In this document: in pieces, positions 1 to 64,000 of the stretch
Layout of the letters: each line of letters begins with the position of its first letter
How positions within the stretch are numbered: position 1 is the first letter of the stretch
From: Chromobacterium piscinae
GTDB taxonomy: Bacteria; Pseudomonadota; Gammaproteobacteria; Burkholderiales; Chromobacteriaceae
Assembly (NCBI RefSeq): GCF_021129175.1
Contig: NZ_JAJOHV010000006.1
Location: forward strand, 1-64,000
DNA length: 64,000 bases
Direction: 5' to 3'
Program-made: the position numbers and the translations under genes
The notes under the pieces: generated by a model
Seen by the model: the letters and a program-made list of their open reading frames with translations, nothing else
Database searches by the model: none
What the model was told of the DNA's origin: nothing

Positions 1-660
1 CAGCAGCGCCGCCAGCACGCCGCTGCCGGTGCCGATGTCGAAGGCCAGCTCAGCGCCCGGCAGCGGGGCGTCGGCCGCCAGGTCTACGTATTCGCCGCGA
101 ATCGGCGCGAACACGCCGTAATGCGGATGGATGCGCGCGGCCAGCGCCTTCACTTCCACGCCTTTCTTGCGCCATTCGTGCGCGCCTATCAGGCCCAGCA
201 GCTCGCGCAGCGACACCAGCGACGCTTCGCCGCCCTCGCCGTAGGCCTCCTGGCAGGCCTGGCGCAAGTCGGGCGCGCGGCGCAGCGGGATGGCGTAGTC
301 GGCGTCCAGCGGCAGCACCAGCCGCGACAAAATCTGCGCGCGTCGTCCCTGGGCCTGGCGGTGCAGATGGAACGATTCCAGCGGGGTGGCGCCGGTTTTG
401 GCGCCCTTGCGGTCCACGCGCCGCGCCAATGCCTGCAGCAGCTGGCGGGCGTTCTGGTAGTCGCCGCGCCACAGCAGGGTGCCGCCTTCGCAGGCCAGCT
501 TGTAGGCGGCGTCGGCGGACAGGCTGTCGTCGGCGATCACGATGCGCTTGGGCGGCGGCAGGCCGGCTTCGGAGCGCCAGCGGGCGCTGCGCTCGGCGCC
601 GTCCTCCTGCCAGTGGGCGATGGGGTGCGCTGGGGCGGCGGGCTGCGGAATCTGGGTCAT
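1..660 (-). CDS. Class I SAM-dependent methyltransferase, N-terminal part (cut by window edge)
   Basis: The first 220 codons are present; the reading frame is open through the left edge of the window. About 200 residues of less recognisable sequence lead into the SAM-binding motif I, readable as AFDIGTGSGVLAALL at the very edge. That motif is typical of class I (Rossmann-fold) methyltransferases, and the long N-terminal domain recalls small-methyltransferase-domain enzymes. The substrate (RNA, protein or small molecule) cannot be told from what is visible. The start is the ATG at 658-660, followed by TQIPQPAAPAHP. It is transcribed leftward and is separated by about 190 bp from the chitinase gene, so it probably has its own promoter. 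Confidence 0.75.
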   Translation of the reverse strand, partial: MTQIPQPAAPAHPIAHWQEDGAERSARWRSEAGLPPPKRIVIADDSLSADAAYKLACEGGTLLWRGDYQNARQLLQALARRVDRKGAKTGATPLESFHLHRQAQGRRAQILSRLVLPLDADYAIPLRRAPDLRQACQEAYGEGGEASLVSLRELLGLIGAHEWRKKGVEVKALAARIHPHYGVFAPIRGEYVDLAADAPLPGAELAFDIGTGSGVLAALL

Positions 661-852
661 GTCGTACGTCGGGTAAGGTTGGCCAAGGGTGGAGCCGCGT
701 CTGCGCAGGGCCAATGGGCTGCGACTCGCCGCGAGGCGGCGGGCTTTGGCGTGCAGGACTGCGGGGAAGGGCTGAATGGTAAACGCAACGGGGCCATCCG
801 TCATCAGGAAAACGCGCCGGTCCGCGCGGGCGGTCCGGCGCGATTAGGGGGC

Positions 853-2172
853 TTATTTCAGCTTGACGCCCCAGTTGTCTTCCACGCAGCGCTGGTAGTT
901 GCCGGCCTGCAGCGCGCTGTACGGCGTCTGGTAGCTGATCAGCTGGCACTGGTAGTCGTGTTGCCACTGCCAGTCTTTTTCCCAGTAGATGTTGTAGGCG
1001 GCGGAGCTGGCGGAGGTGAAGCGTTGCATATTGGCGCAGGACAGCTGTTCGTTGCCGTAGTCCCAGCCCAGATCGTGGGCGAACTGCTTGTAGTAATCGA
1101 TGCGGTTCTGCGCGGCCTGGCGCTCGGTGCCGCCGCCGCATTCGCCGTTGATGATCTGGATGGTGGTGGCGAAGTTGTTGCCGGCGCCGGCCGCTTTGTC
1201 GGCGGCGTTGGGCACCCAGGTGCCGTCCAGCACGTGCAGCATCGAGGGTTTGGGCGGTTGCGGGTAGACGAAGAAGAAGGTGGCGGAAGCGAGGTTGAGC
1301 CAGGTGCTGGCCACCAGGTCCGGGTTCTGCAGCAGCACCGATTGGTCGCCGTTGTTCATCGCCTGCGAGAACGGGCCGTAGTTGTAGTTGTACGACAGTT
1401 GCTTGGCGCCGCGGCCGTAGTATTTTTTCCAGCTGCCGTCCGCGTTTTTGCCGCAGGTCCATACCTTGTTGAAGACCGGATCGTTGCATTCTGTGTTGTA
1501 GCCGCAGGCGCTGCCGCTGTCGGTGCAGCCCATCTCGCGCAGGTAGGCCAGGCCCTGGCGCCATTGCGGCACGGTGTCGCTGGCGTCGTGGTTGCCGGTT
1601 TCCTGGCCGAAGTGGGCGAACATGGTGGCCAGGCTATGGCGGCAGATGGCGTCGGCGTCGCGGCCGTCGCTGTAGTCGTCGCAGACGCCGGGGAATTTGG
1701 CTACCGCCTGCAGAAAGCGGGTGTAGGTGTAGCTGGGGTCGCGGCGGCTGAAGTAGTAATCCCATTTGGCCGATGGCAGCAAGCGCTCCACGCGGCGCAC
1801 GTTGGCGGGATTCGCGGCGCGGCCGGGCGTTACTTGTTCCACCTGGTCATTGGGCAGGGTGCGGATGGACGCCTTCACCTTGCGGAAGAAGTCGTTGTTG
1901 GTGAGGTCGGCTTCGTGTTGCAGCGCTTGCTGCAGTGTGGGAATGGGCAGCGCGGCGTCGTCCAGCTTGCGCAAGGTTCCGCCGACATGGGCGACCCACG
2001 ATCCCTTGGGATTGGCGCCCGGGGCTTCGCCGCGGGTGGGCCATTTGGCCTGCCAGTCGCGGCCTTGCCATTGGACGGTCTGGCCTTTTTGATAGGCTGC
2101 GCCGGCGTTCCATGGAGCGGCGAGCGCGGAGCCCGTCAGCAGCGACAGGACAAGGGATGCGAATAGTTTCAT
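853..2172 (-). CDS. Secreted glycoside hydrolase family 19 chitinase with N-terminal chitin-binding module
   Basis: The 439-residue product has a Sec signal peptide (about residues 1-19, ending SALAAP). A short carbohydrate-binding module of the CBM5/12 type follows (about 20-60, with aromatic pattern WNAGAAYQKGQTVQWQG). The rest is a GH19 catalytic domain. The catalytic acid region is AHFGQETGNHD, with Glu about residue 191, matching the GH19 HFxxETGxH pattern. GH19 enzymes hydrolyse chitin by inversion. The start at 2172 is preferred over upstream ATGs because GAGGAA lies seven bases before it and the signal peptide begins there. It stands alone, with no chitin-uptake genes beside it. Chitinolysis is a known trait of Chromobacterium. 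Confidence 0.9.
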   Translation of the reverse strand: MKLFASLVLSLLTGSALAAPWNAGAAYQKGQTVQWQGRDWQAKWPTRGEAPGANPKGSWVAHVGGTLRKLDDAALPIPTLQQALQHEADLTNNDFFRKVKASIRTLPNDQVEQVTPGRAANPANVRRVERLLPSAKWDYYFSRRDPSYTYTRFLQAVAKFPGVCDDYSDGRDADAICRHSLATMFAHFGQETGNHDASDTVPQWRQGLAYLREMGCTDSGSACGYNTECNDPVFNKVWTCGKNADGSWKKYYGRGAKQLSYNYNYGPFSQAMNNGDQSVLLQNPDLVASTWLNLASATFFFVYPQPPKPSMLHVLDGTWVPNAADKAAGAGNNFATTIQIINGECGGGTERQAAQNRIDYYKQFAHDLGWDYGNEQLSCANMQRFTSASSAAYNIYWEKDWQWQHDYQCQLISYQTPYSALQAGNYQRCVEDNWGVKLK

Positions 2173-2357
2173 ATCGGTTCCTCGATGGTGGGGCATGCCG
2201 GATGGCACGTAATACCACTATGGAACCAATATGAAGTATGTCAAATGCAAATCAATGCCGCTAGTTCAATCCGTAGAGGAAGCGCCAGGCGGCGAGGGGC
2301 CAGAGCCGAGGCCGGCCGATGCGGAGCGCACAGGGCCGAAAAAACGGCCGCAGGCGC

Positions 2358-2621
2358 TCAGCGGCGGTGGTGCGACGGACGCGGGCCGGCGCCGGGGTTG
2401 GCGGTCGGGTGGCGGAAGTTGATGCGACCCTTGGTCAGATCGTAAGGCGACATTTCCACGGTGACGCGGTCGCCCAGCAGCACGCGGATGCGGTGCATCT
2501 TCATCTTGCCGGAGCCGTAGGCCAGGATCTCCATATTGTTGTCCAGTCTCACGCGAAAGCGCGACTCGGGCAGCATTTCGATGACGACGCCTTCCAGTTC
2601 GATCATGTCTTCCTTGGACAT
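2358..2621 (-). CDS. infA: Translation initiation factor IF-1 (probable second copy)
   Basis: The 87-residue protein is an S1/OB-fold IF-1, starting [20 protein letters not shown] and containing the conserved run [12 protein letters not shown]-1 binds the ribosomal A site during initiation. It is longer than the usual 72 residues because of a basic, Pro/Gly-rich tail after the motif (about residues 70-87). GGAAA precedes the ATG by a few bases. It is not in a ribosomal-protein operon but stands between chitinase and MocR genes. Many betaproteobacteria carry a second infA outside the ribosomal cluster, so this is probably that paralog; the other copy is not in view. Confidence 0.9.
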
Positions 2622-2863
2622 AGCGTTTCCTTTCTCATACGGTAATGAAATGGCTTCGCGCGGCTGTCGGTTCGACTGCCGCGGCGAGGCGTTTTAGCTT
2701 CAGTTCGGTGACCTTGCGGGATGGGCGCTAGGCGGGCCCAAGAGGCGAGGCTAAGCGTCGGGCCGCGCGGGGCTCGACAGCTGAAATCCAGAGGCAAGCC
2801 GCTATTGTACCGCCAAGCGGGCAGACTGGTCAGCTGTTTTGTTCTCATCGCGGAAAAAAGCGC

Positions 2864-4306
2864 TCAGCCGGCGCTCGCCTGCTGCTCGCAGGCCAGTTGG
2901 CCGACACGCACCAGCGCGGCCAGATAGCGTTCGTCCAGCGGGTAGCAGCAGGACAGCCGCATCGCGTTGCGGTAGCGGCCGCCGGGCGAACTGAGCGGGC
3001 CGGGGATCAGGCTGATCTTCTCGGCCATCGCGGCGTGGAACAGCGCCACGCTGTCGCAGCCCTCTGGCAGCTCCAGCCAGATCAGGAAGCCGCCCTGCGG
3101 CTGGGTGGCGCGGGTGCCGCCCGGAAAGTGGCGGGCGATCAGGCCGCGTACTTTTTCCACGTGGGCGGCGTAGCGGCGCTTCAGCGTGCGCAGATGGTGG
3201 TCGTAGCCGCCGGACTCCAGGAACGCGCCCAGGGTCTCGGCCAGCACCGCCGGCTGCGCGACGGAGGAGGCGAATTTCAGCTTGCGCAGCGCCGCGCCGA
3301 AGCGGCCGCCTTCCATCCAGCCGATGCGGAAATCTGGCGCCAGCGTCTTGGTGTAGCTGGCGCAGACGATGATCCAGCCGTCGTTGTCGAAAGACTTCAC
3401 CGCCGGCGCCAGCGTGTCGGAAAACTGCAGCTCGGCGTACAGCGCATCCTCTATCAGCGGCACCTTGTGCTGGTTGACCAGCCGCGCCAGCCGTTTCTTG
3501 TTTTCCAGAGGCATGCAGCAGCCCAGCGGGTTGTGGACGTTGGGCATGGCTACCAGCGCCTGGATGCGCCCTTCGGCCAGCAGCACCTCCACCGCGTCTA
3601 TCGACAGCCCGGTCTGCGGGTCGGTGGGAATCTCCACCGCCTTTAGACCCAGGCTGGCCAATAGCGGCAGCAGATTGAAGTAGGTGGGCGATTCCAGGCC
3701 CACCGCGTCGCCGTGGCGGGTGACCGCGCGCAGCGCCAGTTGCAGCGCCTCCATGCAGCCATGGGTGAGGATGATGTCGTCCGGCTGCAGCGTCATGCCC
3801 AGATCCATGCCGCGGCGCGCGATCTGCGTGCGAAGCTTCTCCGGGCCGGGCGGCAGCGCATAGGTGCTGACCATGCCGGGCTGGCGGCGCAGGATCTGGC
3901 CCATCAGCCGCGCCAGCTTGTTGCCGGGGTAGAAATCGCCACCGCGCGGGCAGGCCAGGGCCAGATCGATGAAGCCCTCGCTCTGTTGCGCCTGCAGCAC
4001 GGTGCCGATCAGATCCAGCACCGCGTGCTTGGTCGGCGAGGCCGGGCTGCTCTGGGTGCCGGCCTGCCTGGCCGGCGACGGCAGCCGCGCGCGCACGTAA
4101 TAGCCGGATTGCGGCCGCGCCTCGATCAGGCCGCGGTCTTCCAGCACGCGGTAAGCGCTGACCACGGTGTTCAAGCTGAGCTGGCGGTTGTGCGCGGTGC
4201 GCCGCACCGACGGCAGCCTCGACCCCGGCGGCAGCGTGCCGCGGCTGATCGCCAGCGACAGATCGTCTGCCAACTGCTGGTAAAGGGTGGAGGCGCTGTT
4301 CTGCAT
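2864..4306 (-). CDS. MocR-type transcriptional regulator (GntR wHTH plus aminotransferase fold)
   Basis: The 480-residue protein has an N-terminal GntR winged helix (about residues 5-75, with PGSRLPSVRRTA and LSLNTVVSAYRVLEDRG). A class I aminotransferase-like PLP domain follows; ASYTKTLAPDFRIGW carries the presumed PLP lysine. MocR proteins use a PLP-bound effector domain to sense amino-compounds and are usually regulators rather than enzymes. The ATG at 4306 starts just before the winged helix. An upstream in-frame ATG at 4345 would add 13 residues without a clear ribosome-binding site. It is divergent from a LysE-family exporter, the usual arrangement of a MocR and its target. Confidence 0.88.
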   Translation of the reverse strand: MQNSASTLYQQLADDLSLAISRGTLPPGSRLPSVRRTAHNRQLSLNTVVSAYRVLEDRGLIEARPQSGYYVRARLPSPARQAGTQSSPASPTKHAVLDLIGTVLQAQQSEGFIDLALACPRGGDFYPGNKLARLMGQILRRQPGMVSTYALPPGPEKLRTQIARRGMDLGMTLQPDDIILTHGCMEALQLALRAVTRHGDAVGLESPTYFNLLPLLASLGLKAVEIPTDPQTGLSIDAVEVLLAEGRIQALVAMPNVHNPLGCCMPLENKKRLARLVNQHKVPLIEDALYAELQFSDTLAPAVKSFDNDGWIIVCASYTKTLAPDFRIGWMEGGRFGAALRKLKFASSVAQPAVLAETLGAFLESGGYDHHLRTLKRRYAAHVEKVRGLIARHFPGGTRATQPQGGFLIWLELPEGCDSVALFHAAMAEKISLIPGPLSSPGGRYRNAMRLSCCYPLDERYLAALVRVGQLACEQQASAG

Positions 4307-4369
4307 CGTCGGCTTTCGGCGGGGGAGAAGTACAACGCTCATCATAGTGGATGGTGACAGTTGCTGAAA

Positions 4370-4413
4370 AGATCAATCTGTAACCAGATCAATAATGGAT
4401 TTTTGAATCTGTA
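4370..4413. promoter_or_regulatory. Direct repeats in the MocR-LysE divergent region
   Basis: AGATCAAT occurs at 4370-4377 and again at 4386-4393 (16 bp apart). AATCTGTA occurs at 4375-4382 and 4406-4413. MocR regulators commonly bind direct repeats in the promoter shared with their divergent target, so this is a candidate operator. Assignment is by position and pattern only. Confidence 0.4.
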
Positions 4414-4490
4414 TCCATAAGAACGGTCCGCATAGCATGTGGGAGTGGGCAAGGGCTTGTCGCCGCTTGCTATTTCGCCGGAGAACCGCC

Positions 4491-5111
4491 ATGCCAGAAT
4501 TCGCCTTGCTGTCCTATGTCGCCCTGATGTCCATCACCCCGGGTCCCAACAACCTGATGCTGGCCTCGTCCGGCGTCAATTTCGGCTTCCGCCGCACCGT
4601 GCCGCACATGCTGGGCATCAGCCTGGGCTGCGCGCTGCAGGTGTTCATCGTCGCCATGCTGCTGGCGCAGATGCTGGGCTGGCTCAGCGCCTGGCGGCTG
4701 CCGCTGGCGGTGGCCGGCTGCGTCTATTTGCTGTGGCTGTCGTGGCAGATCGCCCGTTCCGGCCAGCCGGAGGCGCGCGAGCAGGCTCGGCCGCTGGGCT
4801 TCGTCGGCGCGGCCTTGTTCCAGTGGTTGAATCCCAAGGCCTGGGTGATGGTGTTGAATGCGTCCATCCTGTTCATGCCGGCAGGCGAAGGCGGCCGTTG
4901 GCTGGCGGCGTCGCTGCTGGCGCTAGCCTTCGCGGTTGTCAATCTGCCCTGCATCAGCGTGTGGGCCTGGGGCGGCGAAAAGCTGCGGCGCTGGCTGGCC
5001 GCGCCTCGTGCCTTGCTGCTTTACAACCTGACGATGGGCGCGCTGATGGCCGTCACCGCGCTCTGGCTGCTCTATGACGAACTGATGCCTGCGCTCGCCC
5101 AGATGGCATGA
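4491..5111 (+). CDS. LysE/RhtB-family amino acid exporter
   Basis: The 206-residue membrane protein has about six hydrophobic segments and the family signature near its N-terminus (SITPGPNNLMLASSGVNFG). The LysE/RhtB family exports amino acids or derivatives across the inner membrane. The start at 4491 has GGAGAA eight bases upstream and begins with the expected short N-terminus before the first helix. It is divergent from the MocR regulator at 2864-4306, which probably controls it. The substrate cannot be read from the sequence; Cys/Ser-type EamB relatives have similar motifs. Confidence 0.88.
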   Translation: MPEFALLSYVALMSITPGPNNLMLASSGVNFGFRRTVPHMLGISLGCALQVFIVAMLLAQMLGWLSAWRLPLAVAGCVYLLWLSWQIARSGQPEAREQARPLGFVGAALFQWLNPKAWVMVLNASILFMPAGEGGRWLAASLLALAFAVVNLPCISVWAWGGEKLRRWLAAPRALLLYNLTMGALMAVTALWLLYDELMPALAQMA

Positions 5112-5209
5112 TGTCCTTTTTTGGCAGGCGCTTGTCCGCTTGCGGCCTTATTTCCTGGCGCTATCCGCTTTACGATGCTGTCCATATCCACACCGCCGGG
5201 AGAGGCGAA

Positions 5210-5764
5210 ATGAAAAAGACCGCATTGTTGGTGATCGATGTGCAGGAATCCTTCCGCCACCGTCCGTTCTGGACCGAGCAAGACTTGCCGGCCTATCGGG
5301 AAGCGCAGCAGGCGCTGATCGCCGGCGCCCAGGCGCGCGGCGTGCCGGTGATCAACATCCTGCACGAAGCGGGCGCGGATGGCCCGTTTTCCGCCGCTTC
5401 AGGCCTGGTACGGCCGCTGGACTGGATGACGCACCAGCCTGCGGCTACCTTCGTCAAGCACGTGCACAATGCGCTGACCGATTCCGGCCTGCAAAGCTGG
5501 CTGATCAAGCATGGGATCCAGAAACTGGCCATCTCCGGCATCCGCACCGAGCAGTGCTGCGAAACCACCACCCGCGTGGCGTCCGACCTGGGTTACGAGG
5601 TGGACTTCGTCACCGAGGCAACGCTGACCTTCCCGATGACCCATGCCGGCAGCGGCGTGGTTTACAGCGCCGCCGACATCCGCACCCGCACCGAGCTGGT
5701 GCTGGCCGGGCGCTTCGCCACCATCGTCACGGTGGAGGAGGCTTTGAGGAGGATGGCGGACTGA
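5210..5764 (+). CDS. Isochorismatase-like cysteine hydrolase
   Basis: The 184-residue protein has the isochorismatase/nicotinamidase fold. TALLVIDVQESF carries the catalytic Asp. A conserved lysine region follows around FVKHVHNALTDSGL, and ISGIRTEQCCETTTR carries the nucleophile Cys region. Family members hydrolyse amide, ester or vinyl-ether bonds of small substrates. No siderophore or nicotinamide genes lie nearby, so the substrate is unknown. The ATG at 5210 has GAGAGGCGAA upstream. It lies about 100 bp downstream of the LysE gene on the same strand and could share its transcript. Confidence 0.85.
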   Translation: MKKTALLVIDVQESFRHRPFWTEQDLPAYREAQQALIAGAQARGVPVINILHEAGADGPFSAASGLVRPLDWMTHQPAATFVKHVHNALTDSGLQSWLIKHGIQKLAISGIRTEQCCETTTRVASDLGYEVDFVTEATLTFPMTHAGSGVVYSAADIRTRTELVLAGRFATIVTVEEALRRMAD

Positions 5765-5878
5765 TGGTGGGTCGGCCCGCGCGGGTGGCGAAAGTGCATG
5801 AAGGCCGCCGGCGCTTGCCGCTTGACGCTGGCATGTCATAAGGTGTCGTCATTGGATTTGTCTAAATAAGGAGAAGGC

Positions 5879-6091
5879 ATGCCGCAACATGTAACGGACA
5901 TTCCGCCCGATGGCCTGCCTGCATATCGGCTGCTGACCGGGCCGGACGATTCGGCGTTTTGCAAGCGGGTCAGCGAAGCGCTCGCGCTGGGCTACCGGCT
6001 GTACGGCTCGCCGGCGGCCACTTTCAACGGCGAGCGGGTGATCGTCGCGCAGGCGGTGCTGTGGCCGGGGAGCGACCATGCCGCTGGCTGA
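5879..6091 (+). CDS. Small DUF1737 domain protein
   Basis: This 70-residue protein matches the DUF1737 pattern: YRLLTGPDDSAFCKRVSEAL, then LGYRLYGSPAATF, then VAQAVLW. The family's function is unknown; it is a small soluble domain often found as a stand-alone ORF. AAGGAGAAGGC sits directly before the ATG. Its end overlaps the start of the EamA transporter by 14 bases, so the two are very probably translationally coupled. Confidence 0.8.
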   Translation: MPQHVTDIPPDGLPAYRLLTGPDDSAFCKRVSEALALGYRLYGSPAATFNGERVIVAQAVLWPGSDHAAG

Positions 6092-6983
6092 CATAGCGCA
6101 GGCGCTGGCCATCGTGCTGGCCTGGGGCGTGAATTTCGTGGTGATCAAATGGGGCGTGGCCGGCGTGCCGCCGCTGTTGCTTGGAGCGCTGCGCTTCGCG
6201 CTGGTGGCGCTGCCGGCGGTGTTCATCGTCAAGCGGCCGGCGTTGCCGTGGCGTTACCTGGCGCTGTATGGGCTGACGGTGGGGGTGGGGCAGTTCGGCT
6301 GCCTGTTCACCGCGATCAAGCTCGGCATGCCGGCCGGTCTCGCCTCGGTGGTGCTGCAGTCGCAAGCTTTCTTCACCTTGTTGCTGGCCCGGGTCTTTCT
6401 GGGCGAGCGCTGGCAGGCCAGCCAATTGGCGGGGTCGGCGCTGGCCTTGGGCGGCCTGGCGCTGATAGGCATGGGCAAGGGCGGCGATATGACGGCGCTG
6501 GGCTTTGGCCTGACCATCGCCGCGGCCACCAGCTGGGCGGCGTCCAATATCGTGGTGCGCGCGATCGGCCGCGATGGCTTCAAAGTGGAGCCGCTGGGGC
6601 TGGTGATCTGGTCCAGCCTGGTTCCGCCGATTCCTTTCTTGCTGCTGTCGTGGCGGCTGGAAGGCGGCGAGCGCATCGAGGCGGCGCTGCGCGGCTTCGA
6701 TGGGCAGTCGCTGTTCGCCGTCGCCTACCTGGCTTTTGTCGCCACCATGTTCGGCTATGGCTTGTGGAGCCGCCTGCTGGCGCGGCACGCCGCGGCCAAG
6801 GTGGCGCCGTTTTCCCTGCTGGTGCCGGTGGTGGGGCTGCTGGCTTCGCACTGGCTGCTGGGCGAGAGCCTGACCGCCGCGCAATTGGCCGGCAGCGGCT
6901 TGTTGATGGCCGGTTTGCTGGCGACGGTGTTCGGCGGCAGGCTGCTGGCATTGGCCGCCTCCAGGAGAACCAGCCGTGCGTGA
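6078..6983 (+). CDS. EamA (DMT superfamily) metabolite exporter
   Basis: The 301-residue protein has ten predicted membrane helices in two EamA repeats. It opens ADIAQALAIVLAWGVNFVVI, which resembles the O-acetylserine/cysteine exporter EamA of E. coli; the second repeat begins near residue 150 (TIAAATSWAASNIVVRAI). It probably exports a small amino-acid-like metabolite. It overlaps the DUF1737 gene upstream and the GlxA-type regulator downstream by eight bases, so the three genes form one transcript. Confidence 0.85.
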   Translation: MPLADIAQALAIVLAWGVNFVVIKWGVAGVPPLLLGALRFALVALPAVFIVKRPALPWRYLALYGLTVGVGQFGCLFTAIKLGMPAGLASVVLQSQAFFTLLLARVFLGERWQASQLAGSALALGGLALIGMGKGGDMTALGFGLTIAAATSWAASNIVVRAIGRDGFKVEPLGLVIWSSLVPPIPFLLLSWRLEGGERIEAALRGFDGQSLFAVAYLAFVATMFGYGLWSRLLARHAAAKVAPFSLLVPVVGLLASHWLLGESLTAAQLAGSGLLMAGLLATVFGGRLLALAASRRTSRA

Positions 6984-7890
6984 CGTTTATTTCGTGCTGT
7001 CGCCCAGCGTTTTGCTGCTGGATCTGGCCGGGCCGGCCGACGCTCTCCGCCTGGCGGGGCAGCAGGGCGCGGACTTTCGCCTGCATTACATAGGCGCGTC
7101 GGAGGCGGTGGACACTTCGCTGGGCTTGCCGCTGGGCGGCCTGGCGCCGTTGCCGGATGCGTTGCCGGAGGGCGCGGTGGTGGTGGCGCCGGGCTCGACG
7201 CCGTCCATCGAGGCCTATGCACGGCCGGAGGCGAGGCGCATTGTCGCCTGGCTGGCCGAGCGCCGGCGCCAGCCGGGCATCCGCTGGGCTGGCGTCTGCT
7301 CTGGCAGCCTGCTGCTGGCGGAGGCCGGCTTGTTCGACGGCCGCGCCTGCACCAGCCACCATACGTTGTTGGAAAGACTGCGCGCATTGGCGCCGGCCGC
7401 CCGGGTGCAGGAGAACCGGGTATTCGTCGCCGACGGCCCGTGCTACAGCAGCGCCGGCATCACCGCGGGCATCGATCTGGCGCTGCATCTGATCGCAGAC
7501 TTGGCCGATCCCGCGATCGCCCGCGCGGTGGCGCGCGAGATGGTGGTGTATTTCCGCCGCTCGCCGCAGGACCCGGAGCTGTCGCCATGGCTGGCCTGGC
7601 GCAACCATCTGCACCCGGCTCTGCATCGGGCCCAGGACCTAATCTGCGCCGACCCGGTGCGGGACTGGCCGCTGGACGAGCTGGCCGCCAAGGTCCATGT
7701 CAGCACGCGCCACCTGTCCCGGCTGTTCCGCGACCAGGCCGGCGTTTCGGCGCACGATTACCACCGCGCGCTGCGCCTGGCGCTGGCCGAGCAGTGGCGT
7801 TCGGCCGGCCTGGGCAAGGAAAAGGCGGCGCTGTCGGCCGGTTTTTCCTCGGCCAGGCAGATGAGCCGGGCCGCCGCCGCGCATGACTGA
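6976..7890 (+). CDS. GlxA-family AraC-type transcriptional regulator
   Basis: The 304-residue protein has an N-terminal DJ-1/PfpI-like domain (about residues 1-190, with GVCSGSLLLAEAGL at the nucleophile-elbow position). A C-terminal AraC double helix-turn-helix follows (DELAAKVHVSTRHLSRLFRD and the second helix pair after it). Such proteins sense metabolites through the DJ-1-like domain and activate catabolic or export genes. The start is GTG at 6976 with AGGAGAACC before it, inside the end of the EamA gene. It probably regulates its own operon with the exporter. Confidence 0.85.
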   Translation: MRDVYFVLSPSVLLLDLAGPADALRLAGQQGADFRLHYIGASEAVDTSLGLPLGGLAPLPDALPEGAVVVAPGSTPSIEAYARPEARRIVAWLAERRRQPGIRWAGVCSGSLLLAEAGLFDGRACTSHHTLLERLRALAPAARVQENRVFVADGPCYSSAGITAGIDLALHLIADLADPAIARAVAREMVVYFRRSPQDPELSPWLAWRNHLHPALHRAQDLICADPVRDWPLDELAAKVHVSTRHLSRLFRDQAGVSAHDYHRALRLALAEQWRSAGLGKEKAALSAGFSSARQMSRAAAAHD

Positions 7891-8003
7891 GAAGCCGCGC
7901 ATGCCGTCCGCTTCTCAAGTTTCATCAGTTATTGCCGATGTTTCAGGTTGACGAGCTCCGGGAATGGTTCATACCATTCCATCAACACCTATCGGTAATT
8001 GCC

Positions 8004-8726
8004 ATGAATACAGTCCGTCGTACGTCTCGCTTCGTTTTGTTCGCCCTGATGGCCGGTCTGGCCGCCTGCGCCACCCCGGCCTCGCAGAAAGCCGCGATGT
8101 CCGCGCCGATGCCGATGAAGGAGAGCGGCGCGGTGCCGTCGGGCGTCGGCTATGTCGGCTCCGGCGACGAGACGGCCAGCGGCGAAGAGGTGAGGGTGGT
8201 GGTCAAGGAGGTTAACCCCTTCCAGCCCATCATCGTCCGCGTGACCGGCTCCGGCGCCGCGCCCTACACCAACAGTCTGACGCCGTCTCAGCGCAAGCTG
8301 CTGGCGATGCGCGCCGCCCGGCTGGACGCCTTCCGCGCGATCGCGGAACAGGTGCAGGGCATGAAACTGGTCGGCAACAGCTCGGTGTCCAATATGATCG
8401 CCAACAGCGATAGCTTCCGCACTTATGTGGACGCCTATCTGCGCGGCGTCACCATCGTTTCCACCGTGATGAAGCCGGACGGCACCAGCGAGGCGGTGGC
8501 TGAGATCACGCTGGACCAGGAGTTCTACAAGCAATTCCGCCACTCCATGGAAAAGACCGGCAGCGTGATGCAGGCGTCCAAGGAAACCGGCACTGCCGGC
8601 GCGCTCTGTCCGGAAGGCAATTGCGGCGCCACCAAGATCGTGCCGGCTCCGGCGGCCGCGCCAACACCTGCCGTCATGACCGTTTCGCCAGCCCGCTACA
8701 GCAACAATTTCTACGTGACCCAGTAA
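8004..8726 (+). CDS. flgP: LPP20/FlgP-family outer-membrane lipoprotein
   Basis: The 240-residue protein has a lipoprotein signal: LMAGLAACATPASQ puts the lipidated Cys at residue 21. An LPP20-type domain follows (LLAMRAARLDAFRAIAEQVQG), with YLRGVTIVSTVMKPDG in the middle. In Vibrio and Campylobacter, FlgP is an outer-membrane lipoprotein needed for flagellar stability or disc formation. The assignment is strengthened by the FlgT-like gene that starts on its stop codon (TAATG overlap). The C-terminal 60 residues are Ala/Pro-rich. No other flagellar genes are in the window, so a role outside the flagellum cannot be excluded. Confidence 0.72.
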   Translation: MNTVRRTSRFVLFALMAGLAACATPASQKAAMSAPMPMKESGAVPSGVGYVGSGDETASGEEVRVVVKEVNPFQPIIVRVTGSGAAPYTNSLTPSQRKLLAMRAARLDAFRAIAEQVQGMKLVGNSSVSNMIANSDSFRTYVDAYLRGVTIVSTVMKPDGTSEAVAEITLDQEFYKQFRHSMEKTGSVMQASKETGTAGALCPEGNCGATKIVPAPAAAPTPAVMTVSPARYSNNFYVTQ

Positions 8727-10015
8727 TGACGCGAATCGCTATCCATGCCGCCGCCCTTGCGGCGGCATTTGTTTTGTCGGGCCCGACGCAAGCGGAAATC
8801 CTGACCGCCGAGGGCGTGGCGCCGCTGGACAACGGGCCGGTCGCCGCACGCGAGATGGCGATGCAGGACGCGTTGAAGCTGCTCTCCATCCGGCAGGGCG
8901 CGCGCATCGAGTCGACGCAGCTGGTCGATGCCGGCCGGCAGGGCGAATCCAGCACGCTGAGGGCCTTGTCTCCAGTGCAAGGCGCGGTGCGGGTCGTCAA
9001 CGAGTACGCGCAGGGCAAGCTGTACCACGTCAAGGTTGAGGTGGATACCGGCTCGGCCAAGGCCGCTCAGGCGCCCGCGCCGGAACGGCGCGGAGACCCA
9101 GCCTGCCAGATGCCGGTGGGCCGGTCGCTGAAGCGCAAGCTGGTGACCACGTATTTCGATGTCGCGCATCCGGCCGACGCGTCCGATATGCCTGATCTGG
9201 CCACCGCGCTGCCGACTGAGTTGGCGCGCAGGCTGGCGCACAACAGCATGCTGGTGGTGAAGGACGCCAATACCGTCTCGGTGCTGGCCGACAGCCGCGT
9301 TGCCGAACCGGATGCCGGCTGGCAGGTCGCCAGCCAGCTGGGGCAGCGGGAGAACGTCCAATTCGTGGTGGCGGGCCGGGTGCTGTCCACATCGGTGATG
9401 GACAAGGGCGTGCGCAGGTCTTTGTTCGAATCCAACAATACCAGCCAGCAGGGGGTGTTCTACAACGGCCCCTTTGCCGGCATGTTCGGCGCGGGGGTCA
9501 AGTATGTGCCCACGCAGCGGCAGTTCGATCTGGAATTCTGGATATACGACGGGCTGACCGGCTCGCTGATCGCCAAGGACAGGGTCAGCGGCATCGTGAG
9601 CTCGAAAGGGCCGGTGATTCCGACCATGCCGCAGCCCTTCGCCTCCGTCGCGTTCTGGCAGAGCGACTACGGCAGGCAGGTGGATAGATGGCTGGATAAT
9701 GTGTCGGACCGCATCGAAAGCGTGATTTCCTGCATCCCGTTCTCCGCCCGGGTGGTGCGGCTGGAGGGCAAAAGTGTCTACATCAACGCCGGCCTGTTGG
9801 ACGGCATGGCGGTGGGAGACAAGCTGTTGTTGTACAAGCGCTCGAGCGGGCAGCCGCTGCGCGACCTGATCTCCGGACGGGAGCTGGGCATGCCGGAAAG
9901 CCTGAACGGCGATGTGACGCTGACCCAGGTCCAGCCCAATTTCTCGATAGGCGTGACGCAAGGCCGCGCCCGCGTGGCGGAGGGGGATTACGTCCGCTTC
10001 GGAACGGCGCGCTGA
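8726..10015 (+). CDS. flgT: FlgT-like flagellar assembly protein
   Basis: The 429-residue periplasmic protein has a signal peptide (about 1-23, ending GPTQAE). Its N-terminal domain resembles FlgT (AREMAMQDALKLLSIRQGAR). A middle domain resembles a TolB-like fold (PTELARRLAHNSMLVVKDAN), and a C-terminal SH3-like part has VYINAGLLDGMAVGDKLLLY. FlgT forms the H-ring of the Vibrio polar flagellar motor and is normally encoded near flgO and flgP. Its ATG overlaps the stop of the upstream flgP-like gene, so the pair is translationally coupled. A flgO-like gene is not adjacent. Confidence 0.75.
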   Translation: MTRIAIHAAALAAAFVLSGPTQAEILTAEGVAPLDNGPVAAREMAMQDALKLLSIRQGARIESTQLVDAGRQGESSTLRALSPVQGAVRVVNEYAQGKLYHVKVEVDTGSAKAAQAPAPERRGDPACQMPVGRSLKRKLVTTYFDVAHPADASDMPDLATALPTELARRLAHNSMLVVKDANTVSVLADSRVAEPDAGWQVASQLGQRENVQFVVAGRVLSTSVMDKGVRRSLFESNNTSQQGVFYNGPFAGMFGAGVKYVPTQRQFDLEFWIYDGLTGSLIAKDRVSGIVSSKGPVIPTMPQPFASVAFWQSDYGRQVDRWLDNVSDRIESVISCIPFSARVVRLEGKSVYINAGLLDGMAVGDKLLLYKRSSGQPLRDLISGRELGMPESLNGDVTLTQVQPNFSIGVTQGRARVAEGDYVRFGTAR

Positions 10016-10065
10016 CGGTGGTTTTTTCTGCCGGAAGTTCCGCCGTTTTCAATTTATTTTTGTAT

Positions 10066-10080
10066 TGATAAGTATTATCA
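10066..10080. promoter_or_regulatory. Candidate Fur box before fbpA
   Basis: TGATAA-GTA-TTATCA is a perfect inverted repeat 61 bp upstream of the fbpA start, in an AT-rich stretch that could hold the promoter. It resembles the core of Fur boxes (GATAAT-type hexamers). Fur repression by iron is the expected control for a ferric-iron importer. Confidence 0.6.
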
Positions 10081-10140
10081 ACTGATGTTACGGTGCTCCC
10101 CGCACTTCGCTTTTCGTCTCAATCGAACAGGGGATACACC

Positions 10141-11133
10141 TTGAAACAGCAACTGATGTTGGCCGCCGCGCTGGCGGCCGTGGCCGGCCCCGCGCTGGCC
10201 GAGGAAGTGGTGGTTTACAGCGCCCGCGGCGAGCAACTGCTCAAGCCCATCGCCGAGGCCTATAAGAAGGAGACCGGCGTCAACGTCAAGCTGGTGTCCG
10301 ACAAGGAAGGCCCGCTGATGGAGCGCCTGCGCGCCGAGGGCCGCAACAGCCCCGCCGACCTGCTGCTGACGGTGGATGCCGGCAATCTGTGGCAGGCCGA
10401 GCGCATGGGGCTGCTGAAGGCGGTCAATTCGCCGGTGTTGGACGCCAACATTCCGGCCCACCTGCGAGACCCGGCCAAGCAGTGGTACGGCCTGTCCATC
10501 CGCGCTCGCACCATCTTCTACAACACCCAGCAGGTGAGGCCGTCCCAGCTGTCCAGCTATGCCGATCTGGCCGATCCCAAGTGGAAGGGCAAGCTCTGCC
10601 TGCGCACCTCCAAGAAGGTGTACAACCAGTCGCTGGTGGGCATGATGCTGGCCGAGATGGGCCCGGCCAAGACCGAGCAGGTGGTCAAGGGCTGGGTGGG
10701 CAATCTGGCCGCCGCGCCGTTCCCCGACGACACCAAGATGCTGGAGGCCATCGCCGCCGGCCAGTGCGAGGTGGGCATCGCAAACACCTACTACTACGGC
10801 CGGATGATGGAGAAGTCGCCGAAGCTGCCGGTAGGCATCTTCTGGGCCGACCAGGCTGGCAAGGGCGCCCACGTCAATATCTCCGGCGCCGGCGTCACCC
10901 GCCATGCCCGGAACGAGAAGGGCGCGGTGAAGTTCCTGGAGTGGCTGAGCTCGGAGAAGGCGCAGAACATGTTCGCCGACGTCAATATGGAATTCCCGGT
11001 CAATCCCAAGGTGAAGCCCGACGCCCGCGTGGCGGCCTGGGGCGATTTCAAGCACAACTACATCAACGTCTCCAATGCCGGCGCCCGGCAAGCCGAGGCG
11101 GTCAAGCTGATGGACCGCGCCGGCTACAAGTAA
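10141..11133 (+). CDS. fbpA: Periplasmic ferric iron-binding protein of an Fbp/Afu ABC importer
   Basis: The 330-residue protein has a signal peptide ([19 protein letters not shown]) and an extracellular solute-binding protein type 1 domain. The mature part begins [17 protein letters not shown]. The pair of tyrosines in NTYYYGRMM fits the Fe(III) ligands of FbpA/FutA-type transferrin-like proteins. The likely start is TTG at 10141 with CAGGGGAT upstream, giving a good signal peptide; an in-frame ATG at 10156 is the alternative. It heads an fbpA-fbpB-fbpC operon behind a Fur-like palindrome. Confidence 0.9.
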
Positions 11134-11205
11134 GCCGCCGCGATTTGTGTTGAACCGGGCTCGCCGTCTGCCGATGGCGGGCCCGCCGCCGTTGGATCGC
11201 ATCGC

Positions 11206-12810
11206 ATGCCTTTTACCGTTTCGCGCTGGCGCGCGTCGGCCGCCGCCGCCAGCCTGCTCACTTTGATACCGCTGGCGGTGATCGCCCTGGGCCTGTTGGA
11301 GCCGGACGCCGAAGTATGGCGCCATCTGGCGGAGCACACGCTGCCGGAGCTGCTGCGCAACACCTCCGTTCTGCTGCTGGGCGTCGGCGCCGGGGTGCTG
11401 TTGCTGGGCGTGCCGCTGGCCTGGCTGACCGCGGTGCATGACTTTCCCGGGCGGCGGTTTTTCTCCTGGGCGCTGATGCTGCCGCTGGCGATGCCGGCCT
11501 ACGTGATGGCGTTTTCCCAGTTAGGCCTGTTCGATTTCACTGGGCCGTTCCAGACCTGGCTGCGCGAGGCTTTCGGCAGCTCTTCCTGGGTGCCCGACAT
11601 CCGGTCGACGCCTGGCGTGGTGTTGGTGTTGTCGCTGGCTTTCTATCCCTATGTCTACCTGCTGGCGCGCAACGCGTTCGCCGGCATGGGCCGGCGCGCG
11701 CTGGAGGTCGGGCAATCGCTGGGCCTGTCGCCGCTGGCCGGCTTCTTCAAGGTGGCGCTGCCGATGGCCCGGCCCTGGATCGCCGGCGGCGTGGGCCTGG
11801 CGCTGATGGAGACGCTGGCCGATTTCGGCACCGTCGCCATCTTCAATTTCGATGCTTTCACCTCGGCCATCTACAAGGCCTGGTTCAGCCTGTTCTCGCT
11901 GCCCGCCGCCAAGCAACTGGCGTCGCTGCTGGTGTTGCTGGTGTTCGTCCTGCTATGGCTGGAGCAGCGCGCCAGGGGCCAGCGCGGCTATGTCCAGGCG
12001 GGCAGGGCGGCGCCGCTGCCGCGCACCCGCCTGGCCGGCACGCGCGGCTGGCTGGCCTGCGTCTTCTGCGCGCTGGTCTTGCTGCTGGCCTTCGTCTTGC
12101 CTTTCGGCCAGATCCTGGTCTGGGCGGCTGGGCATCTGGCCAGTGATCTGGACGCCGACCTGCTCGACAGTTTGAAGAGTTCGCTGTCGCTGGCGGCGAT
12201 GGCGGCGCTCTTGGTGCCGGCCATCGCGTTGTGCCTGGTTTTCGCCGGCCGGCGCGATCCGGGCAGCCGGCCGTGGATCAGGCTTGCGACGCTGGGCTAC
12301 GCAGTGCCGGGCACCGTGTTGGCGGTGGGGGTATTCGCGCCGGTGGCGGCGCTGGATAATCTGTTGCTCGAGCATTTCAGCCGCTGGCTGCCGGAAGGCG
12401 CGTCCGCCGTGTTCAAGGGCACATTGCTGGTCTTGATGCTGGCCTACGCGTCGCGCTTCCTGGCCGTGGCCCACTCCGCTCTGGACGCGGCGATGCAGCG
12501 CGTCAGCCGCAGCCAGGAAGAGGCGGCGAACAGCCTGGGCGTATATGGCGGACGGCTGTTGCTCCGTCTGCACCTGCCGCTGCTCAAGGGAGGCCTCTTC
12601 ACCGCGATGCTGATGGTGTTCGTCGACGCGATGAAGGAGATGCCGATCACGCTGATGACCCGGCCCTTCGGCTGGGACACGCTGGCGGTGCGCATTTTCA
12701 ACCTGACCAGCGAGGGCGAATGGCAGCGCGCGGCCTTGCCCTCGGTGGCCATCGTGCTGGCCGGCCTGCTGCCGGTCTTGCTGCTGTCGCGGCAGAAGCC
12801 TGGAGTGTGA
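11206..12810 (+). CDS. fbpB: Ferric iron ABC transporter permease (fused two-domain)
   Basis: The 534-residue integral membrane protein has two binding-protein-dependent permease halves. Each has an EAA-type loop: EVGQSLGLSPLAGFFKVALP near residue 170 and EEAANSLGVYGGRLLLRLHL near 445. This fused arrangement is typical of FbpB/SfuB. It forms the inner-membrane channel for Fe(III) delivered by FbpA. It starts 72 bp after fbpA and ends two bases before fbpC. Confidence 0.92.
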   Translation: MPFTVSRWRASAAAASLLTLIPLAVIALGLLEPDAEVWRHLAEHTLPELLRNTSVLLLGVGAGVLLLGVPLAWLTAVHDFPGRRFFSWALMLPLAMPAYVMAFSQLGLFDFTGPFQTWLREAFGSSSWVPDIRSTPGVVLVLSLAFYPYVYLLARNAFAGMGRRALEVGQSLGLSPLAGFFKVALPMARPWIAGGVGLALMETLADFGTVAIFNFDAFTSAIYKAWFSLFSLPAAKQLASLLVLLVFVLLWLEQRARGQRGYVQAGRAAPLPRTRLAGTRGWLACVFCALVLLLAFVLPFGQILVWAAGHLASDLDADLLDSLKSSLSLAAMAALLVPAIALCLVFAGRRDPGSRPWIRLATLGYAVPGTVLAVGVFAPVAALDNLLLEHFSRWLPEGASAVFKGTLLVLMLAYASRFLAVAHSALDAAMQRVSRSQEEAANSLGVYGGRLLLRLHLPLLKGGLFTAMLMVFVDAMKEMPITLMTRPFGWDTLAVRIFNLTSEGEWQRAALPSVAIVLAGLLPVLLLSRQKPGV

Positions 12811-12811
12811 G

Positions 12812-13855
12812 ATGGACAAGACGCTTGAATTCGACGCGGTAAGCCTGGCTTTTTCCGGCCGGCCGGTACTGGACGGCATGAGTTTCTCGCTGGAGGCGGG
12901 CGAAATCGCCTGCCTGCTGGGCGGCTCCGGCTGCGGCAAGACCACCGCGCTGCGCTGCATCGCGGGATTCGAGGCGCCGTCGGCCGGTCTCATCCGGCTG
13001 GAAGGCGAGACGGTGTTCGGCGTGGGCGTGAATATGCCCGCCCATCGCCGCCGGGTCGGCATGGTGTTTCAAGACCATGCGTTGTTCCCGCATTTGACCG
13101 CCGCCGGCAACGTGGCTTTCGGCCTGTCCGAGCTGCCCCGCGCCGAGCGCAACGCCAGGGTGGCGGAGGCGCTGAGCTTGGTGGGGCTGGAGGGCGAAGC
13201 CGCGCGCTACCCGCACCAGTTGTCCGGCGGCCAGCAGCAGCGGGTGGCGCTGGCTCGCGCGCTGGCGCCCAGACCCAGGCTATTGCTGCTGGATGAGCCA
13301 TTTTCCAATCTGGACGCCGAGCTGCGGGAACGGCTGGCGCGTGAGGTGCGCGCCATTCTGAAATCCCAGGGCATCGCCGCCTTGATGGTCACCCACGATC
13401 AGCACGAGGCCTTCGCCATCGCCGACCAAGTGGGCGTGCTGCACCAAGGGCGGCTGCAGCAGTGGGATGCGCCGGACGGGCTTTACCATCGGCCCGCCAA
13501 TCGCTACGTGGCCGGTTTCATCGGCCAGGGCGCGTTTCTGCCGGGCAGAGTGAGCGGCCGCGCGGTGTGGCTGGAGACCGGCGAGCTGAGATGCGACCAG
13601 GGCTTGCCCTTCGACGATGGCGTCGAGGTGGACGTGCTGCTGAGGCCGGACGCGGTGCTGCCGGAGCCGGGCAGCCCGCTGCGAGCGAGAGTGGTGGACA
13701 GGGTGCTGCGCGGCACGGTCAGCCATTACGCGCTGGAGCTGCTGTCCGGCCGGCGGCTGCTGGCCGAGCTGGGCCATGAGCGGCCGCTGGCGGTCGGCGA
13801 GATGGTAGGCATCCGGCTGCAGCCGCAGCCGCTGCTGGCGTTTCCCCGAGAATAA
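12812..13855 (+). CDS. fbpC: Ferric iron ABC transporter ATP-binding protein
   Basis: The 347-residue ATPase has Walker A (GGSGCGKTTALR, about residues 37-48), a Q-loop in VFQDHALFPH, the signature LSGGQQQRVALARAL and Walker B LLLLDEPFSNLD. A C-terminal TOBE-like regulatory domain follows, about residues 280-345. It powers the FbpAB importer at the cytoplasmic face. It begins two bases after the fbpB stop, so the subunits are translated together. Confidence 0.93.
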   Translation: MDKTLEFDAVSLAFSGRPVLDGMSFSLEAGEIACLLGGSGCGKTTALRCIAGFEAPSAGLIRLEGETVFGVGVNMPAHRRRVGMVFQDHALFPHLTAAGNVAFGLSELPRAERNARVAEALSLVGLEGEAARYPHQLSGGQQQRVALARALAPRPRLLLLDEPFSNLDAELRERLAREVRAILKSQGIAALMVTHDQHEAFAIADQVGVLHQGRLQQWDAPDGLYHRPANRYVAGFIGQGAFLPGRVSGRAVWLETGELRCDQGLPFDDGVEVDVLLRPDAVLPEPGSPLRARVVDRVLRGTVSHYALELLSGRRLLAELGHERPLAVGEMVGIRLQPQPLLAFPRE

Positions 13856-13858
13856 GGC

Positions 13859-14326
13859 TCAGGCGAAAGCCTGGCAGACGTCTACCCACTGGCCGGCGGT
13901 GATGTCGCCCAGACGGCCGGGGCTGATCCGCACCGCGCTGTGCACCGCCCCGGCCGCCGGCAGCACCTCGTCGAAAGCCTGGATCGACACGTCGAGATAG
14001 ATGGGCAGCTCTCGGGCCAGGCCGAAGGGGCAGACGCCGCCGACCGGGTGGCCGGTGATGGCCTCCACCTCCTCCGGCGGCAGCATCTTGCCCTTGCCGA
14101 AGGCATCCTTGAACTTGCGGTTGTCGATGCGGGCGTCGCCGCGCGCGACCAGGATCACCTCGCGGCCGTCGCTGAGGCGGAAGGCCAGCGTCTTGGCGAT
14201 GCGGCCGGGTTCGACGCCATGGGCGGCGGCGGCCTCGGCCACGGTGGCGGTGCTGACGTCCAGCTCGATGATGGCGATGTCCGCTTGGCGGGCGGCGAAG
14301 AAGGCTTTGACCGATTCCAGGCTCAT
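13859..14326 (-). CDS. YbaK/EbsC-family aminoacyl-tRNA deacylase
   Basis: The 155-residue protein is a single YbaK/ProRS-editing domain, with the conserved lysine in GRIAKTLAFRL and the GGVCPFGL loop. Proteins of this family hydrolyse misacylated tRNAs such as Cys- or Ala-tRNA(Pro). The start at 14326 was chosen over an in-frame ATG 12 codons upstream because alignment to the domain begins here. It converges with fbpC, with only three bases between stop codons. Confidence 0.87.
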   Translation of the reverse strand: MSLESVKAFFAARQADIAIIELDVSTATVAEAAAAHGVEPGRIAKTLAFRLSDGREVILVARGDARIDNRKFKDAFGKGKMLPPEEVEAITGHPVGGVCPFGLARELPIYLDVSIQAFDEVLPAAGAVHSAVRISPGRLGDITAGQWVDVCQAFA

Positions 14327-14394
14327 AGGCGGTTCTCGTCGGAAAGATGGGTGCGGGTCCATTATTCCCGATGAGAACCAAAGACGCCAGGCTC

Positions 14395-15522
14395 TCAGGT
14401 CTGGTGGACGATGGCAGCCAGCTTGTCGGCGATGTCTTGCGAGGTGGCGGCTTGTTCTTCGGCGGCGTTGGCGATCTGCACCACGAAATCACGCATATTG
14501 TTGATCTCGTTGACGATGGTTGTCAGCGCCTGCTCGGCGCGCAGGAAGTCGCTTTCGGTGGCGTCCACTTGCTGGCGGCCGCGCTCGATGGCTTCCACGT
14601 TCTGCTTCACCTCGTTCTGGATGTCGCGGATCATGTCGCCGATTTCCTGGGTGGCCTTGGTGGTGCGCTCGGCCAGCTTGCGCACCTCGTCGGCCACCAC
14701 GGCGAAGCCGCGGCCCATTTCGCCGGCCCGCGCCGCTTCGATGGCGGCGTTCAGCGCCAGCAGATTGGTTTGGTCGGCGATGTCTTTGATCACGCCTATG
14801 ATCTGGCCGATGGTGACCGAGCGCTGGCCCAGCGATTCAAGGCTGTCGGCGGTGTCGCGCACCATGCCGCCGACGTTTTTCATGCTGCCGCTGGTTTCGT
14901 TGACGATGACGGCGCCTTTGCGGCCTTCGTCCAGCATCAATTCAGCGGATTCCGATGCCGATGTGGTTTGCACGGCTACGTTCTGGATCGTGGCGCTCAT
15001 CGCCTGCATGTTTTCCGACAGCTCGTTGACGCGGGCCTCCAGAAACTCGCGCCGCTGATTGCCCTGTTCCTGCAGTTTCTGGGCGCGGATTTCGGAGGAC
15101 ACATCCTGGAAACTGGCCATGAAGCACAGCAACTGGTTTGGGTTTGCCGAATCCCAGATTGGAAATACCTTGGTTTCGAACATCACCTCGCCGACGGGAA
15201 TCATCGCGATATGCTGATCGATTTTGCGGCCGGCCAGGTCGGCCAAAATGCGGCGGTTGTGTTCCGGATCCCGGTGGAACTGGTGGATGCTGTGGCCGTG
15301 GGCGTGGTTGACGTCGACGCCGGGGCGGAACTTCTGGTTCATCATGTCGCGATGCTTGCCAAAGGCTTCGCGCGCGGTCTTGTTCATGTAGAAAATCACG
15401 TTGTCGCGGCTGGTGTCGCACAGCATGATCAGATTGTCCGCATGGTCCAGCACGCTTTCCAGCTGGCGCACTCGGCGCGCCGCGTCTTCGGCCTTGTCTG
15501 CCGTCTTTGTGAAGCCAAACAT
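14395..15522 (-). CDS. Soluble PAS-domain methyl-accepting chemotaxis protein
   Basis: The 375-residue protein has no transmembrane segment. An N-terminal PAS-like sensor (about residues 15-140: [20 protein letters not shown]) precedes a linker and a cytoplasmic MCP signalling domain. The hairpin tip reads [20 protein letters not shown], followed by [17 protein letters not shown]. It should signal through CheW/CheA from the cytoplasm; redox or ligand sensing by PAS is inferred. The ATG at 15522 has GGGAGACTGGG upstream; an upstream in-frame start would add 24 residues that match nothing. Confidence 0.9.
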
Positions 15523-15644
15523 CCCAGTCTCCCGCCTACGTGTTTTTACTGAATTTGTTATTTTGGGTTTGGTTGACGCGGCAGGTAAAAGCAAGCTTTT
15601 TCTGGGTTTTGGTCAAGTTGTATGCATTGATTTTAAAGAAAAAT

Positions 15645-16133
15645 TTATTCATTCAGCGGTAGTTGCAAGGTCTCCTTGACCTCTTCCATCACCACGTAGC
15701 TCTTCGATTCTTTCGCCGACGGCAACTGCAGCAGGATGTCGCCCAGCAGCTTGCGGTACATCGACATGTCAGGGATGCGCGCCTTGATCAGGTAGTCGAA
15801 ATCGCCGGACACCAGGTGGCACTCCAGGATTTCCGGAATGCTCATGATTTCGCGGCGGAATGCGTCGAAGATGTTGCCGGACTTGGCCTCCAGCTTGATT
15901 TCGACGAACACCAGCAGCGAGCCGCCCAGCGCGTGGGGGTTAAGGCGGGCGTAATAGCCTTCGATGATGCCGTCGCGCTCCATGCGCCGCACCCGCTCGG
16001 TGCAGGGGGTGGTGGACAGGCCTACTTTTTCGGCCAGCTCGGTCATGGCGATGCGGCCGTTTTTCTGCAGGATGCGCAGGATTTTGCGGTCCATCTTGTC
16101 CAGGGCTTTGGCGGCGGCGGTAAGTGGCTTCAT
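15645..16133 (-). CDS. lrp: Lrp/AsnC-family regulator of the D-alanine catabolic genes
   Basis: The 162-residue protein has an N-terminal AsnC-type helix-turn-helix (LAEKVGLSTTPCTERVRRME) and a C-terminal RAM/ligand-binding domain (SGDFDYLIKARIPDM). It is divergent from dadA-alr, where Lrp or the local homolog DadR activates expression in the presence of alanine or leucine. Whether it is the global Lrp or a pathway-specific DadR cannot be decided from one copy. Confidence 0.88.
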   Translation of the reverse strand: MKPLTAAAKALDKMDRKILRILQKNGRIAMTELAEKVGLSTTPCTERVRRMERDGIIEGYYARLNPHALGGSLLVFVEIKLEAKSGNIFDAFRREIMSIPEILECHLVSGDFDYLIKARIPDMSMYRKLLGDILLQLPSAKESKSYVVMEEVKETLQLPLNE

Positions 16134-16272
16134 GTTTTCACTGTTTACATGAGAAAGATTTGAGAAAGATCATTTGATTCTTATCAATTTCAGTGAAAAA
16201 AACCAGATGTCAATGCATATACTAGCGGAATTCACTATCTGGTAGTGGCAAGACTACAAACGGAGAAAGACA
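16134..16272. promoter_or_regulatory. lrp-dadA divergent promoter region
   Basis: This 139-bp AT-rich stretch holds a good -10 for dadA, TATACT at 16218-16223 in an extended context (TGCATATACT), but no good -35 at 17 bp. A weak -35 is expected of an activator-dependent promoter, and Lrp from the divergent gene is the obvious candidate. GGAGAAAGACA precedes the dadA ATG. Confidence 0.5.
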
Positions 16273-17580
16273 ATGAAGGTAATCGTGCTGGGCGGCGGCG
16301 TTTTGGGCGTATCCACCGCGTGGTATCTGGCCAAGGCGGGCTGCCAGGTGACGGTGCTGGAACGCCAGGATGGCGTGGCGCTGGAAACCAGTTTCGGCAA
16401 CGCCGGCCAGATTTCCCCCGGTTACTCTGCGCCGTGGGCTGCGCCCGGCATTCCGTTGAAAGGCCTGAAGTGGATGTTCCAGCGGCATGCGCCGCTGGCC
16501 ATCAGCCCGGACGGCAGCCTGTACCAGTTGCAGTGGATCGCCAAGATGCTGGCCAACTGCAATGAAAAAGCCTACGCGGTCAACAAGGGCCGCATGATGC
16601 GCCTGGCCGAGTACAGCCGCGACAAGATCAAGGAACTGCGCGCCGAAACCGGCCTGCAGTACGAAGGCCGCCAGGGCGGCACGCTGCAGCTGTTGCGCAG
16701 CCAGGCCCAGGTTGAGGGCATGGCCAAGGACATCGCCGTGCTGCGCGAGTGCGGCGTGGACTTCAATGTGCTGGACCCGGACGGCTGCGTCCGCGTCGAG
16801 CCGGCGCTGGCGGCGGTCAAGCACAAGCTGGCCGGCGGCCTGCAGCTGCCCAATGACGAAACCGGCGATTGCAACCTGTTCACCAGCCGCCTGGCGGAAC
16901 TGGCGCGCGCCAAGGGCGTGGAGTTCCGCTTCGGCGTGACTGTGGACGGCATCGAGAACGACGGCAAGCGCATCACCGGCGTGCGCGTCGGCGACGAACT
17001 GCTGCGCGCCGACCATTACGTGGTGGCGATGGGCAGCTACTCCCGCGACATGGTGAAGGAGCTGGGCATCGACATCCCGGTCTACCCGGTGAAGGGCTAC
17101 TCGCTGACGGTGCCGATCACCAATCCGTCCGGCGCGCCGACCTCCACCATCCTGGACGAAACCTACAAGGTGGCGATCACCCGCTTCGACGACCGCATCC
17201 GCGTCGGCGGCATGGCTGAGCTGTCCGGCTACAACCTGGAACTGAACCCGCGCCGCCGCGAAACGCTGGAGATGGTGGTGGGCGATCTGTACCCGAACGG
17301 CGGCGACATCAAGGCGGCCAGCTTCTGGACCGGCTTGCGTCCGATGACGCCGGACGGCACGCCCATCGTCGGCGGCACCCGTTTCGCCAACCTGTCGCTG
17401 AACACCGGCCACGGCACGCTGGGCTGGACCATGTGCGCCGGCTCCGGCAAGGTGCTGGCCGACCTGATCACCGGCGCAAAGCCGGAAATCAGCGTCGACG
17501 GCCTGTCGATGCAGCGCTACGCCAAGCAGGGCGAGACCCTGGTGGTGCCGGTGATCCGTCCCGCGGTGCAAGGGGCCTGA
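16273..17580 (+). CDS. dadA: D-amino acid dehydrogenase small subunit
   Basis: The 435-residue FAD enzyme begins with the dinucleotide-binding motif [20 protein letters not shown]. It has the C-terminal DAO motif [20 protein letters not shown]. DadA oxidises D-alanine and other D-amino acids to 2-oxo acids at the inner membrane, feeding electrons to quinone. Five bases separate it from the alanine racemase gene, giving the classical dadAX operon for L-alanine catabolism via D-alanine. The divergent Lrp-type gene is the likely regulator. Confidence 0.95.
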
Positions 17581-17584
17581 TCCG

Positions 17585-18652
17585 ATGCGTCCGTTGATTG
17601 CGACGATACGGCTGGACCATCTGCGCCACAATTATCTGTTGGCGCGCGCCGCCCACGGCGGCAAGACGCTGGCGGTGCTGAAGGCCAATGGCTACGGCCA
17701 CAACGCGGTGCGTTGCGCGCAGGCGCTGGCCGATATCGCCGACGGCTTCGCCGTCGCCTGTCTGGAAGAGGCGCTGCAGCTGCGCGCCGCCGGCGTGGCC
17801 GCGCCCATCCTGCTGCTGGAGGGGGTATTCGAAGCGGCCGAGCTGGCCGAGGTCGAGCGCCATCGCTTGTGGCTGGTGGTGCAGAGCGAGAGCCAGCTGC
17901 GCATGCTGGAGGAAGCCAATCCGGCCGAGCCGTTCCGCGTCTGGCTGATGCTGGACAGCGGCATGCACCGCGAAGGCTTTTTGCCGCAGCATTACCGCGC
18001 CGCTTGGCAGCGGCTGCGGGACAGCGGCAAAGCGGAGAGCATCGTCAAGATGACCCATTTCGCCCGCGCCGACGAGCCGGGGGTGCCGATGACCCAGGCG
18101 CAGATAGAAACTTTCGACGCCGCTACTGCCGATTTGCCGGGGGAGGAGAGCATGGCCAATTCCGCCGGCCTGCTGTGTCATCCGCGCGCGCGCCGCGACT
18201 GGGGCCGCGCCGGCATCGTGCTATACGGCGCCAGTCCCTTGCCGGCGGGCTATCCGCAGGGCGATGAATTGAAGCCGGTGATGCGTTTGAGCAGCCGGAT
18301 CTTCGGCGTGCGCGAACTGGCCGCCGGCGAACCTATCGGTTACGGCAACAATTTCGTCACGGATCGCCCGACCCGGGTGGGACTGATCGCCTGCGGCTAC
18401 GCTGATGGTTATCCGCGGCTGGCGTCCAGCGGCAGTCCGGTGGCGGTGGACGGCCGCCGTTCGCGCATCATCGGCCGGGTGTCGATGGACATGATCACCG
18501 TGGATCTGAGCGATCTGCCCGAGGCCGGCATCGGCAGCGAGGTGGAATTGTGGGGCGACGCGGTATCGGTCAACGAGGTTGCCGCCGCCGCCGGCAGCAT
18601 TTCCTATGAATTGCTGTGCAATATCAAGCGCGCCCACTTTGCATTCGTATAA
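17585..18652 (+). CDS. alr: Alanine racemase, catabolic (DadX type)
   Basis: The 355-residue PLP enzyme has the PLP lysine in AVLKANGYGHN (Lys33). The second catalytic residue region is GYGNNFVTDRPTRVGLIACG, and RVSMDMITVDLSD follows. It interconverts L- and D-alanine. Its place directly after dadA marks it as the catabolic DadX type; it may also supply D-alanine for peptidoglycan. A strong terminator follows 53 bp downstream. Confidence 0.95.
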   Translation: MRPLIATIRLDHLRHNYLLARAAHGGKTLAVLKANGYGHNAVRCAQALADIADGFAVACLEEALQLRAAGVAAPILLLEGVFEAAELAEVERHRLWLVVQSESQLRMLEEANPAEPFRVWLMLDSGMHREGFLPQHYRAAWQRLRDSGKAESIVKMTHFARADEPGVPMTQAQIETFDAATADLPGEESMANSAGLLCHPRARRDWGRAGIVLYGASPLPAGYPQGDELKPVMRLSSRIFGVRELAAGEPIGYGNNFVTDRPTRVGLIACGYADGYPRLASSGSPVAVDGRRSRIIGRVSMDMITVDLSDLPEAGIGSEVELWGDAVSVNEVAAAAGSISYELLCNIKRAHFAFV

Positions 18653-18705
18653 GTTTTTTCTGATTTTCTGAAAGGTATTTCAGAATCAAACGACTAAGGG
18701 ACAAG

Positions 18706-18728
18706 CCCGGCCATTGGCCGGGTTTTTT
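18706..18728 (+). terminator. Rho-independent terminator after dadA-alr
   Basis: CCCGGCC-ATT-GGCCGGG is followed directly by six T residues. It lies 53 bp after the alr stop codon. Confidence 0.9.
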
Positions 18729-18876
18729 ATTTATATTGCATCTTGTGTTGCGTCAACGCCGCAAGGCTGGCATCAAGCTTGGGTAATTTTGTCATTATTT
18801 GATAGTTATTCTCATTAGCCTGGACGTGCAATGGGATTTCTGTTTTCCTTTGTTAAAAATAGTTAAGAATCTAGTG

Positions 18877-20583
18877 ATGATTAAATACAAAAAACTATCT
18901 TCGGCCAGATTGTGGCGGATGGCGGGGATGGTCTGCTGGGGCGTGGCGGCGCAAGCCGCGGAAGTGCCCGGCATGTCCGGCAGCATGCATCAGCAGATGG
19001 AAAACGATTCGCGGCGCTTGTTGCAGGACAACAGCCGCCGCTTCGACGCCATTATCCAGCAGCAGCGCCTGCGGCAGATGCTGCCGGACAGCAACACCAT
19101 GCATCGGCCGGAAGCGGAGGACATGAGCGAGCTGGATTGCCTGCGCGTCAAGGGCGTGCGTCTGGCCGGCATCAAGCTGCTGAGCCGCAAGGAAGTGGCT
19201 TCGCTGGGCGAGCTGGCGGGCGACTGCCTGAGCAATGAAGAGCTGAACCGCTACAGCCGCGCCTTGACCCAGCTTTATCTGAAGAAGGGCTATATCGCCG
19301 CGCGGGTGGCGGCCGAAGGGCCGGACGAACAGGGTGTGCTGACCTTGCGCGTGCATGAGGGCCGGGTGGAAAAAATCGTCAGCGCCGACCGGCGCAGCAA
19401 CCCGGCCACCTTGTTTCCCGGGGTGATTGGACGGCCGCTGAACATCCATGACGCCGACCAGGGCCTGGACCAGGCCAACCGGCTACCGTCCAGCAAGGCG
19501 ACGCTGGACATTTTGCCTGGCGAAACGGTAGGCGGCTCCATCCTGAGCCTGCGCAACAATATGGATGCGCCCTGGCGGCTGAACTTCAACGCCGACAACA
19601 CCGGCCGCGACAGCACCGGCCGGGTGCAGGCCGGGGTGGGGCTGTCCTGGGACAGCCCGCTGGGCTTGTCTGATTTCGTCAGCGTGTCGGCGCAGCGCAC
19701 CAGCAACGACAACGCGGTGCGGCACAGCCGCAGCGAGTCGCTGTTTTATTCCTTGCCCTACGGCTATTGGACTTTCAGCGCCTTCGCCAGCCGCGCCGAT
19801 TATCTGAACACACAGCAGTTTCCTAATGGCGTGGCGCAGTTGTCCGGCAGTACCGCTCAGAGCGGCCTGCGTACGGACTGGGTAATGAGCCGCGGCCAGG
19901 ACCAGACCACCTCACTGATGGCCCAGCTAACCCATAAGCGGGTGCGCAATTATTTTCTCGACAGTGAACTCGGCGTCAGCAGCCCGACGCTGAGCGTGGC
20001 CGAGCTGGGCTTGTCGCGTCTGCAGCTGCTTAGCGGCGGGGTGTTGATCGCCGATGCCGGCGTGCAGCGCGGCACCCGTTGGCTGGGCGCCAGCGCGCCG
20101 GACCCGCGTTCGCCGGACGGCCCGAATCCGCAGTTCACCAAGTGGAAGGCGTCGCTGAACTGGTTCCAAAGCCTGGCCTTTCCCGGCGGGCCGTACCAGC
20201 TCAACAGCGCGCTGGTCGGCCAGACCAGCCGCGACTACCTGCCCGGCGTCGAGCAGATGGACGTGTCCGACGCCAGCGCGGTGCGCGGCTTTCGCCGCAA
20301 CACGTTGGCAGGCGAAACCGCCTGGTCCTGGCGCAACACGCTGTCGCGCCGCTTCGAGATGGCAGGCGTTGGCATGACGCCGAGGCTGGGATTGGATGGC
20401 GGCCGGGTATTGCCGAACGGCTCGGTCCAACAGTGGCAAAGCATTGCCGGCGCCAGCCTGGGCCTGGCGTTCAGCTATCGCAAGGCCAGCCTGGATCTGG
20501 AATACAGCCGACCTTTGCACAAGCCCGCCGGCTGGCAGCCGGAAGGCCATCAGTTGTTCGCCAGGCTGGCGTTGTCCTGGTGA
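18877..20583 (+). CDS. Two-partner secretion outer-membrane transporter (TpsB, FhaC/ShlB family)
   Basis: The 568-residue protein has an N-terminal signal-like segment (WRMAGMVCWGVAAQAAE). Two POTRA-type domains follow (about 85-215; LYLKKGYIAARV marks the POTRA of ShlB type). A 16-strand beta-barrel ends in the aromatic residue of ARLALSW. VRGFRRNTLAGE is the conserved VRGY/F tip motif of the L6 loop. TpsB proteins export the large adhesin encoded downstream. The ATG at 18877 gives a normal signal length; the ribosome-binding site is weak. Confidence 0.9.
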   Translation: MIKYKKLSSARLWRMAGMVCWGVAAQAAEVPGMSGSMHQQMENDSRRLLQDNSRRFDAIIQQQRLRQMLPDSNTMHRPEAEDMSELDCLRVKGVRLAGIKLLSRKEVASLGELAGDCLSNEELNRYSRALTQLYLKKGYIAARVAAEGPDEQGVLTLRVHEGRVEKIVSADRRSNPATLFPGVIGRPLNIHDADQGLDQANRLPSSKATLDILPGETVGGSILSLRNNMDAPWRLNFNADNTGRDSTGRVQAGVGLSWDSPLGLSDFVSVSAQRTSNDNAVRHSRSESLFYSLPYGYWTFSAFASRADYLNTQQFPNGVAQLSGSTAQSGLRTDWVMSRGQDQTTSLMAQLTHKRVRNYFLDSELGVSSPTLSVAELGLSRLQLLSGGVLIADAGVQRGTRWLGASAPDPRSPDGPNPQFTKWKASLNWFQSLAFPGGPYQLNSALVGQTSRDYLPGVEQMDVSDASAVRGFRRNTLAGETAWSWRNTLSRRFEMAGVGMTPRLGLDGGRVLPNGSVQQWQSIAGASLGLAFSYRKASLDLEYSRPLHKPAGWQPEGHQLFARLALSW

Positions 20584-20826
20584 TGCCTTTGGCATCTGTT
20601 TTTAAAAGTATAAATATTCTGAAAGAAATTAGCTGCGTACGCGACTAAGCGGTATTGGCAGTTTTTCATTTGAATTGATTTAAAAAGAGACGTAGATTAG
20701 AAATCAAACGTATGTTTTAGTGCGGGTAAGAACGGCAGGCAGGCCGGCGATGCTCGCGCGACATGGGTTGGATGAAGCGGCCTGAGGCCGGATCTGCTTG
20801 TTCTTTGGATGAACGGGACTCAAATC

Positions 20827-23800
20827 ATGAAGAAAAAAATAAATTTCGGATTATCGGCAACGGGGAAAGTGGCCGCGACGCTGACCCTGGCGTTTTGCGT
20901 GGCGGAAGCCACGCTGGCAGCCGGCATCGTAGCCGGCGGCAACGGCGCGCAGCCTCAGGTGAGCAATGCCGCCAACGGCGCGGCGGTGGTCAATATCGTG
21001 GCGCCCAGCGCCGCGGGCCTGTCGCATAACCAGTACCAGGATTTCAACGTCGGCAAGCCGGGCGCGGTGTTCAACAACTCCGCCACCGGAGGCCAATCGC
21101 AGCTGGCCGGCCAATTGGGCGCCAACGCCTTGCTGGGCGGGCGCGAAGCCAGCGTGATCCTGAATGAAGTGATCAGCCGCAATCCGTCTCTGCTGCTGGG
21201 CAAGCAGGAAGTGTTCGGCAAAGCCGCTGATTATGTGCTGGCCAATCCCAACGGCATCACTTGCAGCGGCTGCGGCTTCATCAATACTCCGCGCGCGTCG
21301 CTGCTGGTGGGCAATGCCAATATCGAAAACGGCGCCATCGCTTCCTTGCAGGCTGCGCGGAACGGCAACGCGCTCACCGTCAACGGCTCCGGCCTGAGCG
21401 GCGTCAACGTGCTGGACCTGATCGCGCCGCGCATCGATGTGCGCGGCAATGTCGCCGCGCGCGACCGGATCAATGCCCGCGCCGGTTTCAATCTGGTGGA
21501 TTATCAGGGCGACGACGCCAAGATCATCCGCAGCGACAAGGCGCCTGAGGGCGTGGGTTCGCTGGACAGCGTGTTCTTGGGCGCGATGCAGGCCGGCCGC
21601 ATCAATATCATCAGCACCGCCGACGGCGCGGGCGTGAACGTGGGCGGCAGCCTGAACGGCACGCAGGAAGTGTCGGTCGAGGCCAATCAGGGCAAGCTGG
21701 CGCTGGAAGGCGCGCAGATTCGCGCCAGCGAAGGCAAGGTGGCTTTGGCCGCGAGGCAGATCGACAGCCGCGGCCGGGTGGAGACTTCGACCACCCAGGA
21801 CAGCAGCCATGACGAGAGCTGGTTCATCTGGAAAACCGGCGAAACCAATACCGCCAGCAACAGCAGTGACACCCGCATCAAGCGCAGCGCCATCAGCGCG
21901 CGCGACGATGTGGCGCTCAGCGCCGGCGACGCCGCCACGCTGGCGGCCACCGACATCAGCGGCCGCAATGTGGCGCTCAGCGGCAAGGATGTGACGCTGG
22001 ACAGCCAACTGGCGGAAAGTACATCGAGCAGCAGCAATCACGCCTGGAAAAACTCCTGGGCGTACAACCGCGACCAGAACGACACCACTCAGCGCCAGGA
22101 AGGCGTGCGCATCCGCGCAGACCAGGATGCCACGCTGACCGCGGCGGCATCGGCGGCGGACAATCAAGCCGCCGACGGCGCGCAGCCGCGCGGCCAGATC
22201 GCCATCCGCGGCGGCAGCGTCACCGCCGGCCAGGATATCCGCCTGCAGGCCGACGGCGGCGTGAAGCTGAGCGGCGTGACGGAGACCGACACCCACCGCG
22301 ACCAAGGCAACCGCAAGAATGACGGCGCCAGCCTGGAAACCGGCTCCTGGGACAATACTTCCAGCGAGCAGCGCCTGGCGCAAAGCCAGCTACGCGCCGG
22401 CCGCGATCTGAACATCCGCGCCAGCGGCGACATCGACGCCAAGGCGGCCAAGCTGGCCGCAGGCCGCGACGCTGGTCTGGAAGCGGGCGGGGCGCTTAGC
22501 CTGGGCGTGCAGCAAACCGTGAGCCTGAACAACCAGCGCAACGACCAGGTGTACTGGGGCGGCATCGGCGGCGGAGGCAACCGCGACAACGGCAAGACCG
22601 ATACCGTCAACACAGGCAGCGATCTGACCGCCGGCGGCAAGCTGACGCTGCAGGGCGACAGCGTGGCGATCGCCGGCAGCCGCGCCCGCGGCGAGCAGGA
22701 CGCGGTGGCGATCAGCCGCAACGGCGATGTCAGCATCGACAGCGTGGTCAACCAGTCGCAAACCCGCACCGACCAGCGCAGCGGCACCGCCTTCAACATC
22801 ACCAAGAGCAGCAGCAAGGGCAACGCCAGCCAGCAGCAGGCGGTCAACGCCGAGCTGAAGTCGGACACCAATCTGACCATCCAGTCCGCCAAGGACGTGG
22901 CGATCAGCGGCAGCCAGGTGCGCGCCGGCGGCGAGCTGAACGTTTCCGCGAACGGCGACATCAAGGTGGCGGCGTCGCAAACCCGCGACACTGTGCAGAG
23001 CAAGGATACCGAGCTGGCGCTGCGCGGCGTCGGCGAAATCACCGGCGACAAGCAGTACCGCGGCGGCGTGCGCATCGAGCACACCAGCAGCAGCGTGGAC
23101 CGCGATGCGACCCAGAACCAGGCGGCGACGCTGTCCGGCGGCAAAGTGGCGCTCAACGCCCAGGGCGACCTGGCGGTGACCGGCTCCACGCTGAACGCCG
23201 GCGCCGGCGGCGCGGCCCTGAGCGGCCAGAGCGTCAGCCTGAACGCGGCGCAGGACACGGTGAAGGAAAGCAAGAGCAGCAGCGTCACCGGCGGTGGCAT
23301 TTACATCGACGCCGGCCTGGACAAGACCGGCCTGGCGCTGGGCGTGGACCAGAAGAACAGCAGCAGCCGCTCCGAGAGCAGCACGGCCCAGGCCAGCGCC
23401 ATCAATTCCAAGGGCGGCGTCAGCATCGTCGCCGGCAATGGCGACGGCGACATCCGCAACCAGGGCACCCAGGTCAAGGCTGATGGCGACATCAAGCTGG
23501 CCGGCGGCCGCATCGACAACCAGGCGGCCAACAGCACGCAGAAAACCACCACCGACAGCAGCCATTGGGGCGTGGAGGTGGGCGTCAGCGCCGATTACAG
23601 CGGCGTGACCCGTCCGCTGGTGGCGGCTGGCGAAAAAGTCGTCAAGGGCGATGTGGCCGGCGCCGCAGGCGCGGCCGGCAATCTGGGCGCGGCCAATCTG
23701 GGCGTGGATGTCGGCGTCAAGGCCGGCGTTGGCACCGAAACCAGCCAGTCCAGCACCGCCCAGGCCAGCAGCCTGAACGGCGGCAACGTCAAGGTGGACG

Positions 23801-25764
23801 CCAAGGCAGGCCTGAGCGACCAGGGTACCCAGTATCAGGCCGCTAATACGGTGGAGATCAAGGCGGACAGCCACCAGTTCACCGCCGCGGCCAATACCCA
23901 AAGCCAGAGCGGCAGCAAGACCGAGGCCGATGTCGGCGTGCGCGTCTACACCACCACCGGCGAAGACGTGAACGTCAAGGCGGCCGGCAGCGGCAGCACG
24001 GTGACCAGCGCGTCCTCCAGCTCCACCGCGGTGACCGGCGGCATCCGCGCCGGCAACGGCGTCAAAGTGGACGTGGACAACAACGCCGCTTACCAGGGCG
24101 TGGCCATCGCCGGCGGCAAGGGCGCGGCCAGCGTCAACGCCGGCGGCGACCTGAGCTTCAGCCAGGCCAACAACACCCGCAGCAGCGAGCAGCGCACGGT
24201 GGGCGGCAAGGCCAACCTGGCCATCACTACCAGCCCGATCGAAGGCGGCGGCAAGAATGTCGGCGGCAGCGGCGGTGTGGCGGTGAGCGTGGACAAGCAG
24301 CAATCCAACTCCAGCGCCGCCGTGGTCGGCGGCGTGGACGCCGATGTCGGCGTGGCATTGACGGCCGGCGGCAAGCTGGCCCTGCAGGGCGACAAGATCG
24401 CCAGCCGCGGCGACGTGGCGCTGAAGGGCGACAAGGTGGAGTTCAAGGCCGCCGAATCCAGCGCCGACAAGTCCGGCAGCCAGTGGGGCTTTGACGTCAA
24501 GGCTGGCGGCAGCCAGAGCAATGGCCAGGAGAAGGCGGGCCAGGGCTTCAATGTGGGCGCCGGCGGCAATTACGCCAGCACCGACGAGTCCAGCCGCAGC
24601 CAGGCCGGCGGCAGCGTGGCCAGCGGCGGCAAAGCCAGCATCGAGGCCGGCAGCGGCGGCATCCGCCTGAGCGGCACCCAGGTGCAGGGCGACACCGTCA
24701 AGCTGGATAGCCAGGGCGATGTCCGCCTGGAGTCGGCGCAGTCCAGCAGCCAGCGCAACAACTGGGGCGTGGCCGGCAATATCGGCGGCGGCAACAAGGC
24801 CAGCAGCGACAAGGAAAACGGCCAGATCAAGCCGGACAGCACCAAGAACGTGCATGACGTGAGCGCGGGCTTGAGCGTCAAGGTGGATCAGCAGGACAAG
24901 CTGAGCAACGCCAATGCTTCTGTCACCGCCAAGCAGCAGGTTGAGCTGAACGCCGAAGGCAACGCCACTCTGGCCGGCGCCAACGTCAGCGGTAAGGCCG
25001 TCACTGGCCAGGTGGGCGGCAAGCTGGCGCTGGAAAGTCGTCAGGACCGCGACAACAGCGTGAAGGTGGATGTGGCGTTGGGCGTCAACAGCTCCAACGG
25101 CAAAGAGGCCAGTCTGGTCGATCAGGCCGCCGACAAGGCCGGCCCGCTGAAGGACAAGGTGAAGGAGAAGGGCACCGAGCTGGTCAACGCCGCGTCTGAC
25201 AAGGTGAAGGAGAAGTACGACAGCCTGGCCTTCAACAAGGGCCTGAAGGAAGACACCACCAATGCGGTGAGCTTCAACGCCAACAGCGAAACGGTCACCC
25301 TGCCCGAGCAGCCGACCTCCGGCCCGGCCAAGTCCGGCACGCTGGACACCCTGGCGCGCAAAGGCGGGAACACGCTGAAGGACAAGCTGCTGAACGCCCA
25401 GGACAAGGGCACCGAGCTGAAGGCCGATGTGGACGTCAGCGTCAAGCGCGACAACTCGGTCGGCGCCGTCACCGGCATCGCCGGCGCCGACGGCGTGACG
25501 CTGCAAGTGGGCGGCAAGACCCAGCTGACCGGCGCGACCATCTCGTCCGCCAACGGCAAGGTGGATCTGGGCGACTCCAAGGTGGAAACCGCCGACATCG
25601 CCACCGAACGCTACAACGGCGGCGGCGGAGTCAAGCTGAACAGCACGCCGTCCGGCATCCTGAAGCAAGCCGTCAGCGATGTGACCTCCGGCAAGGCGCC
25701 GCTGATCCGTGCCGAGCACGAGAATGTGCCGACCGTGGTGCAAGGCGGCATCCAGAGCAAGTAA
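20827..25764 (+). CDS. Filamentous haemagglutinin-type two-partner secretion adhesin (TpsA)
   Basis: The 1645-residue exoprotein has an extended signal (MKKKINFGLSATGKV... ending ATLAAG). A TPS secretion domain follows (about 30-280), with NQYQDFNV, the NPNGI motif and the paired cysteines of ITCSGCGFINT. A long repetitive beta-helix of FHA type 2 repeats fills the rest, rich in GG, SS and Q motifs. The last about 270 residues hold two Lys-rich helical stretches. No VENN or CDI-toxin-like terminal domain is visible and no immunity gene follows. It pairs with the TpsB gene 243 bp upstream. A very long antisense frame through it reflects composition only. Confidence 0.92.
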   Translation: MKKKINFGLSATGKVAATLTLAFCVAEATLAAGIVAGGNGAQPQVSNAANGAAVVNIVAPSAAGLSHNQYQDFNVGKPGAVFNNSATGGQSQLAGQLGANALLGGREASVILNEVISRNPSLLLGKQEVFGKAADYVLANPNGITCSGCGFINTPRASLLVGNANIENGAIASLQAARNGNALTVNGSGLSGVNVLDLIAPRIDVRGNVAARDRINARAGFNLVDYQGDDAKIIRSDKAPEGVGSLDSVFLGAMQAGRINIISTADGAGVNVGGSLNGTQEVSVEANQGKLALEGAQIRASEGKVALAARQIDSRGRVETSTTQDSSHDESWFIWKTGETNTASNSSDTRIKRSAISARDDVALSAGDAATLAATDISGRNVALSGKDVTLDSQLAESTSSSSNHAWKNSWAYNRDQNDTTQRQEGVRIRADQDATLTAAASAADNQAADGAQPRGQIAIRGGSVTAGQDIRLQADGGVKLSGVTETDTHRDQGNRKNDGASLETGSWDNTSSEQRLAQSQLRAGRDLNIRASGDIDAKAAKLAAGRDAGLEAGGALSLGVQQTVSLNNQRNDQVYWGGIGGGGNRDNGKTDTVNTGSDLTAGGKLTLQGDSVAIAGSRARGEQDAVAISRNGDVSIDSVVNQSQTRTDQRSGTAFNITKSSSKGNASQQQAVNAELKSDTNLTIQSAKDVAISGSQVRAGGELNVSANGDIKVAASQTRDTVQSKDTELALRGVGEITGDKQYRGGVRIEHTSSSVDRDATQNQAATLSGGKVALNAQGDLAVTGSTLNAGAGGAALSGQSVSLNAAQDTVKESKSSSVTGGGIYIDAGLDKTGLALGVDQKNSSSRSESSTAQASAINSKGGVSIVAGNGDGDIRNQGTQVKADGDIKLAGGRIDNQAANSTQKTTTDSSHWGVEVGVSADYSGVTRPLVAAGEKVVKGDVAGAAGAAGNLGAANLGVDVGVKAGVGTETSQSSTAQASSLNGGNVKVDAKAGLSDQGTQYQAANTVEIKADSHQFTAAANTQSQSGSKTEADVGVRVYTTTGEDVNVKAAGSGSTVTSASSSSTAVTGGIRAGNGVKVDVDNNAAYQGVAIAGGKGAASVNAGGDLSFSQANNTRSSEQRTVGGKANLAITTSPIEGGGKNVGGSGGVAVSVDKQQSNSSAAVVGGVDADVGVALTAGGKLALQGDKIASRGDVALKGDKVEFKAAESSADKSGSQWGFDVKAGGSQSNGQEKAGQGFNVGAGGNYASTDESSRSQAGGSVASGGKASIEAGSGGIRLSGTQVQGDTVKLDSQGDVRLESAQSSSQRNNWGVAGNIGGGNKASSDKENGQIKPDSTKNVHDVSAGLSVKVDQQDKLSNANASVTAKQQVELNAEGNATLAGANVSGKAVTGQVGGKLALESRQDRDNSVKVDVALGVNSSNGKEASLVDQAADKAGPLKDKVKEKGTELVNAASDKVKEKYDSLAFNKGLKEDTTNAVSFNANSETVTLPEQPTSGPAKSGTLDTLARKGGNTLKDKLLNAQDKGTELKADVDVSVKRDNSVGAVTGIAGADGVTLQVGGKTQLTGATISSANGKVDLGDSKVETADIATERYNGGGGVKLNSTPSGILKQAVSDVTSGKAPLIRAEHENVPTVVQGGIQSK

Positions 25765-25781
25765 GACGCTTGATCCAAGCG

Positions 25782-25815
25782 AAAACCCCCGTCAGGAATC
25801 TGGCGGGGGTTTTGT
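25782..25815 (+). terminator. Rho-independent terminator after the adhesin gene
   Basis: A nine-base-pair stem (CCCCCGTCA with TGGCGGGGG, one G-T pair) and six-base loop is flanked by A4 and T4 runs. It begins 18 bp after the adhesin stop codon. Confidence 0.85.
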
Positions 25816-25830
25816 TTTGGAGTGGCTGTT

Positions 25831-25942
25831 AGAGCGGCTAGCAAACCCCTGATGCTGCGTTGCGCCGACTTGCCGTACTCAAGTACTGCCTGCGTCGGCG
25901 CGCCTTGTCTCAGCCGTGAAACTGGTTTTTGTTAGCCGCTCT
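25831..25942. repeat. 112-bp palindromic MITE/REP-like element
   Basis: The ends are imperfect inverted repeats: AGAGCGGCTAGCAAAC at the left and its near-complement GTTTTTGTTAGCCGCTCT at the right. Inside lies a second nested palindrome, GCGCCGAC to GTCGGCGC, about 25865-25902, centred on GTACTCAAGTAC. It holds no ORF. The last base is the first base of the pirin stop codon (TTA on the plus strand), so the element abuts that gene exactly. This organisation is typical of a non-autonomous miniature element; no second copy was seen in the window. Confidence 0.65.
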
Positions 25943-26805
25943 TATTGCAGGGGTATGAACTCGGTCTCGCCCGGCACCATGGGGAAGCGTTGGGCGATCC
26001 AGTCCGCGCGGGCCTGAGCCAAGCGCTCGCGGCGGCTGGATACGAAGTTCCAGTCCAGATAGCGCGGGCTGGCCGGCGGCGTGCCGCCGAGCAGCATCAC
26101 CCGGCTGTCGCGCCGCGCGATCAGCTCTCCGCCCTGGCCGTTTCGCAGCAGGCCCAATTCGTTGGCGTTCAGTACGGCGCCATCCACGTCCAGCTCGCCG
26201 GCGGCGACATAGGCGGCCAGCTCGTCCACGCCTTCGGGCAGCGCCAGCCTCGCGCCGGCCTGCATGACGGCGCTGGCGTAGAACACCGGCAGAGGATAGG
26301 CGACTGGCGCGCGGCGGCCCCAGCCTTCGCCCATCAGCAGGTTCAGCTCCACGCCGTCCTGCTCCCAGCGCGGCAAGTCCTCGGCTGGGTAGTGGGCGAA
26401 AGCCGGCTCGCACTCCTCCAGCTCGTCCGGCAGCGCTAGCCACAACTGCATGCCTTCCACCGCCGCGCCTTGCCGGCGGATATCGGCTGGCACCCGCTCG
26501 GAGTGGGTGATGCCGCTGCCGGCGGTCATCAGATTGACCGCGCCGGGCTCGATGCGCTGCACGGTGCCCAGGCTGTCGCGGTGCATCATTGCGCCGGAGA
26601 ACAAGTAGGTGACGGTGGCCAGGCCGATGTGCGGATGCGGCCGCACATCGCCGGCGCTGCCTTCTGCGGCGAAATGGGCCGGGCCCATGTGGTCGAGAAA
26701 CACGAAGGGACCGACGCGGCGCGCCTGGCGGGTGGGCAGCAGCCGGCGCACCGGAAAGCCGATGTCGCGGGTTTGGCTGGCTATGGTTTGCGTAAGCAGC
26801 GGCAT
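25942..26805 (-). CDS. Pirin family protein (first of two)
   Basis: The 287-residue bicupin protein has the metal-binding N-terminal cupin (HPHIGLATVTYLFSGAMMHRD with its two His) and TAGSGITHSERVP. Pirins bind Fe(II); some are quercetin 2,3-dioxygenases or redox-sensitive co-regulators. The ATG at 26805 is preceded by GGAGGCATC; an in-frame start 34 codons upstream lies inside unrelated sequence. It lies 26 bp downstream of a second pirin gene, forming a two-gene operon. Confidence 0.87.
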   Translation of the reverse strand: MPLLTQTIASQTRDIGFPVRRLLPTRQARRVGPFVFLDHMGPAHFAAEGSAGDVRPHPHIGLATVTYLFSGAMMHRDSLGTVQRIEPGAVNLMTAGSGITHSERVPADIRRQGAAVEGMQLWLALPDELEECEPAFAHYPAEDLPRWEQDGVELNLLMGEGWGRRAPVAYPLPVFYASAVMQAGARLALPEGVDELAAYVAAGELDVDGAVLNANELGLLRNGQGGELIARRDSRVMLLGGTPPASPRYLDWNFVSSRRERLAQARADWIAQRFPMVPGETEFIPLQ

Positions 26806-26831
26806 GATGCCTCCTGGCAATGGCATGCGGG

Positions 26832-27674
26832 TCAGAAACGTCCGTCGCGGAAATCGCTGATGGCTTCTTCCACTTGTTCGCGCGTATTCATCACGAACGG
26901 CCCCCACTGGGCGATGGGCTCGCCCAGTGGTTTGCCGGCGATCAGCAGCAGGCGGCTGTCGGCCGCGGCGCGGATGGCGACGCTGTCGTTGCCGGCGCGG
27001 TTGTCCAGCACCGCCATCTGCCTGGCCTTGACGCCGCGCTGCTGCGCGCCGACGGCGACTTCGCCCTGGTAAACATAGAGGAAGGCATTGTGGCCGACCG
27101 GGATTTCCAGCGTTTCCTCACTGCCGGCGTCCAGATGCAGATCCAGGTAGAGCGGTTCGGTGGCTTCGCGCTCCATCGCGCCGGCCTGGCCCCGCCAGTG
27201 GCCGGCGATCAGGCGGGCCTCGCCTTGGGCTGGCGCAGACGGGATCTCGGCGGCGGGAATGTCCCGATACCAGGGCTCGCACAGCTTGCGTTCCGCCGGC
27301 AGGTTCAGCCATAGCTGGAAGCCGTGCATCAGGCCATCCTCCTGCTCCGGCAGCTCGGAATGGACGATGCCGCGCCCTGCGGTCATCCATTGCACGCCGC
27401 CAGGGCCGAGCAGGCCTTCGTTGCCGGCGTTGTCGCGGTGGCGCATGCGGCCGGCCAGCATGTAAGTGATGGTTTCGAAACCGCGGTGCGGGTGGCTGGG
27501 AAAGCCGGCGATGTAATCGTCGGGATTGTCGGAGCGGAATTCGTCCAGCATCAGGAAGGGGTCCAGCCGCCGCTGCAGGTCGGCGGTGAGCACCCGCAGC
27601 AGGCGCACGCCGGCGCCGTCCGATACCTCGCGGCCATTGATGATGTGTTCCACTTCGCGGCTGGTCTTGCTCAT
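26832..27674 (-). CDS. Pirin family protein (second, operon-leading)
   Basis: This 280-residue bicupin pirin has HPHRGFETITYMLAGRMRHRD and the second-motif region MTAGRGIVHSELPE, with the four metal ligands in place. It starts with the ATG at 27674 after GGAGAGAAAC. It is closer to the YhhW/quercetinase-like group by its signature, while its neighbour is a divergent paralog. It is divergent from a LysR gene (101 bp between), which probably controls both pirins. Confidence 0.88.
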   Translation of the reverse strand: MSKTSREVEHIINGREVSDGAGVRLLRVLTADLQRRLDPFLMLDEFRSDNPDDYIAGFPSHPHRGFETITYMLAGRMRHRDNAGNEGLLGPGGVQWMTAGRGIVHSELPEQEDGLMHGFQLWLNLPAERKLCEPWYRDIPAAEIPSAPAQGEARLIAGHWRGQAGAMEREATEPLYLDLHLDAGSEETLEIPVGHNAFLYVYQGEVAVGAQQRGVKARQMAVLDNRAGNDSVAIRAAADSRLLLIAGKPLGEPIAQWGPFVMNTREQVEEAISDFRDGRF

Positions 27675-27775
27675 GTTTCTCTCCGGTCTGGATTCATGCC
27701 CTTTATTTTTGCAGTGAAAAATCAGATAAAAAAGCGCAAAATTCAGCGTATATATATCTAAAAATATGATCAATT

Positions 27776-28675
27776 ATGAAAACGACGCTGGATCAATGGC
27801 AAGTGTTGCGGACCATCGTGGAGGAGGGCGGTTTCGCCCAGGCGGCGGAGAAGTTGCATCGCAGCCAGTCATCGGTCAGCTACGCGGTGGCCAGGCTGCA
27901 GGAGCAGCTGGAGGTCGCTTTGTTGCGGCAGGACGGGCGGCGGATGCGGCTGACCGGCGAGGGGGAGGTGCTGCTGCGCGAAGCCGCCGAGCTGCTGCGC
28001 CACGCCGACAGGCTGGAACGCCGCGCGGGAAGCCTGCGCCGGGGCTGGGAGCCGGAGCTCAAGGTGGCGTTGGACAGCTTGCTGCCGGCCGAGGTGATGC
28101 TGGCCGCATGCGGCGATTTCGCCGGCCATTGCCGGGAGACGCGGCTGCAGTTGCATGAGGTGGTGATGTCGGGCGCCGACGACGCCTTGTATCAGGGCGA
28201 CGCCTCGTTGGCGGTGGCGGGGAGGGTGCCGCAGGGTTTCCTGGGGGACTGGCTGCTGGACGCGGAGTTCATCGCTTGCGCGGCGCCGGGCCACCGTTTG
28301 CACGCCTTGGGCGGCGAGCTGGACAGCGAAAGGCTGCGCGGCGAGGTGCAGGTGGTGTTGAGGGATTCCGGCATCCGCCAGCCGAGGGACGAGGGCTGGC
28401 TGGGCGCGCATCAGCGCTGGACGGTGTCGCAGCCGGAGACTGGCATCGCGATGGTGGAGGCTGGCCTGGCTTTCGGCTGGCTGGCGCGCCATCGCATCCG
28501 GCGTCAGCTGGCCGAAGGCAGCCTGAAGCCGCTGCCGCTGAAGAGCGGAGCTGTGCGCAAGGCCTCGCTGCACCTGGTGCTGGCGGAACCTTCGTCCGCC
28601 GGGCCCGCTTGCCTGTATCTGGCCGAAGCGCTGAGGAGGGCCGCCGCCGACTGGCGGAGCGGCTGCGCTCAGTGA
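27776..28675 (+). CDS. LysR-family transcriptional regulator
   Basis: The 299-residue protein has the N-terminal LysR winged helix (GGFAQAAEKLHRSQSSVSYAV, about residues 18-38) and an effector-binding domain from about residue 90. It is divergent from the two pirin genes, the classical position of a LysR activator and its target. Its stop overlaps the convergent GntR gene by seven bases. Confidence 0.88.
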   Translation: MKTTLDQWQVLRTIVEEGGFAQAAEKLHRSQSSVSYAVARLQEQLEVALLRQDGRRMRLTGEGEVLLREAAELLRHADRLERRAGSLRRGWEPELKVALDSLLPAEVMLAACGDFAGHCRETRLQLHEVVMSGADDALYQGDASLAVAGRVPQGFLGDWLLDAEFIACAAPGHRLHALGGELDSERLRGEVQVVLRDSGIRQPRDEGWLGAHQRWTVSQPETGIAMVEAGLAFGWLARHRIRRQLAEGSLKPLPLKSGAVRKASLHLVLAEPSSAGPACLYLAEALRRAAADWRSGCAQ

Positions 28676-29343
28676 TTGGCCTGCTGGCCCTTCAGATAGC
28701 TTTCCAGCGCATGGCCGGCAGACAGGATGTGGAAGCGCAGGAATTCCGCCGCCTCGTCCGCCTTGCCTTGGCGGCATAGCTCCAGCAGCCGGGTGTGCTC
28801 TTCATGAGCGCGCTCCATGGTGCGGGTGAACAGGATCTGCATCCGGGTGTAGCGGTCGGTCTTGTTATGCAGCTGCTCGATCAGCGCCAGGGTGTTTGGC
28901 CGCTTGGCTGCGCGGTACAGCGCCAGGTGGAAGCGGGAGTTGATCTCGCCCCAGTGGCGCACGTCGTTGTTGTTGAGCGCCACTTCGAACTCGCGCAGCG
29001 TCTGCTGGGCGGCGTCGTGGTCGGCCGAGCTTTGACAGGGGATGGCGGCCTTCAGCAGCGAGCACTCCAGCATCGCCCGCACTTCCAGCAACTCCAGAAT
29101 GTCCTCCAGCGACAGCTTGGAAACCAGCGCGCCCTTGTGATCGATGATCTGGATCAGCCCCTCGGCCTCCAGCTGCCGCAGCGCTTCCCGCACCGGCACC
29201 CGGCTGACGCCGTATTCATTGGACAGCGCCTCTTGGCGCAGTTGTTGGCCGTCGGCGAACTCGCCGGACAGAATGCGTCGGCGCAGGGATTCGGTGACGG
29301 CACTGGTAAGCGTCTGGCGCTTGATCGGCTGCAGGGTGGTCAT
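28669..29343 (-). CDS. GntR-family regulator, FadR subfamily (FCD domain)
   Basis: The 224-residue protein has an N-terminal winged helix (LSNEYGVSRVPVREALRQLE) and an all-helical FCD effector domain. INSRFHLALYRAA and the late His residues (HEEHTRLLE) are candidate metal or ligand-binding positions. These proteins repress catabolic operons and are released by organic acids. No catabolic genes are next to it. A palindrome 31 bp before the ATG suggests autoregulation. Confidence 0.88.
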   Translation of the reverse strand: MTTLQPIKRQTLTSAVTESLRRRILSGEFADGQQLRQEALSNEYGVSRVPVREALRQLEAEGLIQIIDHKGALVSKLSLEDILELLEVRAMLECSLLKAAIPCQSSADHDAAQQTLREFEVALNNNDVRHWGEINSRFHLALYRAAKRPNTLALIEQLHNKTDRYTRMQILFTRTMERAHEEHTRLLELCRQGKADEAAEFLRFHILSAGHALESYLKGQQANH

Positions 29344-29373
29344 GGTGGATGGGCTTATCTGTCAGTCAATCGG

Positions 29374-29389
29374 ATACATGCAAATGTAT
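29374..29389. promoter_or_regulatory. Palindromic operator upstream of the GntR gene
   Basis: ATACAT-GCAA-ATGTAT is a perfect six-base inverted repeat 31-46 bp before the GntR start codon. FCD-type GntR regulators bind short palindromes of this kind, so autoregulation is likely. Confidence 0.5.
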
Positions 29390-29476
29390 TCGATTATACG
29401 GAGCTTCACTGTACTGGCAAGCGGCAAAACTGAACATTTTTGTCGCAATTCTATAATTGCGGAGGCGGGAAAAGAT

Positions 29477-29501
29477 AAAGCCCGACGCGAGGTCGGGCTT
29501 T
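29477..29501 (-). terminator. Terminator of the tRNA operon
   Basis: A ten-base-pair stem (AAAGCCCGAC with GTCGGGCTTT) and five-base loop is followed on the minus strand by TTTATCTTTT. It begins nine bases beyond the tRNA-His 3' end. Confidence 0.85.
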
Positions 29502-29509
29502 GCTGTTTC

Positions 29510-29586
29510 TGGGGTGGATGATGGGACTCGAACCCACGACAACCGGAATCACAATCCGGGACTCTACCAACTGAGCTATATCCACC
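29510..29586 (-). tRNA. tRNA-His (GTG)
   Basis: The cloverleaf reads GTGGATATAGCTCAG at the 5' side, an anticodon loop TTGTGAT (anticodon GTG), and a T-arm GTGGGTTCGAGTCCCAT. The 3' CCA is encoded. G-1, characteristic of tRNA-His, is present at 29586. The last acceptor pair appears to be A7-C66 rather than a Watson-Crick pair. It is the last gene of a three-tRNA transcript. Confidence 0.95.
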
Positions 29587-29613
29587 ACTGTTTGTTGCCG
29601 CCGCTTAAGCGAC

Positions 29614-29690
29614 TGGCGCGCCCGACAGGAATCGAACCTGTAACCCCCAGCTTAGAAGGCTGGTGCTCTATCCGGTTGAGCTACGGGCGC
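29614..29690 (-). tRNA. tRNA-Arg (TCT)
   Basis: The 77-nt cloverleaf has a GCGCCCG acceptor stem, anticodon loop CTTCTAA (anticodon TCT), T-arm CAGGTTCGATTCCTG and encoded CCA. It is the middle gene of the Pro-Arg-His operon. Confidence 0.96.
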
Positions 29691-29708
29691 TCTATCGGGC
29701 ATTGTGTC

Positions 29709-29785
29709 TGGTCGGGGCGGCGGGATTCGAACTCGCGACCCCCTGATCCCAAATCAGGTGCGCTACCAGGCTGCGCTACGCCCCG
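29709..29785 (-). tRNA. tRNA-Pro (TGG)
   Basis: The 77-nt cloverleaf has a CGGGGCG acceptor, anticodon loop TTTGGGA (anticodon TGG), T-arm GCGAGTTCGAATCCCGC and encoded CCA. It is the first gene after the promoter at 29799-29827. Confidence 0.96.
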
Positions 29786-29798
29786 AACAGAGACCGCA

Positions 29799-29827
29799 AC
29801 TATACGGATGAGGCATGGGGCTGTCAA
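29799..29827 (-). promoter_or_regulatory. Sigma-70 promoter of the tRNA operon
   Basis: On the minus strand a consensus -35 TTGACA (29822-29827) is separated by exactly 17 bp from -10 TATAGT (29799-29804), 14 bp before tRNA-Pro. This near-consensus arrangement fits a strong stable-RNA promoter. Confidence 0.9.
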
Positions 29828-30009
29828 CGGCTTTGTGCAAATATTTTCGGGGCTTTCCGGGGTGTTTTCGCCTTGGCGGAATGGCGTGTTTGTTTTTTCT
29901 TTATTTATCTTGATCTTAAGAAAAATAATCCGCCGAGCGCTCTTACTGCACTGCGCAATTAATGCGAGAATAGCGGCCGTTATTCATTGCACCAATATGG
30001 GAATCAGGC

Positions 30010-30861
30010 ATGTCGGCACAATTGATCGATGGCAAGGCGGTAGCGGAAAAACTGCTGGAGAAGGTGCGCGCGGGCGTGGAAGAGCGCCTGGGACAGGGCA
30101 AGCGGGCGCCGGCGCTGGCGGTGATCCTGGTCGGAGACAATCCGGCCTCCGCGGTTTACGTGGGCAGCAAGAAAAAGGCCTGCGAAAAGGCGGGTATCCG
30201 TTCTGTCGCTTACGATTTGCCGGCCGCCACCAGCCAGAAGGAATTGCTGGAAATCATCGATGGCTTGAATGCGGATGCCGGCGTGGACGGCATTCTGGTG
30301 CAATTGCCGTTGCCGGCGCAGATCGATCCGCAGGCGGTGATCGAGCGCATCGATCCGAAAAAGGATGTGGACGGTTTTCACCCGTATAATGTAGGCCGCC
30401 TGGCGATCAAGATGCCGCTGCTGCGGCCGTGCACGCCGCGCGGCGTGATGACGCTGCTGGAAGAGTACGGCATCGATCCCAAGGGCAAGAAGGCGGTGAT
30501 CGTCGGCGCGTCCAATATCGTCGGCCGCCCGCAGGCGCTGGAAATGCTGCTGGCGCGCGCCACCGTCACCGTCTGCCACAGCGCGACGCAGAATCTGGCG
30601 GAGGAAGTGGCCGGAGCGGATATCCTGGTGGCCGGCGTCGGCATTCCCAATTTCGTCAAGGGCGAGTGGATCAAGCCGGGCGCAGTGGTGATCGACGTGG
30701 GCATCAATCGGCTGGATACCGGAAAGCTGTGCGGCGACGTGGAATTCGATGTCGCGCGCGAGCGGGCAGGCTTCATCACCCCGGTGCCGGGCGGCGTGGG
30801 GCCGATGACGGTGGCGACGCTGTTGCAGAACACGCTGGATTCCGCCAATCTGAACGACTGA
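30010..30861 (+). CDS. folD: Bifunctional methylenetetrahydrofolate dehydrogenase/cyclohydrolase
   Basis: The 283-residue protein is a full-length FolD. The catalytic lysine is in [14 protein letters not shown] (Lys54), VQLPLP follows, and the NADP-binding region is [25 protein letters not shown] is near the end. It converts methylene-THF to formyl-THF in one-carbon metabolism. A hairpin terminator follows. The next gene, purU, acts on the product of FolD. Confidence 0.97.
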
Positions 30862-30895
30862 GCCGACAGCCGCCCGAGCGGCGGCCCAAGCCAGC

Positions 30896-30937
30896 TCGCC
30901 ACAGCCGCCGCAGCGCCGGGCTGTGGCGATTTTGTTT
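30896..30937 (+). terminator. Rho-independent terminator after folD
   Basis: An eleven-base-pair stem (TCGCCACAGCC with GGCTGTGGCGA) is followed by TTTTGTTTT, 35 bp beyond the folD stop. Confidence 0.85.
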
Positions 30938-31051
30938 TCGGGAATGCCGGCTTGCCTGCGTCATGGCGGCGTTCGAATGTGCAGACAGCCGCGCTTGGCT
31001 GTTTTAGTATCAGATTTAGTATCACATAAAACTAATTTACGGATTTGCTTC

Positions 31052-31915
31052 ATGAGTCACGACAAGCACTCGGCGACGCTGTTGATCAGCGCGCCGGACA
31101 AGAAGGGCCTGGTAGCGGCCATCGCCAATTTCCTGATGACCTACAACGCCAACATCATGCATGCGGACCAGCATCAGGACACCAGCGAAAATCTGTTCCT
31201 GATGCGGGTGCAGTGGGATCTGGACGGCTTCACGCTGCCGATGGACAGCTTCGCCGCCGCGTTCCAGCCGATCGCCGACGAGCACGGCATGAACTGGAAG
31301 GTGTCGCTGTCCGCGCGCAAGCCGCGGATCGCCATCTTCGTGTCCCAGTACGAACACTGCCTGGTGGATCTGATGCACCGCTGGCGCATCGGCGAGCTGG
31401 ATTGCGACATCCCGCTGGTGATCTCCAACCACGAAACCTGCCGCCGGCTGGTGGAATTCAACGGCATTCCTTTCCATGTGATCAAGGTCACCAAGGACAA
31501 CAAGGCCGAGGCCGAGGCCGAGCAGTTCCGCCTGCTGGAAGAGGCGGGCGTCGATTTCATCGTGCTGGCGCGCTACATGCAGATCCTGTCCAGCGGCTTC
31601 GTCGAGCGCTATCCGGACCGCGTGATCAACATCCACCACAGCTTCCTGCCGGCCTTCGACGGCGCCAAGCCTTATCACCGCGCCTTCGCGCGCGGCGTGA
31701 AGCTGATCGGCGCCACCAGCCACTATGTGACCGAGGATCTGGACGAGGGCCCGATCATCGAGCAGGAAGTCACCCGCATCTCGCACCGCGACACGGTGGA
31801 GGATCTGGTGGAGAAGGGCCGCGACCTGGAAAAAGTGGTGTTGTCCCGCGCCGTGCGCTGGCATCTGGATAACCGCGTGCTGTCGTACAGCAACAAGACC
31901 GTGGTTTTCGACTGA
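31052..31915 (+). CDS. purU: Formyltetrahydrofolate deformylase
   Basis: The 287-residue protein has an N-terminal ACT domain (LISAPDKKGLVAAIANFLMT). A formyltransferase-type catalytic domain follows, with INIHHSFLPAFDGAKPYHRA and the Asp region VTEDLDEGPIIEQ. PurU hydrolyses 10-formyl-THF to formate and THF, balancing one-carbon pools. The ATG at 31052 begins directly before the ACT domain; the ribosome-binding site is weak. It is followed after seven bases by an unknown membrane protein. Confidence 0.95.
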   Translation: MSHDKHSATLLISAPDKKGLVAAIANFLMTYNANIMHADQHQDTSENLFLMRVQWDLDGFTLPMDSFAAAFQPIADEHGMNWKVSLSARKPRIAIFVSQYEHCLVDLMHRWRIGELDCDIPLVISNHETCRRLVEFNGIPFHVIKVTKDNKAEAEAEQFRLLEEAGVDFIVLARYMQILSSGFVERYPDRVINIHHSFLPAFDGAKPYHRAFARGVKLIGATSHYVTEDLDEGPIIEQEVTRISHRDTVEDLVEKGRDLEKVVLSRAVRWHLDNRVLSYSNKTVVFD

Positions 31916-31922
31916 GGATGCC

Positions 31923-32513
31923 ATGCGCCTGTTGATCGACGATGTGCTTGATTTGCTGCGCCTGCGGGTCAAGCCGCTGGCCGCCTACCAATATGCCTGG
32001 TGGCAGCCGGCGCTGTTGCTGACGCTGATGGGCGCGGTTTCCAGCGGCGATACCGCCGAGCTGGGCGGAAATATCGCCGGCCGCATCGGCTTCATGGTGC
32101 TGTTCACCTGGCTGCAGACCCTGCTGTTCGCCCGCTTCATGGGTGTCTGGCTGCGCTGGGGCAAGGGCGAGGTGGGCGGCTCGCTGTTCGGCCTGGTGGT
32201 GGTGGCCAGCGGCCTGCAGTTCGTGGAGCCGCTGACCAGTTGGCTTCCGGGGGACGCCGCTAAGGTGATGGACATCCTGCTGTCGCTGCTTGGCCTAGTG
32301 GTGCTGGTCAACGCGCTGTCCAAGGTGGCGCAGGTGTCCGTGATGCGCACGCTTGCCGGCGTGGTGCTGTTCGCGCCCTTGTCGCTGCTGTTGCTGGCGG
32401 CCACGCTGTCTTTCGCCAAGACCGCAGGCTGGGTGGAGCTGCCCCAGGAGATGGTGGAGATGATGCAGCAGCAGGGTGCTGCCAGCGATGCCGCGTCGGC
32501 GGTGAAAAAATAA
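31923..32513 (+). CDS. Hypothetical inner-membrane protein, Yip1-like topology
   Basis: The 196-residue protein has four to five hydrophobic segments (for example LLLTLMGAVSSG, FMVLFTWLQTLLFARFMGVW, and two in residues 75-155). The C-terminal tail is cytoplasmic, Gln/Ala-rich and ends in AVKK. The layout resembles YIP1-family membrane proteins but no decisive motif was recognised. It starts seven bases after purU, so it is co-transcribed, and it ends at a bidirectional terminator. Confidence 0.7.
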   Translation: MRLLIDDVLDLLRLRVKPLAAYQYAWWQPALLLTLMGAVSSGDTAELGGNIAGRIGFMVLFTWLQTLLFARFMGVWLRWGKGEVGGSLFGLVVVASGLQFVEPLTSWLPGDAAKVMDILLSLLGLVVLVNALSKVAQVSVMRTLAGVVLFAPLSLLLLAATLSFAKTAGWVELPQEMVEMMQQQGAASDAASAVKK

Positions 32514-32532
32514 ACCGCATGGGAGGCAAGAA

Positions 32533-32566
32533 AAAAGGACACGCGCACGCGTGTCCTTTTTGTTTT
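32533..32566. terminator. Bidirectional terminator between convergent genes
   Basis: GGACACGCG and CGCGTGTCC form a long stem with A-run on the left and T-run on the right, so it can terminate both the purU transcript and the leftward Nudix gene. Confidence 0.85.
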
Positions 32567-32580
32567 GAGGATTGAATCCT

Positions 32581-33051
32581 TCAGTCCACCTTGGCGATGT
32601 AGCGGGCCAGGCCTAGCAGCGCGCGCAGCGCTTCTCCTTTGGCGGTTTCCTCGTTGCGCAGCCTGGCGTAGCGGCGCAGGATGGCCCGTCCTTCGACGAA
32701 TAAATCCATATCGGTATCCGGCGACGACACCAGCGCGATGCGCTCGATCTCGTTCTGCGGCTTGGGCTGTCCCTGGGCGATGCACAGGTAGACCTTGTGG
32801 GCGTTGAACGGGGTGATGTGGTCGAACAGGTACAGCATGGAGTTGATGCGAAGCCCGGTTTCCTCGCGGATTTCGCGGATCAGCGCCTGGGAGCGCAGTT
32901 CGCCGCGATTGGCCTTGCCGCCGGGGAGGTTGTAACGGCCGCCGCGGCTGGCGGTGACCAGCACGCCGTCCGGCATCTCGATGATGGCCGTGGCGCGCCT
33001 GGCCAGGTCGCTGGGCAGGCGCTCGTTTTTACGATCTTCCAAAACACTCAT
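32581..33051 (-). CDS. Nudix hydrolase
   Basis: The 156-residue protein carries a perfect Nudix box, GKANRGELRSQALIREIREE followed by TGL (pattern Gx5Ex7REUxEExGU). Nudix enzymes cleave nucleoside diphosphates linked to other groups. LPGG precedes the box and an NxxKVYLCIAQG strand follows it. Substrate specificity is not readable. The ATG at 33051 has GGAAG unusually close, so the start is less certain than the fold. Confidence 0.88.
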   Translation of the reverse strand: MSVLEDRKNERLPSDLARRATAIIEMPDGVLVTASRGGRYNLPGGKANRGELRSQALIREIREETGLRINSMLYLFDHITPFNAHKVYLCIAQGQPKPQNEIERIALVSSPDTDMDLFVEGRAILRRYARLRNEETAKGEALRALLGLARYIAKVD

Positions 33052-33109
33052 TCTTCCAATAAATATTATTTGACGGGGTCTTGATGCCCCGGGCCAGCAT
33101 TCCAAATGC

Positions 33110-33137
33110 AGATGGCGCTCTTTGAGGAGCGCCGTCT
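33110..33137. terminator. Hairpin downstream of uppP
   Basis: An eleven-base-pair stem (AGATGGCGCTC with GAGCGCCGTCT, one wobble) with loop TTTGAG lies about 70 bp beyond the uppP stop. There is no T-run, so it could stabilise the 3' end instead of terminating. Confidence 0.4.
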
Positions 33138-33205
33138 GTACTTCAATAGGTAGAATTACTGGTTACATGCCATTTTATATCAAGGCATGGCCAAGTCCAG
33201 TGCAT

Positions 33206-34036
33206 TTATACGAGTTTGACCAGTAAGCCGCCAAGGCCGACGAGCAGGCAGTAAAAGCCGAAGGGACGCAGCGACTCGATTTCGGTTTTTTTGAAGTAGC
33301 GCATCAGGAACCAGGTGCTAGCATAGGCGCACAGTCCCGAAACGGCGCCGCAGGCCAGTAGCAGCCCCCATTGCGGGGCGTCGCTGCCATGGTGCGCCAG
33401 CTTGGGAATTTCCAGCACGCCCGCCGCGGTGATGATGGGCGTGGCCAGCAGGAAGGAAAAGCGGGCGGAGGAGGCGTAGTCCAGGCCGTGGGCCAGGCCG
33501 GCCACCAGCGTGGCGCCGGAGCGCGAGAAGCCCGGCAGCAGCGCCAGCGCCTGGCCGGCGCCGATCTTGATCGCGCCGGCGAAGGTCAGCTCGGACAGCT
33601 CGTGCGACGCGGTCTTCTTTTTCAGGCGGTCGCCCCACAGCAGCATCAGGCCGTTCAGCGCCAGGAAAACCAGTACCGCGGTGGCGCTGGTGAACAACGC
33701 GCGCAATTGTTTTTCCAGCAGCAGACCCAGCAGGCCAGCCGGTATGGTGCCGGCTATCACCAGCCACATCAGGCGCGCGTGCGGATTGCTGGCGCGGCCG
33801 CCAGCTTTCAGCCAGCCGCCGATCAGGTCTGTCCAGTCGCGGCGGAAGTAGATCAGCAGCGCGGCGGCGGTGCCCAGATGCAGCATCACCATGAAGGGCA
33901 GGAAGTCGGGATGGGTGCGGTTGATCGACCAGTGCAGCCAGTCGGGTATCAGCACGCCGTGGCCCAGGCTGCTGACGGGAAATAATTCGCTGATGCCCTG
34001 GATCACGGCAAACAGCAAGGCTTCGGTCGCGTTCAT
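33206..34036 (-). CDS. uppP: Undecaprenyl-diphosphatase (BacA/UppP)
   Basis: The 276-residue membrane protein has the two active-site motifs of the family. Near the N-terminus is SELFPVSSLGH, compared with the usual E(F/L)LP(I/V)SSTGH, and PGFSRSGAT is at mid-protein. It recycles undecaprenyl pyrophosphate for cell-wall synthesis and contributes to bacitracin tolerance. The Phe-Pro order and Leu in the first motif are slightly unusual but conserve Glu, Ser and His. Confidence 0.93.
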   Translation of the reverse strand: MNATEALLFAVIQGISELFPVSSLGHGVLIPDWLHWSINRTHPDFLPFMVMLHLGTAAALLIYFRRDWTDLIGGWLKAGGRASNPHARLMWLVIAGTIPAGLLGLLLEKQLRALFTSATAVLVFLALNGLMLLWGDRLKKKTASHELSELTFAGAIKIGAGQALALLPGFSRSGATLVAGLAHGLDYASSARFSFLLATPIITAAGVLEIPKLAHHGSDAPQWGLLLACGAVSGLCAYASTWFLMRYFKKTEIESLRPFGFYCLLVGLGGLLVKLV

Positions 34037-34063
34037 GGCTCCCCCTTGGATAGGACGCGGAAG

Positions 34064-34094
34064 AAACGGGCGGCGGATCCGCCGCGCCCGTTTT
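34064..34094 (-). terminator. Probable terminator after the YecA-family gene
   Basis: A GC-rich palindrome around GGATCC (arms AACGGGCG and CGCCCGTT with one bulge) is flanked by A/T runs. It lies between the stop at 34149 and uppP on the minus strand. Confidence 0.6.
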
Positions 34095-34148
34095 GGAAGA
34101 ATGACCGCTTCTTAACGCGCAAGCCAGCTGTCCGGTTTACCGGATCGT

Positions 34149-34778
34149 TCAGTGCGGGCGGCGCGGCTCTTCCCGATCCAGCTCCTGCTCTTCCTGCTCC
34201 AGCTGGCGGCGGATGGCGGCGAAGAAGTCGTGGATGCCGTGGACGGAGGGGGAGAGCGATGCCAGCAGCTCAGCCCGGGTCTCGGCGTCGATGGCGTCGA
34301 CGAAGGGGCGCATTTCCGGGTCGGGATGGCGCTCGAAGCCCAGGATCATGATCGGCTCGAGCAGCGGCGCGTTGTCGGGGGAGTCGAACAGCAGGCCCCA
34401 GTCGTCGTTCAGCAGCTCCATGCCAGCGGCGAAGCCTTCGGCCCAGTCATTGCCGGTGGTCTGGCCGGCCGCGTCGGCATCCAGCCATGGCTGAAACTCG
34501 CCTTGCTTCAGCGCTTCGGCGATGTCCTGCCAGTGTCCGCGCAGCAGCGCCACGAACTGCTCCAGCGCTTTTTCGCTGGGAAAGGCCGACTCGTCGTCGA
34601 AAGCGTCCCCCAGGATCAGCGGCAGGCACTCCGCCGGGCGCACGGGCTCCGGGCCGGCGAGCAGCGCGGCGAAGAAGCCGTCCAGCCGCTCCAGATTCAT
34701 GCAGCCGTGGCCGGCGAAGCGGGCGAGGGTGGCGGACAGGCGTTGATAATCTTGTTCGCTGAGCGGCTTGTGCGACAT
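34149..34778 (-). CDS. YecA/YgfB-family (UPF0149) protein
   Basis: The 209-residue, acidic, helical protein matches the UPF0149 family: GCMNLERLDGFFAALLAGPE near the start and GNDWAEGFAAGMELLNDDW in the middle. E. coli YecA has a C-terminal SEC-C zinc motif and binds ribosomes; this protein lacks it and ends in an acidic EEQELDREEPRRPH tail. Function is otherwise unknown. It stands alone. Confidence 0.82.
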   Translation of the reverse strand: MSHKPLSEQDYQRLSATLARFAGHGCMNLERLDGFFAALLAGPEPVRPAECLPLILGDAFDDESAFPSEKALEQFVALLRGHWQDIAEALKQGEFQPWLDADAAGQTTGNDWAEGFAAGMELLNDDWGLLFDSPDNAPLLEPIMILGFERHPDPEMRPFVDAIDAETRAELLASLSPSVHGIHDFFAAIRRQLEQEEQELDREEPRRPH

Positions 34779-34828
34779 GGCGGATTCTTCTAGTTAGGTC
34801 AGGCGGCCATTATGGGGCAGGGCGGGGC

Positions 34829-34859
34829 AAAACAAAACCGCCCGCGCAGGGGCGGGCGG
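34829..34859 (-). terminator. Rho-independent terminator after nupC
   Basis: CCGCCCGC and GCGGGCGG arms are followed on the minus strand by TTTTGTTTT. It starts about 20 bp beyond the nupC stop. Confidence 0.85.
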
Positions 34860-34879
34860 CTTGGCGGGGCGGTCGGGGC

Positions 34880-36070
34880 TTAGTAGGAAGCCAGCACCAG
34901 GCCGGCGATCAGCGCCGACAGGATGCTCACCAGCGAGGAGCCGTAGACCAGCTTCAGGCCGAAGCGGGACACCATATTGCCGCGCTCTTCGTCCAGGCCC
35001 TTCACTGCGCCGGCGATGATGCCGATCGAGCTGAAGTTGGCGAAGGACACCAGGAAGATGGATAGCACGCCGCGGGTGTAGCTGGACAGGTGCGCCGCCT
35101 GGTTCTTCAGTTCCAGCATGGCGACGAACTCGTTGGTCACCAGCTTGGTGGCCATGATGCTGCTGGCGGTCAGCGCTTCGTGGCTAGGCACGCCCATCAG
35201 CCAGGCGAACGGCCAGAACACGTAGCCCAGGATGGTCTGGAAGTTGATGCCGAAGATGGAGGTGAAGATGAAGTTCACGCAGGCGATCAGCGCGATGAAG
35301 CCGACCAGCATGGCGGCCACGATCACGGCGATCTTGAAGCCGGTCAGGATGTACTCGCCCAGCATCTCGAAGAAGGACACGCGGTGCGCGTCGCTGCTGA
35401 TCAGTTCGTCCTCGCCCAGCGCGCTGTCGTAGGGGTTGATCAGCGACAGCACGACGAAGGTGCTGAACAGGTTGAGCACCAGCGCGGTCACCACGAAGCG
35501 CGGTTCGATCATCTGCATGTAGGAGCCGACGATGGACATCGACACGGTGGACATCGCGGTGGCGGCCAGCGTGTACATGCGCTTCTCGTCGAAGGTGTGG
35601 ATGATGTTCTTGTAGGCGATGAAGTTTTCGGACTGGCCGACCATCATTGAGCTGATGGCGTTGAACGACTCGATCTTGCCCATGCCGCTGATCTTGGACA
35701 ACACGAAGCCGATCGCGCGGATCACTACCGGCAGCACGCGGATATGCTGCAGGATGCCGATCAGCACCGAGATGAACACGATGGGCATCAGCACATTCAA
35801 GAAGAAGCTGAACTCATCCTTGTTCTGGATGCCGCCGAAGGCGAACTTGGTGCCTTCGCCGGCGAAGTCCATCAGCTTGGTGAACACGCCGGAAATGCTG
35901 CCGACGATGGCGAGGCCGTAAGTGGTATTGAGCAGGAAGAACGCCAGGGCGATCTCGATGACCAGCAGCTGGATCACGGAGCGGATCTTGATGTTCTTGC
36001 GGTCGCGGGCGACCAGCTGGGTGAGGGCCAGTACCACGATCAGGCCGATGATGAATTGGACGATATGCAT
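34880..36070 (-). CDS. nupC: Concentrative nucleoside transporter (CNT family)
   Basis: The 396-residue membrane protein has the CNT domains: an N-terminal gate region ([16 protein letters not shown]), the signature [13 protein letters not shown], then [11 protein letters not shown] and the C-terminal [20 protein letters not shown] proteins import nucleosides with protons or sodium. Direct repeats about 185-215 bp upstream may be its regulatory site. A terminator follows the gene, so it is monocistronic. Confidence 0.92.
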
Positions 36071-36253
36071 GATGAATGTCGCTTTGTGGGTTCCTCCTGC
36101 CTAGGCAGGTATCGAGCATGGTTCCGGTCCCGCCTGATGCCGCGGGCCGTATGCCGGTTTTTATAAAATGCGGTCAGCGCCGCGCCGGGCGGCATGCGCT
36201 TGGGGCGGATGCCATCGGCGTGAGCACAATGCGCTGAAGCAGAGAATAATACT

Positions 36254-36284
36254 TGTCTTTAGATCAAACAATCTGTCTTTAGAT
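36254..36284. promoter_or_regulatory. Tandem 11-bp direct repeat upstream of nupC
   Basis: TGTCTTTAGAT occurs at 36254-36264 and again at 36274-36284, exactly 20 bp apart (two helical turns). A TATTAT-like -10 lies just downstream on the minus strand (36245-36250 region). The same-face spacing suggests a dimeric regulator site for nupC. It lies beside the rlmD terminator. Confidence 0.4.
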
Positions 36285-36290
36285 AAAGAG

Positions 36291-36331
36291 AAGCGGCCCG
36301 CCCCGGCGCATGCCTGGGGCGGGCCGCTTTT
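36291..36331 (-). terminator. Terminator after rlmD
   Basis: A 14-base-pair stem (AAGCGGCCCGCCCC with GGGGCGGGCCGCTT) begins six bases past the rlmD stop and is followed by CTCTTTATC on the minus strand. Confidence 0.8.
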
Positions 36332-36336
36332 CATGT

Positions 36337-37881
36337 CTATTGACCCGATTGGGCTTCCTCCGCCTCGCGGCGGGCTTGCTCGGCGAAGTAATGCGCGCGG
36401 CGCGCTTCCTTGGCTGCGGCTTTCTCCGCCAGCTCGGCGGCTTTCTTTTCCTTCTCAGCGTTTTCTTCCGCCAGGCGGGCTGCCTTGACGGCCTCGCGTT
36501 CGGCGGCTTCGATCGCCTCGATCTCCTCGACTTCCTTGCGCGTTTTGCACGGGCTGGTTTTTTCGAACCAGGCCACGGACTCGACGTGCGCGGTGTGCGG
36601 GAACATGTTGATGATGCCGGCCGCCTTCAGCGTGTAACCTTTGGTGTTGACCAGGATGCCGGCATCGCGCGCTAGCGTGGCCGGGTTACAGGACACGTAG
36701 ACGATGCGCTTGGGCGCGGTGTCCTCGGTGATGGCCTTCAGCAGCTGCACCGCGCCGTCGCGCGGTGGGTCCACCAGCATCTTGTCGAATTTTCCTAGGG
36801 CCGCGAACGACTCCTCGGTCACTTCGAACAGGTTGGCCATCTCATAGCTCACCTTGTCCTGCAGCTGGTTATGCGTGGCGTTCTCCACCGCGCGCTTCAC
36901 CAGCGGCTGGCTGCCTTCCATGCCGTGCACGATGGCGCCGGAACGGGCGATGGGCAGGGTGAAGTTGCCGATGCCGCAGAACATGTCGGCGATGCGCTCG
37001 CCCGGCTGCGGGTCCAGGAACTTCAGCGCGCGGGCCACCATCACCGCGTTGATTTGCGGGTTCACCTGAGTGAATTCGGTGGGGTAATAGGGCATCTCCA
37101 CCGCGAACTCCGGCATGCTGTAGGTCAGCTTGGGCGCGTCCAGCGGGTAGATCGGGTAGCAGGTCTCCGGGCCCTTGGGCTGCAGCCAGACCTGCAGCGG
37201 GCGCTCGGCGGTGCCGTGGGTGTCGGAAAACGCCTTCAGAATGGCGAAGTCGGCGTCGGTGATGGCGTCCATATTGCGGAACACCAGAATGTCCAGCTTG
37301 TCGCCGACCGCCACTTCCACCTGCGGCATCCGTTGGCTGATGGACAGCGTGGCGATCATCGCGCGCAGCGGCATGATCAGATCGGAGATGTGCTTGGGCA
37401 GGATGTGGCACTCGCGCATCTCGGCGATGTAGCTGGAGTTTTTCTCGTGGAAGCCCACCAGCACGCCGCCCTTCTTGGCCACCATGCGGGCGGACATGCG
37501 GGCGCGGTGGCGATAGTGCCAGGCCGGACCGGCGATGGGGGTGAGCACGCGTTCCGCCTTGACCTTGCCGATGCGCTTGAGATTGTCTTCCAGCACGCGC
37601 TGCTTGACCGCCACCTGGGCGGTGAATTCCACGTGTTGCATCGAACAGCCGCCGCAGACGCCGAAGTGCGGGCAGCGCGGCTCGGCGCGCATGAAGCTTT
37701 CCTTCAGCACCGCGGAGGTGTTGGCGTTTTCGTAGCTGGGCTTTTTGCGGTAGCTGCTGTAGACAACTTTTTCGTACGGCAGCGCGCCATCGATGAAGAT
37801 GGTCTTGCCGTCAACGTGGGCGACCCCCCGGCCTTCGTGGTCCAGCGATTCGACCAGGGCAATAGTCTGTGCGTGCGTCAT
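36337..37881 (-). CDS. rlmD: 23S rRNA (uracil-1939-C5) methyltransferase with charged C-terminal tail
   Basis: The 514-residue protein has an N-terminal TRAM-like domain and the [4Fe-4S] cysteine cluster [10 protein letters not shown], with a further Cys in MRECHIL. A SAM-dependent methyltransferase domain follows ([14 protein letters not shown]), and the catalytic Cys is in [13 protein letters not shown]. The last about 80 residues are an Ala/Glu/Lys-rich helix starting [20 protein letters not shown], not part of the usual RlmD. That tail is probably a coiled coil. It is divergent from the L,D-transpeptidase gene. Confidence 0.92.
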
Positions 37882-38020
37882 CGTCTTGCTTGCAAAATCA
37901 AACGGTAAAACGCGGATTTTCTCAAAAACCGGCGATTCTTGCTGGTTTTTTTACGATCCCGGAATTCGCCGCCTTTCTGTTAGAATCAGCAGAGTGAATC
38001 ATGGTTACAGAAGGTGCGGT

Positions 38021-38923
38021 ATGTTGAAGCGGTTGTCGGTGCTGGCGCTGGGATGGTGGCTGGCTGTTCCCGTACAGGCGGCGGTGATGCCCGCGCCGGA
38101 TGTCGCGGTCAATCCCATAGGCCGCCACCTGGTGCTTAATCTGCCGCAGGCGCGGCTATTCCTGTACCAGGACGGCAAACTGGCGCGGATCTTCCCGGTG
38201 GCGGTTGGCAAGATGCTGACCCAGACTCCGACCGGCAGCTTCGACATCACAGGCATCTACCGCGCGCCGAGCTGGCATGTGCCCAAGTCCATCCAGGAAG
38301 AGATGCGGCGCAACGGCAAGGAAGTGCAGACCGTGGTGCCGCCAGGGCCCAACAACCCGCTGGGCCCGGTCTTCGTACGCTTCGGCGAGAACAGCCTGGG
38401 CCTGGGATTCCACGGCACCAACGCGCCGGGCTCGGTGCCGGGTTTCCGCAGTCACGGCTGTGTCCGGCTGCGCAACAACGACGCGTTGGAACTGGCAGGC
38501 ACAGTGAGCCGCGGCGACGCGGTCACCGTCGCCTACCAGACCATCATCTTGAGCGAGGACGAGGCCGGCCAGCTGTGGCTGACCGTCTACCGCAACCACT
38601 ACCGGCAGAGCGATCCCTCGCTGCCGTACTTGGCGGACACGCTGCTGGCCTGGCAGCGCCAGCACCAGCAGGCCTTGTTCGGCCAGCGGGTGGACAACGC
38701 GTTGAGGCAGCGCGACGGCAAGCCTGTTTGCCTGAGCTGCAAGAGCGCCAAAACCGACATCAACGGCAGTCTGAGCGCCTTGCCCTGGCTGTCGAAGATG
38801 AACCCGCCGGTTCCGCCCGCGCCCGCCGCGCCGGCGGCCAGCCAGCCGCAGAACGAGCGCCAGCCGGGACCGCCGTCGGCCAGGGCCGGCCAGCGTGTCC
38901 GGCCGGCCGCCAAGGCGGGCTGA
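38021..38923 (+). CDS. L,D-transpeptidase (YkuD family, ErfK/YbiS-like)
   Basis: The 300-residue protein has a signal peptide (about 1-20, ending VPVQA). A YkuD domain follows, with the catalytic motif SHGCVRL (Cys147), a His at HGTNAPGSVPGFRS and the substrate loop VPPGPNNPLGP. It forms 3-3 crosslinks or attaches proteins to peptidoglycan in the periplasm. The last about 60 residues are Pro/Ala-rich and disordered, and CLSCKS near residue 235 adds a possible disulfide. AGAAGG lies before the ATG. Confidence 0.92.
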   Translation: MLKRLSVLALGWWLAVPVQAAVMPAPDVAVNPIGRHLVLNLPQARLFLYQDGKLARIFPVAVGKMLTQTPTGSFDITGIYRAPSWHVPKSIQEEMRRNGKEVQTVVPPGPNNPLGPVFVRFGENSLGLGFHGTNAPGSVPGFRSHGCVRLRNNDALELAGTVSRGDAVTVAYQTIILSEDEAGQLWLTVYRNHYRQSDPSLPYLADTLLAWQRQHQQALFGQRVDNALRQRDGKPVCLSCKSAKTDINGSLSALPWLSKMNPPVPPAPAAPAASQPQNERQPGPPSARAGQRVRPAAKAG

Positions 38924-38940
38924 GTCCGTCGGTTTGAGCC

Positions 38941-38976
38941 AACGCATCCGGGCCGCGATCGCGGCCCGGATGCGTT
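38941..38976. terminator. Perfect 36-bp palindrome, bidirectional terminator
   Basis: The whole of 38941-38976 is a perfect palindrome (arms AACGCATCCGGGCCGC, centre GATC) between the convergent L,D-transpeptidase and metY genes. It is GC-rich with only short flanking T/A runs. Confidence 0.75.
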
Positions 38977-38987
38977 TGGCGGCGCGT

Positions 38988-40265
38988 TTACTGCGCCGCG
39001 GCCTTCAGCGCCTGGCCGATATCGGCCAGGATGTCGTCGATGTGCTCGATGCCGATGGAGAGCCGAATCAGTTCAGGCTTGACTCCGGCGCTCAGTTGTT
39101 CCTCCGGCGACAACTGGCGGTGGGTGGTGGTGGCTGGGTGGCAGGCCAGAGATTTGGCGTCTCCGATATTGACCAGCCGCGTCACCAGTTGCAGCGCGTC
39201 GATGAAGCGGCCGCCGGCCTCCGCGCCGCCCTTGATGCCGAAGGACAAAATGCCGGAGGCGCGGCCGCCCAGGTAGCGGTCGGCCAGCGGCTTGCTGGGG
39301 TGGTCCGGCAGGCCGGCGTATTCCACCCATTCCACCGCCGCGCTTTCCTTCAGGAAGCTGGCCGCTTTCAATGCGTTGTCGCAGATGCGGTCCATCCGCA
39401 GCGCCAGTGTTTCTATGCCCTGCAGGATCAGGAAGGCGTTGAACGGCGACAGCGCCGCGCCCATGTTCCGCAGCGGCACCACGCGGGCGCGGGCGATGTA
39501 GGCGGCTTCGCCCAGCGCTTCCACGTAGTTGACGCCGTGATAGCTGACATCCGGCTCGTTCAGGCGCTTGAAGCGCGCCTTGTGTTGTCCCCATGGAAAC
39601 TTGCCGGAATCGACGATGGCGCCGCCTATGCTGTTGCCGTGGCCGCCCAGATATTTGGTCAGGCTGTGGACCACGATGTCGGCGCCGTGTTCGAACGGCC
39701 GGCACAGATAGGGCGAGGGCACGGTGTTGTCGACGATCAGCGGCAGGCCATGTCGATGGGCCTCGGCGGCGAAGGCGGCGAAGTCCACCACATTGCCCAG
39801 CGGGTTGCCTATCGATTCGCAGAACACGGCCTTGGTGCGCTCGTCCACCAGCGCGGCGATCGCGGCCGGGTCCTTGTAGTCGACGAAGCGGACTTCGATG
39901 CCCAACTGCGGGAAGGTGTGGGCGAACAGGTTGTAGGTGCCGCCGTACAGGGTGCGGGTGGCGATGATGTTGTCGCCGGATTCGGCGATGGTCTGGATCG
40001 AGTAGCTGACCGCCGCCATGCCGGACGCCACCGCCAGCGCGCCGATGCCGCCCTCCAGCGCCGCGATCCGTTTTTCCAGCACGTCGGTGGTGGGGTTCAT
40101 GATGCGGGTGTAGATATTGCCCTGCACCTTGAGGTCGAATAGGTCGGCTCCGTGCTGGGTGCTGTCGAAGGCGTAGCTGGTGGTCTGGTACAGCGGCACC
40201 GCTACCGCCTTGGTGGTCGGGTCGGGGCTGTAGCCGGCGTGGACGGCGAGGGTTTCCAGTTTCAT
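38988..40265 (-). CDS. metY: O-acetylhomoserine sulfhydrylase
   Basis: The 425-residue PLP enzyme belongs to the Cys/Met metabolism group. The PLP lysine is in VVHSLTKYLGGHG and the signature NPTTDVLEKRIAALEG is near the N-terminus. Its length and opening (ETLAVHAGYSPDPTTKAVAV) match O-acetylhomoserine aminocarboxypropyltransferase, which makes homocysteine from sulfide. The ATG at 40265 has GGAGCC upstream; an ATG 15 codons earlier is less likely. It is monocistronic. Confidence 0.92.
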   Translation of the reverse strand: MKLETLAVHAGYSPDPTTKAVAVPLYQTTSYAFDSTQHGADLFDLKVQGNIYTRIMNPTTDVLEKRIAALEGGIGALAVASGMAAVSYSIQTIAESGDNIIATRTLYGGTYNLFAHTFPQLGIEVRFVDYKDPAAIAALVDERTKAVFCESIGNPLGNVVDFAAFAAEAHRHGLPLIVDNTVPSPYLCRPFEHGADIVVHSLTKYLGGHGNSIGGAIVDSGKFPWGQHKARFKRLNEPDVSYHGVNYVEALGEAAYIARARVVPLRNMGAALSPFNAFLILQGIETLALRMDRICDNALKAASFLKESAAVEWVEYAGLPDHPSKPLADRYLGGRASGILSFGIKGGAEAGGRFIDALQLVTRLVNIGDAKSLACHPATTTHRQLSPEEQLSAGVKPELIRLSIGIEHIDDILADIGQALKAAAQ

Positions 40266-40416
40266 CGTGGGCTCCGGTTGAGTGGGCGGGTGGCTGCAGG
40301 CGCTTGTCATGATCGCTTACCTTAATGCCGCCGCGCGCTTGCCACAAGGAGATATCGATGATGCCGGATATAACTTTTGAATCTATTTAATCCATCATCG
40401 ATCAGTCTTGCTTGGT

Positions 40417-40941
40417 TTATTCCCATCCAGGATGGTTGCGCCGCAGCTCCGCCCAGATTTTCAAAACGTGGGCCGCGTAGGGCTGGGCCTTGCTCGGGGT
40501 GGGGCTGTGATAGGCGCCGATGCCGGCTACCCAGCTGCCGGTGCGCCTCACTTCGGAAGAGAGCAGCCAAGCGGCGACCTGAACATTGACGCAGGGATCG
40601 TATAGCCGGGCGCGGTCGATATTGTAGCGCGCCAGTTTGGGCAGCCAATTGTCGTTGATCTGCCAGTAGCTGATGTCGTTGCTGCCGTTGCGGTTATGGC
40701 CGGTAATGTAGGGATTGCTGAACTGGACGCCGGACTCTTTTACTTTCAGCGCCATCAGCAGCAGATAGGGCACGCTGAAGCGGCGGGAGGCGTCCAGCGC
40801 GCAATTGGCGGTGCGTCTGATGTCGAAGTGTTCCGTGACCCGGTCGGCGGGGGCCGCTTGGCAGGAAAGGGCCGGCAATAGCGCAAGGATGAAAGCCCAT
40901 TGCCGGCGAGAGGGATGGAATCGGCGTGTCTGGGGGTTCAT
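40417..40941 (-). CDS. Pilus-associated lytic transglycosylase (SLT domain, IagB/VirB1-like)
   Basis: The 174-residue periplasmic protein has a signal peptide (about 10-29, ending LSCQAAP). A lysozyme-like SLT domain follows: the catalytic Glu is in MALKVKESGVQF, then NGSNDISYWQIND and GIGAYHSP. Such enzymes open peptidoglycan locally for secretion systems and type IVb pili (R64 PilT, IagB, VirB1). Its start overlaps the stop of the DotD-like gene by four bases (ATGA), linking it to the pilus cluster despite opposite direction. Confidence 0.88.
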   Translation of the reverse strand: MNPQTRRFHPSRRQWAFILALLPALSCQAAPADRVTEHFDIRRTANCALDASRRFSVPYLLLMALKVKESGVQFSNPYITGHNRNGSNDISYWQINDNWLPKLARYNIDRARLYDPCVNVQVAAWLLSSEVRRTGSWVAGIGAYHSPTPSKAQPYAAHVLKIWAELRRNHPGWE

Positions 40942-41603
40942 GGCAGACGCCGCAGGGGTCCCAGGGCTTCCCGAACCTTGCGCTCTCCGGCGCCGTCGTC
41001 GAGGAAGGGGCCGATTCGAACCTGGAATTTCCTGCCGACATCCTGGATCTGGCTGTCAAATCCCTTGGTTTTGTAGGCGGCGGCTACGCGCGCGGCCAAG
41101 GCGCGTTTGGCGAAGATTCCGCCGTCCATCGCGTATTTCTGCGAGGGTGGCTTGTCTGGCGCCTTGGCGGCGGCCGGCGAGCCGATGATCATTCGCGTGT
41201 AGTCGAGCGCGATGGTCCTGGTTTTTGCGTCCACCACCAGTACGTAGGGAAACTGATCGCCGATGGCTTGCAGCACCGTCAGCGCCGGTTGCGACGCGCT
41301 TTTGATGCGTACGATGGCGGTATTGTCGGCGGCGCCGCGTTCTTCGAAGCGCCAGCCAATGGCGTCGGCGAGGTCTCGGGCGATCTCGCGGGGCGAGCCG
41401 GTGTAGTCGGCAGAGTACGCCTGTCTGAGATCCTCGGCCGGATTCGTCGCAGCGCGCGGCATCCCCTGGCGGCCGTCTTTCGCCGCATCCGTGGCTTTGG
41501 TCACGGTTGCCAGTTCGGAGGAGCCGCCCGGGCGATTGTATGGGGGCGGGGCGCAGGCGCTGAGGGCGGCTGTGAGCAGCGCCAGCCATGATGGTATTTT
41601 CAT
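40938..41603 (-). CDS. DotD-like lipoprotein with C-terminal SPOR-like domain
   Basis: The 221-residue protein has a lipobox LLTAALSAC (Cys17). A DotD/TraH-like fold at about 75-145 has REIARDLADAIGWRFEE and PYVLVVDAKTRTIALDY. A C-terminal SPOR-like repeat at about 165-215 has FAKRALAARVAAAYKTKGFD and FQVRIGPFL. DotD/TraH lipoproteins support secretins in type IVB and type IVb pilus systems; SPOR domains bind denuded peptidoglycan. It is divergent from the TcpQ-like gene and translationally coupled to the transglycosylase. Domain calls are by pattern only. Confidence 0.65.
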   Translation of the reverse strand: MKIPSWLALLTAALSACAPPPYNRPGGSSELATVTKATDAAKDGRQGMPRAATNPAEDLRQAYSADYTGSPREIARDLADAIGWRFEERGAADNTAIVRIKSASQPALTVLQAIGDQFPYVLVVDAKTRTIALDYTRMIIGSPAAAKAPDKPPSQKYAMDGGIFAKRALAARVAAAYKTKGFDSQIQDVGRKFQVRIGPFLDDGAGERKVREALGPLRRLP

Positions 41604-41616
41604 TCTCTAAAATTTA

Positions 41617-41642
41617 TTTGATAAAATAGTAACTATATCAAA
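41617..41642. promoter_or_regulatory. Inverted repeat with pil-locus motif, upstream of the DotD-like gene
   Basis: TTTGATA (41617-41623) and TATCAAA (41636-41642) flank a 12-bp core. The 14-mer AAAATAGTAACTAT at 41623-41636 is shared, in the same gene-relative orientation, with the region before pilS (48556-48569). It sits 14-39 bp before the DotD-like start, so it is a candidate promoter/operator element. Confidence 0.45.
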
Positions 41643-41747
41643 CAAAAAATTGGTAGGCTACTCCCTCGGTGGCTGAGAGGGTTGCCGCTTTGGATTCGCA
41701 TTGTGTTGATCTGTGCATGATCTTATTTGACTGGCATCTATAAAATG

Positions 41748-41773
41748 TTTGATATAATATTCACTAAAGTGAA
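41748..41773 (+). promoter_or_regulatory. Candidate promoter and operator of the rightward pil operon
   Basis: TATAAT at 41753-41758 is a consensus -10 directly followed by the inverted repeat TTCACT-AA-AGTGAA (41760-41773). No good -35 lies at 17 bp; the best TTGACT is 20 bp away at 41727-41732. The palindrome lies over the expected transcription start, so a repressor or activator site is plausible. Confidence 0.5.
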
Positions 41774-41789
41774 CTATTAGGGTTCGGCT

Positions 41790-42338
41790 GTGAAGAAGAA
41801 ATTATTGCTGGCGACGTTTGTTCTGATGCACGCGGTCCAGGCGCGCGCTGGATTTCTGTACTTGGGCGGCGATACCGGTTTGCAGCCTCCTGGCACGGGT
41901 TTGGTTGGCGGGGCCGAGGTCAAGGCGCCGCCATCACCGCCGCCTTCTCCGGCCGCGGCGCCATCGCCAGCAGCGCCTGCGCCCGCGGCGGTGCCGCCTG
42001 TGGCGCCGCTGCCCATGGCGGCGGCAAGTCCGTCCGCAAAGGAGGCAATGACAGCAGCGACAGCCGAAGGGGCTGCCGCCAGCCGCGTCGTGCTGCGCTT
42101 GCAGCCTGGGGCGGGCAGGGTTTCCGCCGCGCTGCGCGACTTTGCCAAAACCAATGGCTGGGTTCTTGCCTGGGAGTTGGATCGCGATTTTCCAATCGAC
42201 TATCCCGCGACTTTCAGCGGCTCTTTTCTCGATGTGATCGAGCAGGTGGCCAGGTCGCTGCAGAACACGGATTCGCCGGTGCGGGTCAAGGTCTACGAAG
42301 CGAACAAGGTCATTCGCGTGCTTCAAGCCGCACGATGA
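41790..42338 (+). CDS. TcpQ/PilL-type pilus biogenesis protein
   Basis: The 182-residue protein has a signal peptide (KKKLLLATFVLMHAVQARAG). A Pro/Ala-rich linker spans about 35-85. The C-terminal domain has LAWELDRDFPIDYPATFSGS and then DVIEQVARSLQN, the TcpQ C-terminal pattern. TcpQ-like proteins stabilise the secretin of the toxin-coregulated pilus. The start is GTG at 41790. It is the first gene of the rightward pilus operon and overlaps the secretin gene. Confidence 0.82.
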   Translation: MKKKLLLATFVLMHAVQARAGFLYLGGDTGLQPPGTGLVGGAEVKAPPSPPPSPAAAPSPAAPAPAAVPPVAPLPMAAASPSAKEAMTAATAEGAAASRVVLRLQPGAGRVSAALRDFAKTNGWVLAWELDRDFPIDYPATFSGSFLDVIEQVARSLQNTDSPVRVKVYEANKVIRVLQAAR

Positions 42339-42346
42339 GGGGATGT

Positions 42347-43945
42347 ATGAGGAATATGCTTGTTGTCGCGTGCTGCTCGGTCATGGCGGCCGGCTGCGGC
42401 ACGCCGGGCCTGTTGCAGAACACGGATGAGCGCATCGGCGACGTGCAGGACGCATCGCGCAAGGCCGGCGCGGAGTTGGCGTATCCGGCGGCGGAGCTGG
42501 TGGAGCGGAATGGCGGAGCCTGGCTTGCCCATCGTTCGGTCGTGATGGATGAGGCGGACGCGTTGCCGGCTCGCTTCGAGGAGCCGGCCAGCTTCGCATC
42601 CGGCAGGGCATTGCCGCTGTCGCTGCTGCTTGAACAGATCGCCAAGGAGCAGGGAGTCGTCATCCGTCTGGCGCGCGATATCTTCAGCGCCGGGGCGGCG
42701 AAGCAGACCGGCGCCGCGCCGCAGACGGCGGCGCTGCCGGCGCTGCAGCCGGGTTTGGGAGCATTGCCGCTGCCCGCAGCGACTGGAGGCGATGGAGAGC
42801 CCAGGGCGCAAGTGAATTACAGCGGCAGCCTGCGCGGCTTGCTGGATGCCGTGGCCAACCGTACCGGCACCTACTGGGTGTACCGCAGTGGGGCGGTCAA
42901 ATTCTCTCGCTTGCTTACCCGGACTTTTCAGATCAAGACCATGCCGGGCACCTCCAGCTATGTGGCCAAGGTGGGCAAGAGCTCGCAGAGCAGCACTGGC
43001 GGGGGCGGCACCGCTGGCGGTTCCAGCCTGAATTTCGGCTCGGACTCATCGGTCAGCATGAATTCGGAAATGAAATACTGGGACCGGCTCAGCGATACGG
43101 TCAACAGCATGCTGTCGCCGCTTGGGCGGGCGGTGTCGTCCGAGATGACCAGCTCCATCACGGTGACCGATTCGGCCGACGTCATTGAGCGCGTGAGCCG
43201 TTACGTCGATGGCGAAAACGCGGTACTGGGGCGGCAGGTCAGCTTGTCGGTGCAGGTGTTTTCGATCCGCCTGACCCGCGACTCTGCGGCCGGCATAGAT
43301 TGGGATCTGGTGTATCACGCAGCGCAAAGCGGCTGGGGCAGCTCGTTCCGGATGGCGGGCAATTCGGATACTAGCCAAGGCGTGTTCGGCATCACGATGG
43401 ATTCCGGGCAGTTCAAGGGATCGAAAATCCTGTTGCAGGCGCTGAGCCAACAAGGACGCGTGAGCACGGTGGTCAATACCAATGTCGTCACCCTCAATAA
43501 TCAGCCGGCGCCGGTGGCGGTCACCAGCAACCGCGGCTATCTGGCCCGGGTCACCAGCACGCCCGGCACCAACGGTTCCGGACCCAGCGTTGGGTTGGAG
43601 CCGGGCCTGATCTCGACCGGCTTCGTCATGAATTTGCTGCCGACCTTGCTGAACAACAGCAGCGTCATGTTGCAGGTTCAGATCGATCTGTCCGAGTTGA
43701 TGGGGATCGATGAGGTCAAGTCCGGAGACAACCTGATCCAGACGCCGAATACTTCGTCGGTGCAGACGATGCAGCGCGCGGCGCTGAAGTCCGGACAGAC
43801 GCTGATCCTGAGCGGGTTCCGCCAGGCCAGGAACAATACGCGGCGCAAGGGCGTGATTGCGTACGAGGGCGGCACGAAGACCGCCTCGCAGAGCGACGAG
43901 GAAGTCATCGTGGTCATCTCGCCGCAACTGACCGAGGGCGTGTGA
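42347..43945 (+). CDS. pilN: Type IVb pilus secretin (PilN/BfpB family)
   Basis: The 532-residue outer-membrane lipoprotein has a lipobox in VMAAGCGTPG and N-domains with LDAVANRTGTYWVYRSGAV. A Gly/Ser-rich loop lies near 220-235. The secretin core has VNTNVVTLNNQPAPVAVTSN, followed by LNLLP-type and PQLTEGV ends. It forms the outer-membrane gate for the pilus. The ATG at 42347 has GAGGGG just upstream; an in-frame ATG at 42335, overlapping the TcpQ stop, is the alternative start. It resembles R64 PilN. Confidence 0.9.
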   Translation: MRNMLVVACCSVMAAGCGTPGLLQNTDERIGDVQDASRKAGAELAYPAAELVERNGGAWLAHRSVVMDEADALPARFEEPASFASGRALPLSLLLEQIAKEQGVVIRLARDIFSAGAAKQTGAAPQTAALPALQPGLGALPLPAATGGDGEPRAQVNYSGSLRGLLDAVANRTGTYWVYRSGAVKFSRLLTRTFQIKTMPGTSSYVAKVGKSSQSSTGGGGTAGGSSLNFGSDSSVSMNSEMKYWDRLSDTVNSMLSPLGRAVSSEMTSSITVTDSADVIERVSRYVDGENAVLGRQVSLSVQVFSIRLTRDSAAGIDWDLVYHAAQSGWGSSFRMAGNSDTSQGVFGITMDSGQFKGSKILLQALSQQGRVSTVVNTNVVTLNNQPAPVAVTSNRGYLARVTSTPGTNGSGPSVGLEPGLISTGFVMNLLPTLLNNSSVMLQVQIDLSELMGIDEVKSGDNLIQTPNTSSVQTMQRAALKSGQTLILSGFRQARNNTRRKGVIAYEGGTKTASQSDEEVIVVISPQLTEGV

Positions 43946-43946
43946 G

Positions 43947-45227
43947 GTGTCCCGGCTGCTGTTCGGCAATCTGGTTGTCGAGGTCCAGTGGGAAGCGCTG
44001 CTTGGGCTGAGCAAGGAAGCGGACGAGATCCGCGAACTATCCTCACGTCGGGGAACCAAGCAGTTCCTGGTGTTGCGCAATCAGCTGGGTCCGCATGTGG
44101 TGGGCTTGGCCGACTTGCCCGGCAATGTGCGCAAAACGGCGTATTTCGCTCTGGCCGGCCTGCTCCGGGAAATGTCGGACGATGACAACATTCTCTTCCT
44201 GCATACCGATCCGGAGGATGCGGAAAGCCTGATTTTCATCGCCATACACGAGGGCAAGCCGACATATGACCGCGTGGTTTCCCGCGGCGAGGCCATCGCC
44301 GCGGCCAGGCAGTTCATCCAGGAGGTCGGGACCGGGGTCACCGTCTTGGGCGATGTGTCCGAAGGCCCGCTGGTTGCGACCAGGTTGCTCGATCTCGAGC
44401 ATATCGTCAGCGCGCTGGCCGATGAGGATAAGGCGGCGTCACGCTTCCAACCCTTGCCTGGCGGCGGCCGCTGGGCGGTCGCCTTGTTGATGCTGGTTCT
44501 GGCGGGCATGGGGTGCGGCGCCTGGTGGTGGACCCAGGAACAAGAGCGCGAACGGCTGGCGAGCCTGGCGACGCTGCAGGCGGCCAGCCCAGATCCGGCG
44601 GCGATCTATCGCGGCCAGATGGAAAAAGCCTGGCAGGGACTTCCGTTGCGGCATGGCGTGGGGTATGCCCGGGCGATGCAGGGCGTCGTCCAGCAATTGC
44701 CGTTGTCGGCGGGCGGATGGCGGATCAGCCGCATGTTTTGCCAAAACGGCGTTTGCGCGCTGACTTGGCTGCGCGGGGTCGGGGGCACGTTCGAAACCTT
44801 GCTTGCGCAGCGCCGTAATGTCCGTTTCCAGGACATGAATACTGCGGAGGAGAGCCTGGATTTCGCTCCGCCGGCCGGCGCTCCCGCGATTGAAGCGATG
44901 GATGCCTCGCAGTTCTACCTAAGGGCTGGTGTGCGGATGCAGATGCTGGATGACTACGGAAAATCCTTCTCTGGGGAAAGCCGGCTGCAGGTGGCCTTGA
45001 ACAAGATAGAGCCTCTGGTGCCGGTGCCGCCGGAGTTAAAGAGCCGGGCGGTCCAGCTTCGGCCGCTGGGCAAGGGGGACTGGATGCTGCAAGGCCATCT
45101 GGCGTTTCTGGATTCCTTGCCGGGCCTGATGGAGAAAGCCAACAACATGACGATAGATCAACTCGCAGTGACGGTAGATGACAAGAATCCCGCATTTTCG
45201 GCGAAGGGAGCGTTCTATGTCCGCTAA
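43947..45227 (+). CDS. pilO: Type IVb pilus protein PilO
   Basis: The 426-residue protein has a cytoplasmic N-terminal domain (RRGTKQFLVLRNQLGPHVVG). One membrane segment lies at about 177-193 (WAVALLMLVLAGMGCGAWWW). The periplasmic C-terminal domain follows. The layout matches PilO of R64, a bitopic inner-membrane platform protein. The start is GTG, one base after the pilN stop. Its end overlaps pilP by eleven bases. Confidence 0.85.
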   Translation: MSRLLFGNLVVEVQWEALLGLSKEADEIRELSSRRGTKQFLVLRNQLGPHVVGLADLPGNVRKTAYFALAGLLREMSDDDNILFLHTDPEDAESLIFIAIHEGKPTYDRVVSRGEAIAAARQFIQEVGTGVTVLGDVSEGPLVATRLLDLEHIVSALADEDKAASRFQPLPGGGRWAVALLMLVLAGMGCGAWWWTQEQERERLASLATLQAASPDPAAIYRGQMEKAWQGLPLRHGVGYARAMQGVVQQLPLSAGGWRISRMFCQNGVCALTWLRGVGGTFETLLAQRRNVRFQDMNTAEESLDFAPPAGAPAIEAMDASQFYLRAGVRMQMLDDYGKSFSGESRLQVALNKIEPLVPVPPELKSRAVQLRPLGKGDWMLQGHLAFLDSLPGLMEKANNMTIDQLAVTVDDKNPAFSAKGAFYVR

Positions 45228-45612
45228 TCCGCTGAAATGGCTGGCGCTCGCCGGGTTGGCGCTGGCTTTGCCCGCGGCGGCGGAAACCGTAGACAGTTTC
45301 GCAAGAGGGGCGTTGTCGTCGAGCGGCGGCATGCCGCCGCTGCCCGCCGCGGGAGCCGCGCCCGCACTGCCAGGGCCGGGGGGGGAGGCTGCGGCGCAGC
45401 CGTTCGACCTGATGTTTATCCAGAGCCGGGGCAAGGTTCGCAAGGCTTATATCGTGGTGGGCGGAAAATACGGCCGGGCAGTTCAGGCCGGCGACATGTT
45501 GCAGGAGTGGAAGATCGCGGCGGTGGGCGAAGACTATGTCGACATGGCGCGCCGCGGCAAGCGGACGCGTTTGCTGATGGATGCCGGCGCGGCGATCTCG
45601 GAGCCGCGCTGA
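45217..45612 (+). CDS. pilP: Type IVb pilus protein PilP
   Basis: The 131-residue protein has a signal peptide (LKWLALAGLALALPAAAE). A Gly/Pro-rich linker and a small C-terminal domain follow (AYIVVGGKYGRAVQAGDMLQ). This fold resembles GspC/PilP HR domains that dock on secretins. It overlaps pilO and lies 19 bp before pilQ. Confidence 0.85.
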   Translation: MSANPLKWLALAGLALALPAAAETVDSFARGALSSSGGMPPLPAAGAAPALPGPGGEAAAQPFDLMFIQSRGKVRKAYIVVGGKYGRAVQAGDMLQEWKIAAVGEDYVDMARRGKRTRLLMDAGAAISEPR

Positions 45613-45631
45613 ACGCGGGAAGGAGTGGATC

Positions 45632-47377
45632 GTGGAAGTGTGGAAATGGTTGACTGGCGCGTCGCGGCGGGATGAGGGCGCGGAGCGCAGGGCACATGCC
45701 CGGAATGCGACGAGAGGGGTGAGAGCCATGCCGGCGAGCCCGATCGCCCAGCTCAAGCTGGAGGCTATCCGGCATCAGGGATGGCGGCAGGAGAGCGAAC
45801 TGATATTGCCCGGCCATGAGAACGACGCGATGGTGCTGGTCGCGGCCAAGGCGAAGCAATACATCCTGCTTCTGGAAGATGCCGCTTATCGCCAGCTTCG
45901 GCACAGCGATCTGCTGCAGCGCTTCGACGCCGGGGTGCGCGGCCGGACCCGTTTCGCTTGTCTCGGCATCTTCGTGGGCAGCATGGAGGAGATCCTGCTG
46001 GTTCACTCCCAGCTGCAGCAGCATGGCATGGAGACCGGGCTGAGGGGAGGAGACGCCAAGACCGGCGGCTATCGAAATTTCGACATGGTGATCGAAAAGG
46101 CGATCGATCTGCGCGCCACCGATATCCATTTCGAGTTTCGCGACAGCGGCCTGGTCCAGGTTCGCTACCGCGTCCACGGCAAGCTGAGGGACAGCGACCC
46201 TAAGGATAAATTGCTGCGCGATTTCAACGCGATGATGGATGCGGTTTCCACTGCTTACAACTCCCGTGCTGACTCCAGCAGCCGCAGCCACAACCATTTC
46301 GATGAAAACAAGCATCAAAGCTGCTCCATCAGCCTGGCTATCCAGGGACGCAACTACCAGTTGCGTTTCCAGAGCATCCGGGAAAACCGCGGCGTCGACA
46401 TTGTCCTGCGGATACTGCTGAACGAGGCGGTGGAGAAGGACATCATGAGCCTGGCTGAGCTGGGCTACTCGGCCGATCAGGTGGAAGCATTGGAGGACGC
46501 GGTGTTCCGCTCGCCCGGGCTGACCATCATCGCCGGCGAGACCGGCTCGGGCAAAACCACCACTTTGCGCACGTTGATGACTTACGAGCGCCATTCCGGC
46601 AAGAAGTTTTTCTCCATCGAGGATCCGGTGGAGTATATCCAGCCGCATGTGACGCAAATTCCCATCCAGCGCAAGGCGGAGGACAGCCGCAAGGACGGCA
46701 GCGAGACCGCGTTCGGCGCGGCCTCCAAGGTCTTGCTGCGCGGCGATCCGGACAAGGTGATGGGCGGCGAGATCCGCGATGTGGAAACCGGTTCGTTCGC
46801 CAAGGCCATGACCCAGACCGGCCACCAGGTGTTGTCCACCGTCCACGCCGCCAGCGCTTTCGGCATCATCCCGCGGCTGAGCGACGACGAGGTCGGCATG
46901 CCGATCCACGCGCTGGCGGCGCCGGACTTCCTGACCGCGCTGGTTTATCAAAAGCTGGTGCCGGTGCTGTGCCCGGCATGCAGCCAGCCGGCGGCAGGCT
47001 GCCTGGATGAGTCGTATCTGCGCACCATCGCCGATCTGGGCATCGATATCGAGGCGGTGAGAGTGGAGGGGGCGGGGTGTCCCGAGTGCCGGCATCTGGG
47101 CAGCATGGGACAGACCGTGGTCGCCGAGGTGTGCGAAGTGACTGAGGAAATGTTGCCGCTGATCCGGGAGGGACGGTTCTGGGAGGCGGAGAAGCGCTGG
47201 CGCGCTCTGAGCAACGGCCGCCTGGACGATCCGACGATGCTGGGAAAGACCGCGATGGAGCATGCGCTCTACAAGATGTCGCTGGGCTTGCTGGACCCTC
47301 GCGATGTGGAGTCGGCGTTCCGCAAACTCAAGAAGTACCGCCCGCTGACGCCGGCGGAGAAAACGGAATGCGCATGA
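45632..47377 (+). CDS. pilQ: Type IVb pilus assembly ATPase PilQ
   Basis: The 581-residue GspE-family ATPase has Walker A GETGSGKTTT (about residues 302-311), the Asp box FFSIEDPVEYI and Walker B VMGGEIRDVETGS. STVHAASAF carries the His box. CPACSQ and CPECRH give a tetracysteine zinc motif near 440-485. It powers pilin polymerisation on the inner-membrane platform. The likely start is GTG at 45632 after GGAGTGGATC. Confidence 0.92.
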   Translation: MEVWKWLTGASRRDEGAERRAHARNATRGVRAMPASPIAQLKLEAIRHQGWRQESELILPGHENDAMVLVAAKAKQYILLLEDAAYRQLRHSDLLQRFDAGVRGRTRFACLGIFVGSMEEILLVHSQLQQHGMETGLRGGDAKTGGYRNFDMVIEKAIDLRATDIHFEFRDSGLVQVRYRVHGKLRDSDPKDKLLRDFNAMMDAVSTAYNSRADSSSRSHNHFDENKHQSCSISLAIQGRNYQLRFQSIRENRGVDIVLRILLNEAVEKDIMSLAELGYSADQVEALEDAVFRSPGLTIIAGETGSGKTTTLRTLMTYERHSGKKFFSIEDPVEYIQPHVTQIPIQRKAEDSRKDGSETAFGAASKVLLRGDPDKVMGGEIRDVETGSFAKAMTQTGHQVLSTVHAASAFGIIPRLSDDEVGMPIHALAAPDFLTALVYQKLVPVLCPACSQPAAGCLDESYLRTIADLGIDIEAVRVEGAGCPECRHLGSMGQTVVAEVCEVTEEMLPLIREGRFWEAEKRWRALSNGRLDDPTMLGKTAMEHALYKMSLGLLDPRDVESAFRKLKKYRPLTPAEKTECA

Positions 47378-47423
47378 GCCGGTTTCGCGGAGAAGGGCCG
47401 GGCGAGGCGAGGAGGAGCCAGTC

Positions 47424-48524
47424 ATGCTGGATTTGCTGAAGCGGTTTTTCGGCATCGCTCCCGCGGATGAGTCGAAATACGCAGGCCTGGCCAAGGCGCG
47501 GCGGAAGTTTCTGAAACTGCGCGCCAAATTCTACGGCGATCTGGCCGATTCGATCGAGGACGGCGCCAATCCCTATGAGTTGTTTTCCCACAAATACGCG
47601 TTGGCGCGCGAGCGCGGCAACCCGATGGCGCCCTTGTTCGCCTATTGGCGCCAGCGGGCGGCGTCGATGAATCTACGCGGCACCTGGGAGGGAACGGTTC
47701 CGGCGGACGATCTGATGGTGATCGGTTCCGGCGAGCGCGGCGATCTGCCGGAGGCGCTGCGCTTTTTGGCCAGGGTGGTGAAAATCAGGGAGGGCAACGC
47801 CAAGGCCATCAAGATGGCGGTGGCGTTGCCGATTTTTCTGCTGGTCCTGATGAGCGGGGTGCAGCTGGGGGTGGCCATCGGCATGATGCCCATCATGGAG
47901 CAGATCATGCCCGCCGAGCGCTTTCCATTCATTGGCAAGGTGCTGTACTACATGTCGGCGGCAATACGCGATTTCTGGTTTCTGATCTATGGGCTGCCGG
48001 TGTTGCTGGGCTTCGCCTATTTCTGGTCGCTGCCGCGCTGGACCGGCTCGCTGCGCAACCGGCTGGACCGCCATCTGCCGTACTCCGTGTATCGCGATTT
48101 GAAGGCCAGCGAATTTCTGGTGTCGCTTGCGGCGCTGTCGCAAGCGAATACCGCGGTGTTCGATGCGGTGATGCTGCTGGAGCGCGGCGCCACGCCATGG
48201 ATGCGCTGGCATTTGGCGCGGATCCGGATTTCGCTTACCGCCAACCGCAGCATCCTGAAAGCGATGGATACCGGTTTGTTTTCCGAGGAGATTTTCGACC
48301 GCTTGTCGGAATATTCCGAACGCAGCAATTTCGAAGACGGCATCCGCAAGATAGGGCTTGGCACGATCGAAGAGATCGCCGAGGCGATAGGCGAGCGCTC
48401 GGCCATCATGCGCAACGCGCTGGTGGTGATGGTGGGCGGATTCATCCTGCTGACCATCGCCGGCATGATGATGACGGCGCTGGAAGCGGGCAATCAGATT
48501 CAGCAAATGACCACCGGAGGGTAA
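47424..48524 (+). CDS. pilR: Type IVb pilus inner-membrane platform protein PilR (GspF family)
   Basis: The 366-residue protein has an N-terminal cytoplasmic domain and three membrane segments typical of GspF/PilC. The clearest are IKMAVALPIFLLVLMSGVQL and MVGGFILLTIAGMMMTALEA. It is the polytopic platform that connects PilQ to pilin. GAGGAGGAGCC precedes the ATG. It is separated from pilS by 76 bp with its own AT-rich promoter-like region. Confidence 0.9.
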   Translation: MLDLLKRFFGIAPADESKYAGLAKARRKFLKLRAKFYGDLADSIEDGANPYELFSHKYALARERGNPMAPLFAYWRQRAASMNLRGTWEGTVPADDLMVIGSGERGDLPEALRFLARVVKIREGNAKAIKMAVALPIFLLVLMSGVQLGVAIGMMPIMEQIMPAERFPFIGKVLYYMSAAIRDFWFLIYGLPVLLGFAYFWSLPRWTGSLRNRLDRHLPYSVYRDLKASEFLVSLAALSQANTAVFDAVMLLERGATPWMRWHLARIRISLTANRSILKAMDTGLFSEEIFDRLSEYSERSNFEDGIRKIGLGTIEEIAEAIGERSAIMRNALVVMVGGFILLTIAGMMMTALEAGNQIQQMTTGG

Positions 48525-48555
48525 TTTACTCTACCTATACAAATAAATATTTATC

Positions 48556-48569
48556 ATAGTTACTATTTT
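48556..48569 (+). promoter_or_regulatory. Shared 14-bp motif before pilS
   Basis: ATAGTTACTATTTT lies 31 bp before the pilS start. The same 14-mer, in the same gene-relative orientation, lies before the DotD-like gene (41636-41623 on the minus strand). It contains a near-palindrome (ATAGT-T-ACTAT). It may be a promoter element or regulator site giving pilS its own, higher expression. Confidence 0.45.
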
Positions 48570-48600
48570 AATTAACTTTACATAGTGGTGGGAGATACTC

Positions 48601-49176
48601 ATGCATGCATTGCCAATACAAACTATGGCGACCCGTAACGGCTCGCTCAAACGCCAGGCCGGCATCGATCTGATCCAGCTTTCGGTCGCCGTCGGCATCA
48701 TCGCTTTCATTCTGGCGGTCGGCTTTTTGGTGGTGCCTACGGTAATGACCAATATCAAGGTCAACTCGGAAACCTCGGACATTCAGCAATCGGTTTCCAA
48801 TGCCCTGCGCGTGTTCGGCAGCGGCGCTGACAGCAGCGGCTTGACAACCGATGTGGCGGTCAGCCTCAAACTGTCGCCGCCGGATCGCATCAGCGGCAAA
48901 AACATTCTGAACCGCTTTGGCGGCACGGTGGACTGGAGCCATGGCAGCGTTTTCGGCAACGAAGACGGCTTGACGATTACGTCGAAGGGCTATTCGGCGG
49001 AAGCCTGCGCCAAGCTGGTGCCGAATGTGCAGGCATTGTTTGCCAGGATCAAGATCGGCGGCACTACGGTGAAGGACACCGCCAATGGCACGGCGCTGAG
49101 CGTGAGCTCTCTGGGCATCGCGTGCAATCCTGGCGGCGGCAAGACTGCTGATATCGAGTTCGCATTCACCAAATAA
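48601..49176 (+). CDS. pilS: Type IVb major prepilin PilS
   Basis: The 191-residue prepilin has a 21-residue leader ending KRQAG, cleaved before IDLIQLSVAVGIIAFILAVG. The mature N-terminal helix is followed by a pilin headgroup with Cys136 and Cys175 (SAEACAKL, LGIACNPGG), the expected C-terminal disulfide loop. Residue 5 of the mature protein is Gln instead of the usual Glu. It should be the polymer-forming subunit, processed by the dedicated peptidase at 54539-55471. Confidence 0.88.
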   Translation: MHALPIQTMATRNGSLKRQAGIDLIQLSVAVGIIAFILAVGFLVVPTVMTNIKVNSETSDIQQSVSNALRVFGSGADSSGLTTDVAVSLKLSPPDRISGKNILNRFGGTVDWSHGSVFGNEDGLTITSKGYSAEACAKLVPNVQALFARIKIGGTTVKDTANGTALSVSSLGIACNPGGGKTADIEFAFTK

Positions 49177-49224
49177 CAGCGGCGCCCCGCCGGAAGCGGG
49201 GTGGCGGCGAGAGTATCCGGATAC

Positions 49225-50172
49225 ATGATGCAAGAAATGATTACCGACGTTCAGTTGCACGTGCGCGACTGGCAGTCCTGCGTGCTGTTTCCCGGACAGA
49301 TCCGGCCGGCGGACGCGCACAGGGCTTTCCTGCAGGAAATGGCAGAAGCGGTTTTGGCCGAGCAAAAACAGATGGAGCAGCGCTCGGGTTTCACCGTGGC
49401 GGTTGGCGGGGCGCGCTGGCGCGTACAGCGCATGCAGCCATTCCGTTACGCCTGCCGCAAGGTGATGGGTCAGGCGCCCAAGCTGAATGAGCTGGGCTTG
49501 CTGGAATGCCACGTGCGGATGATGCAGTCGGACGAGTTGAAAAAGAGCGGCGGCTTGGTGCTGTTTTCCGGCCTGACCGGCTCCGGCAAGACCACCACCT
49601 TGAATGCGATGCTGGTGTCCCGGCTCGAGAAGTTCGGCGGCTTCGCCCAGACCGTGGAGGATCCGGTGGAGATCGTCATCGAGGGCTGGCATGGCGAGGG
49701 CTATTGCACCCAGATCGATGTGACGGATTGTCCCTCGGGGCAGGAAATCAGCTTTGATCACCGTTTCGCCGAGGCGATCACTACGTCCTTGCGCTCCTTC
49801 CCGGCGCGCGAGCGTTCGATACTGATGATAGGCGAGGTGCGCGATCCGCATAGCGCGGCAGAGTTGCTGCGGATCGCGGTGGACGGCCACCTGGTCTTGT
49901 CCACCATACACTCGCGCGATATTCCCACCGCGCTGAGCCGGCTGGCTTCGCTGGCGCGGGCCGGCGGCGAGATCCAGGCCGACAAATTCATCGCCGACGC
50001 CTTGCGCATGGTATTTCACCAGCGCCTGGACAACGGCATTCCGCAAGTAAGTTCGCTGGATGTGCGCGAGCGCAGGGATCTTTACCAGTTCCTGAGCAAG
50101 GGCGAGTACGCGCGCCTGGAAGGAGAGGTGGACATCCAGCGACGCATGAACGTTCAGAACAGGGGAAGCTGA
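49225..50172 (+). CDS. pilT: PilT/BfpF-like pilus retraction ATPase
   Basis: The 315-residue ATPase is much shorter than PilQ. It has Walker A GLTGSGKTTT (about residues 116-125), QTVEDPVEIV (Asp box), Walker B SILMIGEVRDPHSAAE and the His box STIHSRDIPTALSRL. The size and ILMIGEVRD pattern fit PilT-like retraction motors. The start is one of two adjacent ATGs (49225 or 49228); a GTG at 49201 is also in frame. It overlaps pilV by one base. Confidence 0.82.
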   Translation: MMQEMITDVQLHVRDWQSCVLFPGQIRPADAHRAFLQEMAEAVLAEQKQMEQRSGFTVAVGGARWRVQRMQPFRYACRKVMGQAPKLNELGLLECHVRMMQSDELKKSGGLVLFSGLTGSGKTTTLNAMLVSRLEKFGGFAQTVEDPVEIVIEGWHGEGYCTQIDVTDCPSGQEISFDHRFAEAITTSLRSFPARERSILMIGEVRDPHSAAELLRIAVDGHLVLSTIHSRDIPTALSRLASLARAGGEIQADKFIADALRMVFHQRLDNGIPQVSSLDVRERRDLYQFLSKGEYARLEGEVDIQRRMNVQNRGS

Positions 50173-51593
50173 TGCGCAGGAAGCAGGCAGGGGAGTTGCT
50201 GATCAGCCTGGCGATCGCCGTGACCTTGATAGGCATGTGCCTGGCTTATCTGGGGGTGCGCCAGGTGAACGATTGGCGGGAAAGCCGGGGCCGGCAACTG
50301 GGCGGCGCGCTGGCGGGGTTGGCCAGAGGCGTGAACAGTTATGTCGTCGAATATCACCCCAAGATCGTAGAGGCCCTGTTTGCTTCCGGACCGCCGATTC
50401 CCTTGGTGGACAAGGGCGTGTTGGTCGCCAAGGATGTGTTGCGCCCCACGGTCCAGGAAATTGTCAAGTACGCCGGCATGGGCGGCTTTGGCGACAAGCC
50501 GCCGGGCACGGATGGCAATTACCAGATCGTATTGAAGAGGGGCAGTCAATGCGCGGATGCGGCGACTTGCAATATCGACGCGCTGACCTATGTCGATAAA
50601 CCATTGATTTTGCCGTACCCCTCCGCCTCGGACAAAGTCGACTATGTGGCCGCCGCCGCCGCCGTGCAGACGATAGGAGTCAACGGCGGGATGTCGATGC
50701 TGCAGAGCAAGCAGTTTCTGACGTTTCCGGATAACCGCGGGCAGAAGGCGCTGCAGATGGAAAATCCAGCATCGGATCAGCAGGGCGGCATCGTCGCCGT
50801 GCGCGGCGGCTATCTGCGCTCGGATATGGACCAATTTCTGCGGCGCGACGGCAGCCGGCCGATGACGGGCAATCTGAACATGGGGGGCGGCAACATCGGC
50901 GCCGCCAAGGACATCGCGGGGACGGGCTCGCTGACGATGGATGGGAGTGCGATTGTTGCCGGCAGCATGGCGGCCTTTCAGAACATCACCGCAGGAGCGG
51001 ATTTGTCTGCCGGCGGCAACCTGACGGTGGAGAAGCTGGCGACGATGAAAGGCGAGCTCATCGCCAAGGAGCGGCTGACCGCCAATAAATACCTGCAATT
51101 GGGAGGAGACTCCAGAGCGGTGATTGGGGCGGATTGCTCGCCGAACGGCTTGGTGGGGCGCGATGAGGATGGCTTGATCCTGTCATGCCAGAGGCTGAAG
51201 TGGGCGCCGGGCGGTTTTTCGCAAACCAAGCCCGCGGTGGCGGAGGTTGAAACTTGCGGCAAGCAATCGATGCGTCCGCCCAAGGGGGACAGGGGCAATG
51301 CGTCGATCGCCTATTGCGAGGAAGGGGCTCGATTGGTGGCGGGGGGCTACTACCTGACTGGCTGGCCCAATCAGGCAGACGAACATCTATATGAGAAGTA
51401 CACCCTCGCGCCGGAGGAAAGCGCGCCGCTGGCCTTTTACACCATAGCGCGGGACGAATATCCGCAGGGCTTCAAGTCCCGCAACGACGAACGTCCGTTG
51501 CCGCGCGACAAGTTGAACCGCGAGGGCTGGTATGTCTGGACCGGGGGGGCGGAGTCGGGCTGCTGGAAGGCTGTAGCCATGTGCACCAAATAA
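50172..51593 (+). CDS. pilV: Type IVb minor pilin/tip adhesin PilV
   Basis: The 473-residue prepilin has a short leader MRRKQAG followed by ELLISLAIAVTLIGMCLAYL. The long body resembles PilV of R64 (shufflon N-terminal constant region), with GSRPMTGNLNMGGGNIGAAK. A distinct C-terminal receptor-type domain (from about residue 320) has six cysteines. In R64, PilV is the tip adhesin whose C-terminus is switched by the shufflon. Here no rci recombinase or inverted-repeat cassettes follow. Confidence 0.85.
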   Translation: MRRKQAGELLISLAIAVTLIGMCLAYLGVRQVNDWRESRGRQLGGALAGLARGVNSYVVEYHPKIVEALFASGPPIPLVDKGVLVAKDVLRPTVQEIVKYAGMGGFGDKPPGTDGNYQIVLKRGSQCADAATCNIDALTYVDKPLILPYPSASDKVDYVAAAAAVQTIGVNGGMSMLQSKQFLTFPDNRGQKALQMENPASDQQGGIVAVRGGYLRSDMDQFLRRDGSRPMTGNLNMGGGNIGAAKDIAGTGSLTMDGSAIVAGSMAAFQNITAGADLSAGGNLTVEKLATMKGELIAKERLTANKYLQLGGDSRAVIGADCSPNGLVGRDEDGLILSCQRLKWAPGGFSQTKPAVAEVETCGKQSMRPPKGDRGNASIAYCEEGARLVAGGYYLTGWPNQADEHLYEKYTLAPEESAPLAFYTIARDEYPQGFKSRNDERPLPRDKLNREGWYVWTGGAESGCWKAVAMCTK

Positions 51594-52384
51594 ATATGGC
51601 CAGGGCGCGGCAACCGGCTGCGTCCTGCGCCGTTTTACGTCTTCTTGATCCATGGCAGCGTTGGTCTGAGGCTGCGGTTTCCTCTCCATGCGTTCGCGCT
51701 CCTTCCTTCCTTCTCGCTGCGGACATGGCCGCTGCTGGGCCGCCTTTGTCGCATCCTGACGCATGTTATGAGTAAATTTGATGACTATGTCTTGAGGCGC
51801 TGAGCAATCCGGATGGACATTGCGGATTGGGCGCGCATTCTCGATCGCTAAGGCCGCGCATCTAACGCTGTACTCATGGGTGATGACTTCGGCATGTTTC
51901 GGCTTCGCCGACTTGTCGCCAGGCCGGGCGCCTGCGGGCAGGGCGGGCCATGCCATTATCCAGGATGAATGAGCATTAAAATACCGGGTCGGCGCGCTTG
52001 TGCGGCAATGCGATGTTTCGCGCTTGGCAAGCATTGTAGCGCGTGGATTTGCGTGGAAAATCACCGTTTTGCATGAGCGTTATTTAGCGTTTTTTTAATA
52101 AAAAGTTGTGTTAAAGTATGTATCTTAATAAATTATTAATTGGATTTGGCATTGCCGTTGACATGCTTTTCCGTTATTGAAGCTTGCAGCATGTATTGAT
52201 TGAACGTTCCGGCGGCGGTCTCCCTTGTTGGGTGTCAAGGCGGTTTTGGGCGATTGGATCAGGGTGACGAGTTGGGAATGGGTGTGAAGCGGATGATGAT
52301 GCGTGTCGTTTTGTCTGGCATATGCTCTGGTGTGTTGGCTGAGACTTCCTTGGATAGGGCTGGAAGGGTTGATAGAGGTTTGGT
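51594..52384. other. Gene-poor gap after pilV
   Basis: About 790 bp without a supported gene. It starts GC-rich and becomes AT-rich from about 52075 (runs of T and A near 52090 and 52130). A leftward frame at 51387-52064 runs antisense into pilV and matches no family seen here. TTGACA near 52158 is without a matching -10. No shufflon repeats or recombinase are visible. Confidence 0.6.
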
Positions 52385-52708
52385 ATGAAAAAAATTCAAG
52401 CGGTGCTGAAGGACATTGCGCAAAAATCCCTGCTGCTGGCTAGCTTGATCGATGAGGCGATTCGGGTCGGCGCGCTGACCCAGGAGCGGGCCAATGATCT
52501 TGTTCAAGGATTGAGCGTCAGGGGACAGCTGGCTGATAGTCTGGAAACCATGCTGCATTGGTGTGCGGATGATGTCGGCGATCCAGCCGTGATTGAGGAG
52601 TTTCAGGAACTTGCAGTCTGCATGCGCGACTATTTGTTCTGGGTGGAAGATACGGTGTGCCAAATCCGGGTCGCTTTGAGGAGCGCCGCTGACTGCGTCG
52701 AGCGGTAG
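52385..52708 (+). CDS. Small helical hypothetical protein
   Basis: The 107-residue protein begins MKKIQAVLKDIAQKSLLLAS and is predicted all-helical, with several hydrophobic heptads and three Cys (HWCADD, VCMRDY, DTVCQI). No family was recognised. GATAGAGGTTTGGT precedes the ATG, giving an acceptable ribosome-binding site. It lies in the AT-richer accessory segment between the pilus operon and the unknown genes. A small secretion or pilus accessory role is possible from position only. Confidence 0.55.
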   Translation: MKKIQAVLKDIAQKSLLLASLIDEAIRVGALTQERANDLVQGLSVRGQLADSLETMLHWCADDVGDPAVIEEFQELAVCMRDYLFWVEDTVCQIRVALRSAADCVER

Positions 52709-53248
52709 AAACACTCGGAACTCATGTATTTGGACCTGCGGCGGCAACGCCGGCGGATTCGACCGAAGGTGGTTGGCAGGCGGTTATTTCGCCTTGAGGG
52801 CGGACGGGCTGGAGGCGAGGCATTATTGAATGCTTCTTGAGTTGATAGTCGCGGTCATTCCTTACCTTTCCTGTAGACTTCGTTTTCCGATGATACTAAA
52901 TCAATATTTTTGTTTTTTTTATCTTGAATTTGGCATGTCAGGCTATTTGCCGTGGTGGTGGTCGCCCAGGGACGAGCTGGGTGTTTTTATGCCCGTTGAT
53001 TGTCTGACAATGGTGGTTTGTGTTTCTGGCAGCGCGGCGGAGTGGCTGGCAACGTACCGTTTTAAAATGCGGATAACCCGGACATGGAGGAGGCTCATGT
53101 ATGAGCGGCGTAGTCGTTGGCGTTCGTGGAAATGAATTTTTGTGACCTTGTGGTACACTCTAGTAGTAATGAAACTAAAAGAAACTGTAACCTCCGGGCT
53201 GCGCCAAGAGGCAGGGTCACTCATGGTAACTGAGTGAGGGGAAAAGAC
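52709..53248. other. Gene-poor gap upstream of the tandem-repeat gene
   Basis: About 540 bp without a confident gene. A short rightward frame ending at 53135 has a stretch near VVCVSGSAAEWLATYRF that weakly resembles the first part of the repeat unit in the next gene. That hints at a decayed copy. A hairpin at 53217-53237 ends the stretch. Confidence 0.5.
53217..53237 (+). promoter_or_regulatory. Hairpin overlapping the ribosome-binding site of the 53249 gene
   Basis: TCACTCA and TGAGTGA form a seven-base stem with loop TGGTAAC, ending where the GAGGGG Shine-Dalgarno begins. It could control translation of the downstream gene. Confidence 0.35.
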
Positions 53249-53761
53249 ATGTACGATGACGGACGCGTATTTTTGGTTGCGGGCTATTGGGCAAAACTTA
53301 AGAAAGCGTTCTCGGCGGCTTCTGTGTATGTCATTGCGGACACTGCGACCGTCGCATCCAGTTTGGCAAAGCGTTGCATGCCGCAGTTTCAGCCGGCGGG
53401 TGTGATGAGTCTGGCCGAAGTGCGTCGATATGTAAATTACATGAATCGGATCGCCGCCGGCGACGAGGCTTGCCTGATGCAAGAGGGGGTGGCTTTTGGC
53501 GATGACGGCCGCCTGCCCGCGGAGCGGGTTTTCGTTGTTGTCGGGTTTTCTAAGACTCATGCGCCGGACCGGAATCCCGTGGTCAATTTCGTGGCTGCGC
53601 GCAGTGAGGCTGAGGCGGCGGTTCTGCAGCAGGGCGCGATGCCTAGTCTTTCCGTTTCTGGCGTGGTGGATTTGGCCAGATTGACGGAGTTGTTGTACCG
53701 AATGGAAAGGGTGGCAACTGGAGAGGTGCCGGCGCTAAAAGAACATGGTGTCATTCGGTAA
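53249..53761 (+). CDS. Hypothetical protein with internal tandem duplication
   Basis: The 170-residue protein consists of two related units of about 77 residues (residues 6-82 and 93-169). Each opens with a beta-strand motif (RVFLVAGY and RVFVVVGF). Each closes with MP..., a helix (EVRRYVNYMNRIAAGDE and RLTELLYRMERVATGEV) and an acid/His-type end (MQEGV and KEHGV). No known family was recognised. GAGGGG precedes the ATG at 53249. It lies 31 bp before the next unknown gene, probably in one transcript. Confidence 0.7.
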   Translation: MYDDGRVFLVAGYWAKLKKAFSAASVYVIADTATVASSLAKRCMPQFQPAGVMSLAEVRRYVNYMNRIAAGDEACLMQEGVAFGDDGRLPAERVFVVVGFSKTHAPDRNPVVNFVAARSEAEAAVLQQGAMPSLSVSGVVDLARLTELLYRMERVATGEVPALKEHGVIR

Positions 53762-53792
53762 TGATCGGGTCTATCGCAAAAAGGTGTGACAG

Positions 53793-54473
53793 ATGTCTAC
53801 GGTGAACATCCCGGTGTATGAACGTCAACTTGCGGCGGTATTGCCGGAGGAGTTGCAGGCTTGCTACTTCAGGGGCGAGGTGCCTGAGTCGATGCGGCAA
53901 CGGTTTGACGAGTGGAAGGCCGGCGCTTTTCTGGATGGAGCGCCGCCGGCTTCCATGACGGAAAGCAATGTAGCGAAGTTTTTCCTGAGGGCGGAGGCGC
54001 TCGGGGCGCGGGATGCGTTGGGCGCCATGGCGTTGTCCGTGTTGTTCCCCATGAGCAACGCGCCCATCACCGCGCTGGATGCTGCTGCGGTGAGGCGCGC
54101 TGCGGTTGCCGGCCACGCTCAGCTGGCGCGAGAGCTGGTGGATATGGCCATCCATCCCGCCGATGTCGCACCGGCCAACCGCCAACCGCCGGCCGCGGAT
54201 CGGCGCCTGGCCGAATCGGCGCAGCCTGAAGGGGAAAGCATTGACCGCAATTTGCTGGATTTTTTTCAAATGCGAGGCAATGCCAAGTACCGCAAAGACT
54301 TGATGATTAATGTGGCGCTGGAGGAGGCTCACGGCGCCAAAGGGCTTGCCGAGCGGGTGGAGCGGCGCATGGGCGTCCTGGCCGAGCCGGAGCGGGGGTG
54401 GGTGAAGCGACTGCTGGATGGCGAGCCGCCCGCCGACGTCATGAAGGATGTGCGCCGCGCCAAGGCGCCTTAG
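53793..54473 (+). CDS. Hypothetical soluble protein
   Basis: The 226-residue protein has an N-terminal part with PEELQACYFRGEVPESMRQ and an Ala-rich middle. A Pro-rich linker lies near 125-145. A helical C-terminus has FFQMRGNAKYRKDLMINVAL and ends in DVMKDVRRAKAP. No signal peptide, membrane segment or family was recognised. It follows the tandem-repeat gene and converges with the prepilin peptidase gene. Confidence 0.65.
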   Translation: MSTVNIPVYERQLAAVLPEELQACYFRGEVPESMRQRFDEWKAGAFLDGAPPASMTESNVAKFFLRAEALGARDALGAMALSVLFPMSNAPITALDAAAVRRAAVAGHAQLARELVDMAIHPADVAPANRQPPAADRRLAESAQPEGESIDRNLLDFFQMRGNAKYRKDLMINVALEEAHGAKGLAERVERRMGVLAEPERGWVKRLLDGEPPADVMKDVRRAKAP

Positions 54474-54496
54474 ATCCAAGTATGGTTTCGCCGAGC

Positions 54497-54515
54497 GATG
54501 GCCCTTGGGGCCATC
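54497..54515. terminator. Weak hairpin between convergent genes
   Basis: GATGGCC and GGCCATC form a seven-base stem with loop CTTGG, between the stop at 54473 and the prepilin peptidase stop. There is no T-run. Confidence 0.35.
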
Positions 54516-54538
54516 CGGCGCAGTGTCAAGGCTGGCTG

Positions 54539-55471
54539 CTAGCCCTGCCCCAGGGCTGTCTTCAGATACCAGGCGGCGATTTCATTTCCCCAGAGCAACG
54601 CTACCGCGGCTGCGCCGATGAGGTAGGGGCCGAATGGTTGTGGCGCATGGCCGTCAATCTTCCGCATCGCGATCAGCGCGCCGCCGGCCAGCGCGCTGCT
54701 TATGGCGCCGAGTCCGATAATCAGCGGCAGTTGCTGCCATCCTAGCCAGGCTCCCAAGCCTGCCATCAGTTTGACATCTCCGGCGCCGAGTCCATCCCGT
54801 CCTGTGCATAGGCGGAACGCGGCGGCGATCGCCCGCATCAGCAGATATCCGGCCATCGCGCCGATTACCCCGTCTTGTAGTGGAATGAATAGATGAAAGA
54901 GATTGGCGGCTAGACCCAGCCACAGCAATGGCTGGGTCAGCGTGTCTGGCAACAGTCTGACATCAAGATCAATCAGCGCCAGCGCGGACAGCAGGAACAG
55001 AAAAACCAGGCTGGCGATGGCGGTGGGATGGGGGCCTAGCCGCCAGCCTATTCCAAAGAAGGCTAGGCCGATGCCGAGCTCGACCAGGGGGTAGCGCAAG
55101 CTGATCTTGGCGGCGCAGCCGGCGCAACGTCCGCGAAGCAGCAAATAGCCAAGAAGCGGAATCAGCGTCCATCCGGCCAGCGGGGCATGGCAGGCGGGGC
55201 AATGCGAGCGCGGGTGGGATAGGGTCAGCGTTTCAAGCGGCGGCATCGGCTGGCCGGCGGCTTCGGCGCATTCGCGTCGCCAGGCGGATTCCATCATTTT
55301 TGGGAGCCTGTGAGCCAGCACATTCAAGAAGCTTCCAAGCAGCAAGCCCAAGACCAGCAGCGCGGTGGCGAATTGAGCGGTGAGTGCGGCGTTTAGGCTG
55401 AGCCAGGAAAATAGCCCTGTCAGCGCGATGCTCGCGCTTCCGATGAGAAGCGCGCTTTTCCGGTCGATCAT
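54539..55471 (-). CDS. Type IV prepilin peptidase/N-methyltransferase
   Basis: The 310-residue polytopic membrane protein has GSFLNVLAHRLPKMME and two zinc-binding Cys pairs (SHCPACHAPL, Cys91 and Cys94; RCAGCAAKI, Cys116 and Cys119). The catalytic Asp pair is in ALIDLDVRLLPD (Asp168/Asp170) and GLGAGDVKLMAG (Asp232). It cleaves and methylates prepilins. Standing at the end of the pilus locus, it probably processes PilS and PilV; a housekeeping PilD elsewhere is expected but not visible. It is divergent from the 55614 operon. Confidence 0.93.
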   Translation of the reverse strand: MIDRKSALLIGSASIALTGLFSWLSLNAALTAQFATALLVLGLLLGSFLNVLAHRLPKMMESAWRRECAEAAGQPMPPLETLTLSHPRSHCPACHAPLAGWTLIPLLGYLLLRGRCAGCAAKISLRYPLVELGIGLAFFGIGWRLGPHPTAIASLVFLFLLSALALIDLDVRLLPDTLTQPLLWLGLAANLFHLFIPLQDGVIGAMAGYLLMRAIAAAFRLCTGRDGLGAGDVKLMAGLGAWLGWQQLPLIIGLGAISSALAGGALIAMRKIDGHAPQPFGPYLIGAAAVALLWGNEIAAWYLKTALGQG

Positions 55472-55613
55472 GTGTTCCTGGCTTTCTTTCGGACAAGGTT
55501 TGTCAGTGGGAATGTGGCATGCAATTTTTGTGATCCGCCAACATAAAGTTTGATTTAGTATCTACTTCAATATAACATATTTCTGGCATTGACCTATGTG
55601 ACGAGGTGTCGGA

Positions 55614-56450
55614 ATGAGTGGAATGCATGATTTTGGCGATGCGGAAAGCCTGGCCTTGGATAGGGAGGAGCCTGGTTTTGCCGATGAGCGCTCAGCCGCG
55701 CGAGATGCATGGCGGCAATCTTTGCCGCACCAGGACTTCAAGATGGAGGAAAGGCCCGCGCACCCGCTGCAGGGGGGCAAGCCTAAGCGCGATATCCGGC
55801 GCGTGGCGGTGCTGGCGTTGATCGCATGGCTTGTTCTCACCCTGCTGGGGTTGCTGTTATGGCAGAAGTTTTTGAGTCCGCAGCCGATTGTCGAGCCGCT
55901 GGCGGCTGCTGCGGCGCCTGTCAGCCGGCCGGCGATGCCGGCGCCGCGTCAGAACGCTGCGAAAATTGGCGCGGCATCCGCGGCGGCCGGGCGTGCTGCG
56001 CCGCCAATGCTTGCCACGCGGACCAACGCTTCCGCCCCGTTTGCCGCTCAGCAGTCTGCAACGGCGCCGGATGCGCCGACATCCGCTCCATCCGGGCGAA
56101 AATCCGCGGCTCCGGCGCTTGACCCCAGGGCCATCAACCAGAAGTCCGCGCCCCCGGAGGAAACGCTGGCGGCCAAGGTCGCCAGGCTGGAGGCGGAGGT
56201 GAAAGCATTGACGGCTCGCAGCCGGCCGGAGAGCGCGCATAAGCCGGTTGCCGCCGGACATGGACGGAAGGCGCGGGATTTGAGCGTGCTGGGGATGTCC
56301 TCCACATCTGTGTGGGTGACGCAGCCGGATGGCCGCGCCACTGAATTACAGGTAGGCGATCGCTTCAGGAACGGCGAAGTGATTCAGCGCATAGACCAGC
56401 AAGCGCAGGTGATCGAAACGGATCATGGCCGCTACAAGGTCAACCTCTAG
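55614..56450 (+). CDS. Bitopic GspC/PilP- or TraP-like inner-membrane protein
   Basis: The 278-residue protein has a cytoplasmic N-terminus of about 65 residues. One membrane segment (RVAVLALIAWLVLTLLGLLL) and a Pro/Ala-rich periplasmic linker follow. A short coiled coil (ETLAAKVARLEAEVKALTAR) leads to a small C-terminal domain (ATELQVGDRFRNGEVIQRID) of GspC/PilP type. A similar layout occurs in TraP/IcmG proteins of conjugative and Dot/Icm systems. It leads a four-gene operon that ends at 59011 and is divergent from the prepilin peptidase. Confidence 0.65.
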   Translation: MSGMHDFGDAESLALDREEPGFADERSAARDAWRQSLPHQDFKMEERPAHPLQGGKPKRDIRRVAVLALIAWLVLTLLGLLLWQKFLSPQPIVEPLAAAAAPVSRPAMPAPRQNAAKIGAASAAAGRAAPPMLATRTNASAPFAAQQSATAPDAPTSAPSGRKSAAPALDPRAINQKSAPPEETLAAKVARLEAEVKALTARSRPESAHKPVAAGHGRKARDLSVLGMSSTSVWVTQPDGRATELQVGDRFRNGEVIQRIDQQAQVIETDHGRYKVNL

Positions 56451-56510
56451 CCAGCGGCGCAGGCTGGATGACGGCAGCGCCATCGGGCGCGGATATGAAA
56501 GGATGAAGTC

Positions 56511-57257
56511 ATGCGCAAGTTTTTCGCAAAAATGCTGCTGGGCAGCGACGCGCTCAGCAAACTCGACTCTATCGAACAGTCGGAAGCTCTGCAGGTGGTG
56601 GCGGGCAGCCAGCCTGAGGAGGCGATCAGCGACACGCTCAAGGGCAGCTCGCCCACCATCACGCGCGAGCAGATCCGCTCGCTGATCGAGATCGACATGG
56701 AGATTCATGGCGACATCTTCATCGGCCGCGGTGTCAAGGTGTCGGGGCGGATCATCGGCAGCTTGATCCCCAATGGGGCGGTCAAGGAGTGCGATCCTAT
56801 CGTCATCGTCAGCCAGGGAGGGGACATCAACGGCGATCTGCATGCCCGTGTCGTGGTCGTGGCCGGCAACCTGGATGGAGATATCTACGCCGACCACGTG
56901 TTGCTGATGCCGACTGCCCAAGTCTGCGGCACGGTCAACTATCGACATACCTTGCGCCAGGATATCGGGTCCGCCTTGTCTGGAATGGTAAGGCGGGTCG
57001 AGCATATCGCGATGCTGGACCATCCGCCGCATCCTTGCGATATGGGCCGGCGCGCATTGCCGGGCGACGGAGCGGCGCCGGGCGCGGACATCCCGGTTTT
57101 GACGATGGAGCGCGAACCGGCAGCCGCGCCGGTTTCGGCGGCGGTCTCGACATTGGCCGCGACGCAGAATACGGCGGAGATCGAAAGACTTTACCGCGGC
57201 CTGGATATCGAGCGTGACAACACGGCGGGCCTGCGTTCCTTGGCCGTCGGCGCCTGA
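56511..57257 (+). CDS. Bactofilin-family cytoskeletal protein
   Basis: The 248-residue protein has the bactofilin beta-helix pattern at about residues 60-150: EIDMEIHGDIFIGRGVKVSG, then GDINGDLHARVVVVAGNLDG, then YADHVLLMPTAQVCGTVNY. Bactofilins polymerise into filaments that position cell-wall enzymes or polar complexes. An N-terminal extension of about 55 residues and a disordered Pro/Ala-rich tail flank it. GAAAGGATGAAGTC precedes the ATG. It sits between the bitopic protein and two unknown genes, so a scaffold role for the local envelope system is plausible. Confidence 0.82.
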   Translation: MRKFFAKMLLGSDALSKLDSIEQSEALQVVAGSQPEEAISDTLKGSSPTITREQIRSLIEIDMEIHGDIFIGRGVKVSGRIIGSLIPNGAVKECDPIVIVSQGGDINGDLHARVVVVAGNLDGDIYADHVLLMPTAQVCGTVNYRHTLRQDIGSALSGMVRRVEHIAMLDHPPHPCDMGRRALPGDGAAPGADIPVLTMEREPAAAPVSAAVSTLAATQNTAEIERLYRGLDIERDNTAGLRSLAVGA

Positions 57258-57326
57258 TAGAGGCCGAATCGCATCGCTCGCGGGCGAGGCAGGCTTTTCA
57301 TTTGAATGGTGCGATCGGGAGTGGCG

Positions 57327-57707
57327 ATGGAAGCGCAAGGTTTTCCACGACGGATACCGGCGGATGCATTGTCGGCAGCGGAGGCTGGCAGGCTGGGCCT
57401 GGATGCGCCTTTGCCGCCGGAGGCGAGCGACGAGGAGGAAGATGCCCGGTGGGCCTGCCTGCCTTTTCTGAAGCTGGCGATCGAGCGCTTGTGCATCATG
57501 CAGTTGTTGGCCGAAGACCATGAGGTCGCATTTTCCCCCTTGGGCGGGGATGGCTTGGTGGCGATCCGCGCCATGGCAGCGTCGGCTGCGGATCCTGTGT
57601 TTGCCCAGGCCGCGGCGGCCTATCTGGGAAGCCTGGCCACGCTGGCTTCGATGATGGGGCGAGGGGAAACGGGCCTGCATCAGTCAATCAGCGGCTTGTA
57701 CCTGTAG
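57327..57707 (+). CDS. Small hypothetical protein of the 55.6-58.9 kb operon
   Basis: The 126-residue protein is acidic, with an EASDEEEDARWACL stretch and a helical C-terminal half (KLAIERLCIMQLLAEDHEVA). No family, signal or membrane segment was recognised. The ATG at 57327 has GGGAGTGGCG upstream. It lies 69 bp after the bactofilin gene and 15 bp before the ArdC-N gene, so it belongs to the operon. Confidence 0.65.
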   Translation: MEAQGFPRRIPADALSAAEAGRLGLDAPLPPEASDEEEDARWACLPFLKLAIERLCIMQLLAEDHEVAFSPLGGDGLVAIRAMAASAADPVFAQAAAAYLGSLATLASMMGRGETGLHQSISGLYL

Positions 57708-57722
57708 GGAAGAGGGGATTTC

Positions 57723-58919
57723 ATGAGTCTGCGGAGAAGCGGACGGCGCGATTATTTGAGCGAGGCCTCGGAAAGGGTTTCCCGGTATTCGGATGCGCTG
57801 CGGCCAGGCTGCGCGGCTGTGCCCGGGCGTCATTTCAATCCGCTGTCGGGAACGGTTTATCAAGGCATCAATCATTTGCTGTTGAGCGCCGCCTTGCCGG
57901 CGGAGAGCGCCGATCCCCGCTGGCTGACGTTGAAGCAGATAGACGACTTGCGGCAACGGTTTGGCGACATCAGGCTCGCCAACGGCGCGCAGGCCGCTTT
58001 GGCGGTGTTCGCGCTGCCTGTGACGCGCGGGGGGGCCATGCCTGGCGATGAAGCCGTATACGTGCTGAAAGGTTGTTCATTGTTTAATGGCGCGCAAATC
58101 ATGGGTTTGCCGCCGCTGGCGCCTCCCCCGGATTGCGATCGGGCGGCCGGAGGGGGCGGCGTTCGCTTGACGGAAGCTGTATTGAATGAGTTGGGATGGG
58201 CGGATGAGCTGAATGCCTTCCCGGCCCTGGCCCGTCATTGCCTGGAGGAGAAGGAGTTGGATGAGGGTGCCGAGTTGCTGCGGCGGATGGCCGCGGCCAT
58301 GTTGAGTTGGCTGCCTGGTTTTTTTGGAGAGATGCCGGATCGGCGCGTGCCTGGCTCGGAGCGGGCGGAGGGGCCATTGGCAGTCTTTCGCGCGGCGCAT
58401 GCGGTTGAGCGAATGTGGGCCTGGCTTGGCCAGCGCTCGCCGGCGGCAGCGGCATTCGAGCGAGCGGGCGACGAGTTTGTGAGGGCGAATCTGCTGGCCG
58501 ATCCGTCGGCGGCGGAGTGGAAGCCTGCGCCGGCTGCGGCCGCTGCCCAGTCCGCGGCGCGGCGGGGCGCGCTATGGATGGACGTGTCCCTGCTGACTGT
58601 CGCGGAGTCGACGCAGTTGACCGCTAGCCATTTCGGCAATCAGGAACTCTTGCCTGAAACCGAAGCCGAGTTGTATGGCCGCTTCCAGGCCTGGGCGCGG
58701 CAATCCATTCAGTCAGGCATTCATGATGACTTGCCTATTACCGCGCGCGAGCTATTCGGCTGGTTTCTTTCCGAAGAGGAGGGCATGGTTCGGGATCTGC
58801 TGCAGCTGGATGACGCGCGGCGGCGGCAGCGGCGCGCGGCTACGGCCATCGATATGGCTGTCCCCGGCCTCGCCGCCGCGGTTGCGGGGCGGTCGGCCGA
58901 GATTTCGATGCCGCGTTGA
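57723..58919 (+). CDS. ArdC N-terminal (DUF1738-like) domain protein lacking the peptidase half
   Basis: The 398-residue protein carries the ArdC-N pattern in order: NPLSG (39-43), YQGIN (46-50), PRWLTLKQ (65-72), GAQA (88-91) and LFNGAQIMGLPP (120-131). ArdC antirestriction proteins bind single-stranded DNA with this domain and normally have a zinc-peptidase domain with HExxH after it. That motif is absent here. Residues 150-398 are a helical, unrecognised region. It is the last gene of the operon, before a strong terminator. Confidence 0.75.
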   Translation: MSLRRSGRRDYLSEASERVSRYSDALRPGCAAVPGRHFNPLSGTVYQGINHLLLSAALPAESADPRWLTLKQIDDLRQRFGDIRLANGAQAALAVFALPVTRGGAMPGDEAVYVLKGCSLFNGAQIMGLPPLAPPPDCDRAAGGGGVRLTEAVLNELGWADELNAFPALARHCLEEKELDEGAELLRRMAAAMLSWLPGFFGEMPDRRVPGSERAEGPLAVFRAAHAVERMWAWLGQRSPAAAAFERAGDEFVRANLLADPSAAEWKPAPAAAAAQSAARRGALWMDVSLLTVAESTQLTASHFGNQELLPETEAELYGRFQAWARQSIQSGIHDDLPITARELFGWFLSEEEGMVRDLLQLDDARRRQRRAATAIDMAVPGLAAAVAGRSAEISMPR

Positions 58920-58983
58920 ACGGCGCGATATTTTTATCCCCTGAGCTGGAGAGCCTTGCCTCAGGCGCGGGATTCAGCTGTGT

Positions 58984-59011
58984 CAGCCGCCTGAAGGGCG
59001 GCTGTTTTTTT
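58984..59011 (+). terminator. Rho-independent terminator of the unknown operon
   Basis: CAGCCGCC and GGCGGCTG form an eight-base stem with loop TGAAG followed by seven T residues, 64 bp beyond the ArdC-N gene stop. Confidence 0.92.
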
Positions 59012-59128
59012 GCGGCGATCCGGAAGTCCTGATGTCGCCCCTCCCGCCAGCGGCCGCATCCGACTGCGCCAGGATATTCCACGGCGGTTTCGTTGCCGTC
59101 CGCCAAGCGCAGTTTGATCATCCCCGCG

Positions 59129-59605
59129 TCACCAGTCGCTGAATTCCGGCGGCGTGCCATCCGACAATAGGACCTCCTGCATCCACTGGCTCACTTGCGA
59201 TTGCAGATTGCTGGCGCCCAGCATGACCCCGGTCAGCGGTTTGTAAAGAGGAGAGGCATCGCCGATTTCGTTCTGGATGTGCTGGAGCACGGCTCTTTGC
59301 TGGGCCAGGGTGGCAAATGCGCGGGCGTCTCCCTGAGGGGTCTTGAAATCGCGCAACTGTCGCGCGATGGCGGCGATATAGGCTTTGCGGTCCGCCAGAG
59401 AGTCCGACGCCGGCGTCGGCAGCTGTTTAAGCGCCGCCAGCAAGGCTTGAGCCTGCGCGGCGTCTACGGGCGCGAGCGCGCTTTCCTGCGCGGCGGCGGT
59501 TTGCTGGACTTGGGCTGCGCGCAAATATAGCGGGACGATGGAGTCCGCGGCGCTGATGCCGAGCGTTTGCGTGTCGGGAATCCGGTTTGGCGTGGGCGTG
59601 ATCAT
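59129..59605 (-). CDS. orgC: T3SS protein OrgC (SPI-1 type)
   Basis: The 158-residue protein is the last gene of the prgHIJK-orgABC operon. Its length and C-terminal helices (ASNLQSQVSQWMQEVLLSDG) fit OrgC, which assists needle assembly in Salmonella. Sequence similarity alone is weak, so the call rests mainly on synteny. It starts seven bases after orgB. Confidence 0.75.
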   Translation of the reverse strand: MITPTPNRIPDTQTLGISAADSIVPLYLRAAQVQQTAAAQESALAPVDAAQAQALLAALKQLPTPASDSLADRKAYIAAIARQLRDFKTPQGDARAFATLAQQRAVLQHIQNEIGDASPLYKPLTGVMLGASNLQSQVSQWMQEVLLSDGTPPEFSDW

Positions 59606-59612
59606 GGCGTGT

Positions 59613-60326
59613 TTAGTTTTCCGTTGACGGGGTGGCGGGGAGCGTCGCGGCCAGCGGCTCCAGCCGTTGCCGCAATTGCCGCTGCAATTGCTCCAGAGCG
59701 GCGGCGGACAACTGGCGGCAGTCTTGCTGCAAACCGTTCAGGCTTTGAAGCAACTGGCGGCTCGCTGGCTCCAGATAGTGTTCTGGGGAGAATTCCGCCG
59801 CTTGATCGGCGCACCGCATGATGAAGCGGTCATCGTCATGGTGGTCAATCTGGATGACGCCATGCCAGCGCTCCGCCAGCAGAGACATCAGCGCGCCTTG
59901 CCGCGGGCGGGCGGTTTTGGGCAGCCGCAAGTACAGCGTCGCTTCCGGCGCGGCGGACGGCTGGCTTTTCAGCCACTCGTCCAGCAGCAGCAGCAAGGTG
60001 TCAGGGTGGTCGACAGCGGCGGCCAGCATCGCGCGCGCCTGTTGCTCCAGATGTCCGCGCCATCGTTCGGCCAGGGCCTGGCTGTCGGCCAGCGCGGCGG
60101 CTATCTGATCCAGCGCTGTCAGCATGCCTTGTTGGTAGCCGTCGCTATAGGCATGGCTGCGAATGGCGTCGGCCTGATTTTGAGCTTCCCGCAGCAATTG
60201 GCTGGCGTGTCGGCGCGCCTGACGCTCCAGCTTGTGGGCGCGGCGGATGCGTTCCAGCTGGCCGCGGCGGATCAGCACGCCCTCAATTGCTGTCTGCGGG
60301 CGGAAGATGGGGGTGTCGCTGGGCAT
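59613..60326 (-). CDS. orgB: T3SS sorting-platform stator OrgB (SctL)
   Basis: The 237-residue protein has the N-terminal start [18 protein letters not shown] and a long coiled-coil helix (HASQLLREAQNQADAIRSHA). A C-terminal part of FliH type includes MLLLLLDEWLK-like and IQIDHHDDDRFIMRC regions. SctL links the ATPase to the sorting platform under the basal body. It overlaps the end of orgA by 44 bases. Confidence 0.88.
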   Translation of the reverse strand: MPSDTPIFRPQTAIEGVLIRRGQLERIRRAHKLERQARRHASQLLREAQNQADAIRSHAYSDGYQQGMLTALDQIAAALADSQALAERWRGHLEQQARAMLAAAVDHPDTLLLLLDEWLKSQPSAAPEATLYLRLPKTARPRQGALMSLLAERWHGVIQIDHHDDDRFIMRCADQAAEFSPEHYLEPASRQLLQSLNGLQQDCRQLSAAALEQLQRQLRQRLEPLAATLPATPSTEN

Positions 60327-60879
60327 ATTGCAGAGCCAAGGTCAGTAGCAGGAAGTCCGGCGCGCCGGACGCGGCCGGCATGCCATCGACGGCTGGAGGA
60401 AACGCGAGCGCCAGCCGCTGGGAGAGCGCCGCGGGCAGCTCCCCCTTCCAGGCTTGCAGGCGGCTGTAGCCGGCGCGCAGCAAATCGTTGTGGACAATGG
60501 GACGGGACGGCGCTGCGCCGCCTGGCGGTCCCAACTGCATGGCGGCGAAACCTTGAGCCCAGACGGGCAGGCGCAGCAGGCCGCCTTGCCAACCCAGAGC
60601 GGCGCGCAGCGCTTGGCAGCCGATCAGGTAGGCCGTTTGCGGCAGCCGCGGCCAATGGCGCAGAAACTGGCGGGTGGCGCTATTGAGCGGGCCTGTGGGC
60701 CAGTGACAATCCAGGCGATGGCCGCTGATCAGCATGTCGTTGACTATGGCGCGCTGCCGCGGGCTGTCCAGCGCGGCAGGCAGCCGCAACCGTTGCGGAT
60801 GCAGATAGGACAGCGGGTCGAACAGAATGCCGCGCACTTGAAGGGACAGTTCGGCGTCGATGCCGGAGCGCTCAGCCAT
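60283..60879 (-). CDS. orgA: T3SS sorting-platform protein OrgA (SctK)
   Basis: The 198-residue protein has [17 protein letters not shown] near the N-terminus and a C-terminal [16 protein letters not shown], fitting SctK/OrgA. It is part of the cytoplasmic sorting platform that loads substrates. It overlaps prgK upstream by eight bases and orgB downstream by 44, implying coupled translation. Confidence 0.88.
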
Positions 60880-61618
60880 GCCGCGGCTCCGCGAGCGCCG
60901 TTTTGCCGCCTCGCCTGCCTTGGCGCAGCCAGAACCAGGCGGCGACGGCGGCGAGCAAGCCCGAGGCGGCCAAGCCGGCCAGCAATATCGGCAGGTTGTC
61001 CGGCCGGTTGGCGGATGGTTGGCCAGGCTGCTGCTGCTGGGCTTCGCTGCGGCGCGATAGCACTACCGAGATATTTTCGTATTCGACATCGGCGAAGCTG
61101 TTTTTCAGAAACCGCTTGATGTTGTTGATCATCGGTTCCGGTTCGATATCCCGGTCATAGCTTGCCAATACGGCGAGATGAATGGGTTGGGGCGGCCGGC
61201 CGTCTTCCCCGGCATTCAGGTCATAGCTGACGTGGACGCGGGCGGACAAGATGCCATCCATGGTCTGCAGCGATTGCTCCAGCCGCTGTTCGATGGCGGA
61301 GTACAGCCTGGCCTTCTCCGCGCGCGGCGAGGAAACCAGCGAGTCGGTCGGGAACATCTGCGCCACTTCCATGCGGGGACGGGAGGGCAGGTCGTAGGTT
61401 TTCAGCCAGTCTACCGCGGCGGCGAAGTCGGACGGCGCCACGGCGATGCTGAAGCCGCTCTTGCCCTTGTCCTGCTTGTCCGCTTCAATGTTGTGGCGCT
61501 GCAGCACTGCGATGACTTCATTGGCCTGCTGCTGGTCCAAGCCCTTCAGCAAGTCCTTTTGCTGGCAGCCTGCCAGCAGCAGCGCCAGCAGCGCGGCTTT
61601 CAGGCAGGCGCGCATCAT
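60872..61618 (-). CDS. prgK: T3SS inner-ring lipoprotein PrgK (SctJ)
   Basis: The 248-residue lipoprotein has a lipobox LLLAGC (Cys18). The SctJ/YscJ double ring domains follow ([41 protein letters not shown]). A C-terminal membrane segment precedes a short basic cytoplasmic tail ([20 protein letters not shown]). It forms the inner-membrane ring with PrgH. Its ATG overlaps the prgJ stop. Confidence 0.95.
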
Positions 61619-61917
61619 GAGCGCAGCAGGCTTTCCACCACGCCGACCCCTTTGCGGGCGAGGGTGCTGAGCATGGAAACTTCCAGGTTGTAATTGGATG
61701 TGCGCAGCTGCAGCTGATATAGCTTGGACGGGTCGCTCAAATCCTCGGGTTGATCGATTTTTTGCATGATGGCAGTTTTCTCCGTGCCGACTGAGACCGC
61801 GGATTCGGCGAAGGCATGGATCATTCTGTCTTCCAGCGACATGGTTTGCTGATCGGTCTGGCTGATGTCGCTGACCTGGATGGCCTGGCGCGACTGGGCG
61901 GCGGAAATGGGAATCAT
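61615..61917 (-). CDS. prgJ: T3SS inner rod protein PrgJ (SctI)
   Basis: The 100-residue protein has [20 protein letters not shown] and a C-terminal helix ([20 protein letters not shown]), the SctI pattern. The inner rod joins needle and base and helps set needle length. It lies 42 bp after prgI. Confidence 0.92.
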
Positions 61918-61959
61918 CTTGGAGTCCAGGTTGGCGCCGGCGGCTTGCCGGCGCGACGA

Positions 61960-62214
61960 TTAGCGGAAGTTCTGGATAATGGCGGCGTCAATGTCCTTGA
62001 AGGTCTTGACCACGTTGGACTGGGCGTTGCGGTACAGGTTGTATTCAGACAATTTGCTTTGGTACTTGGCGAGTACGCTTGGGTCGGAAGGATTGGCGAC
62101 AAGGTCCTTCAGGGCAGTATCTACTTCGCTTTTTAGTCCGGTCACGTCAAAATTTTGCGACAACACGTTGATGTAAAAAGAATCCGGGCTTGAGGCTCCG
62201 ATATTGGCGGCCAT
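61960..62214 (-). CDS. prgI: T3SS needle subunit PrgI (SctF)
   Basis: The 84-residue protein is a helix-turn-helix needle subunit with the conserved turn [12 protein letters not shown] and the C-terminal [16 protein letters not shown]. It polymerises into the extracellular needle. The ATG at 62214 has AGGAGAATAAGC upstream; longer frames are excluded by family length. Confidence 0.96.
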
Positions 62215-62216
62215 GC

Positions 62217-63413
62217 TTATTCTCCTGAAGTTGAGGAAGTGTGTGGGAAGTACCAATGGCTGGCATCAAGTTTGATGTAGCCCTGATTGCCATACATGAA
62301 GGACCTGTCCTTGAGACTGTCGTCCTTCAACTCGATGGCGAACTGCACGTAACGACCGCCCCATTGGCGGTAATAGCGGTCGACGAACTGGCGCGCGCGC
62401 TGCAACTCGTCGTCGCCCAGCGAACCTGAGATGGCGAAGACGACGCTGTCCGGGTTGTCCTTTCGGCGAAAGGGCAACGCCAACCGCCGCAGCCCGGCTT
62501 CCGCTTCGCGAGCGGCGGCGGCGTCGTCCACCGGGACGATCTCCACCTTGTCGGCGTAAGGCAGGCGCTCGACCAGCCGGGCGGCCAGGCGCATTTTGTC
62601 TTCCGCGCTCAGCGCGGCGCGCTGCAGGCTGATCCAGAGCTGGGGGTGGCGCGGATCATTCAATTGCAGGCAGTAATACGCCAGGTCCGGATAGGCTCCG
62701 GCCAGCCAACGACCGATGCGTTCGTTTTCGCGCAAGGGAGTAATGACTTCAGACGCGCGGGGGTCGTCGCCGCGCAACAAGGCTTGCCGCGCCCAGGCGG
62801 TATCTCTTTCGTTGCCGGCCGCGACGTAAAAGCGGCCATCTTGTCCTGGCAGTATCTGAAAGCGTTGAGGATCGTTGCCCAGCAGCGCCGATAACTCAGT
62901 TGTCTTGCGTTGAGAACTATCCTGCCATTGCTCGTAGCTGCCGAAGCCCAGCGCCGCCGCGGCCAGCAACGCCAGCAGGGCGGGAATAGCCAGCCAGCGG
63001 TTGCGGCGGCGCGGAGGCTTCGTGGGCAGGATATCGGTCTGGCGCGGATGGTTGAGCACTTCCGGCAGCCAGGACTGGTCCTGAGGGCGCAACGCCAGTT
63101 CCAGCGCGCCCACCCGGATGATCTGATTGAAGCCCGCCGGATATTCGGCTACTTCGTCCTGGCCCAGCTCGCGTATTTGCGCATCCTCATCGATGAGGAT
63201 CTCGAAGTTGACGCCGCCGTCGGCCAGCGGCACGTACAGCGTGTCTCCTGGCAACTCCGGCAATTGGTGGGGCTCGGCCAGGGCTTCGCTGGGGCCGACC
63301 AAAAACAGCGTCCTGCCGGGGCGCAGCAAAAACTCGCAGCCGCGCAAGGCGCTGTTGAGCAGGCGCACGACGATGGAGGCCGTCTCGGATGGGTGGTTGT
63401 CTTCTGCAAGCAT
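62217..63413 (-). CDS. prgH: T3SS outer inner-membrane-ring protein PrgH (SctD)
   Basis: The 398-residue bitopic protein has an N-terminal FHA-like cytoplasmic domain (VRLLNSALRGCEFLLRPGRT). One membrane segment lies at about 140-160 (WLAIPALLALLAAAALGFGS) and a periplasmic ring domain follows. It forms the larger inner-membrane ring. The ATG at 63413 is preferred over the in-frame TTG five codons earlier. It is the first gene of the operon. Confidence 0.93.
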   Translation of the reverse strand: MLAEDNHPSETASIVVRLLNSALRGCEFLLRPGRTLFLVGPSEALAEPHQLPELPGDTLYVPLADGGVNFEILIDEDAQIRELGQDEVAEYPAGFNQIIRVGALELALRPQDQSWLPEVLNHPRQTDILPTKPPRRRNRWLAIPALLALLAAAALGFGSYEQWQDSSQRKTTELSALLGNDPQRFQILPGQDGRFYVAAGNERDTAWARQALLRGDDPRASEVITPLRENERIGRWLAGAYPDLAYYCLQLNDPRHPQLWISLQRAALSAEDKMRLAARLVERLPYADKVEIVPVDDAAAAREAEAGLRRLALPFRRKDNPDSVVFAISGSLGDDELQRARQFVDRYYRQWGGRYVQFAIELKDDSLKDRSFMYGNQGYIKLDASHWYFPHTSSTSGE

Positions 63414-63475
63414 GGTGTTCTTATTCAAGGCTGCTGGGCGAGTCGATATCGGCGGCCACTGTATGCGCGCGGGCT

Positions 63476-63538
63476 ATGTCATTCCTGATGAAAAACCGAT
63501 CAGATTCGGCGCGGCGGATCAGATTCGCATCTGAATCT
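63476..63538. promoter_or_regulatory. Repeats upstream of prgH
   Basis: On the minus strand TTTCAT and TGACAT lie 12 bp apart (63476-63493), recalling the paired hexamers bound by HilA at SPI-1 prgH. GATCAGATTCG occurs at 63498-63508 and 63517-63527, and AGATTC/GAATCT forms an inverted repeat at 63521-63538. These sit 60-125 bp before the prgH start and are candidate activator sites. Confidence 0.4.
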
Positions 63539-63557
63539 TGTCGGCTTGACGGGTGGC

Positions 63558-64000
63558 TCACGCCGCCGCCGACATTTGCGGCGCGAACAGTTCCGCCAGC
63601 CGCGGGTCGTGCCGCCATGCCGGCAGCCAGGGGTAGCGCCCCGCCTGCAACTGCCCCCATAGAAGCAGCGCCGCTTCGCGGCCGTCGCGCGCCAGCACTA
63701 GCGGCAGCAGGCTGGCCCGCACATGGCGGCTGTCGATCTGCAGCGCCTGCAGCGGGGCGCAGTCGCCGGAGCTGGCATATTCCACGCTGTAGCGGTTGAG
63801 CATGAGCAGACCGGCCTCTTCGCCCGCGGCGCGCACGGCATGCGTGAGCTCCAGCGCTTCGGCATGCTGTTGCTGCTGCGACAAGATCAAGGCCAGCAGG
63901 CTTTGCAGCACCGGATGGTCCTGGCCATAGCGGCGCAACTGGCTCTTGCCCAGCGCGATGGCATCGCCGAGGCGGTTTTGGCAAAAGGTCAGCCACAGCT
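63558..64000 (-). CDS. C-terminal fragment, TPR-like protein, possible HilA-type regulator
   Basis: At least 147 codons remain open to the right edge. The visible part is helical with TPR-like units (AIALGKSQLRRYGQDHPVLQ, LALILSQQQQHAEALELTHA). It ends WRHDPRLAELFAPQMSAAA, a terminal style common in TPR-containing OmpR/CadC-type regulators. It lies 144 bp upstream of prgH and on the same strand. In SPI-1 systems the activator HilA has such a C-terminus, so it may be the local HilA-like gene; the DNA-binding half is outside the window. Confidence 0.5.
   Translation of the reverse strand, partial: LWLTFCQNRLGDAIALGKSQLRRYGQDHPVLQSLLALILSQQQQHAEALELTHAVRAAGEEAGLLMLNRYSVEYASSGDCAPLQALQIDSRHVRASLLPLVLARDGREAALLLWGQLQAGRYPWLPAWRHDPRLAELFAPQMSAAA

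Follow-up and report, generated by a model that had tools for sequence, protein, structure and literature searches.

The locus considered here raises two questions: where did its four genes come from, and which machine do they serve? Little is understood of how the machines of conjugation and of type IVb pili are sited within the cell, and bactofilins, the family to which one of the four products belongs, are known mostly through work on cell shape. The genes, designated A to D, lie at positions 55614–58919 of the window (a stretch of 64,000 nucleotides from a contig of Chromobacterium piscinae), all on the plus strand in the ORF listing, with gaps of 60, 48 and 15 bases between A and B, B and C, and C and D. 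They are flanked on the left by a type IVb pilus locus and on the right by a SPI-1-like T3SS, whose minus-strand products OrgA, SctJ/PrgK and PrgH exceed the NCBIfam cut-offs, an OrgB-like and an OrgC-like protein lying below theirs. The hairpin that follows D (Table 1) has the most pairs of the nine sites found by a terminator scan of 5.9 kb (4.9 expected), and a scan for sigma-70-like promoters found none ahead of A, its single site being on the opposite strand (1.3 expected). ORFs, hairpin and flanking families together confirm the layout given by the sequence-only reading, that is, four rightward genes with short gaps and a terminator, set between pilus and T3SS. The order A-B-C-D was found in seven of the 101 related genomes searched, which are all of those that carry D, so the grouping is beyond chance. 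Between A–D and the T3SS no link was observed beyond their neighbourhood in three of the seven genomes.

Table 1. Coordinates of the A–D locus, its parts and the left flank within the window.
Feature	Position	Strand	Family or remark
DotD-like protein with SPOR domain	40938..41603	-	49% identity, E 3.5e-59
TcpQ-like protein	41790..42338	+	PF10671
PilN secretin	42335..43945	+	TIGR02520, 319.5 bits (cut-off 287.65)
PilO-like protein	43947..45227	+	PF06864, below cut-off
Probable PilP	45178..45612	+	By position; 42.5% identity to plasmid gene in equivalent place; no NCBIfam match
PilQ-like ATPase	45581..47377	+	PF00437
PilR platform protein	47424..48524	+	PF00482
PilS major pilin	48601..49176	+	PF08805
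PilT-like ATPase	49201..50172	+	PF00437
PilV-like pilus tip protein, shufflon N domain	50172..51593	+	PF04917
Second gene without known family	53234..53761	+	Kept with element in four other Chromobacterium genomes
Gene without known family	53793..54473	+	Kept with element in four other Chromobacterium genomes
A24 prepilin peptidase, transcribed divergently from A	54539..55471	-	PF01478 and PF06750
Gene A, bitopic inner-membrane protein, TraP/DotF-like, 278 aa	55614..56450	+	
Conserved cytosolic motif of A, residues 6-17	55629..55664	+	[DN]FG[DE]AESLALDx; putative bactofilin-docking peptide
C-terminal HR-like beta domain of A	56277..56447	+	
Gene B, bactofilin, 248 aa	56511..57257	+	PF04519
Gene C, small acidic helical protein	57306..57707	+	No known family; start may lie at 57327 rather than 57306
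Gene D, ArdC-N remnant, 398 aa	57723..58919	+	Zincin motif and C-terminal domain of 771-aa relative lost
Terminator-like hairpin after D	58984..59004	+	9 pairs, 7 G-C, then TTTTTTT

The pilus locus compares best with the R64/IncI1-type type IVb (thin) pilus, having a similar TcpQ/PilN/PilO/PilQ/PilR/PilS/PilT/PilV order and a set that includes PilN, two T2SSE ATPases, a platform protein, PilS, and a PilV with the shufflon N domain. In contrast to the R64 system, the window genome has no detected transfer channel and its pil locus adjoins a T3SS. The other genomes place A–D in two contexts. In four of the seven, DotA on one side and the coupling protein on the other enclose them within a conjugation region of Dot/Icm type (MPF_I); these include a Vogesella plasmid (NZ_CP085531.1) where the four genes, between DotA/TraY and the coupling protein, share one region with DotI, DotH, DotG, DotD, a DotB-like ATPase and pil genes. 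DotA, DotO, DotH and the coupling protein were detected in genomes G006, G007, G009, G056 and G016, and had no genome-wide match in G012, G014 or the window genome (G000, searched at E 0.001); DotG, DotI, DotC and DotB gave no match within the window except ATPase cross-matches. These three genomes without detected channel genes retain the pilus, DotD and A–D, and DotD is present in all eight. The DotD-like protein of the window scores just under the cut-off for PF16816 (24.6 against 27 bits) and above it for PF05036 (22.5 against 21 bits), has no match in the PDB by phmmer at E 1, and is a retained T4SS core gene, now inverted.

The sequence-only reading had proposed examining whether the four genes co-occur with type IVb pil clusters, and they do. 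The six other genomes that carry A–D, and no others, have PilN at 69–76% identity, and G016 has a 61% fragment; of the eight genomes with PilN at 61% identity or above (next best 33%), seven carry B and D, the exception being G016, a draft in which the region is in pieces and lacks both genes. A–D is thus accompanied by the pilus in seven of seven genomes, whether the channel is present or absent. Unrooted trees part the three pilus-only genomes from the other four with support of 100, 99, 75 and 100%, and we infer that the channel was lost rather than gained. Very probably, then, A–D is a module of a Dot/Icm-type conjugative element of the Chromobacteriaceae that was later stripped of its channel. 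The four transfer-region contexts and the channel genes not found in the other three genomes give strong support to the earlier suggestion of a domesticated conjugative remnant.

Gene A had been called TraP-like from its sequence, which proved a good guess. No Pfam or NCBIfam family exceeds its cut-off for A, but the protein matches the TraP profile (probability 91.6, E 8.2e-7), none of 200 column shuffles attains the score of the A and TraP tails alone, the TraP profile in turn matches DotF (E 8.5e-12), and the predicted structure of A has DotF as its best match, in a fold common to PilP and GspC. A comprises a cytosolic tail, one membrane helix (residues 61–87), a Pro/Ala-rich linker, a coil (185–203) and a periplasmic beta domain (222–278). 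Like TraP of the IncI/IncM-type MPF_I plasmids and DotF/IcmG of the Dot/Icm T4SS it is bitopic, with a coil and a small C-terminal HR-like beta domain, and this domain and the profile-level similarity are traits of the TraP/DotF family. All this makes A, with good confidence, a distant TraP/DotF relative; as it scores 17.2 bits against an equivalog cut-off of 200 for IcmG_DotF_IVB, it is not an IcmG/DotF equivalog. An initial reading of A as PilP or GspC was rejected as the main one, since the position expected of PilP in the pilus locus is occupied by a separate ORF and the closest matches of A are TraP and DotF. The remaining NCBIfam matches, all far under cut-off, are to GltJ (2.9e-5), GspB, LapA, YqhH, GltG and TrbL, those to GltJ and TrbL being taken as low-complexity noise.

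Unlike TraP and DotF, A is encoded not after traO but in the interval from DotA to the coupling protein (on the Vogesella plasmid it follows DotA about 42 kb from DotG, where the next ORF encodes an 86-aa membrane protein), carries a conserved cytosolic motif with a bactofilin gene next downstream, and persists without a channel in three genomes. The motif, of 12 residues, is 75–92% identical in within-group pairs and averages 87% between groups, whereas the 43 residues that follow it (18–60) are 29–51% identical. Among plasmids, at an E limit of 1, A matches Vogesella only, and its profile finds in 300 genomes of the order its own genome and three weak matches restricted to helix and linker.

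Gene B is a bactofilin (PF04519, E 4.9e-14, 52.8 bits, cut-off 27.9), its matches to NCBIfam macrolide phosphotransferases being far under the cut-offs. Its N-terminus, MR[KN]FFAKMLLG, is basic, hydrophobic and almost invariant, and does not fit the published MFSKKKK-like membrane-targeting consensus. A genome-contig search with B, which may have left out records near the window, gave matches in C. vaccinii and C. subtsugae only, and neither B nor C has a relative among viral contigs. Gene C has no Pfam or NCBIfam family above cut-off, and the best E value of its fold search was 3.5, which does not prove a new fold.

If the channel was lost, A–D could be passive, undeleted left-overs of the transfer region with no present function, and the pN/pS values bear on this directly. 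Among the pilus-only three, B (0.27–0.33) is constrained to the same degree as the pilus secretin PilN (0.26–0.31), and C (0.31–0.46) likewise resembles a working gene; the three are far apart, with B at 70–76% identity, and in each of them A, B and C have unbroken reading frames. The motif of A is equally conserved with and without the channel, and its beta domain nearly so (67–72% without, 67–87% with). D and DotD behave as left-overs would: D reaches 0.74 in the pilus-only lineage (one pair) against 0.46–0.57 in channel-bearing genomes, DotD 0.52–0.57 against 0.20–0.27, the window D is decayed, D is split across two frames in G012 and G006, and none of the channel genes sought remains in the pilus-only genomes. 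As an account of all four genes, such a relic is improbable; most of A–D seems to have been kept for the surviving pilus.

D might instead be the working part of an anti-restriction or establishment operon, with A–C assisting the protection of incoming DNA. The full-length Vogesella D (771 aa) has both ArdC-N and zincin domains, and plasmids often encode proteins of this type (3080 matching records); of 274 genomes from the class, 18 match the D profile, chiefly in its ArdC portion, and D matches an anti-restriction family of PHROGs (5.6e-6), in which B has a weak match to a family without known function and A and C have none. ArdC of R388 shares the ArdC-N domain and protects that plasmid in recipients, its protease activity being dispensable (PMC7213743), so the function would survive the loss of HExxH by itself. 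In contrast to ArdC and to its Vogesella relative, the window D lacks HExxH, which is absent from five others and present in Vogesella alone of the seven, shows no MPTase-PolyVal match at E 1, and retains a partial ArdC-N match (26.0 bits, cut-off 22.6, profile positions 34–76 of 123). A, moreover, belongs with the TraP/DotF-like envelope proteins, and in the pilus-only lineage constraint among the four genes is weakest on D and strongest on B. None of A–D matched PADLOC at E 0.1, for which reason a defence system was rejected, and the anti-restriction operon is itself highly improbable.

It is scarcely probable either that A and DotD form a reduced, T4SS-derived envelope conduit working with the PilN secretin, with B merely aiding cell shape. 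Apart from ATPase cross-matches, the window's matches to the transfer core are DotD and the DotF-like A, two protein types that are components of the Dot/Icm core complex (PMC6112013), but DotD is under relaxed constraint and no DotH, its partner in the core, turned up in the pilus-only genomes. That A–D positions or regulates the T3SS is the least credible reading and was rejected, since the two adjoin in the window genome, G012 and G014 only, while the other four genomes place A–D in a conjugation region and have no match to five window T3SS proteins in the 20-kb stretch around it. The two contexts, the family affinities of the A, B and D products, and the constraint on B argue for exaptation from conjugation, not for a T3SS accessory.

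We therefore return to a module retained for the pilus, which A–D probably serves; its conservation suggests an aid in pilus building or placement. The lineage of the window would have lost DotA, DotO, DotH and the coupling protein and kept the type IVb pilus, DotD and A–D, which then came to stand beside the T3SS. By the mechanism judged most likely, B would form membrane-bound polymers that bind the N-terminal cytosolic motif of A, and A, spanning the inner membrane, would set its periplasmic TraP/DotF-like domain on the secretin side of the pilus machine, so that the scaffold determines the site of pilus assembly; C could be an adaptor in the A–B complex and D a fading passenger derived from anti-restriction ArdC. 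Docking of A by B through the motif is put forward tentatively, and the explanation as a whole, from conjugative origin through channel loss to a scaffold retained for the pilus, is somewhat favoured. The sequence-only reading is accordingly upheld in part: its conjugative remnant and TraP-like protein stand, and an accessory module positioning or regulating the pilus machine is the best-supported function (pilus in all seven genomes, B constrained like the secretin), the role itself being one that we infer.

Known systems offer partial parallels. Two bitopic proteins, LmdC and PbpC, are bactofilin clients bound via a cytosolic N-terminus, giving in BacA–LmdC and BacA–PbpC the same combination of membrane-associated polymer and partner as proposed for A and B (PMC10945521, PMC12448750); in the predicted A–B pair, however, the partner is a secretion- or pilus-type envelope protein and not a cell-wall enzyme. 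In Myxococcus, the bactofilin BacP is implicated in placement of the type IV pilus machinery, as proposed for B, but works via the GTPase SofG, and the cited part of that report names no TraP-like partner (PMC5703909). Among the titles and opening lines of abstracts surveyed, none describes a bactofilin that works for a conjugative system or T4SS, the pairing of one with a TraP-like protein, or this Chromobacterium locus.

A TraP-like tail lies upstream of a bactofilin on three of eight other plasmids examined, a weak result from hhalign ranks, which replaced a regular-expression signature that missed A as well; judging by these sequences, A–B-type pairs may also occur on plasmids of Aromatoleum, Methylovorus and Cupriavidus. 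It could be speculated, doubtful as it is, that a TraP/DotF-type envelope protein and a bactofilin make up a recurring, undescribed anchor module fixing the pilus or secretion machines of conjugative elements to a cytoskeletal scaffold, one that in Chromobacterium would have survived the loss of its T4SS to serve a type IVb pilus today. The locus illustrates how a conjugative element can be pared back until a pilus locus, next to a T3SS, is left, and provides a natural subtraction, one set of genomes having pilus, DNA channel and module and a related set pilus and module, so that which machine the TraP–bactofilin module serves becomes directly testable.

The close-set, same-strand run of four genes proposed by the sequence-only reading is real (intergenic gaps of 60, 48 and 15 bases) and has a terminator-like hairpin after it, and its position between a type IVb pilus locus of the R64-like kind and a T3SS is borne out by family matches on both flanks.

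Features of the window, its genome and other plasmids
Feature	Position	Strand	Basis or remark
A	55614–56450	+	bitopic TraP/DotF-like protein
B	56511–57257	+	bactofilin by domain match
C	57306–57707	+	small helical protein
D	57723–58919	+	partial ArdC-N domain
Terminator-like hairpin	58984–59004		3′ of D; rated good
TcpQ	left flank, pilus locus		
PilN	left flank, pilus locus		TIGR02520 above cut-off
PilO-like	left flank, pilus locus		
ORF in PilP place	left flank, pilus locus		position
Two T2SSE ATPases	left flank, pilus locus		
PilR, PilS	left flank, pilus locus		
PilV	left flank, pilus locus		shufflon domain
Prepilin peptidase	after pilus locus, before A		divergent
OrgC-, OrgB-like T3SS genes	right flank	opposite to A–D	
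OrgA-, SctJ-, PrgH-like T3SS genes	right flank	opposite to A–D	each above its cut-off
DotD-like protein	40938–41603	−	C-terminal SPOR domain, 22.5 bits (cut-off 21)
Two small genes	53234–54473		
Place corresponding to Vogesella 624-aa gene	47377–47424		no match
Second ArdC-like frame (L046)	G000:C25:80898-81767		open frame of 1030 aa in the window's genome
Two 86-aa membrane-protein genes	Vogesella plasmid, L019 4423–5668		between DotA and module; 96.5% identical
Protein overlapping a bactofilin, Methylovorus pMsip01	L048 14279–15378		MPF_T plasmid; TraP-like tail

D occurs in seven of 101 related genomes, counting the window's own, always in the order A-B-C-D on a single strand (7/7), and B scores at least 429 bits in the same seven; the 15 other genomes with a bactofilin match to B reach at most 55 bits. 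The window's PilN has matches in 40 of the 101, mainly distant secretins, while identities of 69–76% are found in exactly the six other A–D genomes, upholding the suggested co-occurrence with type IVb pil genes. The sole exception is the draft genome G016, which has a PilN fragment of 61% identity (the next best genome has 33%) and pilus and Dot gene fragments spread over five contigs, with no match to B or D, either a real absence or a draft gap.

The origin of the module is indicated by its surroundings elsewhere. In Vogesella sp. XCS3 it is carried by a 164.5-kb plasmid in the order DotI, DotH, DotG, DotO-like, DotD, DotB-like ATPase, pil genes, DotA/TraY, A-B-C-D, coupling protein. PLSDB classes this plasmid as non-mobilizable, which may reflect its divergence, since among the matches listed its DotA shares only about 22% identity with other plasmid copies. 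In C. subtsugae (G007) and two further genomes, G006 and G009, A–D are likewise flanked by DotA and the coupling protein, in G006 on the strand opposite to both. DotA, DotO, DotH and the coupling protein are all present in these four genomes and G016, and genome-wide searches for them were empty in the window genome, C. vaccinii (G012) and G014 (the pilus-only three); G002, which lacks A–D, has a DotA match at 26% identity. DotD is found in 8/8 genomes (the seven with A–D and G016), and in the pilus-only three it is inverted and placed in front of TcpQ. Unrooted trees separate these three from the other four with support of 100 (PilN+PilT), 99 (B), 75 (A+C) and 100% (all five together). Since both DotD and the TraP-like A are of the channel type, the most economical interpretation is that one lineage lost its channel. 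The module's conjugative origin and later stripping, raised earlier as a domesticated remnant, are thus well supported by its location inside Dot/Icm-type regions of four genomes and the missing channel genes of the other three.

Some features vary among these loci. The DotD SPOR domain is above the cut-off of 21 in G014 (23.8) and below it in G006 (20.1) and G012 (15.3), with none at E 0.05 in Vogesella, G007 or G009. The two small genes left of the module have counterparts at 64–79% identity close to this element in G012, G006, G009 and G014; comparison of the window with the Vogesella transfer region gave no match for either. Between pilQ and pilR, the Vogesella plasmid carries a 624-aa gene with relatives at 41–51% identity in G012, G014, G006, G007 and G009.

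Synonymous sites are near saturation and several dS values infinite, so pN/pS values serve only as rough ratios for comparison. In the pilus-only three these were 0.27–0.33 (B), 0.26–0.31 (PilN), 0.19–0.21 (PilT), 0.31–0.46 (C), 0.52–0.60 (A; the linker contributing much), 0.52–0.57 (DotD) and 0.74 (D; a single pair, with the split gene of G012 excluded). Those of the channel-bearing four were 0.29–0.41 (B), 0.38–0.77 (C), 0.45–0.70 (A), 0.20–0.27 (DotD) and 0.46–0.57 (D; the split D of G006 excluded). By this comparison, constraint in the pilus-only lineage seems relaxed on DotD and D and not on A, B and C.

The window D lacks a C-terminal domain present in four relatives aligned with it. In the five genomes whose D is unsplit (all but G012 and G006), domain scans found ArdC-N (1.3e-12) and zincin (2.9e-36) domains in Vogesella, a weak zincin match (3.3e-7) in C. 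subtsugae, and no zincin domain in G009 and G014 at 0.01 or in the window at 1. HExxH is kept in one of the seven genomes; its loss alone does not imply loss of D function, since the effect of R388 ArdC on conjugation is reported to be independent of protease activity (PMC7213743). The second ArdC-like frame in the window's genome matches positions 6–294 of the D profile (ArdC-N and zincin part).

Neither A nor C has a Pfam or NCBIfam match above cut-off. The predicted structure of C is all helices (mean pLDDT 77, pTM 0.60), and a fold search with it returned nothing below E 3.5. Residues 6–17 of A, a cytosolic motif, show pairwise identities of 75–92% within each group and a mean of 87% between groups, against 29–51% within groups for residues 18–60. 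The bactofilin clients LmdC and PbpC are reported to be bitopic and bound via the cytosolic N-terminus (PMC10945521, PMC12448750), and with this good precedent we hypothesize that the A motif may bind B.

Of 46 plasmid records in which a bactofilin was matched, eight (Methylovorus pMsip01 and seven more) were examined for the neighbours of that gene. On pMsip01 the bactofilin overlaps the stop codon of the upstream gene, whose protein has a coil and an A-like tail; with Aromatoleum and Cupriavidus, such tails were seen in three of the eight. A likely membrane helix is present in the Aromatoleum protein. That of Methylovorus has one too, encoded ahead of its annotated start in an uninterrupted frame, and the Cupriavidus protein as annotated has none. 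Jointly, the three tails had match probabilities of 66.5 to the TraP profile and 26 to the A profile, and in neither case did any of 200 shuffles reach the score; singly at full length the proteins gave about 17 or lower. Among 39 tails, which included those from seven of the eight plasmids (all but E. coli C311) and, as controls, the upstream neighbours of the 30 best-scoring chromosomal bactofilins, the TraP profile ranked two Chromobacteriaceae A proteins first and second, then Aromatoleum, Cupriavidus and Methylovorus third to fifth, above all controls. The A profile placed Cupriavidus third, Methylovorus fourth and Aromatoleum just 16th, and four other plasmid neighbours fell among the controls on both. 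Because the three tails were picked after the likeness had been seen, a wider pairing of TraP-like tail and bactofilin would be a lead and not a result. Inspected by eye, many of the 30 chromosomal bactofilins (L076–L105) have a different protein in front of them, usually 240–325 aa long; these proteins share a C-terminus (...FQRVEGTFRV...VQVRVYE...) and may be the customary partners.

No description of an A-B-C-D operon was found in the titles and abstract starts of the literature searched, and every part but C is a member or relative of a known kind. The module likely serves the pilus: it persists together with the pilus even in the genomes without the channel, and the constraint on B resembles that on a pilus gene.
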